NCBI GenBank assembly: GCA_964017155.1
Contig: OZ024866.1
Span: 21,075,326-21,139,325 of the forward strand
Direction: 5' to 3'
Length of the DNA stretch: 64,000 nucleotides
From: Oasisia sp. SBJ-2009
Taxonomy: Eukaryota > Annelida > Polychaeta > Sabellida > Siboglinidae
The position numbers and the translations under genes were made by a program. Of the stretch, positions 1 to 64,000 are shown piece after piece (the stretch's first letter is position 1; the number at the start of each line of letters is the position of its first letter). A model generated the notes under the pieces. It saw only the letters and a list, made by a program, of their open reading frames with translations. It made no database searches and was not told the origin of the DNA.

Positions 1-616
1 GTCTTTTAAGGTGACACCCGTGGGTTGTCGACAAATATGTGCCGTGTCATGAATGATGTATATATATGAAAATTGGTACAATAATTTCATTATAGCACTT
101 GACAATATATGAATTCTGACCCCACTGGCACATTGTGTACACCAAGGTGACCTTGAAGATACATATTGTAATTTGAGTAGTTGAATTTTAATATTAAAAA
201 CAAATATTCTCCATTATCCTGTTTTTTTGGGCCAAAAATGAATATTTGCCTTCTAGAAGATCTTATCAGCTCTGAAGCAAGGGTGTCAATTTCACAAATT
301 ATAGCCAGCTCAGTAGACACTTGTGTGCTAATTATCATTTAGTGATAAGAAGCATCTCACTTCAAACACTCACCCAGCAGGCTCAATTCCTATGAGGGCA
401 GTGACCAGTAAACAACATTGGTCTGAATGCCAGCTCTGTTGCATCAGTGGGCAGTCCCGTCTTCCAAGCCATCTGTCAGAAATGAAAAATAGGACATATC
501 ACACTTAGGAAGGGTTGTTAAATACAAATCAAGTGTACATGTGACTATTAGTGTAACCAATCAGTTGCTTTGAGGAAAATATCTACCCTACCCCCCTAAA
601 TTGGCCGCAGCCATAT
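1..616 (+). repeat. 5' flank of Mutator-like element copy 1 (direct repeat of 4314-4933)
   Basis: These 616 bases are nearly identical to 4314-4933, differing by scattered substitutions and a few 1-4 base indels. Each stretch ends directly before a Mutator-like transposase ORF, so this is the element's upstream region and probably holds its promoter. The repeat may extend left of the window. I searched by eye for an inverted partner of the first 40 bases and found none, so the terminal inverted repeats expected for Mutator-like elements are not demonstrated. Confidence 0.8.
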
Positions 617-2764
617 ATGCTTACTGTTGTCGTGTCAGTAGGTTGGTTTACTGTGGTGTGCAACATTTGGATTATTTTTGTGTACGTTTCATTTGTGATC
701 ATGTCTCACAAAGCTAGAGGGAAAAATAAGAGGGTGTGCGGTTTCAGGAAGGGTCATCCTGCATACACATCACACGGAGATGACAGCATGGGCGAAGGAG
801 ATAATGGAAATTTAGCCCGATGGATGCCGCGACTTACCCAAGCTGAGTTTGCACGCGTCAGTACATCGACTACAGCTGGCCTCATTCAGATACCTGACGC
901 TGAGGGTCACTCGGGCTCGGCAAAACTGCTTCGACCAACACACGATGGTGGTGATCGTGATGACTTGACAGCGAAATACCTACAAGGCAACGACACACAT
1001 GAGGAAATGCGTCTTTATGACAAAGGCATGATGGAACATATGTACAATGAATCTATTGAACAGCATTCAGGTCAGTGTTCAATACCCAAATTTACTGTAG
1101 CAAGAGAAATGAAAGTCGGACTGTGTTGGCAGTGCTGTCTACGGTGCGTTAAATGTGGATTCACATCAAAGACGTACAAGCTGTATCGCGAAGTGGAGAC
1201 AGGAAAGCGAGGACGTAAGCCAGCAGCCCCTAATGTTGACCTGCACGTGGGGCTACAAGAATCTACAACAGGCATTGCCAAGAGCCGTGTCATCTTCACC
1301 AGCATAAATATGCCGTCTCCATGTCTCAGTGGCATGCAGAAGGCCGCAAACCAGGCTGGTTCCACTACAGCGACCATGACATTGGCAGACTTGGCAAAGA
1401 AACCTGAAAATGTGAAAGAAATCAATCGGCTGCGTGGTCTACGTGAAAATGCACCAATAAATATAGCAATTGACAGTAGATACAATTCAGCAACTATCAC
1501 TGGGTCATATCATGCAGGACAAAACGCCAGTCAGGCAATCACTGTCGCTGTGGAGAAGCAAACAGGCAAGAATGATATTGTCGGCATTTGTATTCAAAAC
1601 AAGTTGTGCAGTCTCGGTGCTTTACTGAGGAGGCGAGGCATAGATGTCACTTGTCTGGGCCACGACAACTGCACAGCTACGCAGCCAGCGACAGAACCAC
1701 TGTCTGAGTACACAGCAGGGTTAGAGATAGGACGACAGTTTGCTCTCCAGAACATAGGACTTAGATATGTTGTCACCGACGGTGATGCGCACAGTGCAGA
1801 AGGTGTGAAGGCTGGTATGTCTAACACAGCATGCAGCATAGAACGACAAGCTGACACAACACATTTAGGACAATCAATGTTCAGAAACATGATGAAGACA
1901 CAATTCAGCGAGCGATTCTTCTCGGGGACGACAGCAGTAATGAGGAAGGAGCAAAAGAAAATGTTTGCGCTGGACGTGAAGAGCAGGTGTCACAGAATAC
2001 ACTCTACATTGAGTGACAGACATGCCGGTGACAACCGAAAAATCACGTCATTGATGCCACGTGTCATTGAGGCAACACTTGATTGTTACAGTGGTGATTG
2101 TCACAAGTGCCGGTACCACTCCATCGTCTGTGCTGGTGGGAAAAATAACAACTGGTGGCACATGTCTATGTTCTTACAGTGCGGACATATATCACACATT
2201 AACATGACAGACACAGACAGAGTCACTCTGCGAAAGGTCATTGAAATCACACTCGGTGGTCATGCACTAGAAATGACGAAACTGTGCTTGAACACTAACA
2301 AAAATGAGGGGTTGAACCGGTCGATATCTGCATCGCTTCCGAAGAACGTTAACTTCTCGCGCAATGTTACGGGCAGGACCTGTGCAACAGTGGACAGGTT
2401 AAACTATGGCATTGGAGTATCACTGCTGAGGAAACTTGAAGCAGTGAAGGCACCCATAACTAGGGGAGGAAGGGTTGCCCGTGTTGCAAGTCAGCTGCAA
2501 CGTGAGGCTGTATATCACCAAACGTACGTGCGAAGACCTGATGTGAGAAGACGGCTGTGTGCAAACAGGTGGAGAAGATTCAATGCTGCACATGACGCAA
2601 AGCGTCAGAGAGAGGCAATGGCTGACACACGAGCAGATGCACAAAGACGGTTATACCGTAAGGGACAGCTGGACACTACACCAAAAACAAATCAAAAAAA
2701 TGTCAAGGTCAACACTGTCACCAAAAAAAACCAAGGTCACGGTGAAAAAAAGAACTACCATTGA
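617..2764 (+). CDS. Mutator-like DDE transposase, full-length copy
   Basis: This intact 715-residue ORF resembles the animal 'Mutator-like transposase domain' proteins, which cut and paste DNA in the nucleus. Visible order: a basic, Cys-containing N-terminus; GFRKGHPAY and WMPRL family motifs near residues 43-80; a Cys cluster CWQCCLRCVKC near 175; first acidic residue in AIDSRYNS (about D286); second in TDGDAHS (about D388); a Cys/His stretch GDCHKCRYHSIVC; the Glu in NKNEGLNRS (about E564), followed by LPKNVNFSRN; and a very basic C-terminus. The first 28 residues are hydrophobic and untypical, so translation more likely starts at the Met at 701 (MSHKARGK). No stop or frameshift is visible. 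Downstream and convergent is a homing-endonuclease-like ORF. DDE assignment is by motif recognition; the exact catalytic residues are inferred. Confidence 0.85.
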   Translation: MLTVVVSVGWFTVVCNIWIIFVYVSFVIMSHKARGKNKRVCGFRKGHPAYTSHGDDSMGEGDNGNLARWMPRLTQAEFARVSTSTTAGLIQIPDAEGHSGSAKLLRPTHDGGDRDDLTAKYLQGNDTHEEMRLYDKGMMEHMYNESIEQHSGQCSIPKFTVAREMKVGLCWQCCLRCVKCGFTSKTYKLYREVETGKRGRKPAAPNVDLHVGLQESTTGIAKSRVIFTSINMPSPCLSGMQKAANQAGSTTATMTLADLAKKPENVKEINRLRGLRENAPINIAIDSRYNSATITGSYHAGQNASQAITVAVEKQTGKNDIVGICIQNKLCSLGALLRRRGIDVTCLGHDNCTATQPATEPLSEYTAGLEIGRQFALQNIGLRYVVTDGDAHSAEGVKAGMSNTACSIERQADTTHLGQSMFRNMMKTQFSERFFSGTTAVMRKEQKKMFALDVKSRCHRIHSTLSDRHAGDNRKITSLMPRVIEATLDCYSGDCHKCRYHSIVCAGGKNNNWWHMSMFLQCGHISHINMTDTDRVTLRKVIEITLGGHALEMTKLCLNTNKNEGLNRSISASLPKNVNFSRNVTGRTCATVDRLNYGIGVSLLRKLEAVKAPITRGGRVARVASQLQREAVYHQTYVRRPDVRRRLCANRWRRFNAAHDAKRQREAMADTRADAQRRLYRKGQLDTTPKTNQKNVKVNTVTKKNQGHGEKKNYH

Positions 2765-2854
2765 GCACCCGTACTGTCTTCGAGACAGATCTGTGGACGA
2801 CCACACATATCCGGCTAGCACATAAACAATGGTGACATAGTTACCTACTTACCT

Positions 2855-3046
2855 ACTCACAATACACAATACACCAATACACCAATACACCAATACACCA
2901 ATACACCAATACACCAATACACCAATACACAGACACAATACACCAATACACCAATACACCAATACACAGACACAATACACCAATACACCAATACACAACA
3001 CACACACCCACACACCCACACACCCACACCCACACACCCACACCCA

Positions 3047-3092
<46 letters not shown>
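2855..3092. repeat. minisatellite (8-bp unit ACCAATAC) grading into CCCACACA and (CA)n
   Basis: Roughly 2858-3000 consists of tandem ACCAATAC units interrupted by ACACAGACAC. It then passes into CCCACACA repeats and ends in a pure (CA)n tract at about 3050-3092. It lies just after the transposase stop codon, between the two convergent ORFs. Apparent minus-strand ORFs of 80-155 residues here are translations of the repeat and are not genes. Confidence 0.95.
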
Positions 3093-3094
<2 letters not shown>

Positions 3095-3298
3095 GCACAC
3101 TGTAGCAGTGTAGCAGTGTAGCAACAGAAGATTGTCACTGCAAACACAATGCTGTGAGGGAGGAAGGGAGGACACACAGACAGACGGGCGCACAGAAATG
3201 AACACTGCTGAACGAACGACTCTTGTGATGGTGAGTACCGGTACATGCTAATTGCAATTACTTTAAATTTAATTACCTCGTATTGAATTTCATTTTTT

Positions 3299-3688
3299 TT
3301 AAATGCACGGTGGGGATTGAGCATGTCCTATGCACTTTTTTTCTCTAGCACAAAGCTTCCTGTTACCATTCACAAAAGGCGTCTCAAGTATTAAATGGTC
3401 AACATTAATACACAGAGAATTGTGACACAGGTGGCTGCAGTGCATTTCAGGTGATAGCTCAGATTTCACATGTAGCATATACGCAAAACGATGAACACGC
3501 ATCGAGCGCCATCCCAAACCACCACCACAAAGTTGTTTGCATTTGGCATAAATTATGCCATACTGGCTCTTAATACCCCCTGCCAAGCGACATCTGGTGC
3601 CTGTCCACAACAAACACTGCCCATTGGGAGCCAACACTGTCTTTTGTTCCAACTTGGCTTGATAAGTAGTGTAGAATGCTTCGTCCAT
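3299..3688 (-). CDS. I-PpoI-like His-Me finger homing endonuclease (zinc-binding loop family)
   Basis: This 129-residue ORF is preceded by an in-frame stop two codons before its Met. It has LLWTGT near residue 27, YGIIY near 43, VHRFAYML at 65-72, then SHLCHNSLC, HL, ETPFVNGNRKLC and GH..PPC. Aligned by eye to the I-PpoI family, H86 is the general base, N107 the metal ligand, C88/C93/H98 belong to one zinc site and C113/C119/H122/C128 to the second. The 21-residue spacing from catalytic His to Asn equals that of I-PpoI (His98, Asn119). Such enzymes cleave long DNA sites with a metal ion and bend DNA through paired beta-strands. The ORF faces the Mutator-like transposase tail to tail and may be a second gene of that element or an independent cargo. 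All signature residues are present, so it may be active; its target is unknown. Confidence 0.82.
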   Translation of the reverse strand: MDEAFYTTYQAKLEQKTVLAPNGQCLLWTGTRCRLAGGIKSQYGIIYAKCKQLCGGGLGWRSMRVHRFAYMLHVKSELSPEMHCSHLCHNSLCINVDHLILETPFVNGNRKLCAREKKCIGHAQSPPCI

Positions 3689-4313
3689 TTCTTATACTAC
3701 TCACCGTAGTCAAGGAAGCTGGGCAATTCCATTTCAAATAGGGCATAAACCACCATTGAATTCTCCATAGGCGACAATTATAACGTTTCTTTGATTTCCC
3801 ACTAGGATTCTCTTTTCCCGGTCATAACATTTTCAGACATTAATTAACCTCCATTCATACCTGTCATATATAAAATTCGTGAAAATGTCATATCTCTTTC
3901 TCCTACAATCAAGCTGACAACCTTACACCCCTCCATTTTTGCTCCTTTCACCCGCCATTTGCCAATGTTGAAAGCCCTAGGCCAAACTACAACTGTATAC
4001 ATACGCACCTGATCACTGTCTGACAAATGTCATTATTTCACAGCCCAGATGCTATGCTGCACAAAAATATCATTTCCTCCCAACTAGTCCTACATTTAAC
4101 CCTTCCAGAAATTTACAAAAACTGCACAATGCAATTCTTTTCAGCAGAACTACAATGAGCAATGGCGGAGTAATCCTTTAGGTGGTATATGGCCTATTAG
4201 ATTCCGCAAGTGGTGCAAATCTTCACAAAAATGATATTACATTGAAGCAATGCATATATTGAGAAAAATAAATCCAGGAATTTTGCTGTATCGGCCCACT
4301 TATTAATTTACAT
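3689..4313. other. gap: no gene recognised
   Basis: AT-rich spacer between the endonuclease ORF and the second Mutator-like copy. A GTGAGT sequence just upstream of the endonuclease Met on the minus strand could be a splice donor of a 5' exon, but no convincing exon is seen. No inverted partner of the 4314 boundary was found. Confidence 0.5.
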
Positions 4314-4933
4314 GTCTTTTAAGGTGACACCCGTGGGTCGTCGACAAATATGTGCCGTGTCATTGAAGATGTGTATATGTGAAAATTGGTACAATAATTT
4401 CATTATAGCACTTGACAATATATGAATTCTGACCCCACTGGCACATTGTGTACACCAAGTTGACCTTGAAGATACATAATGTAATTTGAGTAGTGGAATT
4501 TTAATATTAAAAAAATATATTCTCCATTCTCCTGTTTTTTTTTGGCCAAAAAATGAATATTTGCCTTCTAGAAGATCTTATCAGCTCTGAAGCAAGGGTG
4601 TCAATTTCACAAATTATAGCCAGCTCAGTAGACACTTGTGTGTGCTAATTATCAGTTAGTGATAAGAAGCATCTCACTTCAAACACTCACCCAGCAGGCT
4701 CAATTCCTATGAGGGCAGTGACCAGTAAACAACATTGGTCGGAATGCCAGCTCTGTTGCACCAGTGGGCAGTCCCGTCTTCCAAGCCATCTGTCAGAAAT
4801 GAAAAATAGGACATATCACACTTAGGAAGGGTTGTTAAATACAAATCAAGTGTACATGTGACTATTAGTGTAACCAATCAGTTGCTTTGAGGAAAATATC
4901 TACCCTAGCCCCCTAAATTGGCCGCAGCCATAT
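4314..4933 (+). repeat. 5' flank of Mutator-like element copy 2 (direct repeat of 1-616)
   Basis: Nearly identical to the first 616 bases of the window, in the same orientation and 4313 bp away. The homology starts abruptly at GTCTTTTAAGGTGACACC and runs without a break into the coding region of copy 2. The two copies therefore arose by tandem duplication or by two insertions in the same orientation. Confidence 0.85.
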
Positions 4934-6025
4934 ATGCTTACTGTTGTCGTGTCAGTAGGTTGGTTTACTGTGGTGTGCAACATTTGGATTATTTTTGTGT
5001 ACGTTTCATTTGTGATCATGTCTCACAAAGCTAGAGGGAAAAATAAAAGGGTGTGCGGTTTCAGGAAGGGTCATCCTGCATACACATCACACAGAGATGA
5101 CAGCATGGGCGAAGGAGATAATGGAAATTTAGCCCGATGGATGCCGAGACTTACCCAAGTTGAGTTTGCACGCGTCAGTACATCGACTGCAGCTGGCCTC
5201 ATTCAGATACCTGACGCTGAGGGTCAATCGGGCTCGGCAAAACTGCTTCGACCAACACACGATGGTGGTGATCGTGATGACTTGACAGCGAAATACCTAC
5301 AAGGCAACGACGCACATGGGGAAATGCGTCTTTATGACAAAGGCATGATGGAACATATGTACAATGAATCTATTGAACAGCATTCAGGTCAGTGTTCAAT
5401 ACCCAAATTTACTGTGGCAAGAGAAATGAAAGTCGGACTGTGTTGGCAGTGCAGTCTACGGTGCGTTAAATGTGGATTCACATCAAAGACGTACAAGCTG
5501 TATCGCGAAGTGGAGACAGGAAAGCGAGGACGTAAGCCAGCAGCCCCTGATGTTGGCCTGCACGTGGGGCTACAAGAATCTACAACAGGCATTGCCAAGA
5601 GCCGTGTCATCTTCACCAGCATGAATATGCCATCTCCATGTCTCAGTGGCATGCAGAAGGCCGCAAACCAGGCTGGTTCCACTACAGCGACCATGACATT
5701 GGCAGACTTGGCAAAGAAACGTGAAAATGTGAAAGAAATCAATCGGCTGCGTGGTCTACGTGAAAATGCACCAATAAATATAGCAATTGACAGTAGATAC
5801 AATTCAGCAACTATCACTGGGTCATATCATGCAGGACAAAACGCCAGTCAGGCAATCACTGTCGCTGTGGAGAAGCAAACAGGCAAGAATGATATTGTCG
5901 GCATTTGTATTCAAAACAAGTTGTGCAGTCTCGGCGCTTCACTGAGGAGGCGAGGCATAGATGTCACTTGTCCGGGCCACGAAAACTGCACAGCTATGCT
6001 GGTATCAAAACTTTGTAAGTTATGA
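4934..6025 (+). pseudogene. Mutator-like transposase, 3'-truncated copy
   Basis: The 363-codon ORF is about 97% like the first half of the 617-2764 protein but diverges after NCTA (about base 5996) and stops 10 codons later. It keeps the N-terminal motifs, the Cys cluster and the first acidic residue (AIDSRYNS). It lacks the second Asp, the Glu and the basic tail, so it cannot be a working transposase. The sequence TTTGTAAGT at the divergence point resembles a splice donor; an alternative reading is therefore an exon joined elsewhere. Copy 1 reads through this position without an intron, which favours truncation. Confidence 0.8.
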
Positions 6026-6057
6026 TTTTTTCATAAATGCTTAGTTTAATTAATAGT

Positions 6058-6606
6058 TTAGATCGTCAACACGGTTCTCAGAACACATACCGTATTCGCC
6101 CGTGAGGAAAGTCCTTGATTTTCATCTGGCTGGAGGTAGCTTTCTATTAATGTTAGTCCTCGGTTTGGCCGCGGCCGAAGAATCTTGCTGCCGCCAGATA
6201 TTCCATCAGCATCAGGGACTGTCAAGAGGCCACCAGACGTTTCTTGTACAACTCTTGAGAAATCTTCCCTGTCTAGACGTGGCATCCATACAGAACTGTG
6301 CTGTGTTTCGGTCGTTTCGTCATGTGTTGATTCAAAATATGGGTGCCCTTGCTGAAAGCCACGGCTAGATTTGCACATTCTTCCAACAGGCGATGTTTTC
6401 CTATTACTAACCTTACTCGTCTCATTATTCTCATTATTTGCAGTCTCCTTCATTGTAATCGTGCACAGTAATCCCGGCAGAATTACAATTGGCAGAGACA
6501 AACCGTGATTTAAGATTTCAGACGTCGAAGGAGTCTGAAAGTCCAAATCACAGTGACAGAACACTGTGTGTTGGGGGGTGGGGAGTGGCTTAGACCAGTG
6601 GAGCAT
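6058..6606 (-). pseudogene. N-terminal fragment of a diverged Mutator-like transposase
   Basis: On the minus strand, residues after the likely start at 6453 (MKETANNENN) contain GFQQGHPYF, VWMPRL, EDFSRV, GLLTVPDADG and KILRP. These line up with GFRKGHPAY, RWMPRL, EFARV, GLIQIPDAEG and KLLRP of the 617-2764 transposase. Identity is clearly lower than between copies 1 and 2, so this is another subfamily. The homology ends after YLQPDE, and GTATGT follows shortly, either a splice donor or a chance sequence. It faces the truncated copy 2 tail to tail with about 60 bases between them, so two broken elements meet at about 6.0 kb. Confidence 0.7.
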
Positions 6607-7409
6607 CTGTTTGAAAATCTATGCCCAAAGTGGACCAATCAGAGTACAGCAGGGTGACCAATCTATCATTTTTTGTTTACTTCACCTAATTAGAAACATG
6701 GAAAGACCCCAGGATAAGGTGCTAATGACAACTGGGCTGTGCAACTTCTGATAATCACCCCCATAGGCCAGCCCACCCCTGGTGGCTGGCTTCTGACTTG
6801 ATCACTGCTCAATCAGGCAAGTGTGACATTGTATCAGGTGTCTACTAATTGCATTGTGTAATACTTTGCAATTGAACCAATTAAGACGTCTGGTCTTTGA
6901 AGAATGCTCACTTTAAGGTCATGTATCATGTATATTTACAGTCTTTTAATAGGGACAAGGGAAAACAGTCATCATAATTCTCACTGCAAAATGAAAATAG
7001 CCTGTATGTGATATTTTACAAAAAACATACTGGGCTCTCTGAAAAATTGGGTAATGTGTTCATATATGGCACACAAAAAAGTTTGTGCACTGTGTAGTTC
7101 TGCAAGATTAGGCATTTTGAAACTGTCGCCTGCTCACTGTTGTGGCGCTCTGTGAAATAGGGTGCACTTTGTAAATGTGTCTAAAAAAAAATGTGTGGAT
7201 GAAATAAAAAACAATTACAACATGTTGCTTCAAATAGGAGTGCCAGTAAAATGTGTTAATTTAATCTTCTGTTTACTAGGAAGCAAGTTTTTAATTCAAA
7301 AGCTCCCAGTTTATTTAAATATTAAAAAAAAAAAAATCTGATTTAAATTTAAAAAATATGCTTTAAATTGAAAAAATCCCCTTTTTCATTAATAAAAAAT
7401 CTCGCATGC
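6607..7409. other. gap: no gene; one short hairpin
   Basis: AT-rich sequence with A-tracts at 7185 and 7325. A GC-rich inverted repeat lies near 6763-6788 (CCAGCC paired with GGCTGG). Nothing else recognisable. Confidence 0.5.
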
Positions 7410-7770
7410 AACAAGATACTGGTATGCCTAGATGACGTCTTTGTATTAGGAAGGAGCTTTGAGAAGTCCCTCGAAAACTTGGAAGTCTTTCTCTAGAGAT
7501 TTGAGGCGAACAGTTTAAAACTGAAACCAAAAACACATTATTTGTTATGCAGAGATTTGCCTCCTTGGATGTATAGTGACCCACGAGGGTGTTTTCTTCA
7601 CTAATGACCATATCATGAGTGTACTAAACTAGCCACGACCAAGGAATGCATTGCAAGTGAGTAAGTTCACAACTACATGGGGAATTTATTCAGGGATTAT
7701 CTGAAAAAACGAAATATTGAAGAAACCAAAAGAACCATTTGAATGGACTGATTCGTGTGAAACTAAATTT
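7410..7770 (+). pseudogene. Ty3/Gypsy reverse transcriptase remnant
   Basis: One frame reads LVCLDDVFVLG, the catalytic box of a Gypsy reverse transcriptase with Cys in place of the usual Tyr before LDD. It is followed by SFEKSLENLEV and LKLKPK, typical of the segment after the box. Further on PRPRNALQVSKF and EPFEWTDSCETKF match the thumb and connection region. Stops and frameshifts interrupt it throughout, and no LTRs, protease, RNase H or integrase were found nearby. It is an old fragment of an LTR retrotransposon. Confidence 0.7.
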
Positions 7771-8084
7771 AGGTCTGATATTAGATTTCATACTGATCTT
7801 TACGCGAGGTGGCAGCACTACTGATACTGGTCGCCCTGTAGTAGGAAGACGGACTTTAACCAGTTCAAGGTCCATATGTTAATTAGGCATCGGAGATGAC
7901 TTTAGCCAATCAGCGGGACCCAGACCAGTGCGGACTTCATGACGCCATTGACTGACTTACCGCAGGAGGCCATCCCCTTCTGCGCTCCTGGCAGAACAGC
8001 TTCTGGTCAGGTAGATGGCGCCACTGTGCCTCCATGGTCTATGATGCAGAGTCCCTCATCACATGGTGAGCAGGGGTTGGGGCC
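7771..8084. other. gap: no gene recognised
   Basis: About 310 bases of GC-richer sequence than its neighbours; it may belong to the following retroelement fragment but shows no motif I can name. Confidence 0.4.
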
Positions 8085-8437
8085 GTGATAGACGGCCTCC
8101 CACAAAAAACGCGGGAGAGAGTTTGGGTATTTACAACAGCCGCAGCCTCCATCCATGCCCATGTACCAGCCAATGTTCGAGGTAAAGTATGGGCCGGAGA
8201 GTATGTTGAAATGTCGTCCTTGTTGCCTGGTTTCAGATCCAGCGAATCAAATCTCACGCTGGGCCTGCATCAACAAGGGGGACAATGGTCCATCCGCGGT
8301 GTGTCCGCCCTAAGGTGAGATTAAGAATTTTCCACAGTGGGTGAAAGCATTTCATATTTATATGTCTTTGTATCTATCACACCCAATTCACTACCACGAG
8401 GGCCCTGCACTGCTGAAATATGTCGATACAATAATTT
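8085..8437 (+). pseudogene. gag-like N-terminal part of a tyrosine-recombinase (DIRS/Ngaro-type) retroelement
   Basis: One frame gives KVWAGEYVEMSSLLPGF. After a frameshift near 8318 the sequence continues as FPQWVKAFHIYMSLYL and EGPALLKYVDTI. This pair of motifs (a 'W.GEYV....LLP' box, then a 'W..AF.IY......P....LLKY' box) is familiar from the ORF upstream of reverse transcriptase in animal DIRS/Ngaro-like polyproteins. The matching RNase H and recombinase lie 4 kb downstream in the same orientation. The homology ends at about 8440, where a Myb-like exon begins. Family assignment rests on memory of the motifs. Confidence 0.5.
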
Positions 8438-9075
8438 GTCCCTGCCTCAGCCCAGTCTACCGCATGGAAATGGTTAATGGTGTCGGTATGGCTGGGAAGA
8501 CTGCAAACCAGATTGAGAAGAAGTGGTCGGATCACAAAAGCCATATGCTGACAGCAATACAGAAATACAGAAACGAAATGCGTAAGACAGGTAAAATAAA
8601 GTAAACAGACATAATTACCTTGTTTTGTTAGAGAAATGTGTGTAATTTTTATCATGACATGAAAAGTGTAATGTACTTATCAATGGTAATTGTGGAAATA
8701 TATTTGTAATGTCATAGTAATAATTAATCCTTAAGTAGAAAGTAATGAATGTGTATAATAATAATATGTACGTATGGATGTGTGTGGCATCCACATTCAT
8801 ATGCAGTTTTTTTGTAACAGTTAACAGTAATAGATGTTTCAATCTCATATGTCGAGATATCACAAATGAATGATAATATTGAGAAATTATTAATCTCAAA
8901 TTATGTAATAACATGCAGTAGCTGTTATTTGTTAAGTAATCATTAAAGTGACATTTAGGAGGAGACCCCCACAACCACCTCTAACGAAAATGGAGGAGAT
9001 GGTGGAGGATATTGTTGGCATTGGGAACAGTGTCATCAGTGGAATTGTTGGTGGTGTTGACACCAGCAGTGTACA
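8438..9075 (+). CDS. Myb/SANT-like DNA-binding gene, two exons (partial)
   Basis: The exon ending at 8590 encodes MAGKTANQIEKKWSDHKSH, the third helix region of a Myb/SANT-like domain of the kind found in NAIF1 and in accessory genes of PIF/Harbinger transposons. It ends in CAG|GTAAAA. The next exon (8959-9075), after TTTAG, continues in phase as TGGDPPQPPLT and then GIVGGVDTSSVQ, exactly the order expected after such a domain, and ends at GTAAGT. The consistent splice phase supports a real spliced gene. The first part of the Myb domain is missing: upstream sequence is retroelement, so the exon is fused to foreign DNA. It is probably the DNA-binding partner gene of a Harbinger element, or a domesticated relative. 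Confidence 0.55.
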
Positions 9076-11830
9076 GTAAGTATTCTTCTCATGTGCAAAC
9101 ATACTGGAAATTAATTGTTGTATTGGACATCAGTTATTAATATTACATTACACAATGTAACATATGATAGTTGTAAGGCATACATCTGAGAATTTCATTG
9201 TTATCACAAAAGTACACATACTATCAGTACAAATAATTCACTTTGTGCTTTGGTAACACATCATATTACATAGTTTATTATAAGTATACTCAATAATTAA
9301 TTTGTTTAGTGAAATTGGATATTATTAAAAAATATTGTTTTTAATTGGCACATAATGCAATATTGTGTGACTTAAGGTGCATTCACACTGTTCAATCTGC
9401 ATCGAAGGCTGAAAGCAATTTGGTGAGAGAGACCAAAATGCCATGTGTGAACACGGGATTGAAAGCAAGCAGCTGTCAAGTTCGACGGTTGCTTTCGATG
9501 TTGAAAGGAATAGAACATGTTTTATCTTTTTTCAAGATTGCTTTCAACCAGCCTCCTTTTTAATTAAGGCAACCAACCAACAAAATCATGCAATTCCAAG
9601 GATTATTAATCCACAATGGCATTGGTGAAGTTAAGCAATGAGCACCCAGCAGTTTGTGGAACATTTCACTCGACTCATATCACAAGAAAGAAGTAAAAAC
9701 AGCTGCTCTTTGATCCATTGTGCTTCGAATGGACGCGAACCATGAGAAGGAAACGACAGGTGAGTTACAAATGTGACAGTGTCTGGTGAACTTACAGTTA
9801 ATTCGCCTCAATTATTAGTGCCTTTTTGAAATGGTTTTACCACCTTTTTGATGTGTATATGTTTGTAAGTAAATACTCCCGCAATTCTCGTGGTAATCAA
9901 AGTATTTTGAATTGCAAATTTATGTCGGTAACTATTTGTGTTGTTCCATGTTTATTTTCCCGATACAACGAAAGTGAGCAACAGGCATATTAATTGGACG
10001 GAATTCATCATGTGATCACAACCTGCGAACATATGAAACTGCTACCCAGATCAATGTGGCTCCAGCGAAACCGTGTACAAAGCCAGCTTTGCCTACACAT
10101 TCAAAGAAGAACTTGCCGGTTCTGTCCATAATCATTGTTTCTATTTAATGTTCAGTTAACTATCTTAGTATAATATTTAACAGATGAAATTAATACGCAG
10201 TTCTTTTTTATTATTACAATTTAAGGATTTGACATATCCTAACCATTTTCTGGGCGTGGTCACTGGCCACTACGACCACCGTTGCACGCCGGTGGTTGCT
10301 ACGCAACTGCCAGCGGTACGAACCGGTTTTAACCCTTTACTTTTTGGGGTGTTTACATGGAACATAGATTGTCATGTAACTGAATTAATGTTGATAGTTT
10401 GTTTGTGTTCTTGCTAGTTTATGGTGTTTATGACATTCTATTTTAATAGTAGTTACAGGTTGGGTCGAGTTACTTTTTGAACAGCACAACGTAGGATAAC
10501 ATTTATTATATGATGTTTCCCTCTATAACAAAATAAATTAATATTGACGTTGAACGTTGCAGCTAGGACAGCAAAATGACATGAGACGCTCATGTCATTT
10601 GGTGATCATTGGAGTATTTCAAATGTGCTACGTCAATGCGTTTGAGCATCAGACGCAATTGTGTTTAAACCAATTCGCAACCACTTTGTGTACATTGCAG
10701 AATGAGTACCAGGTACTGTGTACTTTGGCATCAGCATTGAACGCAACCGTATTCGGTACTGAGACATGAATAATATTTGTGAAGGGAGACCTTACCAGTG
10801 ACGTCACACACGATCATCATTGTAAGCTTGCGAGCACGTGACAATCCATACCGAAGAACATAGACACCTTGACACTTTTCAGCAACTGTTATCTCAAGAT
10901 ATGTAATTTGATCAGCTTGGACCATTGTGAATGTGTCTCCAATTCTTGATAGGTTTGATTGTTTCATTGGTAAGTTAGGATCAACAGTGTAAAGGATACA
11001 TTCCCAATAATTATAGAACTACTAGGCCTTCAATAAATACAATATAAATACATTTTGCTCATTATTACATTGTGTACTCCGTTTTGTTGAAGAAAGTGTG
11101 AGACCATTTATGTTTTTATTTATTTTTCCATGAAAAAACATATATTGTGACAAGATAGAACACTAGAGCTCTGTGTATATATGACAAGTTGCCATAGCCA
11201 ATTTTCATTGTGCGCTTACTTTATGAAAGTATGAATACAGAAATATGGTGCAAATATAAGTGCATAAATCAGTGTAAATTGATCAATCTTTTGTCTATAT
11301 GACACCTACACTTTGCAGCAGTCATGTGCAGCATTTAAACAACATAGATCTATGCTGAAACATTTGTTTTCGGTTTTTGTTTAGAGCAATATGATGAAAG
11401 CAAGCCAGCTGCTCAAAACTCTGGTAAGTACATCCATGTTTCTCAATATTTATGATGACTCATACAATACACAAAGCATATACATAATATGGTAGCCATT
11501 TAGTAGTAAACCAACATTTCATGCATTTTCATGTTCAATAACATTCCAATAATTTAAGAAAATTGTACGAAAGTACTGTTCAGATAACATATATATTTAA
11601 CCAATTTGTTACAATTTTTTCTTTATTTCACCAGCGAAGAGGGCTTGAAGTTGCCCTGTCTGATGTGCACAAAATGCCGATTTAAATGTCTGGGTTATTT
11701 ACCTTTAATTTTGAAATGTTTGCAGAATGTGCTATGCATAACTCATAAGATTGTTTTTCAGTGACCTTTTTGCTAAGTTAGAATTTTTACAGAAACAGTG
11801 AAAAAAACATGAAAAAGAAGATTACTGCAG
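9076..11830 (+). other. intron or intergenic region with three weak candidate exons
   Basis: Mostly AT-rich and without strong coding signal. A Met codon at 9729 begins MDANHEKETT and runs to GACAG|GTGAGT (exon 9729-9759). A segment 11385-11423, bordered by TTTAG and GTAAGT, continues in phase as EQYDESKPAAQNS. A third, 11635-11649, would then give AKRA and a stop, making a 27-residue product. Phases agree, but the product is too short to be convincing. Around 9365-9520 a GGTGCATTCACACTG-type sequence resembles a MITE end without a found partner. A minus-strand 78-residue ORF at 10731-10967 is not recognised. Confidence 0.25.
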
Positions 11831-12043
11831 GATGAAGAAAAATACAAAAATACCTGTGAGGATACAAAGCGAATCATTCTGGAGCAAGACAAAATGAAGC
11901 TCGAAATCGAAATGCTACAAAATCAAAATGATATGATAAAGAAGAAAATGCATAACCTTGATGTGAAGTTCAAATTGGCTAAATTGAAAAAAATGCATTT
12001 AAGTTTAAAACTAAAAGAAGAATTTGGCGTCGACTTCAAATAA
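11831..12043 (+). CDS. terminal coding exon, coiled-coil protein (possibly of the Myb/SANT-like gene)
   Basis: Beginning right after CTGCAG, 70 codons stay open to TAA at 12041. The product is rich in Lys, Glu, Leu and Ile with heptad-like spacing (KLEIEMLQNQNDMIKKKMHN, then LKLKEEFGVDFK). Such short coiled-coil tails close Myb/SANT-like and MADF-like transposon accessory proteins. It follows the Myb exons at 8.4-9.1 kb in the same orientation, so it may be their last exon, but the linking exons are not certain. No other identity is proposed. Confidence 0.4.
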   Translation, partial: DEEKYKNTCEDTKRIILEQDKMKLEIEMLQNQNDMIKKKMHNLDVKFKLAKLKKMHLSLKLKEEFGVDFK

Positions 12044-12299
12044 AATTATGATGACAAATTCTGATCTTAGTTTTGAACAGCACTGCAGGCTGGTTTAGTC
12101 TAGAATTCTGTTTTTTTTTTAACAAAATCTGTTTTTTATTTATGATGCTTTCAATGATTTTGTGTATATGTCATGTGTCAGCAATTTTATGTAGCTTGCA
12201 AAGTCTTAGGTGAACCTGTATACGTAGTGAGATTTCATAGAGAGATGAACCAAATTCACATTTTTTAAAGAATGGTTCTTAGACAGTGTGATATCCATA

Positions 12300-12845
12300 A
12301 TTTCTTGTGCCTGTTTTATGTTTTGTAATACTTTATTGTGCTCTTTCAATGGAAAATGCATGTTCTTGGATCACAAATTTCTTTCCTCTGATACAATCAA
12401 GCTGTACACAGATGCATCCAGTGACATTGGTTTCGCAGCCATATTTGGCAAAAAGTGGGTGGCTGGGAAATGGCATAGATCTTTTTCATCAGCTGACATC
12501 ACACTCCTGGAACTATATCCATTAGTTTTGCTTACTGGAATGTTTGGTTACTATTTCGCTAACCATTGCATTCTATTCATGACAGACAATGCAGGTGTCG
12601 GTGAAATAGTCAATAAGTTAAGTTCCAAGAATCAGCAAATCATGAAGCTGGTGCGAATGCTGGTGTTATTCTGTTTGAAGTATAACATTCTGTTTCGCAG
12701 TAAACATGTTCCCGGATATCAGAACATTATTGCTGATCACCTGTCTCGCTTTCAGATCGACGAGGCAAAACGTGCAGCCAGGTGGTTAGATGCCGAACCT
12801 TCGGTAATACCGGAGGCACTCAGGCACACAATGCTTCTCGATTAG
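12300..12845 (+). pseudogene. RNase H domain of a DIRS/Ngaro-type retroelement
   Basis: The frame reads FNGKCMFLDHKFLSSDTIKL, then YTDASSDIGFAAIFGKKW, ELYPLVL, FMTDNAGVGEIVNK and SKHVPGYQNIIADHLSRFQ. These are the RNase H signature residues in order: D of YTDAS, E of ELYP, D of TDNAG, and the final His/Asp in ADHLSR. In this superfamily RNase H removes RNA from the cDNA hybrid. The reverse transcriptase palm that should precede it is absent. The recombinase overlaps in another frame downstream, as is usual for the group. Confidence 0.8.
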
Positions 12846-13493
12846 AACGCGATTTAATTCGATCATCACTGGCTCCCACGACGCGGGCTTCATACCGCTC
12901 TAGTCTTAGTAGGCTCAAAACGTATCTTGCACTCAGTGCACCTGGTACTGAATCACTTCCTTTGTCACAGGCACACCTTGCCGGTTTCATCACACATATG
13001 TTTTCATCTCACTATGCAGCATCAACAATCCTCTCCGCTGTCTCAGCAATCACATTCAGCCACAAGATTGTGGGGTTGCCAGACCCAGCAGACAGTTTTT
13101 ATATCAAAAAATTCCATGCAACTTTCCATACGTCATTACAAACATCAACAGGGCAACAGGCCATTCCTTCTGGAAATTACCGCAAAGTCTCGTCATTGTC
13201 CTATCCTTGCCATGAAACGATACCTCCGTGTTCGTGGTTCCTCACCTGGCCCCCTCTTCATCTTCGCCGATCACACACCGATATCAGCCTCCTATTTCGC
13301 CAGACAGCTGGCGACTTGTCTGTCACCTTGTGGATATAACACCACCATGTACACCGGACACTCCTTCCGCATTGGGGCGGCGACAACGGCTGCTGAAAGG
13401 GGTTGTACTGACATTCAGATCCAAACTATGGGTAGATGGAAATCCAACGCTTTCCGACGCTATATTCGCATCCCGATGATGCATTCATCATAA
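12846..13493 (+). pseudogene. tyrosine recombinase of the same retroelement, internally deleted
   Basis: The N-terminal arm is readable as LERDLIRSSLAPTTRASYRS and later SQAHLAGFITHMF, TILSAVSAITFSHK. About 13165-13200 the frame changes, and the C-terminal core follows: GSSPGPLFIFADHTPIS, YTGHSFRIGAATTAA and MGRWKSNAFRRYIRIP. The His-x-x-Arg pair and the terminal Tyr nucleophile are present, but the region with the first catalytic Arg is missing. Total length is about 215 codons against the usual 300 or more. The protein integrates circular cDNA in DIRS/Ngaro-like elements; this copy cannot be active. Confidence 0.8.
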
Positions 13494-14217
13494 GAGGTTA
13501 TGTTCTGAATTATAGAAATATCATTTCATGGCTAGCCCAGTCCACCTGGCAGCATGCTCAGCCGGTGCTGAGTGTCAGGTGGAATAGATGACAGCAATGA
13601 CAGTTATGCTTCGGACTTTTGCGTACATTCGTTTGTTTCTAATGCTACAGCGGCTTTACAAGTTTCTACTCTTGATTAGTCCTCCCTGCCTTGCTCAGCC
13701 GGTGCTGAGTACAGATGGGGGTCGTATATTTCGCACATTGTTCATACGCTTATGAAATTTCCCAGAGGATTACTTCGCATATGGTCATTTATTCCTGTCT
13801 ATTTACACAGGTGCAAAATAGCCTTTCTTTAAGCTAGTACTCATCGTCATGCTCAGCCGGTGCTGAGTGTCACGTGGGGGTGTCTTTTTTTAACCTGTCA
13901 CATATTCATCTCATTACACGGTTATTCCTATTTTTGCATAACGCCATTTGTTCCCAACTATGTACACAGGCGCACAAATATGACTCATTCTATAAGCGGG
14001 ACGTCCCTGACATGCTCAGCCGGTGCTGAGTGTCCCATGGGTGGCTTTTGTCTTGGAGCTGGCAGATATTCATCAAATATTCATCACATTGCCAGGATAT
14101 TTCTACTTGCATTAGTTCCGTTCCTTTTATCTGTATCAAAGATGCGACATTTCTTCCTCCCTGGTAAGCTTAGCCGGTGCTGAGTGTCTCATGGGTCAAT
14201 TTTGCCTATAATTTTGC
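13494..14217. repeat. five-copy array of about 155-bp repeats, each with hairpin CTCAGCCGGTGCTGAG
   Basis: The hairpin (6-bp stem CTCAGC/GCTGAG, loop CGGT) occurs at 13557, 13694, 13852, 14015 and 14169, the last with one stem mismatch. Spacings are 137, 158, 163 and 154 bases. Each is followed by a G-rich run such as GTGTCNCATGGG, and the intervening sequences resemble each other weakly (for instance TACACAGGYGCAAA, and ATATTCATC). The array starts right after the recombinase stop codon and so is probably the 3' non-coding part of that retroelement. Confidence 0.85.
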
Positions 14218-14298
14218 ATATTTCTTCAGGTATATGTGGTTGCGATCTGTTCTAGGCCTTGGTTGGGGGGACACTGCTCACAAGGAACCGTGTCTATG

Positions 14299-14496
14299 GC
14301 GGTTGACCCCTCACCTTTGTTGCTTCCAAATACTAGTGGAAGATTAGCAGTGCTGGGAATGTTACATATCATGTATGTAGGATAGGATATGGTAATAAAA
14401 TCTGCCCTTTTACACACTTAATATCTGTTGTCAAGTGTTTATATTGTTGCACCAAACGAGCTACGGCCTCATTGCTTTCTGGTAGCATACATAAAT
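14299..14496 (+). repeat. direct repeat, left copy (pairs with 15741-15926)
   Basis: From GGCGGTTGACCCC to GATACATAAAT or CATACATAAAT this copy is nearly identical to 15741-15926, apart from a 13-base insertion here and a few substitutions. Its position downstream of the recombinase and hairpin array suggests the split direct repeats of a Ngaro-type element, or a solo terminal repeat. That role is inference. Confidence 0.75.
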
Positions 14497-14910
14497 GCGA
14501 AATTCTAGCATTAGAATAATATTTATGTAGCTGCTAGAAAGTACCCCATCTACCCTTGGAGAAAATGGACTGGTCCCTCACAAGATCACGCGGGAGCTGG
14601 CCTACGCCATCACTTCGATTGCTCCCGCCAGCGCGAAGACAACAAAGAGTTTCAGATTTATTTGAAAACCTCCACTTCCTCTCCGCCTCCTCTTTAGACA
14701 CATAATGTGCATACCATGTATAGGGCGTGTAAGTCTCGCGCGCGAAAACGAGGTTGGGGGCAGTTGGGGGCAGAAAGTCCATATTCTCCATGTTAACGTG
14801 TAGGACTTCGTTTTGTTTTTGCTTATAATAATCGAACTGTTCCAGTCAAATTATTTCAGTTACACTGTCCGAAAGATTATTACAAGCAGAAGCAGTTGAA
14901 CACTTTGCCG
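14497..14910. other. gap between direct repeats: nothing named
   Basis: A minus-strand open frame at 14534-14791 (85 codons) covers a GC-rich stretch with a CGCGCGCG run. Its product is not recognised and may be chance. Confidence 0.4.
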
Positions 14911-15415
14911 ATGACAATGCTCACGGAAATCATGAATTTTAATCGATTATTACGATGGTTGCCATGGCAACGCCAGCTTGTACTTGTGTTTGGCGATCTT
15001 GACTAATACTGAAAAGTGCCATTTTTCGTGCAGTACAACCTGTTTGAGGCAAACGCATACATGTATTATGATTATGTGTATTTAGACAACTTGTCAGATA
15101 TAAGTACTTATCGAAACCACAACGTACAGCTATGTAAAATGCAAAACCCGTAAAAAAACACATACGGCTTAAGTGTTTGGGGAGTGTCTATTATCTGCAC
15201 TACATAATGTCTATGATAGTGTGGTAAACTCAATATTAAATCGGACATTTAAGATAAGAAAGGTATAACACAAGATATTTATGTCCTGATTTTCCTAATA
15301 TTCATCAGTCGGAAGTTACAACTGTCATCCATCGAATATTATTCTACTGACCAGTCCCCAAATCAGCTACAATCGCGCGGAGTCTCGCCATGTATCATGA
15401 CTCACTTACGGGCCC
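14911..15415 (+). repeat. dispersed repeat, copy 1 (inverted copy at 42505-43025)
   Basis: The reverse complement of this half-kilobase matches 42505-43025 over its full length at high identity. Shared landmarks are the GTTGCCATGGCAAC palindrome, the GTTTCGATAAG region and the AGGGCCCGTA end. No coding potential is seen. It is a non-autonomous mobile element or a fragment of one. Confidence 0.8.
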
Positions 15416-15740
15416 TATTGTATAATTGTATGTATGTCCAGGTTTGGACAGTACAGTTGCGTGTTACTTATTCTATAATGTGTCTTTCATGCCAGTTTGC
15501 GTAGTACTACACATAGCTTGCACTGTACGTTCGTGTTGTGTTGTATTTATAGTAATCTCTACACCTGTTTACATGCCATCGCTACAATTCGTTAGTCTTG
15601 TTGCTACGAACTTTTATTGTATTTAGGGTGATCGGCAGATGACGACACCAACATGTACTAAGATGTCACAATGATTGCGTTTTTGCTGCCATCGCTCTAT
15701 TTCGGTAGTCTTGTTGCTACGAACTTTTATTGTATTTGTG
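15416..15740. other. gap with a short internal direct repeat
   Basis: A 32-base sequence starting TAGTCTTGTTGCTACGAAC occurs at 15593 and again at about 15704. Nothing else is recognised. Confidence 0.55.
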
Positions 15741-15924
15741 GGCGGTTGACCCCTTCCAAATACTAGTGGAAGATTAGCAGTGCTGGGAATGTTACATATC
15801 ATGTATGTAGGATAGGATATGGTAATAAAATTTGCCCTTTTACACACTTAATATCTGTTGTCAAGTGTTTATATTGTTGCACCAAACGAGCTACGGCCTC
15901 ATTGCTTTCTGGTAGGATACATAA

Positions 15925-15926
<2 letters not shown>
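15741..15926 (+). repeat. direct repeat, right copy (pairs with 14299-14496)
   Basis: Nearly identical to 14299-14496 in the same orientation, 1.44 kb downstream. It ends directly at a (TA)n tract (about 15925-15958), which may mark the element border. Confidence 0.75.
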
Positions 15927-15957
<31 letters not shown>

Positions 15958-15958
15958 T
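15925..15958. repeat. (TA)n microsatellite
   Basis: Short alternating TA tract at the end of the right direct repeat. Confidence 0.95.
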
Positions 15959-16589
15959 TACACCACATTGCCTGTCCATTCGATGCCAAAAACTACCGCA
16001 TTGCCTGTACACTTACATTAGCTGTACATATACGTGTACAGGCAATGTTTTAGCATTCCACACACAACTCTATAGTGCCTTTAATGATGTTTTTACTAGT
16101 CACATACATTAAGTATTTTTGATGGAATTATGCAGTTTAATGCGTGTTGTAGCATATAATTTTATATTTGTACGAACGGGAAGTTTGAGCGCATACAGGT
16201 TTGGTGTCGAGCATTACCTGTACATATACAAATATCATATATGGGTCATTCCGTGTGAACGCAACCAATGAGGTTGCTGTCATCTCTTAGATTTTTGAAT
16301 AGATCAGTATGGTGAGAGCCTTTGGTGATATTAGTAAGAATCCAACATTTGAACGTTCTGGCTTAACTAGTTTTCAAGTTACGGCAGGTTGAAATTTGGG
16401 ACTTAGACGTTTTTCGACCGCTTGTTAAAAATAAATACTTTTATTCACATTTCACTAGTCAATATATTTTACACACTTTAGCCTGTGTCAGTGAAATTGT
16501 GTGGAGTTGTTCTCTATATATTATAAAGCTTATATAACTACAATTAGAACATAAATACAGTGTATGGTTAATGTGCAGCAAGTTGATAA
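15959..16589. other. gap: no gene recognised
   Basis: AT-rich sequence. ATTGCCTGTACA-like words recur around 15965-16035, possibly a weak local repeat. No coding signal. Confidence 0.4.
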
Positions 16590-17545
16590 ACATCATGATT
16601 TATTCTAAATATCACACGCGGGAGGGTTTTCAGACCCTGATTGTGAGTAAAATACACACACCTTAGATCCAAATTGTACATATTTGGTACCAAAACATAA
16701 ATATGTGCAAATCTGAGAAATATGGCACATTTAGCTGCCTTAATTATGAATATATACATGTGCAAAGATGGTACGTTATTATATTTCTTTAAAAATGACC
16801 AACTTCCGACCCAAAAAAGTCGATGAGGCGTAGCTTGTATTATCACAAAACCTTTTCTAGGTGTTAGTTCATTTCTATTACTGAAATAACTATTAAGTCT
16901 CAATATCCTTCCGAGCTTCTTTCACACAAAAAATGGCATACGTCTGCGTGCCCCAACTTTTAAAATAAATTGCTTGTATATACGAAAGGGTTTTCAGACA
17001 TTGATTGCAAGCTAAATACAGATGGTTAAATGAACTGTTGTGTCTTTTACATATATGCATAACACTGCATATTATCAGAGCAAATATGGCATGCCTGGCT
17101 GTCTTAATTATGAATCTACACATATCCAAATATCATATATTTTATATTTCATTAAAATTAGTAAACGTCCTACCCTAAAAGGTCAATGTGGATTAGAAGT
17201 TATTGTTATGAAATTTTTACTAGGCATAAACCAGTTCAAAGATAAATTAACCAGTAACTCTCAGTATCCTTCTATGCTTCCTTCTCAAGAAGAATGGGAA
17301 CCCATTGGTACAACTTTTAAAATAAATTGCTTGTGATATACGAGAGGGTTTTCAGACATTGATTGCAAGCTAAATATGAATGGTTAAATGAAATGTTGTG
17401 TGTATTTGATATATATGCATATCATTGTGTATTATCAGAGTAATATGACTTGTTTGACTATCTTAATTATGAATCTACACATACCCAAATGTCCTACATT
17501 TTATATTTCATTAAAATTAGCAAACTTCCAACCCTAATAGGTCGA
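16590..17545. repeat. three-unit tandem repeat of about 360 bp
   Basis: The landmark AGGGTTTTCAGAC recurs at 16623, 16987 and 17345, and CTTAATTATGAAT recurs at about 16740, 17102 and 17463. Unit lengths are 364 and 358. Copies 2 and 3 resemble each other more than copy 1. The short ORFs inside are translations of the repeat. It ends against the CACGTG palindrome cluster. Confidence 0.85.
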
Positions 17546-17765
17546 CAGAATCCCGTGAATTCACGTACGGCAATCAGGTGAATACACGTGCAGAAAACAC
17601 GTGTTTTTCACGAATGGAAAAACTCGTGATTTCACGAGCAGCAAACACGTGTCGACACACCAAATTTGTCGACAGAATCCCGTGAATTCACGTACCGAAA
17701 ACACGTGAATTGAGCCAGTTGAACTCGTGAATTCACTTACTGAACACGTGAAATCACGGGTCGTT
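17541..17765. promoter_or_regulatory. dense cluster of CACGTG and CGTGAATTCACG palindromes
   Basis: Within 225 bases there are five CACGTG hexamers (17585, 17598, 17646, 17702, 17745), two perfect CGTGAATTCACG dodecamers (17554, 17681), one GTGAATTCAC (17727), a 14-bp palindrome AAAACACGTGTTTT (17594) and CTCGTGATTTCACGAG (17623). A 28-base segment beginning GTCGACAGAATCCC is repeated exactly at 17541 and 17668. CACGTG is the E-box core bound by bHLH factors, so regulatory function is possible. Recombination-generated satellite or a transposon end is an equally good explanation. No adjacent gene is visible. Confidence 0.6.
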
Positions 17766-18164
17766 GTTTGCTGGGATGTGCATATTATGAAATGTTTAAA
17801 CTGCACATTGCTTAATGTTTAAAACTAACATGTATGTCCCATATTTATATATGTGTGTACGAGAAGTGTCAGTAGTTAACCATTGTTTGAATTGCTGAAA
17901 TTGCAAGTTATTTAATGTCAAAGACTTAAATGAATACCCACATTTGTAGGCTTTGGCAGTAGTGTGAGATCTGGTGTGAAATGTGGAGAAGCGGAAACGG
18001 AACCTGAGAGAGGTGATTATATATAACAGTTTACAGTTAATGTGTACGAGAAGTGTACAAATCATCCAGAACAATATTCAAGACTCATTTGCAATCACTT
18101 GCTTTAATGCTAATATGATGTGTGGGCTGTGGACTGTACTTGCTTGCAAGAAATGAATGACTAG
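17766..18164. other. gap: no gene recognised
   Basis: The word TGTACGAGAAGTGT recurs at about 17857 and 18042, suggesting a short direct repeat; otherwise plain AT-rich sequence. Confidence 0.4.
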
Positions 18165-18545
18165 CAGGGTGCACATCAATTGCTCAACCAGCAGATGTCT
18201 TGGAATGCACCTTTAAAAGTTCTACCGACAGCAGAGTGGAAGTTGTGGAGACAGATAGATGAGAGAACCCCCAGGGGTAATCTCAAAGTGGCTTCCAGGC
18301 GGGATGTCATCAATTGGAATTCAAGTGCATAGCAAGGTGTGAGTGAAGAGGTCATTGTTCATTCATTCAAGGCCACGTGAATTTCTTCAGCCCTTGATGT
18401 ATCTGAAGATCATCTCCTGAGCAACAACATAGCAGCAGGTCTTAATGCAGTTGACAGACAACAACATGCCAGAGATGAGGTGACCGATCTTCTTTTCAAT
18501 TCGGAAGATGATGATACTGAAGATGATTTCAGTGGCTTGCTTTAG
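18165..18545 (+). pseudogene. pogo/Tigger-type DDE transposase, C-terminal remnant
   Basis: Reading begins GCTSIAQPADV. After a frameshift it continues AEWKLWRQ, TPRGNLKVASRRDVINW, then SEEVIVHSFKAT, ISSALDVSEDHLL and an acidic tail NSEDDDTEDDFSGLL before TAG at 18543. This order matches the end of the DDE_1 domain and tail of pogo/Tigger proteins: the GCTS..QPLDV motif, the NLK..SRQDV..W segment and the SF..CGIS.ALDG..D motif. An in-frame TAG (about 18333) and a TGA (about 18378) break it. No catalytic Asp remains in this fragment. Confidence 0.65.
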
Positions 18546-19350
18546 TGATGTGTCTCAATCAAATGATGATGACCAGTAACTCTGAGCGAACTCTGAACAG
18601 GCCAACATGTCTTGTATATAAGCATTGATAAAATCAGAACATTGTTTAAATAAATGATTGTTAACAAATGTTTTTTTTGTGTTTTGTTGTGGAGAAAATG
18701 ACTACATGTTCCAGAATATAGTTACGACCTGGTAGTGTACATGTTAGCAACAGCACATGTTGTGATGACATCATGATAACTGTTGGCCTTGCCCTTGAGC
18801 TTGTGAAACATGGCGGCAATCCATAAAATAAATACTGGTATTCAAACTTTCTGGCCGAACATTCATGTAAACGCCCACCCCCTAATACTTGCCTATATCC
18901 AATATAAACGCCCTGGGCATTTCCATGGGCAAATACAGTATATGTTCTGAGACAATGTTGATGATCTAAAACTATTAACGTAATAGCTTTTATGGAAAGA
19001 AATCGTAACTTACAAAGTTTCGATGCCATTTTTACGAAAAAATTGTACTAAGAAATTCATATGTTGTTCAGGAATACCGCCCCTGGAGATCACCAGGCGA
19101 TGATTGTTGCAGAAACTCTGTTTGCGAACATGGCTGCATAGTGCACACAGCCTTTCCTTTCTGCTGGTGGACAACTTCATGAAAGTCGTGAAGGAGATGT
19201 TTCTAGACAGTGAAACTGCCATCTTCCTGAGGCCGATCAATTTGAGGTGTCAACGGCATGGAGGTCCACTATTTAGGTTTTTTAAGGGGTATCGGTGTGT
19301 GGTGGTTTACAGATGAATGGCTCATCCAATTTGAGATGTTTGCATTGTAA
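18546..19350. other. gap: no gene recognised
   Basis: Contains an AATAAA at about 18650, 105 bases past the pogo-like stop, which could be its old polyadenylation signal. The overlapping short ORFs at 19010-19316 on both strands are not recognised. TAA at 19348-19350 is the left target duplication of the next element. Confidence 0.4.
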
Positions 19351-20466
19351 TGCTACTCTCACACAGTGGCAAATATCCTTGCGAATGTAAAAATTTGTTA
19401 TTCGCGGCAAATTCGCCAAAAACGATACGATTGGCCAGGATAATTACTGAAACAAGTGAAGCCTTACAAATGGTTTCGAATGCTTGCGAATTTCTTACGA
19501 ATCCTTGCGAATTTCTTACGAATCCTTGCGAATTTCTTACGAAGATTACGATTACTTAGCCGAATTTCTTGTGAATCCATTGCAAATGTTAAGAATACTT
19601 ACGAATGGCTTTGCGAATTTTGCGAATGCTTGCGAACGCCTTACAAATGAAACGAATACACAACGCATGCGCTGCGAAACCCCTTGCCCATGTTTCGCTG
19701 TGTCAGTTTTATTCGCCAGGCTATCTTGAATAGTCAAGATTGTTTTATTCATATTATTTATTTTGACAGTTTTACAGTCACAATCTGGATTCCAGACTGT
19801 TATTTGTTCTTAACTGAACTTTTACTTATTTGTTTTGGAACTTTTATTTGCACAAAATAAATAATGACTGTTATTTGTTCATAATTGAACTTTTACTTGT
19901 TTGTTTTATTATGGAATTGTTAAAATACATAGTTCCTAAAAGCATTACAAATCAAAAACATTACAACATTAAACATTAAGTCCCAACATATAATAAGCCA
20001 CAAATTATATATGTATATTTAAAATACATTAAATTCATAAAATATATTTCAGTCCTAAAATGTCTCAGTCCCATAATATAGTAGGTGCCCAAAACAAATA
20101 TATTGTTGAAGACTTCATACACCATGTTGTCCTGCCATGGGACTGATTCTGCTGGGCTGTTGAAGTACAGCTTCATGAATGAATGCTAGCAAATCCTTAC
20201 AAATGTCTTACGATCACTATAAATGCCTTGCCATCAATAAGAATGTCTTGCGATTGCTTACAAAAATGTTGCGAAAACAATAAGAATATGCTTTCCTGGC
20301 GAATATTAGGAGCATGTTCCTAATATTCGCAACACGCCAGGAACGACCGCGAATGCTTACGAACACCTACGAATGTCTGGCGATCACTTTGTGATCATTG
20401 CGAATTGGTGGCGAATTGCATTCGTAAGCCCATTCGCCATATATTCGCCACTGTGTGAGAGTAGCA
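19351..20466. mobile_element. 1.1 kb non-autonomous DNA transposon with TAA target duplication
   Basis: The left end TGCTACTCTCACACAGTGGC is repeated inverted at the right end. The match extends about six further bases with one mismatch (about 26 bp in all). TAA flanks both ends (19348-19350 and 20467-20469), matching the 3-bp TWA preference of PIF/Harbinger elements. Subterminal regions on both sides are packed with TTRCGAAT words (CTTGCGAAT, CTTACGAAT), possible transposase binding sites. An internal 13-bp perfect inverted repeat lies at 20300-20330. There is no coding capacity, so it needs a transposase in trans. Confidence 0.8.
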
Positions 20467-20675
20467 TAAACTCCACCATTGAGCATTTGAATTGGATGAG
20501 AATTATCACCTGGTCTTGAAATAGCAAATCACAACTATTCTATTGAAGCATTCAATCCTGACCTACCTAAGCAAGACGAGGATCTGGGCTGACCATTGCA
20601 CTGATCAATATGGCACCAAAGCATGCACGAAGATGGCAGCATCTCTTCTGAAGAAGAAATGCTGAGAACTATCTA
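20467..20675. other. gap: no gene
   Basis: Short spacer between the MITE and the minisatellite; nothing recognised. Confidence 0.5.
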
Positions 20676-20890
20676 CAGGCGTGGGTCACCGATCTGGACT
20701 GGAGAAGTAGAAATATCTTCAGGCGTGGGTCACCGATCTGGACTGGAGAAGTAGAAATATCTTCAGGCGTGGGTCACCGATCTGGACTGGAGAAGTAGAA
20801 ATATCTTCAGGCGTGGGTCACTGATCTGGACTGGAGAAGTACAAATATCTCCAGGCGTGGGTCACCGATCTGGTCTGGATAATTAGAAGT
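20676..20890. repeat. 44-bp minisatellite, five copies
   Basis: CAGGCGTGGGTCACCGATCT starts units at 20676, 20720, 20764, 20808 and 20852, an exact 44-base period. The inner copies are almost identical and the last is degraded. The period is not a multiple of three, so no protein repeat is implied. Confidence 0.95.
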
Positions 20891-21852
20891 GACACAGGAT
20901 TGTCACATGTGTTTTGTCGCGTATACAACTCACAGTTTAGTGTTGCTGCAGCATGCAAAAATGATGCAATTCGCCAGCGCCAACATCCCTACATGTGAAC
21001 CTTGACTGAGCGTCAAGTGAACAATCGTGCCACTTCACTTTTTGTGGTAGTCACCAGCCAAAGCCCCAGTCCTCTTCGTGATTCTCAACAGATAGGGTGA
21101 TGGAATAGATAAATCACCTGCAAACTAAATACAGTGAACCCTGTTGACCATCATCCTTTTGGGTATCGGCCAACCAAACCACAATGACAGCAGACTAACT
21201 CCATGTGTGTCCACCAGTCAGGACAATTGTAGTGGAGTAGATGTCATAGTGAATACTCAGAGTAGTAATGAGACAAGTGTTAGGGTAGTTACAACACCAC
21301 AATGGGAGTTTGACCAGGACAATAACAATGGAGTAGGTGTCAAAGCAGACACTGTGTAGTACTGGGGCAAATGTCAAAAGTAAACACAATAGCAGAAGCA
21401 ATTTGGACTACGGACCAACAATCTCACCCAGGTTATTATGAGCCCTGGACATATCTAATAGCAGAAGCCTTGACAAAGGTGTGTTCTGAGACAATATCCA
21501 GAGTGCACAAGCTTGAGGGTGAAATGTTGGGATTGAGGTCTCCAGGCTGCCCTGGGGCATTATGCATGGACAACTAATAGTCAGAGACAATGCTATTGTC
21601 CGAGACAATAAACGTTGGGACTTCTGCCATGGCGAATTTGGTATCCATGAACCGGACGTTAGACAGAGACACTGAAGTAATCTTGAGTCTTTTACGCAAT
21701 TGTCCCGACGTTTGGAATGGAACTAATTTTAGATTACCTGGTAGGCTTTAAGGGGAATTGCCAATATTTCTTATGAAGTGCGCAGTCGCGGCCTACAGCT
21801 GACTTCATAAAACCACTTCCTTCCGGGCAGTTGTTGTCGGCTGTCACCAGAA
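20891..21852. other. gap: no gene recognised
   Basis: Small ORFs at 21144-21359 and 21371-21577 lack recognisable motifs. A GTTGTAGTGGAGTAG-type word repeats at about 21225 and 21325, hinting at an old local repeat. Confidence 0.4.
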
Positions 21853-22621
21853 AAAGGAAAATGTCGGGACAAGGAGAGATTTCGTCGAAAAGAGTAAAAA
21901 AACAAAATGCAGCGATTTAGAAAATGTGACTTTATTAGAAGAAATAGAAAAAGAAAAGGAGTTATTAACTTCACACTTCCAAAACGGAGTGATGCTAAAA
22001 AGAAAAGATATATGGCAACACATTGCCGATTCTGTGAATGCAGTGGGTGGTAATGGTCGGAGTGTCAGGCAGGTGAAAAAGAGGTGGACAGATATGAAAT
22101 CTGCAGTCATCGACCGGCAATGCAGAAGCATGACTACAGGAGGTGGGTGCCTCTGTTCCAGAGATACATTATGAAGATGTGATCAAATGGATAATCGGGG
22201 AAACCACCAACCTGGTGAACGGGGTGGAAGGTAAGAGCCAAGTTCCAACCAGCTGTAAGATCCATGCATTCTTTCTAGCATTACAAATAATATTGTTAAA
22301 ACATATTGCGTAACATATACAATTATCAGTCTTAATTAGGTATTTCTTTTCTAGGCCTGTCGATGTCATCCAAATTCAGAATTGCAGATTTTGAATGCAC
22401 ATTTGGCCTTGGCTAATAATAAGAAGCACTGAATTAACTCCCCTTGACTTTGAACCTGTTTGTAACAGTAGATGCATGACACTTTGCAAAGACACTTGTT
22501 TCTTTGAGTGAGTGTTAAAGCAGTAATATTATAATTATAACTACAACGAATGATTTCTATTCTGACAGTAGATATGCCCACGGACTCCTATGTGACAGCT
22601 GATGAACCTTCACAATGTTTA
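21853..22621 (+). pseudogene. NAIF1/Myb-SANT-like gene with two frameshifts
   Basis: The first exon encodes SDLENVTLLEEIEKEKELL, HFQNGVMLKRKDIWQHIAD, VGGNGRSVRQVKKRWTDMKS and, after a frame change, VPEIHYEDVIKWIIGETTN and LVNGVE, ending at GAAG|GTAAGA (22230). This is the Myb/SANT-like domain plus following segment of NAIF1-like and Harbinger accessory proteins, which bind DNA. One frame change lies in the A-rich run at 21895-21912, separating the plausible Met (21861, MSGQGEISSKR) from the domain. The second is at about 22143-22155. Possible later exons: from 22355 after TTCTAG, and 22569-22621 (DMPTDSYVTADEPSQCL) between ACAG and GTAAGC. Homopolymer sequencing error could explain the first shift. 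Confidence 0.65.
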
Positions 22622-24003
22622 GGTAAGCATAGTTTTGTGTTTGTCTGTGTTAGCATAGTTTGCAATCAGATCCGAATAGAACATAATTTATTCATATCGT
22701 TTAATAGTATGCCAATTGGATAAGCCTCTGGTTACGAGCTTATAAGTAATGAACATCTTACGTATGCAAATAAAAAACTCCATGTTCTCATTGTAAGCAA
22801 GTTGAACGACGGTCGTTTGGTATTCAATGCGTTTATTGATAAAGAATACGCTCCCAGAGGGCGGCACGCTCTGTAATAGATATATAATATCGTACACTAC
22901 ATAAATATAATACAATTCCAAGTACGTATCTATCAACATATTATATACACCATATATTCTTGTGTTGTTCTATAAATCAATATATTATTACATCACTACA
23001 CATTATTACACCTGTAGTAACAGTATTAATAACATAGAACAATCTAACTTGTACACGTTATAATTAAGCACTAGATATAAAGCATTACCAACACTAATGG
23101 AATACTTGTTGGTTATAATGAACAAACAATTAACGTAATACATACCCTGTAACTCTAATAACTCGCTCTCGCACCACTTGGCAGAGCCGGCGCCTATTTC
23201 TGGCAAGCCCGCTTATCTGCAAGGTGGTAATATATAAACGTAATATAGTCTAGAAACTCGAGTTACATAGTTGCAACAATGCACACAGTATACAACGTAA
23301 TAATAGTTAGACACGATTGTCTTACGTTCGTTACATGAGCGCAGCTTTAGAATTGGACTGCCACGCCCTAACCGGCCACGCCTATTTTACTAATGTATAA
23401 AGTATAACGAATAACGAATATAGCCGCATGATTCAAACCAATATACTTACATGCAATATCATGTGTAACAAGAATCTAATACATACATAAAACGAATATA
23501 TAAATATAACAAATCAATCTTACCAGGCCGCTGGTTATATACTGGGTTACTGGGTACAAGTGTTGACCGGTCGCTAGATGTAGTTGTTGACCAGTCGCTG
23601 GCCCAGGGCAAACTGCGCCTCAGCAGTTGTCCAGCTCGACCAGCTGGGCGTGGCCTTATACTACAGGGCCCTCTGGCGACTATCAGTATCCACCAGGGTT
23701 ACATCATGTCACTTTTATGCACTATACACCTCAAGATTGTAGTGAGAGTTATATGTTTGTGTCAGGAGACTTAGCCACATGTAATATGTTAATTAGAATT
23801 TTTTTTTTTAGTTTTTCGACGTGTATAGCTAGATCGGGCAATGCAATACTACAGAGTTTCATGAATAGTGATGCTCTGTATACTTCACCACTGGGTCGCC
23901 ATTGGCAGAAAATGCTATATGTATATAGTTATACTTTTGTTTTTTATATGGAAGAAAAGTTCGGGAATAAACTTATTGAACTGAATTGAAAACATACTTA
24001 TTG
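22622..24003. other. gap: no gene recognised
   Basis: AT-rich to 23150, then GC-richer. GTTGACCGGTCGCTAG and GTTGACCAGTCGCTGG form a short direct repeat near 23560 and 23585. The 120-codon open frame at 23627-23989 has no recognisable motif. Confidence 0.4.
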
Positions 24004-24118
24004 CAACACTGAATCGTACCGTCGTCGTGTGCCGCTTAAGTTTGCAAATGGTCAGTAAACACTGCTGTTTTAGACACACAGTGTCTGTCAAAACATTCGT
24101 GTTACACCACCTCTTCAA

Positions 24119-24220
24119 ATGGATCGACAACACCTCGGAAGTGACTCAGATGCTGAAATCGGACTGCATATCTTTTTAAAAAACGACGAACTTTGACGAA
24201 ATCGACCAATTTCTACGTTA
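24119..24220 (+). pseudogene. broken copy of the MDRQHL exon
   Basis: It begins MDRQHLGSDSDAEIGLHI like the exon at 34668 but shifts frame after GLHI and stops. The downstream CTACGTTAG shows that the splice donor GTGAGT of the intact copy is mutated to GTTAGC. The protein is not identified. Confidence 0.5.
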
Positions 24221-24461
24221 GCTGTCATCTTTGTTTGTCTCAGAACGGCGTTGAGCACGCTCTTGGACATACTCAGGATTTGGATGTTTCGTGCTCAAGT
24301 CTGAGTACGATATCATACTGTGGTAAGCCTGGGTAATTGTAATTTATATAATTAAATTATGTTATTAATGAATGTGTTGTGAAATGTTTATTCAGATGTG
24401 TTGGGACTCTAAAAGAAGGGGGAAGTGTGATTAGCCTTAAAACATCATAAGGAGGGAAGAA

Positions 24462-24665
24462 TGTGGTAGGTCAGGACCCACTCATGGTAGCATGATAGTT
24501 GCAACGCCTCGGAATGCCCCCCGGAATACCCTCTTTGTTAGGTATATAAGGGCTGCAAACATTGTACACTGTGCTGTGAATAAAGACCTATGAAGCAACA
24601 TCCAATCATCGTCATGCTAGGCCGTCGCACTAGCAGTCATTCCGATGTAATACGTGTGTGTGGCA
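24462..24665 (+). mobile_element. candidate solo LTR (204 bp)
   Basis: The segment begins TGTGGTAGGT and ends GTGTGGCA, so it has TG...CA ends, and is flanked by AGAA on both sides (24458-24461 and 24666-24669), a possible 4-bp target duplication. Inside are a TATATAAG box at about 24542 and GTGAATAAAGACC with AATAAA at about 24580, in the order expected of U3-R-U5. No internal retroelement sequence adjoins it. The 4-bp duplication could be coincidence. Confidence 0.5.
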
Positions 24666-24862
24666 AGAAAGACGACAACAAACTGCAAGTATATCACACT
24701 TATTTATACTTGTGTTGTCATCGCCCAGATGCCAGACACCGTTTACAACAATACTCAGAAAGTTTGCTGGCCTCCGTGAGTATGAGCATGGTATGAAAGC
24801 GAGGCTTGAGCATGGAATTTGAGCACTATGCACTGAGTACGGCTTTATAACCTCGGGCCCAG

Positions 24863-25019
24863 AAGGAAGGAGTACTGCGACAAACTCCACAATTAGTAGC
24901 TGACTTCTGATCAAACCTTGCTGGATATACTGAAGAACATTGATACATCATAGGAGGATGCACCTGTTTTAAAAGCTGAGGTGGAATCAGCTATTAACAA
25001 ACTTAAGGATGGTAAATCA
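24863..25019 (+). pseudogene. LINE reverse transcriptase, left part of a split copy
   Basis: The frame gives LDILKNIDTS, a stop, then EDAPVLKAEVESAINKLKDG and KSPG. This is the conserved start of a LINE reverse transcriptase (the 'EV..AI..LK.GKSPG.D' motif). It stops at the left terminus of the 25020-34978 insertion. The continuation GIKGVTADMVK stands immediately after the right terminus at 34979, so the two halves were once contiguous. Confidence 0.75.
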
Positions 25020-25029
25020 CCAGGGCCTG

Positions 25030-25898
25030 AGATTACGAAGCCGTACTCGGTGCTCATGCTCAACTCCGTACTCATACTCAGATTTCATGCTCAGCGGAGA
25101 AACCGTGCTCACGGTGATTACGAAACGTCTTGAGTACGTACTCAACTGAGTACGCCGCCTTAAGCATATGCTCAACGGCGAGATCTCGTTTGACGCGATG
25201 ACCCACTTTTATTCAACTACGGAAGCGGCCCGATGGAACTCTCTAGTTGACGAAGATAACAAACTTGCAACTATTTATAAACAATATAAACTTCCGACTA
25301 TAAAACGATGATGGACGAAGACCTTCGCAGTTGTGACTTGTGGTTATTTTTGGTGAAAAACGAATGGAATATCGACATAATACCTTTTGCATGGTCACGG
25401 AACTTACTTCGCAGTGAACAACGGAACAGCAATTATACACGCAATAAAAAATAAATAGTACATAAACCAGAATTAGCCTGCGTTTATCACGCTGTACTCG
25501 GTGCTTCTAAATAAATAAATAAATAAATATCTTAGCATCCGTGCTTGTATCACAGCTTATATTGTATTCAATAAATCAATCGTAATTTTACAATGCTAAG
25601 ATAGCGCAAATGTTATTTATACTACTGAAATATAAATATGTTACACTGTAATACGTGTCATATTTTGACAAAGTACTTGTAAGGGAGCGACCGTAATTGA
25701 TCAGTTGTGCCGGAGGAGTCACAGAAATACACATTTCTGATATTAAGCTAACACCATATCCAATCACAAACTTGTAAAGTTGCCTCCCCAAAATTCGTGC
25801 TGATGCAGTTCAGTGGCATTTAATATTATGTCCACAATAGTGTATATAAAGACAAATTATTACTTGCCATGCATTAGACTAGTTCAAAGGGTCACATG
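25030..25898. other. left subterminal region of the composite; no gene
   Basis: The first 230 bases are dense in GTACTC, GTGCTC and ATGCTC words in both orientations, for instance GAGTACGTACTCAACTGAG. After that it is plain AT-rich with a short (AAAT)n tract at 25508. GTCACATG at 25891-25898 is the left target duplication of the first hAT copy. Confidence 0.6.
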
Positions 25899-26011
25899 TA
25901 GTGCTGGTTCGATACCAAAATTATCGAAGTATCGCAATACTTGCGAAAGTTCGATACCGATATTTAGTGGTATCGCGATACTTCGATATTTTTGGTATCG
26001 AACGCCCACTA

Positions 26012-26118
26012 TTCGATACCTTCGATACCTTCGATACCTTCGATACCTTCGATACCTTCGATACCTTCGATACCTTCGATACCTTCGATACCTTCGATAC
26101 CTTCGATACCTTCGATAT
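26012..26118. repeat. 9-bp minisatellite TTCGATACC (about 12 copies)
   Basis: A tandem run of TTCGATACC inside hAT copy 1. The unit is contained in the element's own terminus (GGTTCGATACC), so it is probably an expansion of a terminal motif. Because nine is a multiple of three, all frames stay open and give FDT, SIP, RYL or RYR repeats, which are artefacts. Confidence 0.95.
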
Positions 26119-26628
26119 TCGATACTCGACACCGAGTCCGAGTCCATTCGACGAAGTCGATGCGAAGGCGCAACATCGTTGTTGGTGACGACGTTGTTTA
26201 CAGGAGCTATCACTACAGCGCTTCGTAGCCTAAATTGACTTAGGCGTGGTTGTTTAAAAAATAATATAACATAAAATGTGAATTGTTTTCTAAAACTTTA
26301 TTGTAGAATTAGTCTCTATAATAACTGTTTTCTGTGTGCTATCTTAGCGTAGGTCAGACTTCACTTAGCCTCGTTACCCAAACCAAAGTTCGTATGTGAC
26401 GCTCTCGTTTGGTGGCAGTACCATGCCATCTTTCTCCCTACTTTATTTACGGTTACGCATACAAAAACACACATCCTATAGTATTTGTATAGAGTGTTTA
26501 TTGCACGCACTAGTATTTATGAAACTAGTTTAATAATAATATTATTAATATAAATATTTATTCGAGCGCGATGCGGAGGTTATGTTTATCCAGGTTCCGT
26601 TTGGTGGCGCCACCATTTGTCGTACACG

Positions 26629-26795
26629 ATGCCCACAACCAAGGCGAACGACAACAAGTCGCAACGTTCATCGCTAATAATTTGGCAGTTTTCCAACAAA
26701 GAGTGTCTGCTGTGCTAGAGGCATCTCAAAGATAACGGGGGAAATACATCGAATTTGAAGAAACATGTCACCATTCAAGAAGCTATCAAAACGTG
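26629..26795 (+). pseudogene. BED-type zinc finger remnant of a hAT transposase
   Basis: From ATG the frame gives MPTTKANDNKSQRSS, IIWQFSNKECLLC, a TAG, then RHLKDNGGNTSNLKKHVT. The order W, C-x2-C, GGNTSNLKKH is that of the BED DNA-binding finger at the N-terminus of hAT transposases and ZBED proteins. The second zinc His pair is incomplete and the in-frame TAG is shared with copy 2 (31282), so the stop predates the duplication of the two copies. Confidence 0.65.
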
Positions 26796-27032
26796 ATGAT
26801 CAATTTTCATCGTATGGGCTATGGCGTCGTCGACGTCGTGGACAACGTCGCATTGCCATTGACTCGAGAACGTATTCTATCGAAATATTCGACAGTGAGC
26901 GAGCAATGGACATCTAGTTACATTCGAAGCGAATCGCCATCGGTTGCCGAATCTACTAAGTAACAGCGGCAAACATCGCCAAGAATTGACATACACGACG
27001 TGACTGATTAACGATGACGATGTGCTTACTGC

Positions 27033-28148
27033 TAGGGATGGGACGATTAATCGCGGTTCACGGTATTCGCGGTTTTAAGGCTCACGGTTCGGTGCACCGT
27101 CGTCAGTTTGCGTACCGCGGTTTTTTTCGATTTTTATAAATGGCACATTGTCATCGCCTAATCGGTGTTTCCGTACATGGCGAACATGGCCACCACTGAT
27201 AAACTTGTGTACGATTAAAGTTTAGAAACTTAAGCTAAGTATTAGGTTAGTTTAGAATAAAACCGGAATCCAGATTTAGCGACACCGCAATAAAATATTG
27301 ACGTAACGCCACGGTAATCTACGCCTACGCTACGGCTGCGGCCTTCGCGTAACAGTCGCCGGCGATGTCGACTTTAGTTTAGCAAGATTTTGTTTTGTAA
27401 ATATTATTCGTCACAGCAATAAAAATGATTACATTTTATGACCTAGCGTATGTATATGTGATATGAGTTATTAGAGAGGAAGTTTCGAGGCTGTAGGAGG
27501 TCGTTTTCATGATTAGATCAGAAAGTAAAAGATCGTTTTGCGGCACTGGAAAGAAAAACAAAATGGCGACCGCGGTGCGATTACCCAGATGCCATGAGGT
27601 GGCAGCACTTTTTAGCCCCTCAGACCGAATTTGAAATAAATTAACTGAGAATAGTATTTATATCACATATAATTTAAAAAACAATTCAAAATGAGGATAC
27701 TCTTTATCAGATATTATTTATAAAAAAACCGATTCAAAAGTAAACTTATACTGAAACGTGTCACACATAAAATAAACAGAATAAATATTTTTTTTAAATA
27801 TTTTTTATGTTGCCTCATTTATTATTTTCTCCTTTTTATTTTGTGTATTTTACTACTTAGTGGTTGTAAGCGCCCCCTAGTGTTGATGTTAGTCGTTGTA
27901 AGCGCCCCCTAGTGTTGAATGTTGCAAACCCCTCACGAGAGACCACCCCTCTTTTAAGACCGCCCCACTGATCTGGGGGGGGGGGCGGTCTTAAATGAGG
28001 GGTTCCACTGTACTGCACTTAAAATTTTTCATTAAAAATGTTGTGTGATAGGTGGCGTGGTTGTGAAAAATATCGTGAATATATCGAACCGTGGGTCAAA
28101 TATCGAAAATCGAACCGAAAATTTAAAATATGTATCGTCCCATCCCTA
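27033..28148. mobile_element. nested hAT-type MITE with perfect 8-bp target duplication
   Basis: Ends are TAGGGATGGGACGAT and its exact inverse ATCGTCCCATCCCTA. CTTACTGC flanks both sides (27025-27032 and 28149-28156). The homologous place in hAT copy 2 (about 31670) has a single CTTACTGC and no insertion. The 1116-bp element has no protein-coding capacity. Inside, GTTGTAAGCGCCCCCTAGTG occurs twice near 27885 and 27915, and TAAGACCGCCCC pairs with GGGGCGGTCTTA at about 27956-27993, possibly the end of a third nested element. Confidence 0.92.
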
Positions 28149-29204
28149 CTTACTGCATCTACTCAGCGACTACTGTCACTCACTGTGACACTGCCAGTCA
28201 CTGGCACTGGCCAAACAGATTCACCACTGGCAGAGTCAGAGGTAGAGGAAGAAACTGACCGGTTCTTGAAAACAGTTGCAAAAACATTATGGGGCTTGTT
28301 ATGTGTACTTGATAACGTGGTAATTTAAGTTTTATATAAAAAAAAAGTGTGAACTGGGAAGTGCAATTGTAATTTTTATTAATATATGTTAAATCACAGT
28401 TATCTTTACGATACAATTAATTATAAAACAGTTATTACAGTGAGTGTGCAGCTGTGCTGGCAGTGGCACTATAATAAGTGATAGGTGTATTTATATTTAA
28501 TATAATAATAACATATTATTTGTATGTTATGTTTTAGCTGTATTTGTTGATGGTCACTTTAGGAAACACATTGAATTGAAATTAAGCTGCTATATTATAG
28601 TGTATTTACAAACAGCTGGGGTGAAGTACTGTTATTAATTTAAAATAATTCAGTGCAATTGATGAATTTATTTGTCACTAGGTATTTTATTGCAGTTGTC
28701 TTTATTGTTTTAATTTTATATTACAGTTACCTTTTAGTTTTACAACAGTAATAAATTATATTGAAACTGTTGTTTGTTTACTTAAATAAAATGAAAATTG
28801 CATTTTAATCATTGTTTGCATGACTATAAAATTATCACATATTTCCCTACTTGTAAGTGAAAAATTGTGTGTGTTTCTGTGGCATTAGTCTAAGTGGATA
28901 GTAGTGTGTTTCTTTGGAGATCTCTACTGTACTGAATTACACTTACAAGGTAAATTTTGAGAATCGAATAAAAATCTGGTATCGATTGATATCGAAGAAT
29001 TCTGGTATCGAACCAGCAATATATCGATCGGTATCGAAGAATTCTGGTATCGAACCAGCACTACTTCTGTTGCATACTGTTTCTACTGGGAACTGTGTTC
29101 TATCTGAATATTAGACTTACAACGTAAGTATCGAGTATCGAACAAAATTCAGGTATCGATCGGTATCGAACAAAACCTGGTATCGAACCAGCACTAGTCA
29201 CATG

Positions 29205-29690
29205 ACAGAAATCCGTGTTAGTATACATGTGTGACACTTTTGCCTTAAGTAACTAAAACTTCTCATAGTGCTGCATCAAGTTATTAAAACAGCTCAAAGA
29301 GATTTAGAATTATCTACCCGGAGGAATTCACTGAATTGAGAGGTCTGTGATGCCAACACTATGCAACCATGCCAGATGTGACGTAGCATAGTGCAATTCT
29401 GTCATGTAATTGTGAATGTAGACACTGAATTGAATTTATTCAACAAACAATTAAGTAACACATAAACATGAATCTAGATACAGCATCTATTTGCTATACA
29501 TGTATATATTCCATGCGAAACACAATTTATAGGCGTGTTGAAAGGAAATACAAAAAAATACTTATTATTTGTATTTTTGTATAGGTTTCTAAACTCATTT
29601 CTTGGATTAAATAAACGTTTGACTAGAAAATTATACACACTTTGCTATGTTTTTTATACAGTAATACATCATCCTATACTTTATTATAGT
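29205..29690. other. gap: no gene recognised
   Basis: AT-rich sequence between hAT copy 1 and the AGTCGGGGC repeat; the open frame at 29535-29753 carries no motif. Confidence 0.4.
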
Positions 29691-30519
29691 CGGGGCGCAC
29701 GGTGGTCGAAGTGGACACCTCGTGCTATTTTTGGTTGCCCTGTTGTTTTCTAAACTTCAAACCTTCCTTAACAATAATCCAGAGGGCAACCCTCTGAAAT
29801 CAGTGTACCTCACTCCGAAAATTGCACTTAAATTCAGACGTATAGGGTGCCGGAATGGCCGTTTAGTCACAATTGCAATTTGTTTTTCTCATAGTTTGTT
29901 TAGGGCTACAAAGCTAATTTTTATGGCAAACTATTCGTATTGCAGAGGAGCATAAACACAATAAATATCTTATTGAAATGTACATTTTAAGGGAATAGAT
30001 TCAGCAATATGTTAAAATAAACACTTCCGTTTCGTCATCGACATCATGTAACGTTTACCGTAGTTCTCTTAATATATATTCAAAATATATGGTTAACATA
30101 TCAAAATGATCCCCATTCATTCCTCTGTTGCTATATACCACGACATTGTAAAATTTATCAGCACATCACATGTTTTTGAACTAACATATACGTCACCCCT
30201 CATTTTGGATTGACGTAATGTTTTGACACAAAATGGGAATAACTAGTAAAATGGGGAGACTACAGGATCGATAGGGGGCGGTGATATGCAACTCAGGCAT
30301 GTGATGTAATCGGGCTAATTACGTGCACACGCTGTTTATTTACTTTTTCAGTTTATCTTTGAATTCTTTAGGCTCCAACTGTTATTCGTGCATAGTCGGG
30401 GCGCCTCGTGCTATTTTTGGTTGCCCTGTCATTTTCTAAATTTCAAACCTTCCTTAATAATATTTCGGAGGGCAACCCTCTGAAATCAGTGTACCTCACT
30501 CCGAAAATTGCATTTACAT
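29691..30519. repeat. AGTCGGGGC-ended repeat, two partial direct copies
   Basis: A segment starting TAGTCGGGGCGC at about 29691 and again at about 30393 shares CTCGTGCTATTTTTGGTTGC and GAGGGCAACCCTCTGAAATC. The second copy lacks about 20 bases near its start. The inverse GCCCCGACTA stands at 32745, immediately after hAT copy 2, so the repeat probably forms an element ending there, with ATTAT on both outer sides (about 29686-29690 and 32754-32758). No coding region was recognised. Confidence 0.55.
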
Positions 30520-30632
30520 TAGTGCTGGTTCGATACCAAAAATATCGAAGTATCGCGATACTTGCGAAAGTTCGATACCGATATTTAGTGGTATCGCGAT
30601 ACTTCGATATTTTTGGTATCGAATGCCCACTA

Positions 30633-30766
30633 TTCGATACCTTCGATACCTTCGATACCTACGATACCTTCGATACCTTCGATACCTTCGATACCTTCGA
30701 TACCTTCGATACCTTCGATACCTTCGATACCTTCGATACCTTCGATACCTTCGATACCTTCGATAT
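30633..30766. repeat. 9-bp minisatellite TTCGATACC (about 15 copies)
   Basis: Same unit and position in the element as 26012-26118 but with more copies, showing length change since the two hAT copies separated. The apparent ORFs through it are artefacts. Confidence 0.95.
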
Positions 30767-31281
30767 TTCGATACTCGACATCGAGTCCATTCGACGAAGA
30801 CGAAGTCGATGCGAAGGTGCAACATCGATCGTTGTTGATGACGACGTTGCTTACGGGAGCTATCACTACAGCGCTTCGCACCCTAAATTGACTTAGGCGT
30901 GGTTGTTTAAAAAATAATATAACATAAAATGTGAATTGTTTTCTAAAACTTTATTGTAGAATTAGTCTCTATAATAACTGTTTTCTGTGTGCTATCTTAG
31001 CGTAGGTCAGACTTCGCTTAGCCTCGTTACCCAAACCAAGGTTCGTATGTGAACCTCTCGTTTGGTGGCAGTACCATGCCATCTTTCTCCCTACTTTATT
31101 TACGGTTACGCGTACAAAAACACACATCCTATTGTATTTCCATAGAGTGTTTATTGCACGCACTAGTATTTATGAAACTAGTTTAATAATAATATTATTA
31201 ATATAAATATTTGTTCGAGCACGATGCGGAGGTTATGTTTATCCGGGTTGCGTTTGGTGGCGCCACCATTTGCCGTACACG

Positions 31282-31434
31282 ATGCCCACAATCAAGTCGC
31301 AACGTTCATCGCTAATAATTTGGCAGTTTTCCAACAAAGAGTGTCTGCTGTGCTAGAGGCGTCTCAAAGATAGCGGGGTAAATACATCGAATTTGACGAA
31401 ACATGTCACCATTCAAGAAGCTACCAAAACGTGA
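31282..31434 (+). pseudogene. BED-type zinc finger remnant, copy 2
   Basis: Parallel to 26629-26795: SQRSSLIIWQFSNKECLLC, TAG, then RRLKDSGVNTSNLTKHVT. A 12-base deletion near the start and several substitutions separate the two. The shared stop supports descent from an already defective parent. Confidence 0.6.
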
Positions 31435-32758
31435 TGATCAACTTTCATCGTATGGCGTCGTCGACGTCGTGGACAATGGTCAACGGTCAACGTCGCATTG
31501 TCATTGACTCGAGAACGTATTCTATCGAAATATTCGACAGTGAGCGAGCAATGGACATCTAGTTACAGTCGAAGCGAATCGCCATCGGTTGCCGAATCTA
31601 CTAAGTAACTGCGGCAAACATCGCCAAGAAGTGACATACACGACGTGACTGATTAACGATGACGATGTGCTTACTGCATACTGTCACTCTCACTGTGACA
31701 CTGCCAGTCACTGGCACTGGCCAAACAGATTCACCACTGGCAGAGCCAGAGGTAGAGGAAGAAACTGACCGGTTCTTGAAAACAGTTGCAAAAACATTAT
31801 GGGGCTTGTTATGTGTACTTGATAACGTGGTAATTTAAGTTTTATATAAAAACAAATTGTAATTTTTATTAATATTTTTTCTATTATTAATTAGTGTTAT
31901 TTTATTGTAATCGTCTATACAGTTTTGATGTTAAATCACAATTATCTTTACGATACAATTAATTATAAAACTGTTATAACAGTGAGTGTGCAGCTGTGCT
32001 GGCAGTGGCACTATTATAAGTGATAGGTGTATTTATATTTAATATAATAATAACATTATTTGTATGTTATGTTTCAGCTGTATTTGTTGATGGTCACCTT
32101 AGGAGACACATTGAATTGAAATTAAGCTGCTATATTATAGTGTATTTACAAACAGCTGGGGTGAAGTACTGTTATTAATTTAAAATAATTCAGTGCAATT
32201 GATGAATTTATTTTTCACTAGGTATTTTATTGCAGTTGTCTTTTATTGTTTTAATTTTATATTACAGTTACCTTTTAGTTTTACAACAGTAATCAATTAT
32301 ATTGAAACTGTTGTTTGTTTACTTACATAAAATGAAAATTGCATTTTAATCATTGTTTGCATGACTATAAAATTATCACATATTTCCCTACTTGTAAGTG
32401 AAAAATTGTGTGTGTTTCTGTGGCATTAGTCTAAGTGGATAGTAGTGTGTTTCTTTGGAGATCTCAACTGTACTGAATTACACTTACAAGGTAAATTTTG
32501 AGAATCGAATAAAAATCTGGTATCGATTGATATCGAAGAATTCTGGTATCAAACCAGCAATATATCGATCGGTATCGAAGAATTCTGGTATCGAACCAGC
32601 ACTACTTCTGTTGCATACTGTTTCTACTGGGAACTGTGTTCTATGTGAATATTAGACTTACAACGTAAGTATCGAGTATCGAGTATCGAACAAAATTCAG
32701 GTATCGATCGGTATCGAACAAAACCTGGTATCGAACCAGCACTAGCCCCGACTATTAT

Positions 32759-32984
32759 AAGTAATAAACAAATTGATCATTGTTATTACAACCTTTCATA
32801 TGTGTATATAAGAATTCTTGTTAAATATTTATTAAACTGGTAAACCATACTACAGGTCTGACTCTACCTGATTCCACACCTTAAGGCCCATAATACTAAT
32901 TAATTTTATTAGAATTTATTTTGAATTAATATTTATGTTGCATGTATTATGATTGTGACTATCACATACTCTCTTAAAGTAACT
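32759..32984. other. short gap: no gene
   Basis: AT-rich spacer between the hAT/AGTCGGGGC complex and the LINE remnant. Confidence 0.5.
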
Positions 32985-33900
32985 TAACATATATGATCTG
33001 AAACCAAATTGTTGTTAACTTAAACATAAACACCATACTGTTTAAATCAATCATATCGTAAACACACACGGTTTTAAAATAACTAATGATATGTCTTGCT
33101 TGTAACAAGTACCCTTCGTGTTTACATATAGTTATTGTTTTTTTCTGTAACATATATAACGATTGTATCTTGTTCTCATATGTATTTCCCCACACTTCAT
33201 AGCAGTAATTAAGCAAATTGTAGGCATGCTGAGGATAGAGTATATAATACATGAATATTTTATAGGTGATTGACTATTCATAATGAACACATTAGCCATT
33301 TTACTTTTGATCTTCTTACTATGATCATTCGAACCTAACTGACAGTACAATCTGTAGAATAAAAGGTTTCAATATTATTTTCATTAATGCAAATTGTGAG
33401 ATTGGTGCCATCAGCAAATATTACACATGTCATAACAGTTGATACTTTACACCTGTCATAAAATATAGGCTAAATAAAATTGGACCAAATATGGAACCTT
33501 GTGGTACACCACATGTTATATTTTGGTGAGTTGAATTTGTGTCATTCATAGATACATACTGTTTTCTGGTGTTCAGTTGGCTATGTAACCAAGTTTATAC
33601 AACAATTCTAATGCATGATGTTCTAGTTTCTTTAACAAAATGCTGTTGTCAACAGTGGTAAATGCCTTAATTTTTAAATATGTAAAAACTGCTATTGAGG
33701 ATCATGAGTTATTCATAGCTGTTGTTAATCCCTGAATCATTTCTAATATTGCTATTACAGTTGAGTGTTTCTTTTCTAAATCCATACTGCCCATTGTACA
33801 GTTTTTAACATTCAAGAAATACATTAATCTACTATGTATATACTTGCTAGTATTTTTCGAGAACTGAGGTAAAACAGACACTAGCTCGTAGTTAGAGAGA
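32985..33900 (-). pseudogene. CR1/jockey-like LINE reverse transcriptase remnant
   Basis: On the minus strand, in order: FTTVDNSILLKKLEHHALEL, a frame change, LNTRKQYVSMNDTNSTHQNI, TCGVPQGSIFGPILF, then after degraded sequence NLLNYCYEVWGNTYENKIQS and LYMLQKK. These are the 'DTVDH..LL.KL', 'NR.QYV', 'GVPQGSILGPLLF' and 'YC..VWGN......L..LQKKA' blocks of CR1/jockey-group reverse transcriptases. The FADD box is not legible. Many stops are present; it is an old fragment. Confidence 0.75.
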
Positions 33901-34547
33901 ATTCTTGTGCATCATACATTTTTTAATATGGAGATTACCCATACAAATTTCACGTTACCCGAAAAATATCCATTTTGTAGTTGTTTGTTGAATATGTGTT
34001 CAAGATATTTTAGAATATTGACATATGGCATTACCATCTTAATTAGGCATACATAAGTACCACCGTGATCTTTTTACATTTACCAAAGTTTACTAAGCCC
34101 AAAATATCTTAACAGTAACATGTTTAAGGACCCTTCTATCCTTTCATTCATGTAATGGTTAACATTATTGGGCATTTAGGATTTTTGTTGGCTTGTGTTT
34201 GACCTATATTTAAAAATAATTAAAACATTTGCAATATTCTTTCTGCCAGTGATTTTTTTTGTTCTGTTTAAAAGGAGTATAATAATATTTACATTTTTAT
34301 TCTTTTTATTAACTAGAGCAGTTAAAATTGTCCTTCCTTCATATTGTTCTTGTTTATTTCGAGAAGGTCAGAATAGTACATATGTTCCATCGGTATGGCT
34401 AAATGTCCACGACTGTACTTTATTACTCGTCCAACGACAACACACAGTTTTGGGGAAATTTCGTCTGGCAATTGACCGTGAGCTTGTGTCGCCAAGCAGA
34501 AAACGAATGGTCCCATCACCGAAAAACTGCCACCAAAACATAATTAT
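33901..34547. other. gap: no convincing gene
   Basis: The plus-strand open frame at 34195-34605 (136 codons) starts with a hydrophobic stretch from T-rich DNA and matches nothing I recognise. The last part overlaps the terminal repeat shared with 24004-24862. Confidence 0.4.
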
Positions 34548-34667
34548 TGCAACATTGTATCGTACTGTCGTCGTCTGCCACTTAAGTTTGCAAATGTTCA
34601 GTTAACATCGCCGTTTTAGGCCCAACACAGTGCCTGTCAAATCATTCTTGTTACACCACCTCTTCAA

Positions 34668-34793
34668 ATGGATCGACAACACCTCGTAAGCGACTCGGAC
34701 GCTGAAATCGGACTGCACATCTTGTCCAAAACGACGAACTTTGACTACGAAATTGACCAATTTCTACGTGAGTTGCCATCTTTGTTTGCTTGA
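34668..34793 (+). CDS. 41-codon ORF or first exon, MDRQHL family (unknown)
   Basis: MDRQHLVSDSDAEIGLHILS is followed by KTTNFDYEIDQFLR. The stop follows soon, but CTAC|GTGAGT at 34768 is a good splice donor, so the real product may be longer. The sequence is conserved in the fragment at 24119. It lies about 190 bp from the right end of the composite and reads outward, which is odd for a transposase exon and suggests the element was rearranged. Function unknown. Confidence 0.35.
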   Translation: MDRQHLVSDSDAEIGLHILSKTTNFDYEIDQFLRELPSLFA

Positions 34794-34978
34794 GTACGGT
34801 TTTGAGCATGGTCTTGAGCATACTCAGGATTTGGACGTTCCGTGCTCAAGTCTGAGCACGATATCGTACTCAGAAAGTTTTGTAATCTCCGTGAGTATGA
34901 GCACCGTGTGAAAGCGAGGCTTGAGCATGGAATTTGAGCACGGAGGACTGAGTACGGCTTCGTAATCTTGGGTCCTGG

Positions 34979-35600
34979 AATTAAAGGTGTAACCGCCGAT
35001 ATGGTGAAGTCTACATAAAGTTTTGTAATGAAGTTTGAAAACCAGGAATTTGGCCTTCTGCATGAACACAGTCAACTATCATTTGAAATCTTGCAGTAAC
35101 TATCGCACCATCAGCCGGATAAGTCATCCTAGCAAGATACTCCTGCATATAACTTTGACCCAACTGCATCCACAACCAGAAACAATCATAGTTGAAGAAT
35201 AAGCAGGGTCTAAAAAAGGACACAGCACACTTGAGCACATCTTCAACCTTAGATTGTCGAAGGAGCAGTATTAAAATGACAAAAAAATCAACATTACATA
35301 ATTTCATAGACTTCAAGAAAGCCTACGATCAGGATTGGTGAGAAGAAATGTGACAATCACGGGCTTTATATCAAGCATCACAGAGTGTGGTTATGCTTGG
35401 AGATTAAATGAGTACATGTAACTGGTTCTCCCCACAGGTTGGTGTGAGACAGGGATGTTCACTCTCACAAACCTTCCTAGAATACATCATTATGGAGGCT
35501 TTAGTGGATTTGAAAGGTTGGTAGACATTGGAGGCATAGACCATGCAATCACCAACTTTCACTTCGCTGATGATATTGTTATATGTTATGAATTACATTT
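34979..35600 (+). pseudogene. LINE reverse transcriptase, right part of the split copy
   Basis: Continues the frame broken at 25019: GIKGVTADMVK, then SNYRTISRISHPSKILL, AGSKKGHSTLEHIFNLRL, FIDFKKAYDQDW (motif A), VGVRQGCSLSQTFLEYIIME (motif B) and ITNFHFADDIVICYE (motif C with FADD). Stops and frame changes are frequent. With 24863-25019 it is one degenerate LINE of the endonuclease/reverse transcriptase type common in marine invertebrates, interrupted by the composite element. Confidence 0.8.
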
Positions 35601-35788
35601 TTAACACCATTATTAGTTATAGCTGAATTGGTAAGAAACAATTTTTATTTTGTTCTTTACTTTTACCCCTCATACACATACAAACTCTTCTTCTTATTCT
35701 TCTTTGCCTTTTCCCACTAGGTGGGGTCAGCGGCCCGAATTCTTGATTTTCAGAACATACAAACATATTCTATAATCCTAATAATAAT
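35601..35788. other. short gap
   Basis: Contains TTTTCCCACTAGGTGGGGTC with a small hairpin (CCCAC/GTGGG), probably part of a LINE 3' region. Confidence 0.4.
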
Positions 35789-36022
35789 ATGCTGGATCTA
35801 CTGAAACTTACAGATAAAACATCACTGACTGAAGAACAGGAGAGGCTAAAAGCGTTGTACAAGTCAGCATGTCAGCAACAGGAGAGGCTAAAAGTGTTGT
35901 ACAGGTCAGCATGTCAGCAACAGGAGAGACTAAGTGTTGTACAAGTCGGCATGTCAGCAACAGGAGAGGCTAAAAGTGTTGTACAAGTCAGTACGTCAGC
36001 AACATTCATGCGCCAAAGTTAG
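35789..36022 (+). CDS. hypothetical ORF with 14-residue repeats (42-bp tandem repeat 35835-36003)
   Basis: A 77-codon frame begins MLDLLKLTDKTSLTEEQ and then repeats ERLKALYKSACQQQ. CAGGAGAG marks units at 35837, 35879, 35921 and 35961 (periods 42, 42, 40). The third unit lacks two bases, which shifts the frame, so the protein repeat breaks there. The 42-bp period would give helical Gln/Glu/Lys-rich repeats. It is more likely a minisatellite that happens to be open than a gene. Confidence 0.3.
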   Translation: MLDLLKLTDKTSLTEEQERLKALYKSACQQQERLKVLYRSACQQQERLSVVQVGMSATGEAKSVVQVSTSATFMRQS

Positions 36023-36599
36023 TCGCGATGTTCTGAAGGAATGCAGACATTGGAGCCAGAAAACTTCCGACAGCTGGCTTCATAGTTACTGAATATGCCA
36101 GTGAGCAGGTCTCCTCAGACTACGCACACACACGTGTGTTGCATGTTCAATTCCTGCTAGTGTTATACTGTTTGCAATTTAAGCCAATCAATGTCAGCCC
36201 AGAAGTAAGAGATAAGAGATAAGATAGCTTCATTGCCATGTGTTTACATTGTAGTTACAATAAAACATTGGAATGTGTGATGATATTGGTCGTTGTACTA
36301 GTACATTCACATGACAATACATTCACATGCACCAAACGGTGATGATAAAACATAGTACTACTTAAAATTAAATAAATAAATAAATAAGAACAATCACATA
36401 AAAAGGTCCGAATAATTTTTTTCTTTATCTTTTAACATCGATAAATAATTGATGCGATCTAGTAGAAATATATTAGCTTAAAATGTAAAATATGAACTAA
36501 AATAATATATAATAAAGTATGATAAAATATACACTAAAAACTCATCAGAAAGTGGAATATGTGTTTGCTGCGGGTGGGAGAAAAATCACTTCTGTCTTG
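36023..36599. other. gap: no gene
   Basis: AGATAAGAGATAAGATAGCTT at about 36210 resembles the 3' region of LINE/SINE families. Short (AAAT)n tract at 36370. No coding signal. Confidence 0.45.
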
Positions 36600-36900
36600 A
36601 CATGGCTTGAATGGCTAAGGGGAAAAGCTAGTAATAAAGAGGTTCATCCTGGTTTTGATGGATCTGAATCGGCGACTAGATGGAAGAGGTTCAAATAGGT
36701 CATGGGCAGGATGGGGTGAATCTTGAGAGATGAGAGTGCATGGCTCTTCCTAACAGGCACTGCTGATACAGTAATTAAAGACTGCGAAGGTCTCTGCCGA
36801 TGATTCGAGAAGCAGTTTTCACAACTCTGTTTAATTTGAGCATTTCTTTCTGTGTAATCGACCCAAACCATACTGTGATAGAAAATCACCACTAAACGCA
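36600..36900 (-). pseudogene. LINE ORF2 C-terminal remnant
   Basis: Minus strand: FYHSMVWVDYTERNAQIKQS, NCFSNHRQRPSQSLITV, KSHALSS, then HPILPMTYLNLFHL. This follows the 'F...VWFGS.T..ER..LN..VKTA', 'LPSLDSIY', 'KKAH' and 'HPAHDLFNLLPSGRRFRS' blocks found at the C-terminus of animal LINE proteins. It is degraded and has no upstream reverse transcriptase. Confidence 0.6.
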
Positions 36901-37065
36901 GAAACCGAGTGGCCAAGAAAAAATTAAATTAAGGTTATAAATGCTCTGAAAACTGTCAGTGACAGTGTCAGTGTGTTGTACATAATAACAGAACAGTTTA
37001 AAGAAGTCACTTTTTAACGCTTTTGAAACCCTTCCATAACATATATGAAATATATTTTTTAGATT

Positions 37066-37076
37066 TACAAGTAATT
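37066..37076. repeat. LINE target-site duplication, 3' side
   Basis: TACAAGTAATT, identical to 40602-40612 at the other end of the element. Confidence 0.92.
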
Positions 37077-37078
37077 CA

Positions 37079-37125
37079 TCATCATCATCATGCTGTCGGT
37101 CGCGAAGCGACAAAGACTGCTTCCA
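37079..37125 (-). other. LINE 3' tail: hairpin plus (ATG)n
   Basis: On the minus strand the stop codon is followed by a short hairpin GTCGCTTCGCGAC (37099-37111), then CGACAGC and five ATG repeats up to the target duplication. Such a 3' stem-loop with simple repeat is where the reverse transcriptase would start target-primed synthesis. Confidence 0.7.
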
Positions 37126-40100
37126 TCACTTGACTCTTGCTCTCCATTTGTCTCTCTGCTGTGAGAGTGATGTCCAGGAGTCGATCTTTATGTCTCTCAG
37201 CTTCAGGTTTCTCTTGATGGTATCTTTGAACCGGAGACGAGGGCGCCCTCTCTTTCTGTGACCAGAAGACAGTTGGGAGTAGAGAACCTGCTTCGGTAGC
37301 CTGTCTGATGACATCCTCATGAGGTGTCCAGTCCACCGGAGATTCTTTCTGATCAGAAGATCTTCCATAGATGGCAGCCCTGTCCGTTCGAGTATTTCCT
37401 TGTTTGTCACTTTGTCCATCCAGGTTATCCTCATGATCGAACGCAGATGTCGCATCATGAAGGCATGCAACTTTTTCACCTGTCGTCTGTACACTGTCCA
37501 GGCCTCGGCTCCGTATAGGAGGGTGGACAGCACAATTGCACGGTATATCTTGCCTTTAACCCGCATGGACACATGGTGGTTGTTCCAGAGTCTCTGGCGT
37601 AGTCGGCCGAAAGATGCACTAGCCTTGGCCATCCTCCTCTGTATTTCATCGTCAATGCATCCGTCACTTGATATAGTGCTTCCGAGGTAGGTGAATTCTA
37701 TAACAGAGTTCAGCTTGTTTCCATCAACCATGATATCCTTCTCTCGGGTTCTTGTAGAGTTGGGTTGGTACAGCACCTCGGTCTTCTTGATGTTAATCTT
37801 CAGGCCGAACTTCTTTGACGCATTGGAAAAAGCATCCACTATTTTCTGGATCTCTTCAGCAGAGTGTGCAACCAGTGCACTGTCATCTGCGAATAGCAGC
37901 TCCCTCATCAGTATCCGTGTAGTCTTGGTCTTCGCTCTGAAGTGTGCGACATTGAATAGGTCAGCGCTCTGTCTGGACTGTATGTAGATGCCATCCCCCA
38001 TGTCTCGGAAAGCATTGTCGAGCATTGCTGATAGGAAGATGGAAAAGAGCGTGGGCGCCAGTACACAGCCTTGCTTGACCCCATTTGTGACCCTGAACGA
38101 TTCCGAGACTTCCCCTCCAACATTAACAGTCGCCATCATTCCGGTATGTAGTGCCTCGATCATTGTTGTGAACTTCTCTGGGCAGCCATACTTCTTCAGT
38201 AGCTGCCATAGTCCGGTCCTCCCAACTGTATCGAACGCCTTACTGAAGTCGACAAATACCATGTACAGTGGTCGGTCCTGCTCAATGCACTTTTCTTGTA
38301 GTTGTCGGAGACAAAATATCATATCCACGGTGCTCCGGTTACCTCTGAAGCCACATTGTGTCTCCGGAACTACCTCTGGTGTTAGGTGGGTAGATAGTCT
38401 GTTGAGGAGGATCCTGGCGAAGATCTTGCCTGCTATGGAAAGAAGAGAGATTCCTCTATAGTTCCCACAGTCTGTTCGATCACCTTTCTTGTAGATGGTT
38501 ATAATGCTTGCATCCTTCCATGCTTGTGGTACAGAACCCATCTCCCAAGCATTGGTGATTAGTTGGTGCAGTCTGCTGAACAGATTGTCTCCTCCATGCT
38601 TCCATACTTCTGCAGGAATTCCATCTCCTCCAGGTGCTTTGCCATCTTTCAGGCTGGCGATTGCTCTAGCCATCTCATCCATAGTTGGAATCTCATCAAG
38701 GCTTGTCTTGGTAATGCGCTGCGGGATGTTGTCCAGAGCTTCGTGATCTATGTCGCCAGGGACGTTGAGTAGCTTCTGGAAGTGTTCACTCCATCTTGCC
38801 ACAACTCTCTTGCTGTCAGAGAAGGTTTCCATTCCGTCTGTTGATTTTAGTTGAACAGGTCCCTTCTTTTTGGGTCCCCACACTTCCTTCAGTCCATTGT
38901 AGAAGCCCTTCATGTTGTTACTGTCGGCAGCTCTCTGCAGCTCCACTGCTTTCCTTTCCCACCAGTCCGACTTCAGTGCACGGGTGTGTTTTTGTAGCAG
39001 TCTGCAGGCATCTTTGTATGCTGCAGTGGTGGATCTAGTACTCCTGGTTTGCAACACTCTCTGGTGGGCTTGATCTCTTCTGCTCATAAGAGTCTGTAAC
39101 TCCTGGTCGTTGGGGTCGAACCAGTCCTGGTGTTTTCTGTCCGGCTTGCCAAGATATGTCTTGGCTGTGTTGTACACAACCTGCTGCAGAGCTGCCCATT
39201 CCTCGTCTGGTGTTGAGTTTTCCTTCTCCTCCCAATGGGCGAGAGCACTGTCCATCTCCTGCTCAAAACTCTCCCTATGGCTGATGGTACTTAGTTTTGC
39301 AGTGTTGAGCTTGGTCGGCTTATTTGTCCCTTGCCTGTTGTGCTTTTGTCGTATTCTGAAAGCCACTTTTGATCTCAGCATCTGGTGATCGGTCCAGCAG
39401 TTTGCTCCACGCATGGCTCGGGTGCTGTGGATGTCCATCTTATCCCGACACCTCGTGATGATGAAGTCGATCATATGCCAGTGTTTGGAACGAGGATGCA
39501 TCCAGGTGGTCTTGCGTTCATCCTTCTGCTTGAACATGGTGTTCGTCACTATCAGTTCGAACTCAGAGCACAGAGCCAGTAGAAGTTCGCCATTGGAGTT
39601 GCATTTCCCAATCCCATGTTTGCCCATGACCAAGGGCCACTTGTCATTGTCTCTTCCTATCCTCGCATTGAAGTCTCCTATCAGCAGTAGCTTATCGGTA
39701 TGAGGGATGCCCCTGAGCACACTTGTGAGCTGGTTGTAGAAGGCCTCCTTGTTTTCGTCTGGGTTTGTCATTGTCGGAGCATACACGTTGATAATTGTAG
39801 CAAAGTTGTCCTTGCTCAGAGGTAGTCTCATCGTCATGATTCTGTCACTTACTGGCCGTGGCATTTCTGTCAGCTTTGTGATGATATCCTTTTTGATAGC
39901 AAAGCCCACTCCGGCCTCCCTTCTTTCTCCTTCGGGTTTGCCACTCCAGAAGAAAGAGTATTCCAAGTCGTCGAGACTACCAGACTCTGAGAACCTTGTT
40001 TCACATAGGGCGGCGATGTCGATGTTGTATTTGGCAAGTTCCATTGCTACTAGTGCCGTACGTCTTTCTGGTTGGTTAGCTCCTTCTCGGTCGAGGAGAG

Positions 40101-40257
40101 TCCTGACGTTCCATTGTCCAATTGTCAGTAGTTGTCTTCTTTGTCTTCTTCTTCCTAGCTGATTTTCCACTGTCGACGGAAGATGAGGTCGAGCAGCGCG
40201 GTCCTTGGTAACCCGGGCGACGGCCGATCCGGTATCATGTTTCGTGCAGTTGTACAT
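37126..40257 (-). CDS. LINE endonuclease/reverse transcriptase polyprotein (1043 aa)
   Basis: The protein nicks target DNA and copies the element RNA there. An APE-type endonuclease occupies about residues 43-300: GQWNVRTL (N50), ALCETRF (E86), LIGDFNARIG (D195, N197), MIDFIITR (D264) and WTDHQ (D290-H291). Reverse transcriptase follows at about 520-870: KDASIITIYKKGD, NYRGISLLSIAGKI, ETQCGFRGNRSTVDMIFCL, MVFVDFSKAFDTV (motif A, about 668-677), GVKQGCVLAPTLFSIFL and LLFADDSALVAH (catalytic FADD at 789-792). The C-terminus has RWTGHLMRM and RKRGRPRLRFKD, usual for the group. All key residues are present and no stop interrupts. The N-terminus resembles the endonuclease part of 'craniofacial development protein 2-like' sequences, which derive from RTE elements. 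Other Met codons upstream of residue 43 are possible starts. Confidence 0.95.
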   Translation of the reverse strand: MYNCTKHDTGSAVARVTKDRAARPHLPSTVENQLGRRRQRRQLLTIGQWNVRTLLDREGANQPERRTALVAMELAKYNIDIAALCETRFSESGSLDDLEYSFFWSGKPEGERREAGVGFAIKKDIITKLTEMPRPVSDRIMTMRLPLSKDNFATIINVYAPTMTNPDENKEAFYNQLTSVLRGIPHTDKLLLIGDFNARIGRDNDKWPLVMGKHGIGKCNSNGELLLALCSEFELIVTNTMFKQKDERKTTWMHPRSKHWHMIDFIITRCRDKMDIHSTRAMRGANCWTDHQMLRSKVAFRIRQKHNRQGTNKPTKLNTAKLSTISHRESFEQEMDSALAHWEEKENSTPDEEWAALQQVVYNTAKTYLGKPDRKHQDWFDPNDQELQTLMSRRDQAHQRVLQTRSTRSTTAAYKDACRLLQKHTRALKSDWWERKAVELQRAADSNNMKGFYNGLKEVWGPKKKGPVQLKSTDGMETFSDSKRVVARWSEHFQKLLNVPGDIDHEALDNIPQRITKTSLDEIPTMDEMARAIASLKDGKAPGGDGIPAEVWKHGGDNLFSRLHQLITNAWEMGSVPQAWKDASIITIYKKGDRTDCGNYRGISLLSIAGKIFARILLNRLSTHLTPEVVPETQCGFRGNRSTVDMIFCLRQLQEKCIEQDRPLYMVFVDFSKAFDTVGRTGLWQLLKKYGCPEKFTTMIEALHTGMMATVNVGGEVSESFRVTNGVKQGCVLAPTLFSIFLSAMLDNAFRDMGDGIYIQSRQSADLFNVAHFRAKTKTTRILMRELLFADDSALVAHSAEEIQKIVDAFSNASKKFGLKINIKKTEVLYQPNSTRTREKDIMVDGNKLNSVIEFTYLGSTISSDGCIDDEIQRRMAKASASFGRLRQRLWNNHHVSMRVKGKIYRAIVLSTLLYGAEAWTVYRRQVKKLHAFMMRHLRSIMRITWMDKVTNKEILERTGLPSMEDLLIRKNLRWTGHLMRMSSDRLPKQVLYSQLSSGHRKRGRPRLRFKDTIKRNLKLRDIKIDSWTSLSQQRDKWRARVK

Positions 40258-40601
40258 TTCATGGAAGCTGCTAGCAAAAACTTTTGAAGTACCGCTGGCT
40301 TTTGCAAGTTACTAGCGACACTCTCTCGGGGAACAAATAGAGGTCTCACACCGGCAAGAACATGTCAAGACAGGCGCAAACTATTTGTCCCTGCAGTGGC
40401 TGGTCGAGAGATGTTGGGAGTTCCATACACCAACCGCCCTTGATGCTGCCACAGTGACATGGTTTTCTGTTTAGGGTTTGCTCCCTTAGCCTTCGGTTCT
40501 GACAAGAACCTATACCACAAGGCAGTGGTTTACAACTCTGCATGGCAGGGGCGTCAAACTCCCTGAGGTATTGCAATACCTGAGGTACTGCAATACCTGC
40601 A
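40258..40601 (-). promoter_or_regulatory. 5' untranslated/promoter region of the LINE
   Basis: 344 bases between the target duplication and the start codon. The outermost 40 bases consist of AGGTATTGCAATACCT palindromes, potential protein-binding sites for internal transcription initiation. The small ORF at 40346-40606 lacks gag-like features, so no ORF1 is claimed. Confidence 0.55.
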
Positions 40602-40612
40602 TACAAGTAATT
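40602..40612. repeat. LINE target-site duplication, 5' side
   Basis: TACAAGTAATT, identical to 37066-37076. Confidence 0.92.
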
Positions 40613-40672
40613 ACGTTATATGTATACACAGGTTGCACGTGCTGCCGTGTCATTTATTTGTTGTCATTCATA

Positions 40673-40801
40673 ATGGAGACGGGTAGTAAGAAGTTTTGTC
40701 CGGTACGGAGGGTGCTATCATCCACAGCACAGAAAGCTAAAAAGGACCGTGACAAATTTGGGACAACCACACGTGTTGTTTTAGAAGATCAGAAAGCATG
40801 A
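40673..40801 (+). CDS. 42-codon ORF, unknown
   Basis: METGSKKFCPVRRVLSSTAQ continues with KAKKDRDKFGTTTRVVLEDQ and KA before TGA. The basic, Lys-rich composition and the position 60 bp from the LINE target site do not identify it. It might be a first exon whose donor is not obvious, or chance. Confidence 0.25.
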   Translation: METGSKKFCPVRRVLSSTAQKAKKDRDKFGTTTRVVLEDQKA

Positions 40802-41990
40802 TGCCTGAAGGTGGCACTGAAAGTGAAATCAGCCCATCAATTTTCTTTAATGATTTTGCCTTATATGGCAATTGTTGTTTGTATGACAAGTACTACACTG
40901 TAAACAAAAAAGCGCTTTAAAATGTTGACTTTTTGTTGCAATGAATGACATCCTTTTTTCCCATTACATGCATGTCAACTGTGTTACATAAAAAAGGGTT
41001 TTTGTCAGTTTTACATAATAACTTGGCATAATTGTTTTGATCAATTATTTTGTTTTGTTAATGGTGTTTTGTGCAAGTGTGTTTTTATACCTTACATTAA
41101 AAGTAAAACAATATGTTACATTTGGATTTACCATATGAACATTACATGACACAGTTTTATCTTGTTTTTACTTCCTTGTATGAAGTCAATTTTATGTGTG
41201 AATGCAATTTGTATGGGTGGGTGTGGTTTTTCCAGGTGCATCATGGTTGCCATGGCAACTATGCTGATGTGTTAATGAGAAATGTGACAAGTTACTTCAG
41301 GGCTGACTTCGATTGAGCTATGCGAGTAACCTGAGTACCAATCGAACAGCCAAGATCAGTCAATCATGTGATCATTTTGGACCTAGATTTGCAAGTTGAA
41401 TCTTCACCACGAGGCCAATGCTACACAAGGCGATTGCAGTTTGTACAGGATTCAGTCGAGTAAATGATGTGGTCATATCAATAGCAGTGAGGAAAGGAGA
41501 AAGGTAGCAGTGCGGAACCGCTTTTTAAAATATATTTACTATACGTTCCACGATATCGTTTTTTACGATCGATCACTTTAAAAACTAATTTTCTCGGAAG
41601 TGACAATCCACAAACTTATGCACTTGAAGTGGAATATCTTCGCCCATACACAAGATAGAGTGTTCATCTTGGTATCATTTTAAAGCTCTTCATCTCCTCT
41701 AATTAAATCAATAATCAATAATATGGAATTGTCAACTTGCCTACAAAAGCTTGGTTTTGGCATGCCGCGTCACAATTTGTGCACTTACAAATTTATATGC
41801 TATATTTACGCTATTGCCTATGTACAAAATAATTTCATCGAGAATACAGGCTTAGCGACGTAACTTTTCCTCCAGCATGCAACAGTGACATCACAGTTAA
41901 ACAGGTCAGAGGTCACTTGTTCTGTTTCTTCAGAATCTACCGCAAGCGTTTTTGCTTTCCGAGCTTCACTGCGATTTTTCACACCTTACG
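40802..41990. other. gap: no gene recognised
   Basis: AT-rich. GTTGCCATGGCAAC, a 14-bp palindrome also found in the dispersed repeats at 14950 and 42965, occurs at about 41247. Nothing else is supported. Confidence 0.4.
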
Positions 41991-42060
41991 ATGTTGCGTT
42001 GCCTGAGCTTTTTGCTGGCCACGACAACTGTGCTTTGCACTCCAATCGGAGGTACCAGGG
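41991..42060 (+). CDS. candidate signal-peptide exon
   Basis: MLRCLSFLLATTTVLCTPIG has a basic start, a hydrophobic core and a plausible cleavage site, followed by GTR and CAGG|GTAGGT, a possible splice donor. No downstream exon is recognised, so this is only a candidate first exon of a secreted protein. Confidence 0.25.
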
Positions 42061-42504
42061 TAGGTCCTACATTTGCTCTCTTCTTGAATGTGATATTTTA
42101 TAACGATTCTGTTATGTACACGATTGCTAGTCATACGACTAAATCATTAATTACGATTGCTTTATTCAAAATATTATGTAATTCCTAATGTTCCATTACA
42201 CTAGATGATTTGGGATATTTGTTGCAACATCCAGATTCTCAAAATAACTTAATATTGTATCGTTGAATTTAATTGAATCCCTATTTCATACTCAAAAGTA
42301 CTGTTGGTGCAATTATGAACACAACATTGAACCATCTACAAATTTCCAATACAGAAATCCGACATATCCCATCTAGGGCTATTCATACCAAGGAAACCCC
42401 CTATTATCCACAGCCATATTGTTGGTATCACCAAGTGCCCTGACAGTGTGACTGACAGTAGATAATACTGCTCAAATACATTGATGAACTGTGACTGACA
42501 GTAG
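42061..42504. other. gap: no gene
   Basis: ACTGACAGTAGATAATA occurs twice near 42448 and 42493 in this stretch next to the dispersed repeat. No coding signal. Confidence 0.45.
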
Positions 42505-43025
42505 ATAATAGGGCCCGTATGTGTGTCACGATACATGGCGAGACTCCGCGCGATTAGAGCTGAGTTGGGAACTGGTCATTAGAATAATATTCGATGGATG
42601 ACAGGTGTAACTTCCGACTGATGAATATTAGGAAAATCAGGATATAAATATCTTGTGTTATACCTTTCTTATCTTAAATGTCCAATTTAATATTGAGTTT
42701 ACCACACTATCATAGACATAGCAATTTATGTAGTGCAGATAATAGACACTCCCCACAAATTTAAGCCGTATGTGTTTTTTTACAGGTTTTGCATTTTACA
42801 TAGCTGTACGTTGTGGTTTCGATAAGAACTTATATCTGACAAGTTGTCTAAATGCACATAATCATAACACATGTATACGTTAGCCCTAAACAGGTTGTAC
42901 TGCACGAAAAATGGCACTTTTCATTATTAATCAAGATCGCCAAACACAAGTACAAGCCGGCGTTGCCATGGCAACCATCATAATAATCTATTAAAATTCT
43001 TGATTTCCATGAGCATTGTCATCTT
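42505..43025 (-). repeat. dispersed repeat, copy 2 (inverted copy of 14911-15415)
   Basis: Reverse-complement match to 14911-15415 along the full length, with scattered substitutions and small indels. The surroundings differ, so this marks an element about 0.5 kb long that has moved or been copied. Confidence 0.8.
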
Positions 43026-43635
43026 GGAAGAAAGGGGGCAAGTGTTTTGGACAGCGTTCACGCTGCCACAGGTCCCTCGACCTGGGCCATCGACCTCGCA
43101 CACAGATGCAATGTTTACATAATCACAAGCTAGCCTGTCATTAAATAGGGCACAGGTTAACTGCGTTCTAATGCTAATTTATCATGGTATCACGTATTCA
43201 TGATTCTGCAGTAGGGCCAAAGTCCCAACAAATTTACAATTGTGTTTTAGCAGGTCGAAAAATAAATGTTTTATTATGACCAATTACATTTTATTTTCTC
43301 TCTGTACATATATTGAGGCATATGTCACATAAACGGTTCAGGGCAATTCCATCATGAGTAGGACACAGGCCAAAAAAACAAAGTATTAATATTTGAAGAA
43401 AACTCAATTGGGATGGTTTGCAAAAGCATTGAACGTCATGGATTCACAGGGTTTAGTTTATATAGTTGCCTGAAAACATTTTTTGAGCAACATAACATCA
43501 TGTGATTAAAAAGGCACAAAAAGTTATAATATTAAAAGGCTTTCCCACCTGCTCTACAGAATAGTTGTGAAGACTGATTCAATATATTTATGGCTGATTA
43601 CAAGGTTAAAGGCTTCAATTGAAGATATCCCAAAC
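43026..43635. other. gap: no gene
   Basis: A perfect CTTCAATTGAAG palindrome lies just outside the foldback element at 43613. Nothing else recognised. Confidence 0.4.
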
Positions 43636-46109
43636 CTTAAAGGGAAAACAAAGGCAACGGTTTGGTGATATGGGCCTAATAGAGTTAAGAAAAACTAACA
43701 ATTTCCAACCTCAATCACATTTTTAACGACAACAGTTTAGCAGAAACAAATTGTAGAACATATATCTATAGAAAGTCTATGGAAAACGCCATTTTAGAAA
43801 AACAGTGACGTATGAGACTCACCGCCACTGATAGGCCAGTGGTTGTCGTACTACTTCTTGGCAACTCCGTTGGGTGGCGCTGTGACTTTGCGCTCACAAA
43901 GGAGCGTAAATAATAACATGGATTTTCTGATTCTTCATCTGACGGAAATAGCACGGATTCAGAAGTGGCTGGATATAGATTTCAGCCACAAAGACAAAGG
44001 CTTGTGTTGTCAGACAGACCAGATGTGCGTGGTGGTGAAGACCCAAGGGAAATTGAAATGACAAGAAGAGAAACAACCAGTCCAGAGGCAGACACGGCAT
44101 CGACTGGTGTCAACAATGACATGTACTATCCGACCTAACCATGAAAACGACCGCCAGCAGCCGCCAAACTTCTCATCACTTGTCTTACATACATATACAT
44201 ACACTATGTCATAAAATAAAATCACTTGCATTCCTCTAACGAAGAAAATTCACAAAAGTAACTCGATCGCAGATCCCGATGGCAACTCAGGCTCTTCGGT
44301 TACCGTAACATCGCTATAAAAGTTAGATTTACACAAAATAACGTTAGGCGGCGCGGTGGTCCGCGCGAATATTTATAAACTTTATTTACTGCATTCGCAC
44401 GCGCGAAATAGTTTAATTAATCAAGTAATAATTCATTATTATCATTACAAAGATCTTCAGAAAATGTTAAGTTTTCTTATAATATAATCATAATTTTTTT
44501 TTCTTATAGTGCCAAATCCATAATTGTTTATGGCGCTTCACAATATGATGTTATTAAAATATATGCAATAAGAAGAATGCTACCCACAGGTAATATTAAA
44601 AAAAAAAAATGCATGTGTTTGCATAAAATTACGTGTTGTTCGATGATGTCACAATGTTAATTTTCAGAATATTTCTATAAACATCCCGCATGTACTGCAA
44701 GCATGCAAGCTTATATTATATAAACGATGTTTTTAACAATGATAACGAAACAATAACATATTATTATTTTTGAATGCTCCAAAACCTTCTTTTTCTACCA
44801 CCATATATTTCCCATATTATATTCATATTCTGCTTAAATTTCAGTGATTTATTGTCCCGATAATTAATACAGTGTTTTGTCCAAAAATAATTATTATTAC
44901 ATATCTGGTGGTGGAAATATAATTAATGAGTAGAAAAATGTATAGCTTCAATAATATTTTCTTATGCATACTGTGTGTATGTGCTGAATGAAAATTATTG
45001 TTACGTCGTAATTATTTTACCATCTTAATTATTTATTACCTTTACATTAATTTACCACTATTGTTGTTATGGAATTTGTAAGGGTTCTTTTTAATACTGA
45101 TAGGTCTCTTAGTTAATTACATAGACAAACATATTTTCATTATTTATTTTGAAATATTATCTGTGGGTAGTATTCTTCTTATTGTATTTTTAATAGCAGT
45201 ATGTTGTGAAGCGCCACAACCAGTTATGGATGTAACGCTATATAAATAAAATACTATATTATAATAAAACTTATAATTTCCTGCAAATCATAGTGATGAT
45301 AATAATTAATTATTACTATATTATTTACAATTAATTAAACTATTTTGCGCATGCAAATGCAGTAAGTAAAGTTTATCAATATTCGCGCGCACAAACGTGC
45401 CGTCTAATGGCATTTTGTGTAAGGCTAACTAACTAAGGCTAATTTGTGCGATTTTACGGTACCGGCCAGCGGTCATCGAAATTGCCGTCGACATCAGCGC
45501 GTTTGTTTTATGGATTTTCTTCGTTAGAGGAATGCAAGTGATTTTATTTTATAACGTAGTGTATGTATATGTATGTAACATACGTTAGGATAAGTTTGGC
45601 GGCTGTTGGTGGTCGTTTTGATGGTTAGGTCAATCAAATTGGGTCGTCTTGGATCGGCGCTGTGTCTGTGACTGTCCCAACGAATCCACCGAAACACTGT
45701 TTCAGTTCTGCTCGATTCAAAGGTTAACAAGAAGACATCTTAGTGATACTGTCTTTCACTGTACTGTTACCATAAGCGTATGAGGAACAGTGTGGCATAC
45801 TGCTGTCGCGATTTCGTGGTAAACCGACGTAAGGCAACTTTTAGTGTACCGCTTGGCTCTCTGTTATGACAGCTGAACCAGCAGACGACTCTCTGACGTA
45901 TTACTTTTCCAAACTGGGTTGTGATTGGTTGCAAGGTCCAAGATGGGCCGGTTCATGGTGTCGGTGATTTAGCTAGATTTTCCCACTTTAAGACCACTTT
46001 CTGAGGTAACCACTAAGGTGAAAAATTGGATTGTAGATGCAAATGATTAGCTAGTGTAAACTCTTTTAGGTGCATAACACTAAACTGTTGCCTTTTTTTT
46101 CACTTTAAG
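43636..46109 (+). mobile_element. foldback-type element, left copy (inverted partner 49848-52316)
   Basis: The 2474-bp unit starts CTTAAAGGGAAAACAAAGGC and ends with the inverse of CTTAAAGTGAAAAAAAAGGC. An internal mirror runs from about 44130-44620 to 45140-45630, sharing GCGCGAATATTTATAAAC or GCGCGAATATTGATAAAC and GGCGCTTCACAA-type words. The whole unit is repeated inverted at 49848-52316 at very high identity. No transposase is encoded; the small ORFs are shared between the copies but show no motif. No clear target duplication was identified. Confidence 0.8.
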
Positions 46110-46409
46110 AAATAGATCCTTGAACTTTTCTCATAACGTTGTACCGAAGATGTTTACATCAAATATGTACCATCAGTCACAAAAACAACTATTTGTTTGT
46201 GCTGTAGAGATTTTTGAATTTTTAAGCTGCCTTTCAGTTTTCTCCTACTAGATACAAGGAGCAATAGATTAATTATTAACGAGATCCTCCCACTTGTATT
46301 TGTAGGAAATGCTGAGGGTGCAAAATGTGTAACATCAGTCACGTCAGTCACATCTGTAACGTCAGTCACATTCGTAACGTCAGTCACGATGACTAATCAG
46401 ACTAAATAA
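46110..46409. repeat. spacer with an 18-bp tandem repeat (46328-46390)
   Basis: GTAACGTCAGTCACATCT-like units repeat about four times at 46328-46390; they contain the CRE-like word ACGTCA. The rest of the spacer is AT-rich. Confidence 0.7.
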
Positions 46410-46439
46410 ATTAACAAAAAACAAAAACTAACTGCACAC

Positions 46440-46817
46440 ATCAGTAATAGATGGAAACAGCACCAAGTCAGTTTGTTCACTGTTGCATTTTGGCACTCTG
46501 GCAAGCTGCACTCAAAGGTTGTTGCATCAGATAACCTGACACATTCTAAGGAGACATGTGTGGTGTATGTCAGCCGGCTGCTTGATGACATCCCAGCAAC
46601 AGTCAAGAGTGTCTCAATCTGGTCCGATGGACCGTCTTCACAATTCAAAAACCACTACATTGCAGCGTCACTCCATGCACTCGAGAAGAAAGGGATCAAG
46701 ATTCTGTGGAACTTTTTTGCAACTTCTCATGGAAAGGGTCCTGTTGATGGCATTGGGGGATCTGTCAAACGTCATGTGTGGACAACGTCAACGTGGTACG
46801 CACAAGAAGAAAATTAG
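46440..46817 (+). pseudogene. transposon-like ORF with the SDGPSSQFKN / TSHGKGPVDGIGG motifs
   Basis: An open frame without a good ATG at its start reads FTVAFWHSGKLHSKVVASDN, SIWSDGPSSQFKNHYIAA, then WNFFATSHGKGPVDGIGG and SVKRHVWTTS, stopping at TAG 46815. I know this block (W-SDG..-QFKN, then FFATSHGKG..DGIGG..KR) from numerous repeated, probably transposon-derived animal proteins, but cannot name the superfamily. The conserved Asp and His-Gly-Lys...Asp suggest a nuclease or integrase-like core. It sits in the loop between the two foldback copies and just before a minisatellite that may have replaced its 3' end. Upstream and downstream parts are missing. Confidence 0.5.
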
Positions 46818-46859
46818 AAAGAAGGCTTCCCTACCTGTTGTCTTCCATCGCACCAGCAT

Positions 46860-47266
46860 GGTACCATCCATATGTCCACTTTGAAGTAACCAGCCTGGTA
46901 CCATCCATATGTCCACTTTGAAGTAACCAGCCTGGTACCATCCATATGTCCACTTTGAAGTAACCAGCCTGGTACCATCCATATGTCCACTTTGAAGTAA
47001 CCAGCCTGGTACCATCCATATGTCCACTTTGAAGTAACCAGCCTGGTACCATCCATATGTCCACTTTGAAGTAACCAGCCTGGTACCATCCATATGTCCA
47101 CTTTGAAGTAACCAGCCTGGTACCATCCATATGTCCACTTTGAAGTAACCAGCCTGGTACCATCCATATGTCCACTTTGAAGTAATCAGCCTGGTACCAT
47201 CCATATGTCCACTTTGAAGTAATCAGCCTGCTACCAACCATATGTCCACTTTGAAGTAACTCTCAA
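46860..47266. repeat. 37-bp minisatellite, 11 copies
   Basis: GGTACCATCCATATGTCCAC marks units every 37 bases from 46860; the inner copies are nearly perfect and the last two degraded. Thirty-seven is not a multiple of three, yet all minus-strand frames stay open for over 110 codons; these ORFs are artefacts. It begins 43 bases after the stop of the transposon-like ORF. Confidence 0.97.
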
Positions 47267-48446
47267 TACACACTACAGTCGGACTGTCCCATTGTTCTGT
47301 CGATCTGCTGCTCAGGATTTCTGGGAAAGGTGGCACTGCAGCTGCAGGCAAAATACCTCAGTGGCCACCTCTGTGTTGTTTGAAAGGCTCTTGTTCCAAC
47401 GACTGTTGTGAGGGGTTACATGTCCGTCGATCATATTATCCAAGAAATTGTCATGAGGACTGATCAATGAATATCGCAAGGATATTTCCAAGGACCAAGA
47501 AAACAGGTCGTGTTAAAGGTCACGAAATGTGGATCTGCCACGCCACCTGGTGACTGTATTGTAATCTCCAATTGCCAGTACGTTGTCAATTTCGAAATAT
47601 TAAACACGAAGTCCAGAATAGTGATTTGTGTTTTATCCAAAAAGTAACCTGCAAGATCGAACTGTAGTAAAATATCTTGGAATCAAGCGACGTTGCGTGT
47701 CTGCTACTGTATTGAGTTGGCTCATTATTGTATCCGCAAGTTGACAACAGAGGTCTCTAAAGTCTTGATTTGGTTCCCTGTATATTCCAGCAAGTCCACA
47801 GACAGTGGATAACAATTTGAGCCTTTTCTGCATCGCACATCTAATTGCACTACAACTATGGTATGATCTATATGTACACACAACAGTGCACACAAAGGTA
47901 ATACTGAGGTCACCATTAAAACCAGATGTTGACAATTTTCACTGTCTTGTGTCATTGTAAGGATTTATCCAACCACCAGTCCATATTTATCTTGGCTGCT
48001 TGGAAGGAGTGACATTGCATGGATTGGTGATTCTGTGTTCTGTCATGTTTTCCGTGTGGTGAAGACCGTTAGAATATCAAAAATCATCCACAGTCGTGTT
48101 GTCACAATGTCACCAATGTCACTGGTGAGACATTGAGCTGAAACAACACAAACAAAATATTATTGTTCATGCACAAATGTGCTTTTTGACAAATGACAAA
48201 CCAACTTAGGGTTGATCTCAAAAGTTGGCCTACTCCCCAGAAACATTATGGCTTTAGCGTTGGTTTAAATCACCTTCACACTGACAAATATTTCAATATG
48301 TTCTGCGACATGTAGTGTTTATGACTCAAAACTAATAAATGTCAGTGTCAATTTGCATTAATATATTTCTCTCACAATATGGCGCCACTGCACAACTGCT
48401 TTCCCACTGATATAGTTCATACTCATAATTAAACAAAACACACCAG
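47267..48446. other. gap: no gene recognised
   Basis: The minus-strand frames at 47633-47955 are open for 76-100 codons but carry no motif. The DNA is less AT-rich than its flanks, so it may be a decayed coding part of the element in the loop. Confidence 0.4.
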
Positions 48447-48570
48447 GGCCCAGTTTCATAAAGCCGTGTAACTTTACGCACAGTTACGTGGTCTACTGGT
48501 CGCAGCTAACAGTAAATAGTCAATGCAGCTTACGGCCGGTTTCATGCTCCATTGCAGCATTTGCGCCACT
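48447..48570. mobile_element. terminal fragment of a CCAGGGCCCAGTTTCATAAA element
   Basis: CCAGGGCCCAGTTTCATAAA continues AGCCGTGTAAC and resembles the terminus of the 25020-34978 composite (CCAGGGCC...AAGCCGT). GCTTACGGCCGGTTTCATGC 80 bases later is a further related word. Only one end is seen. Confidence 0.4.
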
Positions 48571-48779
48571 AAATCGACTTAGAATTGACCTAGTTAGGTC
48601 GCGTGGGGAATCCCTCTATTTGTGTTGTGTCTGAACAACCTTTTTCTTTCTAGCTGCAGCCTTTGTCGGTCGCAAAGCAAATGGGAAGCTATGATGAATG
48701 TATAGGATATCCAGTGTAAACATTAAAAATTATTTTGTTGAGAGTGGGCATGTCGGGAGCATACCGTACATATTTCAAC

Positions 48780-49375
48780 TTTGGGAGTATACCGTAAATA
48801 TAAGGATGTCTTGTAATTGCATTATAATAAAACTTATCATATTGTCGATAATAATGAATTATTATTATATTACGTAAATTAAACTATTTTGCACGTGCAA
48901 ATGCAGTAAGCAACGTTTTTTTTAAATTCACATGCACAAACCTGCCGCCTAACGGTATTTTGTGTATTAAAGCTAACTTATATAGCGATTTTACAGTAAC
49001 TGGCATGTCGCCGAATAGGTTGAGTTGCCATTGAGATCTGCACGTTTGTTTTGTGAATTTTCTTTGTTAGAAGAATATGTTATGTGATTTGTGAGAAGTT
49101 TGGCAGCTGTTGGTGGTCGTTTTCATGATTAGTCCAGAAAGTAAAAGTTAGTACTTATACACAGTTCATGCCGACCAAGTCGCCTGTACGCTACGTCATT
49201 CTGTTGATAAAACGGGATACTCCATAGACTTTCGATGGCTACATGTTCTAAATTGTTTTTCTGGTAAACCGGTGACATTAAAAATATGATTGATGTTGGA
49301 AGTTGTTGCTTTTAATCAACTTTATTAGGACCACATCACCAAAGCGTTGACTTTTGTTTCCCTTTACATCCCAGT
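48780..49375 (+). repeat. third, diverged partial copy of the foldback element
   Basis: The order of words (ATTATAATAAAACTTATCAT, then TAAACTATTTTGCAC, GCCGCCTAACGGTATTTTGT, GGTGGTCGTTTTCATGATTA, CATAGACTTTCGATGG, CACATCACCAAAGCGTTG) follows the right half of 49848-52316 in the same orientation. Divergence is much greater, and about 350 bases of the middle are missing. It is an older insertion of the same family. Confidence 0.65.
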
Positions 49376-49847
49376 GTGCATTGTTTTATAATGATGAGGA
49401 GGGGGCAGCCTCTTTCAGCTCACATTCCTGCCAGCCCAAACTGATATCAGCCTGTCTAAATGACAGGTGGACAGGTATCTAGATGGGATTATGTGTTGCC
49501 TACAATGTCATGACCGGTGTTTCTAGTAATTGGAATATAGAACAATAATTCACTTTAATGTTCATTTTGCCCCAAAACTTATTATCCTTGTAAATATGCT
49601 CTGAATGCAACGAAAGGGTCACTCTAATGCCAATATGTGTTCTCTGCCGTCACAACTGGGCATCCAGAAAGTGCCACAACAAATATGCATTATTCGAAAA
49701 TAGTCCACTGGCATAGCACAAAATGTGGAATTTCAAATTAATTGATTTTTTAATTGTTTATTGTTTTGTGGACACAGAACTATACAGCAGCATGTATTAT
49801 AATACTGATCCAAGCAATAAGTGTTTTTATTTCCTTTAACTGCTTTG
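49376..49847. other. gap: no gene
   Basis: Nothing recognised between the old and the young foldback copies. Confidence 0.45.
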
Positions 49848-52316
49848 CTTAAAGTGAAAAAAAGGCAACAGTTTAGTGTTATGCACCTAAGAGTTTACAC
49901 TAGCTAATCATTTGCATCTACAATCCAATTTTTCACCTTAGTGGTTACCTCAGAAAGTGGTCTTAAAGTGGGAAAATATAGCTAAATCACCGACACCATG
50001 AACCGGCCCATCTTGGACCTTGCAACCAATCATAACCCAGCAGTTTGGAAAAGTAATACGTCAGAGAGTCGTCTGCTGGTTCAGCTGTCATAACAGAGAG
50101 CCAAGCGGTACGCTAAAAGTTGCCTTACGTCGGTTTACCACGAAATCGCGACAGCAATATGCCACACTGTTCCTCATATGCTTATGGTAACAGTACAGTG
50201 AAAGACAGTATCACTAAGGTGTCTTCTTGTTAACCTTTGAATCGAGCAGAACTGAAACAGTGTTTCGGTGGATTCGTTGGGACAGTCACAGACACAGCGC
50301 CGATCCAAGACGACCCAATTTGATTGACCTAACCATCAAAACGACCACCAACAGCCGCCAAACTTATCCTAACGTATGTTACACACATATACATACACTA
50401 CGTTATAAAATAAAATCACTTGCATTCCTCTAACGAAGAAAATCCATAAAACAAACGCGCTGATGTCGACGGCAATTTCGATGACCGCTGGCCGGTACCG
50501 TAAAATCGCAAAAATAAGTTAGCCTTACACAAAATGCCATTAGACGGCACGTTTGTGCGCGCGAATATTGATAAACTATACTTACTGCATTCACACGCGC
50601 AAAATAGTTTAATTAATTGTAAATAATATAGTAGTAATTAATTATTATCATCACTATGATTTGCAGGAAATTATAAGTTTTATTATAATATAGTATTTTA
50701 TTTATATAGCGTTAGATCCATAATTGGTTGTGGCGCTTCACAACATATTTGCTATTAAAAATACAATAAGAAGAATACTACCCACAGATAATATTTCAAA
50801 ATAAATAATGAAAATATGTGTGTCTATGTAATTAACTAAGTGACCTATCAGTATTAAAAAGAACCCATACAAATTCCATAACAACAATAGTGGTAAATTA
50901 ATGTAAAGGTAATAAATAATTAAGATGGTAAATAATTACGACGTAACAATAATTTTCATTCAGCACATACACACAGTATGCATAAGAAAATATTATTGAA
51001 GCTATACATTTTTCTACTCATGAATTATATTTCCACCACCAGATATGTAATAATAATAATTTTTGGACAAAACACTGTATTAATTATCGGGACAATAAAT
51101 CACTGAAATTTAAGCAGAATATGAATATAATATGGGAAATATATGGTGGTAGAAAAAGAAGGTTTTGGAGCATTCAAAAATAATAATATGTTATTGTTTT
51201 GTTATCATTGTTAAAAACATCGTTTATATAATATAAGCTTGCATGCTTGCAGTACACGCGGGATGTTTATAGAAATATTCGGAAAATTAACAATGTGACA
51301 TCATCGAACAACACGTAATTTTATGCAAACACATGCATTTTTTAATTTTTTTAATATTACCTGTGGGTAGCATTCTTCTTATTGCATATATTTTAATAAT
51401 ATCATATTGTGAAGCGCCATAAACAATTATGGATTTGGCGCTATAAGAAAAAAAAATATTATAATTATATTATAAGAAAACTTAACATTTTCTGAAGATC
51501 TTTGTAATGATAATAATGAATTATTACTTGATTAATTAAACTTTTTCGCGCGTGCGAATGCAGTAAATAAAGTTTATAAATATTCGCGCGCACCACCGCG
51601 CCGTCTAACGTTATTTTGTGTAAATCTAACTTTTATAGCGATGTTACGGTAACCGAAGAGCCTGAGTTGCCGTCGGGATCTGCGATCGAAATACTTTTGT
51701 GAATTTTCTTCGTTAGAGGAATGCAAGTGATTTTATTTTATAACATAGTGTATGTATATGTATGTAAGACAAGTGATGAGAAGTTTGGCGGCTGCTGGCG
51801 GTCGTTTTCATGGTTAGGTCGGACAGTACATGTCATTGTTGACACCAGTCGATGCCGTGTCTGCCTCTGGACTGGTTGTTTCTCTTCTCGTCATTTCAAT
51901 TTCCCTTGGGTCTTCACCACCACGCACATCTGGTCTGTCTGACAACACAAGCCTTTGTCTTTGTGGCTGAAATCTATATCCAGCCACTTCTGAATCCGTG
52001 CTATTTCCGTCAGACGAAGAATCAGAAAATCCATGTTACTATTTACGCTCCTTTGTGAGCGCAAAGTCACAGCGCCACCCAACGGAGTTGCCAAGAAGTA
52101 GTACGACAACCACTGGTCTATCAGTGGCGGCGAGTCTCATACGTCACTGTTTTTCTAAAATGGCGTTTTCCATAGACTTTCTATAGATATATGTTCTACA
52201 ATTTTTTTCTGCTAAACCGCTGACGTTAAAAATGTGATTGAGGTTGGAAACTGTTAGTTTTTCTTTGCTCTATTAGGCCCATATCACCAAACCGTTGCCT
52301 TTGTTTTCCTTTTAAG
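49848..52316 (-). mobile_element. foldback-type element, right copy (inverted partner 43636-46109)
   Basis: Reverse complement of 43636-46109 along its whole length with only scattered differences. Both termini (CTTAAAGTGAAAAAAAGGCA and the inverse of CTTAAAAGGAAAACAAAGGC) are intact. TTG precedes and follows the element (49845-49847 and 52317-52319), a possible 3-bp duplication that the left copy does not show. Flanking DNA differs between the copies, so two insertions or a duplication limited to the element are both possible. Confidence 0.8.
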
Positions 52317-52374
52317 TTGTTAACTAGTGGTAAGTGCTAAATGTGTGTTCTAGTTATAATTTCAGACTGTCATA

Positions 52375-52594
52375 TAAACAAGTTCTATGCAATGTTCAGA
52401 GTTCACGAGAAGAAGGAACTTTAACTCAGCTGCGTAACCTCATCAACAGGAGAAATGTGGTGACCAAAGTTGCAAGAGACTACCATGCAGTTTCAGACTT
52501 TGTTGATTTGGTAGGTGTATGCCATGTACTTGACACAGCCATGAAACACCTGGGAATGATGCCAGTAGACAGCAGACCAAGCAGTTTATCATGA
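52375..52594 (+). CDS. exon-like ORF, unknown (possibly transposon-derived)
   Basis: After TTTCAG the frame gives SYKQVLCNVQSSREEGTLTQ, LRNLINRRNVVTKVARDYHA, DFVDLVGVCHVLDTAMKHLG and MMPVDSRPSSLS before TGA. Composition and preserved hydrophobic spacing look like real protein. The pattern recalls tails of large repeated animal proteins, but I cannot name a family. It could be the last exon of a gene whose earlier exons were displaced by the foldback insertion directly upstream. Confidence 0.4.
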
Positions 52595-54597
52595 CTGATA
52601 CACATTTGGTCTGATAAGAGAAAAAGAAATACATTCTGCAAACTGTTGTGTTGGAACCATCATCAATCTTTTGTATTATTGTTTATTTTTAAGATTATAG
52701 GATTATATTCCTGAATACATAGTTCAATTGAGGCATGGTTGTTGTTTTGGAGTTCTGTAGTACTGTGATAAAACAGTTACAAGCGTGTAATACAAGCAAA
52801 TATTAGTTTGCAATTTTTCTTAAGTAGATATAATCTTATCATTACAGTTTTAGATGTATTCTTACGATTTTTATAGCACTGTGTTGCCTTGTTAGGAATG
52901 CTCAAAACAGTACATTTCAGCTCCTCATAAACTTGTTCACTGAAACACCAATCTCAATTCATCTGCAGCTTGGTGCCTTGGAAGTATTTAGCCATTCCGC
53001 AATTATTTACATCCTGGTACTGGTTGAACGAAGCCACTGACATTGTGAAGTACAAAAATGACAATTATAAACCAGATGTGCTTGACTGTCTTAGCCTAGG
53101 TGTAGCCTCGTTTTAACCATGGACACGGTCCACGGCAGTAGGTGTGCCGGGCCCAGGGAAGCTGCGAGACGAGAGTCTGACTGTGAGATCTATGACAGCG
53201 TCTGCTGGCCTGGCTCTAGGCTGCTACAGCCAGTGGCTGGGTATCGAGAGAACAGAGTTTACTTTAGTCTACAGTTGTGTTTTGATGTATCCAGTACATC
53301 GCGGTTTGTATACGTCACAAGCAAAAGTGTGAGCGGGATCTCCGTCAAGCTTTGCCTTTTTGCCAATGTTGGCCAACAAAGGTCAATATCACAAGGTAAT
53401 CATAAATAATCATGTCAACGACGTTGACTAGATAACGGTTAATATGTTTACGAAATAATTTACTACTGCGACATCGGACATGACATGTCCTAGACTAGAG
53501 CAACAATTACTGCATACGATACATTTGATACTTTAGCGACTTTCCCTTGGCCCTTGGGTTTCCGACATTAAGACAATCTTCTAAAACCAGAATTTCAACA
53601 GCATATATATGACGAAAAGTACGTGTTGGGCAGCCATTTTTGGATCGCTTGATCAAGATGATGTCGGCGTTTGCTTGCCTAGGCCCTAACATCCAAGACC
53701 AAGGCCAAGCAACTTGGTTCTGGATACATCAGTTTAGACTTTAGTCGTAGATGGGGAAAGTTTGTTTTTGCCGCGTGTGCAAGGCCGTTCAGCAACACAT
53801 CTCCAATATACGCACACATACATCACACCATTTGTTATATGTAATATGGTACCTGTATATCCTGGGCTTGGTTTAAGTAGCTTACGAGTAATCCACATTC
53901 CACGAGCTCTGTCACTGTCACTCACTGGTGATGACGTCAACGCCAGGCAGACGACATTTGGATTTGAGTACGTGGTCGTGAACAGTTCATTACCTGGAAA
54001 CTGATGGCGCGTGCATCCAGCACGCAAACATTGCAGTTAAAACGTCCCATTTGATCGGTTATAAATGTGACATTTATGCATAAAGATGAATGTAAAAACT
54101 TTTCACTGCGCACTATTTCCGTACAGACATGACCGCTCCATATTTCGTGTTTTTTCCCGTATGCAAATCAGCGGTTCGTGTTTGTGAGGAGAATGTTGTA
54201 ATTGATCGGCGCGACGGACGTATTTCTTCTCCAATTTAACCAGTAAACTTCAATATGTTAAAGATTATTGTTGGTATTGGCAGGAGATGCACATCGCTGT
54301 AGAAATACAAGAGAACAATGGAAAAACATTGTTTTCTGCTGAATAAAAATGAATTTGACGTACATGAAGGAAGCGGATGTGGAAGGGATAAGGCCAAGGC
54401 AAGTGCACGTTTATTTACCGGGCTCAGAAATGGGCGACGCTAACCTTGAAGCAGCCAAGACCACCCGGGCTGCAGCTGTTTACATCAGTACCAGTCATAC
54501 TATCCTTGGCACATCCATGTGCATACATCTCAGTCAATAAAATCGCTCACTAGTAGCGTGGTCGGCCTCCGGTCCTATTAGCCTATGTTTGCGTTAT
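52595..54597. other. gap: no gene recognised
   Basis: Two overlapping open frames at 53119-53409, one at 53762-54004 (with a shadow on the other strand) and one at 54349-54540 lack recognisable motifs. AAG|GTAATC near 53395 and TATA-like AT-rich DNA around 53440 are not enough for a gene call. Confidence 0.4.
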
Positions 54598-55634
54598 CAG
54601 ACATGCCACATTTTTGGGATGGCAATCCGTATTTTTGACCTAAAATTCTGTAAGAATCCTGCAACAATCCGTATCGCTAATCAGATCTTCCAGTTAACTG
54701 GCCTAAGTTATTAAGGCGTTTTCAAAACGTATGTGTATGTGTTAGGAATGTCATTCTGCACCACTTCCTCTAAAATGAAGTTAGATATATATTTTTTAAA
54801 GTCGACGTAAATATAAGCCGATGTGACAAGGCGCGAGCAGTTAGCTTGGTCAAAGGCGAAGTCTAGCGTGTGCATTGCGTAGTAAAAAAAAAAATTGCCA
54901 TAGTTTATAAATGTATGCTTAAAACAAATAGATCGATCTGCATTATATAGAATACAAATTTAATGATGTAGCCTTAGTTAAAAAAAACGATATACGACTT
55001 CGCTTCAGTGGGTATGATGCAGAATGACATTCCAAACACATACACATCGAAAACACGTGGTAGACCCGTTTTGAAAAGGCCCTAATAATTTAGGCCAGTT
55101 AACTGGAAAATTACTGACGATTTAGTTCATTTCAGCACGTTTAAACTGCGTACCGCAAAACAGAGTGTCATCAAATAATAACAATTTATCTCAGCAGTTC
55201 GCGCGTATATCAAAGTTTCACTGGCAAGCGTCAACATCTTGAAATAAGAAATACTGGCGATTTTGCGTCGTCGAGCTCCATTTTTGTACTGCTTTTCATA
55301 ATCGTCACGCGCCTGCCACGCGCCCCGTTCCCACCCGTTGAACCACCTGCCGCAGTTTTTATAACAAAAAATTTACCAGCGCTATCTATAAACTAATCGG
55401 TGGTTTAGGTCGTTAGTTTCGAATCGATTTACTTAGTCACTAACAGTAAACGATTATTCCATTGTGCTGTAGTTTTGGGAAGCCTACAAGGGCATAATGT
55501 GGCTAAAAATAATGTATCCATAAAATTATTTCGTCAAAATCGGTATCAAAAATTAATGGAGTACGGCCGTATCACTTAAAATACCGCCAAAATCCGTATC
55601 GGATACGGGTAATCCGTATCATGTGGCAAGTCTG
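54598..55634. mobile_element. 1.0 kb foldback MITE
   Basis: The left end CAGACATGCCACAT pairs with the right end ATGTGGCAAGTCTG (one mismatch). Inside, TATGTGTATGTGTTAGGAAT at about 54730 has an inverted partner near 55020-55047, and CCAGTTAACTGG palindromes stand in both arms (about 54693 and 55097). ATCCGTAT words cluster at both ends. Flanks GCGTTAT and GCGCTAT are similar but not a clean duplication. No coding capacity. Confidence 0.6.
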
Positions 55635-55934
55635 CGCTATTTCAGCTACACGGCCTACTATCTTCAATTTAGGGCGAGTATTTGCGCTGTTCACATGACT
55701 GATGCAGTAGCGACTGACGAAGTCAAAATAATTGTACAGCCCGACTCCGCTCACTCCCACGGTTTGCGGAGTCGATCAGCCAAGGAGTATTTGCGCAGCG
55801 AGGATGTTGAGGTGTCCCACATGTGTTCAAATGTGCACAATCCTCTTGGTACGGCAGAATATTCCACTTCGTATACGAAGTGGAATATTAACACAGTAAC
55901 ACAATAATTAGTGACTGAAGTTCACTTCAACCCA
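55635..55934. other. gap with a small inverted repeat
   Basis: ATTCCACTTCGTATACGAAG continues into TGGAAT at 55860-55885, a near-perfect 26-base palindrome. The open frame at 55623-55907 has no motif. Confidence 0.5.
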
Positions 55935-55937
55935 CAG

Positions 55938-55999
<62 letters not shown>

Positions 56000-56087
56000 C
56001 CGCACCCACGCACACACGCACGAGCGTTCACCACACGCACGCACGCACGCACGCACGCACGCACTCACTCACTCACTCACTCACTCA

Positions 56088-56151
<64 letters not shown>
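55935..56151. repeat. compound microsatellite (CA)n, (ACGC)n, (ACTC)n, (CA)n
   Basis: Pure CA runs enclose ACGC and ACTC runs. The Thr-His and Leu-Thr-His repeat ORF through it is an artefact. Confidence 0.98.
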
Positions 56152-56920
56152 AACACCTGTAGTACCATTTGAAAGCCTATATCTCGTATCCCAACAAGTT
56201 GACGTAGATGTACAAAAATCCAAAGTCAAATATCTTATCTGATAATAAAATCAATCACTCCGTGGTTCTAGCAGAAATGATGGGATGTCAGGATGGAAAA
56301 TTGTTTATGAGAAATGGGGTATGCTAATTTAAGGAATTTTCCTGGACTCTTATCTCAGTTACTCAAATGACGCTGAGATAATTTCAGGAAACGTTCTGAA
56401 AGTGTTTGTTGGTTATGAAGGAATTTTGAAAAAGACATAAAACGGAGTCTCATCTCGCATTTATTCCAATACACACTTTCGGGCGTGCACAAACACGCGC
56501 AATCTGTTGAACACACGCATGAAAGGGTAAAGGTAAGTTCTTATATAGCACAGTATCCAGTCTTCATGACTGCAAATGCGCTTCACACTTTACGTCCATG
56601 GCAGATATGTTCAAGTAATGACCTTTCAACTGCGCTGGGATGCATTCAGCCATATATAGAATATATTCTTCATGTAATCTACACTGAATCTTGCAAACAT
56701 TCTGCCCGTTAAGATGTGTATATGAACTTCGCAGACCGATAGCTCACAGGGGATCCTCATCCATTCGTTTTACTCAACACCACGAAATCCGAGAAAACAC
56801 CAGGTCGATTAGTTCGGCGACAGGTGAGCAAGTTCACCTCCAAATGTTTTCATCAGAGTAGCGTATGCCAACCATAGTTTGAAGCTAAAGAGCCCTCACC
56901 GCATACACGTCACGACCAGG

Positions 56921-57346
56921 ACATGCTCCTGTACACGAAACAGCAATCCAAACAAGTACATACAAATCCACGCACGCATCAATGCATATGCATATGCATA
57001 TTCATTTTATCCAAGAGTCATTAGGGCCTGGAACACACTTCCCCCAGAAGTCATAAGCATACCAACACTTCACCCATATTCAAACAAGCCCTCAGTACCA
57101 TCAACCTTGTTGCTCCAGCCCACCTCACTAGATTATAGCCAAAAAATCGACACAGAAAACTTTTTTTAATCTGCACAAATTATTACACTTATCTACACAG
57201 TTAATCGCACGTTTTCAGTGTTATTGTTCCTATTGTTCTTATTGTTCTTCTAACTTCACTTTCATCTTCTTGCACCTCTAGCATTGCATACCGCACACAC
57301 TCCTATGTTAGCCCCATAAGGGGCTGTATGGAGTACATGAACAAAG
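56921..57346 (+). pseudogene. LINE C-terminal fragment with 3' hairpin
   Basis: The frame reads SNPNKYIQIHARINAYAYAY and SFYPRVIRAWNTLPPEVISI, the 'FFPRTIR.WN.LP.EV' end of CR1/jockey-group ORF2 proteins. About 150 bases later a short hairpin AGCCCC/GGGGCT (57310-57325) precedes GTATGGAGTACATGAACAAA, likely the 3' end of the element. It interrupts the first unit of the tandem array; the corresponding place in the second unit (about 58960) is uninterrupted. Confidence 0.65.
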
Positions 57347-57972
57347 AACAGGCACTAAATGCATTACCTCCACAGCAGCGTCGCCGTCTTGTCTCCCGAT
57401 TTTAATATCAGACGAGCGAAAAACTGTAAACGCCGCCGCGAAACATGTTAACACCTCCCAGTCCGATAGGTGACCTACGTAAGTTCTTATAAATCATAGC
57501 GCAGTATAGAGTTCTTTGGAATGCCAAAGCGCTTCACACTTTACTTCCCTGGCAGACCTGTTCAATCAAGCACCATCTCAACTTGGCTAGAAAACATTTA
57601 GCCACGCAGAAATTAATGCGCGAAGACTGCTCATGCTAAACACCACAGTCTAACGCCATGCAATCCTCTATGCAGCTGTGTGAACAAAAGCAGTGTAGGA
57701 TGAAATAACTTCGCTATGAATTTGTTCCGTGTTTTTACTGGCTGGATAGTTTCCCAAAACCTACTTTCACCGGTAAAAGACAAGTGTCGTAAGAAGACAA
57801 ATACCCGCACGAACGCGCACGTGAACGCACACGTGAACGCACACACAGGAAACGTAAAATTTGACGCATGCATATAAGGAGACAACGTCGTCAGGAAGTT
57901 GCGCATTGCGCAGCTGCGTGTTCGCACAATTAGCGGTCACGTGATTGCTGTTTCCGCCCAACAACGAGCAGG

Positions 57973-58341
57973 GTGATAGAGGAATGTGAAATCGAAGTGG
58001 ATACGCGAAAGGATAGTTGTTTTCATTTCTTCGTCGTTTTCTCCTTCGTCGTCTTTATTGGTTCGTTCCTGATACAATTATCATTTATTCGTTTCAATGT
58101 TGTTGTAGTGATCGGCCACGATGATATCGAGATATGGACTGCAAACAACAAGGCCATCGGATTGGGATTCGAAGAGGCTTTCTTAGCGAACGTCGATCGA
58201 AATGGAAGAGACTTCACATTCGGATCTCGGATCAAGTTGAGGAAACGGCTGTTACGCCTAAATGACAGTGACTTTATTAGTAATTATCGGACTTTAAATG
58301 TTAGCGTTTTGCGAGATGTAGATTGTTGTAGTTTATTTTAG
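57973..58341 (+). CDS. hypothetical ORF in array unit 1 (122 codons)
   Basis: It begins MIEECEIEVDTRKDSCFHFF, has a hydrophobic stretch VVFSFVVFIGSFLIQLSFI, and ends IKLRKRLLRLNDSDFISNYR and TLNVSVL. Only the last part is conserved in the second unit. That part slightly recalls the N-terminal 'F..RYRL' region of PIF/Harbinger transposases, too weak to name. Probably non-functional. Confidence 0.25.
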   Translation: MIEECEIEVDTRKDSCFHFFVVFSFVVFIGSFLIQLSFIRFNVVVVIGHDDIEIWTANNKAIGLGFEEAFLANVDRNGRDFTFGSRIKLRKRLLRLNDSDFISNYRTLNVSVLRDVDCCSLF

Positions 58342-58490
58342 GTAACCGCGGTCGGGAGGAGAGTAAAGTCCTTTCGCTGTTGAAGCATTGGAAAATCACA
58401 CCTCCTCCTCCCCGAAAGGGGTTTGAGGTTGGGTGGCGGGTTTGCAGATTCCTTCCGTGGCTTACCCGCCGTCTTCAACTGTCAGTTATT
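58342..58490. other. GC-rich structured segment, unit 1
   Basis: Hairpins CCCC-GAAA-GGGG (58410-58421) and GGCGGGT/ACCCGCC (58434-58470), then an AT-rich inverted repeat ATAAGATA/TATCTTAT near 58495-58518. The segment recurs at 60565-60720. No known RNA family is recognised. Confidence 0.4.
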
Positions 58491-60337
58491 TTAATAAGAT
58501 ATTGTTTATATCTTATCAAAATGACTGATTAATTGGTGTCGGTGCATTTTTCGTCCTTCGGTGTAGCATTTCGTTAAGTAATAAAACTAAAATACAAATA
58601 GAAATTGTGTATTGTTTTTTTAGAAGCGTTGTGTAATCGAACGAAATATCTATAGACTTATATATTATAGACAAGAGCGAAATGAAGACTCCCCAAATGA
58701 ACCATGACAAACATTATGCAGGTATAGTTCTTCGTGCAATCTATTCTGAATGTTACAAACAGTCTGCCCGTTGACATGTGTGTACGAACTTCGCAGAGTG
58801 ATAGCTCCCCGCGAAACAAAACACCAGGTCGATTGTAATACAATATTTCGGGGACGGGTGAGCAAGTCAAGCTCAAAATGTTTTCATCAGAATAGCGTGC
58901 CCGATACATGCTTTGACGATGAAATGCCCCCATCGCATGTACGTCCCGCCATGGACATTCACGTGTTATGGTGGACGCCACGAACAGGTACACAATGCAT
59001 TACCTCCTCCGCAGCGTCGCTGTCTTGTCTCCAGATTCTAAAATCTAACAGACGAGAAACTGTAAGCGTCGCCGCGAAAAATGTCAACACCTCCCAGTCC
59101 GATAGGTGACCTATCGTGTCCTGTTGAAGTTATGCCTCAGTCCTGCCAATTTTAAATATGTCCCCCTACATAAGACTACGCAGCTGTTTGTATGTAGCCG
59201 GCGAAGTATCATAGCTGCCAAACCGTGACCGATGTCGGTGAGTGATCTTTGTAACGGTACAGGTGTCTTTTATTTGGTGATGTCATAGGCGATGAATTCT
59301 TCTCTGGCTCTAGCAGAAGTTATGAAATCTCAAGGTGGAAAATGGTTTCTTGGAAAATGATGTATGGTAATATACCAATATTTCCTCGGCACATTTGTGA
59401 GTCCATTTTATAGATGCAGTGATAATTTTTGAAAATGTTCTGAACATATATTCTGGTTATGAAGGATAGTTGAAATAGACGTATGTAGGGAAATCGAAAG
59501 TGATCTCAGCCCGTATTTATTCCATAGACACGTGCACACTCTGGTGGACGTGCGCAAACACGGGCACTCTCTTGTACACACGCATGTATAGGTAAAGGTA
59601 AGTTCTTTAAATTATAGCGCAGTATCCAGTTCTCTGGAAAGCCAAAGCGCTCCACACTTTACTTCCCTAGTAGACCTGTTCAATTAAACACCATCTCAAC
59701 TTGGCTAAAAAGTATTCAGCCACGCAGCAATTAACGCGCGAAGACTACTCATATACATAATCCCCAGCTGAGTGAACTGGAGCAATATAGAGTGAAAAAA
59801 CTTCGTTCTGATTGTTGTCCTTATTTTACTGGGTGATAGTTTCCCAAAACTCTACTTTCACCAGTGAAAAGCAATACTTTATACAGCTGTCTGAACTAGA
59901 GAAATATAGAATAAAATAAAATCGCCCTGAATTTGTTCGTGGTTTTTAGTGGCGGGATAGTTTCCTAAAGCTCTACTTTCACAGGTAAAAGACAAGTGTT
60001 GTAAGAAGACAAATGCACGCACGAACACGCACGCGAATGCACATGCAAACGCACACACACACACACACCACATAGGAAACGTAAAAATTGGCGCATGCGT
60101 ATAAAGCGAAAACGTTGCAAGGAAGTTGGGCGTTGCACAGCTGTGGGTTCGCACAATCACTGGTCACGTGATTGCTATTTCCGCCCAACAACGAACAAGG
60201 CTGCGAAGTCGAAGTGGATTTGCGGAAGGCTCGTTTGATTAATTGTTTCATCGTTTTTTCTTCCGTCATCTGTATTGGTTCCTTCTTGATACACTTATCT
60301 TTTATTTATTTCAATGTTGTTGTAGTAATCGGCCAAG

Positions 60338-60538
60338 ATGGCATCGAAATGTGGACAACAAGCTCTACAACGCGTGCGACGAGGGCATCTGATAGGCATT
60401 CGAAGAGGCTTTCTTAACGAACGTCGATCAAAAGGGAAAATACTTCACATAAGGATCAAATTGAGGAAACGGCTGTTACGCCTTAATGACAATGACTTTA
60501 TTCGTAATTATCGGACTTTAAATGTTAGCGTTTTATGA
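60338..60538 (+). CDS. hypothetical ORF in array unit 2 (66 codons)
   Basis: MASKCGQQALQRVRRGHLIG, then RRGFLNERRSKGKILH, and the shared end IKLRKRLLRLNDNDFIRNYR with TLNVSVL. In unit 1 the start codon is ATA and the frame differs, so only the 3' part is comparable. Function unknown. Confidence 0.25.
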   Translation: MASKCGQQALQRVRRGHLIGIRRGFLNERRSKGKILHIRIKLRKRLLRLNDNDFIRNYRTLNVSVL

Positions 60539-60564
60539 GGTGTAGATTGTTGTAATTTATTTTA

Positions 60565-60720
60565 GGTAACCATGCCCATGGTCGGGAGGAGAGTAAACTC
60601 TTTCGCTGTTGAAGTATTGGAAAATCACACCTCCTCCTCCCTGAAAGGGGTTTGAGATTGGGTGGCTGGCTTGCAGCTTCCTTCCATGGCTTACCCGCCG
60701 ACTTCAACTGTCAGTTATTT
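60565..60720. other. GC-rich structured segment, unit 2
   Basis: Parallel to 58342-58490. The second stem is weakened here (GGCTGGC against ACCCGCC), so pairing is not fully conserved between copies. Confidence 0.4.
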
Positions 60721-62321
60721 TAATAAGATATTGTTTATGTCTTATCAAAATGACTGATTAATTGGTGTCGGTGAATTTTTCGTCATTCGATGTAGCACTT
60801 CGTTAAGTAATAAAACTATAAAAAAAAAAAATGGTGTATTGTTTTTTTTAGAAGTGTCGTATAATCGAATGAAATATGTGTAGATTTATAGATTGTAGAC
60901 ACGAGCGAAATGATGAATCCCCAAATGCGCCATGACAAACATTATACAGGAATGCAATCTATTCTGAGTTTTGCAAACATACTACCGTGTGAGATGTGTG
61001 TAAGAACTTCGCAGAGTGATAGCTCCCCGTGAATCCACATTCATACGTTATATTCAACACCACGTAGTCAGAGAAAACACCAGGTCGATTGTAATTCACT
61101 ATTTCTGGGAAGGGTGAGCAAGTTAAGGTCGAACAGTTTTTATCAGAATAGTGTATCCGATAAACACTTTGAAATTAAAGAACCCCCACCGCATATCTCC
61201 CGCCATGGACATTCACGTGATTCTGAGGTCGCCACGAACAAATGCATTACCTCCTGCGCAGCGTCGCCTTCTATTGTCCCTATTTGAAAATCTGACGAGC
61301 GAGAAACTGTAAATATCGCCGCGAAACATGTAAATACCTCTCAGTCCTGCTGAAGTTACGCCTCAGTCCTACCAATTTTAGGTATGTTCCCCTTCCACAA
61401 GACTACGCAGCTGTTTTTATGTAGCCAGCGGAGTATCACAGTTGCAAACCGTCACCGATGTCGGTGAGGTTTCTTTGTAACGGTACAGGTGTCTTTTAAT
61501 TGGTGATGTCATCATGATGAATTATTCTCTGGCTCTAGCAGAAATTATAGAAAATGGTTTCTTGGAAAATGTTGTACGGTAATATAACAATATTTCCTCG
61601 GCACATTTGTTAGTCCAATATATAGATGCAGTGATAATTTTAGGAAATGTTCTGAACAAATGTTCAGGTTATGAAGGATAATTGAAATAGACGTATGTAG
61701 GGAAATCAAAAGTAATCTCAGCTCGTATATGTTCCTTAGACACATGTACACTCAGGTGGACGTGCGCAAAAACACGCAATCTCTTGTACTAATGCACAGG
61801 TAGGTAGGTATACGTAAGTTCTTATAAATAATAGCGCAGTATCCAGTTCTCTGGAAATCCAAAGCGCTTCACATTTTACTTCCCTGACAAACCTGTTCAA
61901 TCAAGCACCATCTCAACTTGGCTAAAAAACATTCAGCCACGCAGCAATTAATGCGCGTAGGCTGGTCATACACATACACACCAGCTGAGTGAACTGGAGC
62001 TATGTTGAGTTAAAACAATTCGTTCAGATTTTTGTTCATATTTTACTGGGTGATAGTTTCCCAAAACTCTACTTTCACCGGTTAAAGGCAAGTGTTGTGA
62101 GAAATCAAATTCACGCACGACCGTACATACACGTATGAATCGAATAAATTTACGATTTATATATGTGGTGGGTTTTCATTGTTTTGGTACATTTGTCTTT
62201 TAATTGGTGGTGTTAACATTTCCACTGTTTATATTTACGATTTGCTTATGTAACATTTCCTTGTGTGATGGGTTCACCTCATTTGTTAGTTTTTTCTTTT
62301 TCTTTTTAGTTATTTCCACCT

Positions 62322-62640
<319 letters not shown>

Positions 62641-63807
62641 ATATACACACCACAGAATCACGTGTGAGTTTTGTTGGTTTAGTATGACATGAAACTCACA
62701 GTTCTTCTCTTTATCTTTGATAGTTAGAACTCTAGACATAGGGTTGATTAAATTGCGGTTAATTGACAAGGTCATAGATTAAAAAAAACACCTATAATTT
62801 CTTGGTGTTGCCGGCGCAGGCATCAGTGACGTATTTTCAGACGAGGAATAATTTCCCAAATACAGAGCATGTTTTCATCAAGTTATATTCGCCGCCCTAG
62901 CTCTGTCCTGGAATAAGGTTATCCACATTAACGCCTGTTTGTTTACAAACAGACGTCTGTCGTACAGAGACAACGCACGCGCCTAGCGACTCCTTCGCGC
63001 GCCAGGGGTCGCTGTTGTTGTTCACGTCATCGCGAGGTAGTGTGTTCTATTTATATCTGTGGTGCCCCGCGCCATTATTAGACTGAGATCTGTACAGCTT
63101 GTCTCACATTATCTGGTTTTATCACAAAGTGGCTATATGACCAGACGAAAACCTGACTGAAACTTCAGGATACATAATCTGAGTGTGTGATTCCGTCGTC
63201 AAAATCATGACATAAGGCGTCGCAACTTTTTACTTTACGGTTTTTGTGTATTGTTTGACATCTTACTCAAGTTTATGTGCTGAACGCGAACGGTCGATCA
63301 TTAGGGACCCCCCTGTGACCTATTGGGTGAGAAGGTAATCACTTTTTTTGTGTTTGTAGAAATCGTCAATTAATATGCTTTGAATAGAGAATAATTTAAA
63401 TTGCATAACTTTACATCAAAGGCGAATAAAACGCGGAAAACTACGCAAAAACGGTCGATCATAGGTACCCCGACGCTATCATAATAATATAGGTACACCG
63501 GGGCACAAATCGTGTGTTCTAAAGCTTTTTTGCCGTTATGACAAAAACATAACTGAAAAACAACCTTATTTAATATATCTAGTGACTATGACTATGACTA
63601 TGTCTATGAGCTAAATATCTTATACACAGTCTGTACATTTTATTATTCTGTTCTTTTCGTATAGCAATCAACAGTAATAGCCAACAACTATTTTTAACAG
63701 GACTACCCATTATATGTGTGGAAAAATGTCCTTTCATTGTATTTATCTAGTTTAGATGTAGGTTTTATAGGCAAAAACGCAAGCACAACAACATTTGTTT
63801 TAACTGA
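62641..63807. promoter_or_regulatory. gap with CpG-rich, promoter-like stretch (about 62935-63100)
   Basis: GACAACGCACGCGCCTAGCG and CCTTCGCGCGCC stand out against AT-rich DNA; TTCTATTTATATCTG at about 63046 is TATA-like and GCCATTATTAGAC follows. Further on, the word ACGGTCGATCAT occurs twice (about 63289 and 63450). No coding exon is recognised. Confidence 0.25.
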
Positions 63808-63864
63808 TTTAAAGAGCTGTTTGTTTTGTGTGTGGCGCACAGACAAAACAAACAGCTCTTTAAA
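63808..63864. repeat. 57-base perfect hairpin (22-bp stem, 13-base loop)
   Basis: TTTAAAGAGCTGTTTGTTTT plus GT pairs perfectly with AC plus AAAACAAACAGCTCTTTAAA; the loop is GTGTGGCGCACAG. The stem has no mismatch. It may be a very young inverted duplication, the end of a MITE, or a small RNA hairpin. Confidence 0.9.
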
Positions 63865-64000
63865 TAATATACCACACATATCTGAAAGACTGGTATCATA
63901 GGAGGTGTAGGGTTTAGGTTTAAATGTGTTAATTTAGCAGTGGTTTGCATATGGGTCATGTCATATATGTGCTGCAACAAATAATATTGAAATTTGAACA
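63865..64000. other. window end: nothing recognised
   Basis: AT-rich sequence without features. Confidence 0.5.

Follow-up and report, generated by a model that had tools for sequence, protein, structure and literature searches.

The window analysed here, a stretch of 64,000 nucleotides (C13:21075326-21139325 of a 764-Mb genome in 33 contigs), very probably contains an autonomous KolobokP transposon with which a tandem array ends on its right side; together with the mechanism proposed below, this is the best joint explanation of the data. The identity as KolobokP is hardly open to doubt, based on the transposase signature, the fold and motifs of the nuclease, the size class of the long terminal direct repeat (LTDR), copies with an internal region between two LTDRs (LTDR-INT-LTDR) that are flanked by target-site duplications (TSDs), and solo LTDRs. 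The element is a composite structure with two convergent genes, it is under purifying selection between families, and it has been amplified in tandem both with and without LTDRs. The pairing of a transposase with a homing-type nuclease is real and regular, but of a kind that has been in print since 2022. The first-pass annotation of this DNA knew of no described animal system of this sort; this is out of date, since KolobokP, which combines a transposase with an I-PpoI-like nuclease in the same architecture, has been published with 228 families from 7 animal phyla (Kojima & Bao, 2022, Mobile DNA 13:24, PMC9587614). The features of the element in the window are as follows.

1-3740, plus strand: internal region (INT), the last of ten tandem units; this unit 10 starts at C13:21075211, 115 bp to the left of the window.
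617-2764, plus strand: DDE transposase of the Kolobok superfamily, as predicted from PF20700 and conserved residues, 715 aa open.
About 2855-3091, no strand: CA-rich microsatellite between both genes (repeat family D1), read directly.
3299-3688, minus strand: predicted I-PpoI-like His-Me (His-Cys box) nuclease of 129 aa, with PF05551 and a profile match to I-PpoI.
3741-4194, plus strand: LTDR of 454 bp, GGGC...GGCC, with imperfect terminal inverted repeats (TIRs), placed by TIR search, INT-INT junctions and solo copies with TSDs.
4021-4032, no strand: palindrome TGACA-AA-TGTCA within the LTDR, a candidate site of binding or cleavage whose arms are unchanged in all four LTDRs aligned.
4195-5996, plus strand: start of a further, truncated INT, of which 4314-5996 aligns to 1-1679.
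4934-6025, plus strand: transposase gene of this truncated INT, 5' portion; the homology stops at residue 354 (position 5995).

The convergent arrangement of transposase (617-2764, plus) and nuclease (3299-3688, minus), split by a microsatellite, had been noted in the first-pass annotation and is confirmed by Pfam and direct reading. Window positions 1-1679 recur at 4314-5996 with 97.7% identity. The truncated INT is adjoined, in opposite orientation, by the N-terminal piece of another KolobokP-like transposase (6061-6606, minus), which comes from a third family and is 38% identical to the window transposase over 92 columns and 36% identical to the transposase P0049; a TIR scan of 6001-9000 for its LTDR yielded only a 581-bp candidate with a score of 11 (8317-8897). 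The remainder of the window contains several other features. Two inverted arms of about 2.4 kb (43636-46065 and 49889-52316), 94-99% complementary and separated by about 3.8 kb, look like an element with long TIRs or a palindromic duplication. An ORF of 1060 aa (37129-40308, minus) with endonuclease and reverse transcriptase domains represents a non-LTR retrotransposon. Another ORF (12858-13490, plus) matches tyrosine recombinases below the threshold (PF00589, 1.3e-4) and might be what is left of a DIRS- or Crypton-like element. The stretch 57346-62091 consists of diverged tandem repeats, each about 2.2 kb long, and a tandem array of a 37-bp repeat is present at 46778-47332.

The transposase ORF matches Pfam PF20700, 'Mutator-like transposase' (E 1.3e-50), and the first-pass annotation had used this name. 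The match stands, but the name is only a Pfam label, and judged by its conserved signature residues the protein belongs to the Kolobok superfamily. The window sequence was aligned with those 72 of the 91 relatives found that have 640 aa or more. D388, D390 and E564 are conserved in 73/73 sequences and D286 in 72/73. All 73 sequences also keep each residue of D413xxH416, the zinc finger C490/C498/C505 between DxxH and E564, and the CCHC finger C331/C346/H349/C352 after the first D. The window transposase thus has the three acidic residues, the C/DxxH motif, the zinc finger and the CCHC finger that typify Kolobok-type DDE enzymes. An alternative start at codon 29 (position 701) is equally possible. 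MuDR of maize is likewise a DNA transposon with a convergent gene pair, and the comparison with MuDR in the first-pass annotation was apt for this shared layout, but the likeness stops there. In contrast to MuDR, the window element shows the signature of Kolobok, in which the catalytic residues are accompanied by two zinc-finger motifs; it also has LTDRs, and its second gene encodes a nuclease, whereas MuDR is not known to carry one. The ends are LTDRs with imperfect TIRs and not the long terminal inverted repeats of classical Mutator elements, and TSDs of 3-5 bp are seen instead of the 9 bp of classical Mutator (MuDR). The roles of the Kolobok signature residues are taken from the description in PMC9587614.

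The nuclease ORF matches PF05551, the zinc-binding loop of homing endonucleases (E 1.4e-11). A profile of 55 nuclease relatives retrieved I-PpoI from the PDB (E 7.6e-9), with the segment H86-C113 aligned onto I-PpoI, and structure prediction yielded a confident I-PpoI-like model. C25, H86, C88, N107, C119 and H122 are invariant among the 55 sequences, and C93, H98, C113 and C128 are kept in at least 90% of them. C25 and C128 are presumably zinc ligands, as judged by their conservation and by the I-PpoI numbering. The protein is therefore predicted to carry the His-Me active site and the two zinc sites of I-PpoI-type (His-Cys box) homing endonucleases, and the window copy retains all eight predicted zinc ligands. 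The signature residues that the first-pass annotation had seen are thus in place (H86, N107 and the eight predicted ligands). The likeness to I-PpoI, the homing endonuclease of a Physarum group I intron, comprises the His-Me fold, the catalytic His/Asn pair (H86 and N107 here) and the eight predicted zinc ligands; unlike I-PpoI, the window nuclease is encoded by a transposon and not by an intron, and the identity over the structural alignment is 17-20%. An I-PpoI-like target in the element was considered and rejected: the sequences at positions 1 and 4314 match the 15-bp I-PpoI site at 11/15 positions, but 16 places in the window match equally well or better, and no excess of I-PpoI-like sites was found within the window. 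The scans of viral contigs revealed no relatives. In prokaryote genomes, one bacterial contig (L001) contains a short HNH-type match beside phage-like genes, which is a remote relative only, and no transposase was noticed among its listed ORFs.

The first-pass annotation had suggested selection on the nuclease across copies as a check, and selection is indeed visible in the comparison of the window family A with family B, the transposase of which is 72% identical. The dN/dS ratios are 0.10-0.12 for the nuclease (about 0.11, five comparisons) and 0.13-0.14 for the transposase (four comparisons); these ratios are rough, because the synonymous sites are near saturation (dS 1.4-2.1). Within array A there is no sign of purifying selection between the two transposase copies of the window, which differ in 5 synonymous and 14 nonsynonymous codons (dN/dS 0.83).

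The ends of the element were defined by several approaches. A TIR search of 3690-5060 placed the arms at 3737-4198 or 3740-4195, a result that was matched by 4/200 shuffles; the imperfect TIRs are about 14-15 bp long, and the ends GGGC..GGCC (3741-4194, 454 bp) were fixed by solo copies and INT-INT junctions. Twelve LTDR loci were read. Nine are solo LTDRs with TSDs of 3-5 bp, which represent seven distinct sites (three share one flank), two are followed by INT sequence, and one has no clear TSD. Dispersed copies of family B have the structure LTDR-INT-LTDR with TSDs of 4-5 bp in 3/3 loci (CATCG, CAAAT and AGAT, by eye), and a family A copy on C5 has the same structure and the TSD AGCT (by eye); the TSDs of array A are not readable, because its right end is truncated. 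Terminal repeats enclosing both genes, for which the first-pass annotation had suggested looking, are therefore present in the LTDR-INT-LTDR copies. KolobokP likewise has two LTDRs, the termini of which read 5'-RR..YY-3' and form short TIRs, as well as TSDs of 3-5 bp and solo LTDRs; the published size classes of the LTDR are about 450 and 660 bp (PMC9587614), and the 454 bp seen here fall into the former.

The LTDRs of families A and B agree at 370/452 aligned positions, while synonymous sites are near saturation. TGACA-NN-TGTCA is the sole inverted repeat with arms of 5 (spacer up to 8) that is invariant in the LTDRs of A, B, C and the C-like D. In a shuffle control, at least one such repeat occurred in 89/2000 cases, and in 17/1000 with a spacer of up to 2. 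Its form is TGACAGCTGTCA in LTDR groups C and D and TGACAAATGTCA in groups A and B. As a candidate cut site of the nuclease the palindrome is only a weak lead, because it was noticed first and tested afterwards. It could equally be a binding site for a host transcription factor or for the transposase and not a nuclease target, a view that we neither favor nor disfavor. It would agree with the position of the LTDRs upstream of the transposase gene, where they may hold the promoter, and with the resemblance of TGACAGCTGTCA to the sites of TALE homeodomain factors, which we take to count for it. However, TGACAAATGTCA fits the TALE motif less well, and a homodimeric I-PpoI-like nuclease is also expected to use a near-palindromic site.

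The window element closes array A on C13, which has the structure LTDR-INT x10-LTDR followed by the truncated INT. The left LTDR is at C13 21040206-21040661, no LTDRs are present between the ten INTs, and the right LTDR is that of the window. All nine INT-INT junctions are identical, and thus a single LTDR loss was amplified, in contrast to nine losses; 3-5 bp are lost at the junctions, depending on the LTDR end drawn. A differing footprint on C14 (L035) indicates at least one further LTDR loss event. Units 3-9 of array A are alike at 99.2-99.8%, while units 1 and 10 have 97.7-98.7% identity to the rest. The transposase ORFs have sizes of 711, 638 (seven units), 482 and 715 aa, i.e., they end early (at 638 or 482) in 8/10 units. 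C119 of the nuclease, a predicted zinc ligand, is lost in units 1-9 (C119Y in eight, C119H in one) and kept only in the unit of the window.

Array B, which is formed by family B, lies in opposite orientation about 15 kb to the left of array A. It comprises nine LTDR-INT units and a part without LTDRs between the units, for which 14 nuclease copies were counted in the stretch that was examined; the array contains an N run of 5 kb. The nuclease has 132 aa in 9/9 copies of the left part with LTDRs, and stops at residue 68 in 14/14 copies of the LTDR-less right part. A link between LTDR loss and nuclease damage would fit both arrays on C13 (C119 lost in A, stop at 68 in B-right, 132 aa in B-left), but it is not supported, as it fails on C14: there the nuclease has 132 aa at three junctions that lack an LTDR (L056-L058), and a truncated nuclease of 122 aa lies beside an LTDR in L059, L062 and L063. 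An array on C6 (43.872-43.995 Mb) contains 35 listed nuclease matches without any internal stop, mostly at a spacing of about 3.62 kb. The 8.5 kb that were read there comprise units with LTDR and open nuclease, and both full units lack transposase residues 283-458 and, with them, the DxxH motif and two of the catalytic acids, the first and the second. A further array, of nuclease fragments with a spacing of about 2.1 kb and frames broken by TGA in many rows, was seen on C7 (13.232-13.282 Mb) and is probably a non-autonomous KolobokP derivative.

We propose that the transposase would bind the inverted ends of the LTDR and move either a single LTDR or the full LTDR-INT-LTDR. The nuclease would introduce a site-specific double-strand break in or at the LTDR, and repair of this break off a sister or neighbouring copy would add or restore an INT, whereby tandem units multiply. 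This tandem growth is modelled on the 'induced unequal crossover' of Kojima & Bao (PMC9587614). Once the LTDR between two INTs is lost, ordinary unequal exchange could still carry the INT-INT unit through the array. A role of the nuclease in tandem amplification is plausible, with slightly more doubt than confidence on our side. The competing explanation, which deserves serious consideration although our doubts somewhat outweigh our confidence, is that ordinary unequal crossing-over, at LTDRs or at INTs, produced the arrays, and that the nuclease serves another step, e.g., homing that converts a solo LTDR to a full element, or the resolution of transposition intermediates. The LTDR-less half of array B (stop at 68, 14/14) and array A (C119 lost in 9/10 units) both grew, showing that growth does not depend on the nuclease in cis, and the expansion of array A and of the B-right runs without LTDRs indicates that these are dispensable for growth. 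Ordinary unequal exchange is therefore sufficient at least sometimes. In addition, homogeneity within array A is highest in the middle and lower towards both ends, a pattern that ordinary exchange produces. However, other copies could supply the nuclease in trans, and as it is constrained like the transposase between families, it does something for the element. The repeated unit on C6, moreover, retains the open nuclease and not the transposase core. This array shows that a unit can be repeated without the transposase core; its open nuclease gives no certain word on selection, because the copies are recent. A more specific version of nuclease-driven growth, namely that the nuclease cuts the conserved LTDR palindrome and that neighbour-templated repair adds units even without the transposase core, as a homing-like copy-number engine separate from transposition, seems improbable.

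The regularity of the pairing was analysed throughout the genome, with counts that are lower bounds, as 62/427 transposase, 150/316 nuclease and 40/1126 LTDR candidates were scored. A listed convergent nuclease is located within 2 kb for 46/62 listed transposases. The two are separated by 402-1255 bp (median 431), and up to a distance of 4 kb no nuclease was detected on the same strand. This count used 80 of the 150 nuclease rows, the other 70 being on stretches without a listed transposase. Thirteen of the 16 listed transposases without a convergent match within 2 kb are B-right copies, where the broken nuclease is visible, one is a partial match on C5 with a nuclease 2.2 kb away, and two have no listed nuclease (C7:52585647 and C3:51912653). 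The conjecture that the nuclease is a regular second gene, so that DDE enzyme and I-PpoI-like nuclease are combined in one transposon, is thus borne out. In other datasets, eight nuclease/transposase cluster pairs have the same source and an identical contig size among the matches listed (one of three lists being the best 120 of 352), whereas 200 offset controls gave 0.875 such pairs on average and never more than 3. For 34/91 transposase clusters (P0021 to P0110) the longest contig has 3.9-4.8 kb, about one LTDR-INT unit, and these might be collapsed arrays or circles. The predicted protein P0103, from a 4825-base contig, joins a nuclease that looks complete to a downstream C-terminal transposase half encoded by the same strand, in contrast to the usual convergent layout, and may be an artefact of gene prediction or assembly. 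The alternative raised in the first-pass annotation, that an independent homing gene landed by chance beside the transposase, could appeal to the group I introns from which I-PpoI-type nucleases are otherwise known (PMC9587614) and to the many nuclease rows on stretches without a listed transposase, though only 62/427 candidates were scored, but it is refuted for the Oasisia genome and extremely improbable, given the near-constant distance in the 46/62 convergent pairs, the enclosure of both genes by one LTDR pair, the same-contig pairing in other datasets and the 228 published families with this pairing (PMC9587614). These independent data agree with the published KolobokP and show that transposase and I-PpoI-like nuclease travel together under selection.

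The architecture follows that of KolobokP, with the DDE transposase on the direct strand and the downstream His-Me nuclease on the complementary strand, and KolobokP also forms (LTDR-INT)n and LTDR-(INT)n-LTDR multimers with the loss of a few bp at INT-INT junctions (PMC9587614). Two features differ from the published elements, i.e., the LTDR-less run comprises ten INTs, compared to at most four in the main text of PMC9587614, and one Oasisia array repeats an open nuclease together with a transposase without core. Neither KolobokP runs of ten INTs without LTDRs nor arrays that combine an open nuclease with a core-less transposase were found in that main text or among the entries listed by a search of the openly accessible literature. 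Both are extra detail within a known kind. A 2025 paper on bivalves mentions Kolobok multimerization, citing the KolobokP work (PMC12750733).

The arrays described here represent natural cases that bear on the proposed nuclease model: LTDRs are present in some and absent in others, the nuclease is intact in some and damaged in others, and one array lacks the transposase core. Should tandem growth indeed be driven by the nuclease, this would be a route by which a DNA transposon gives rise to gene-bearing, satellite-like arrays.
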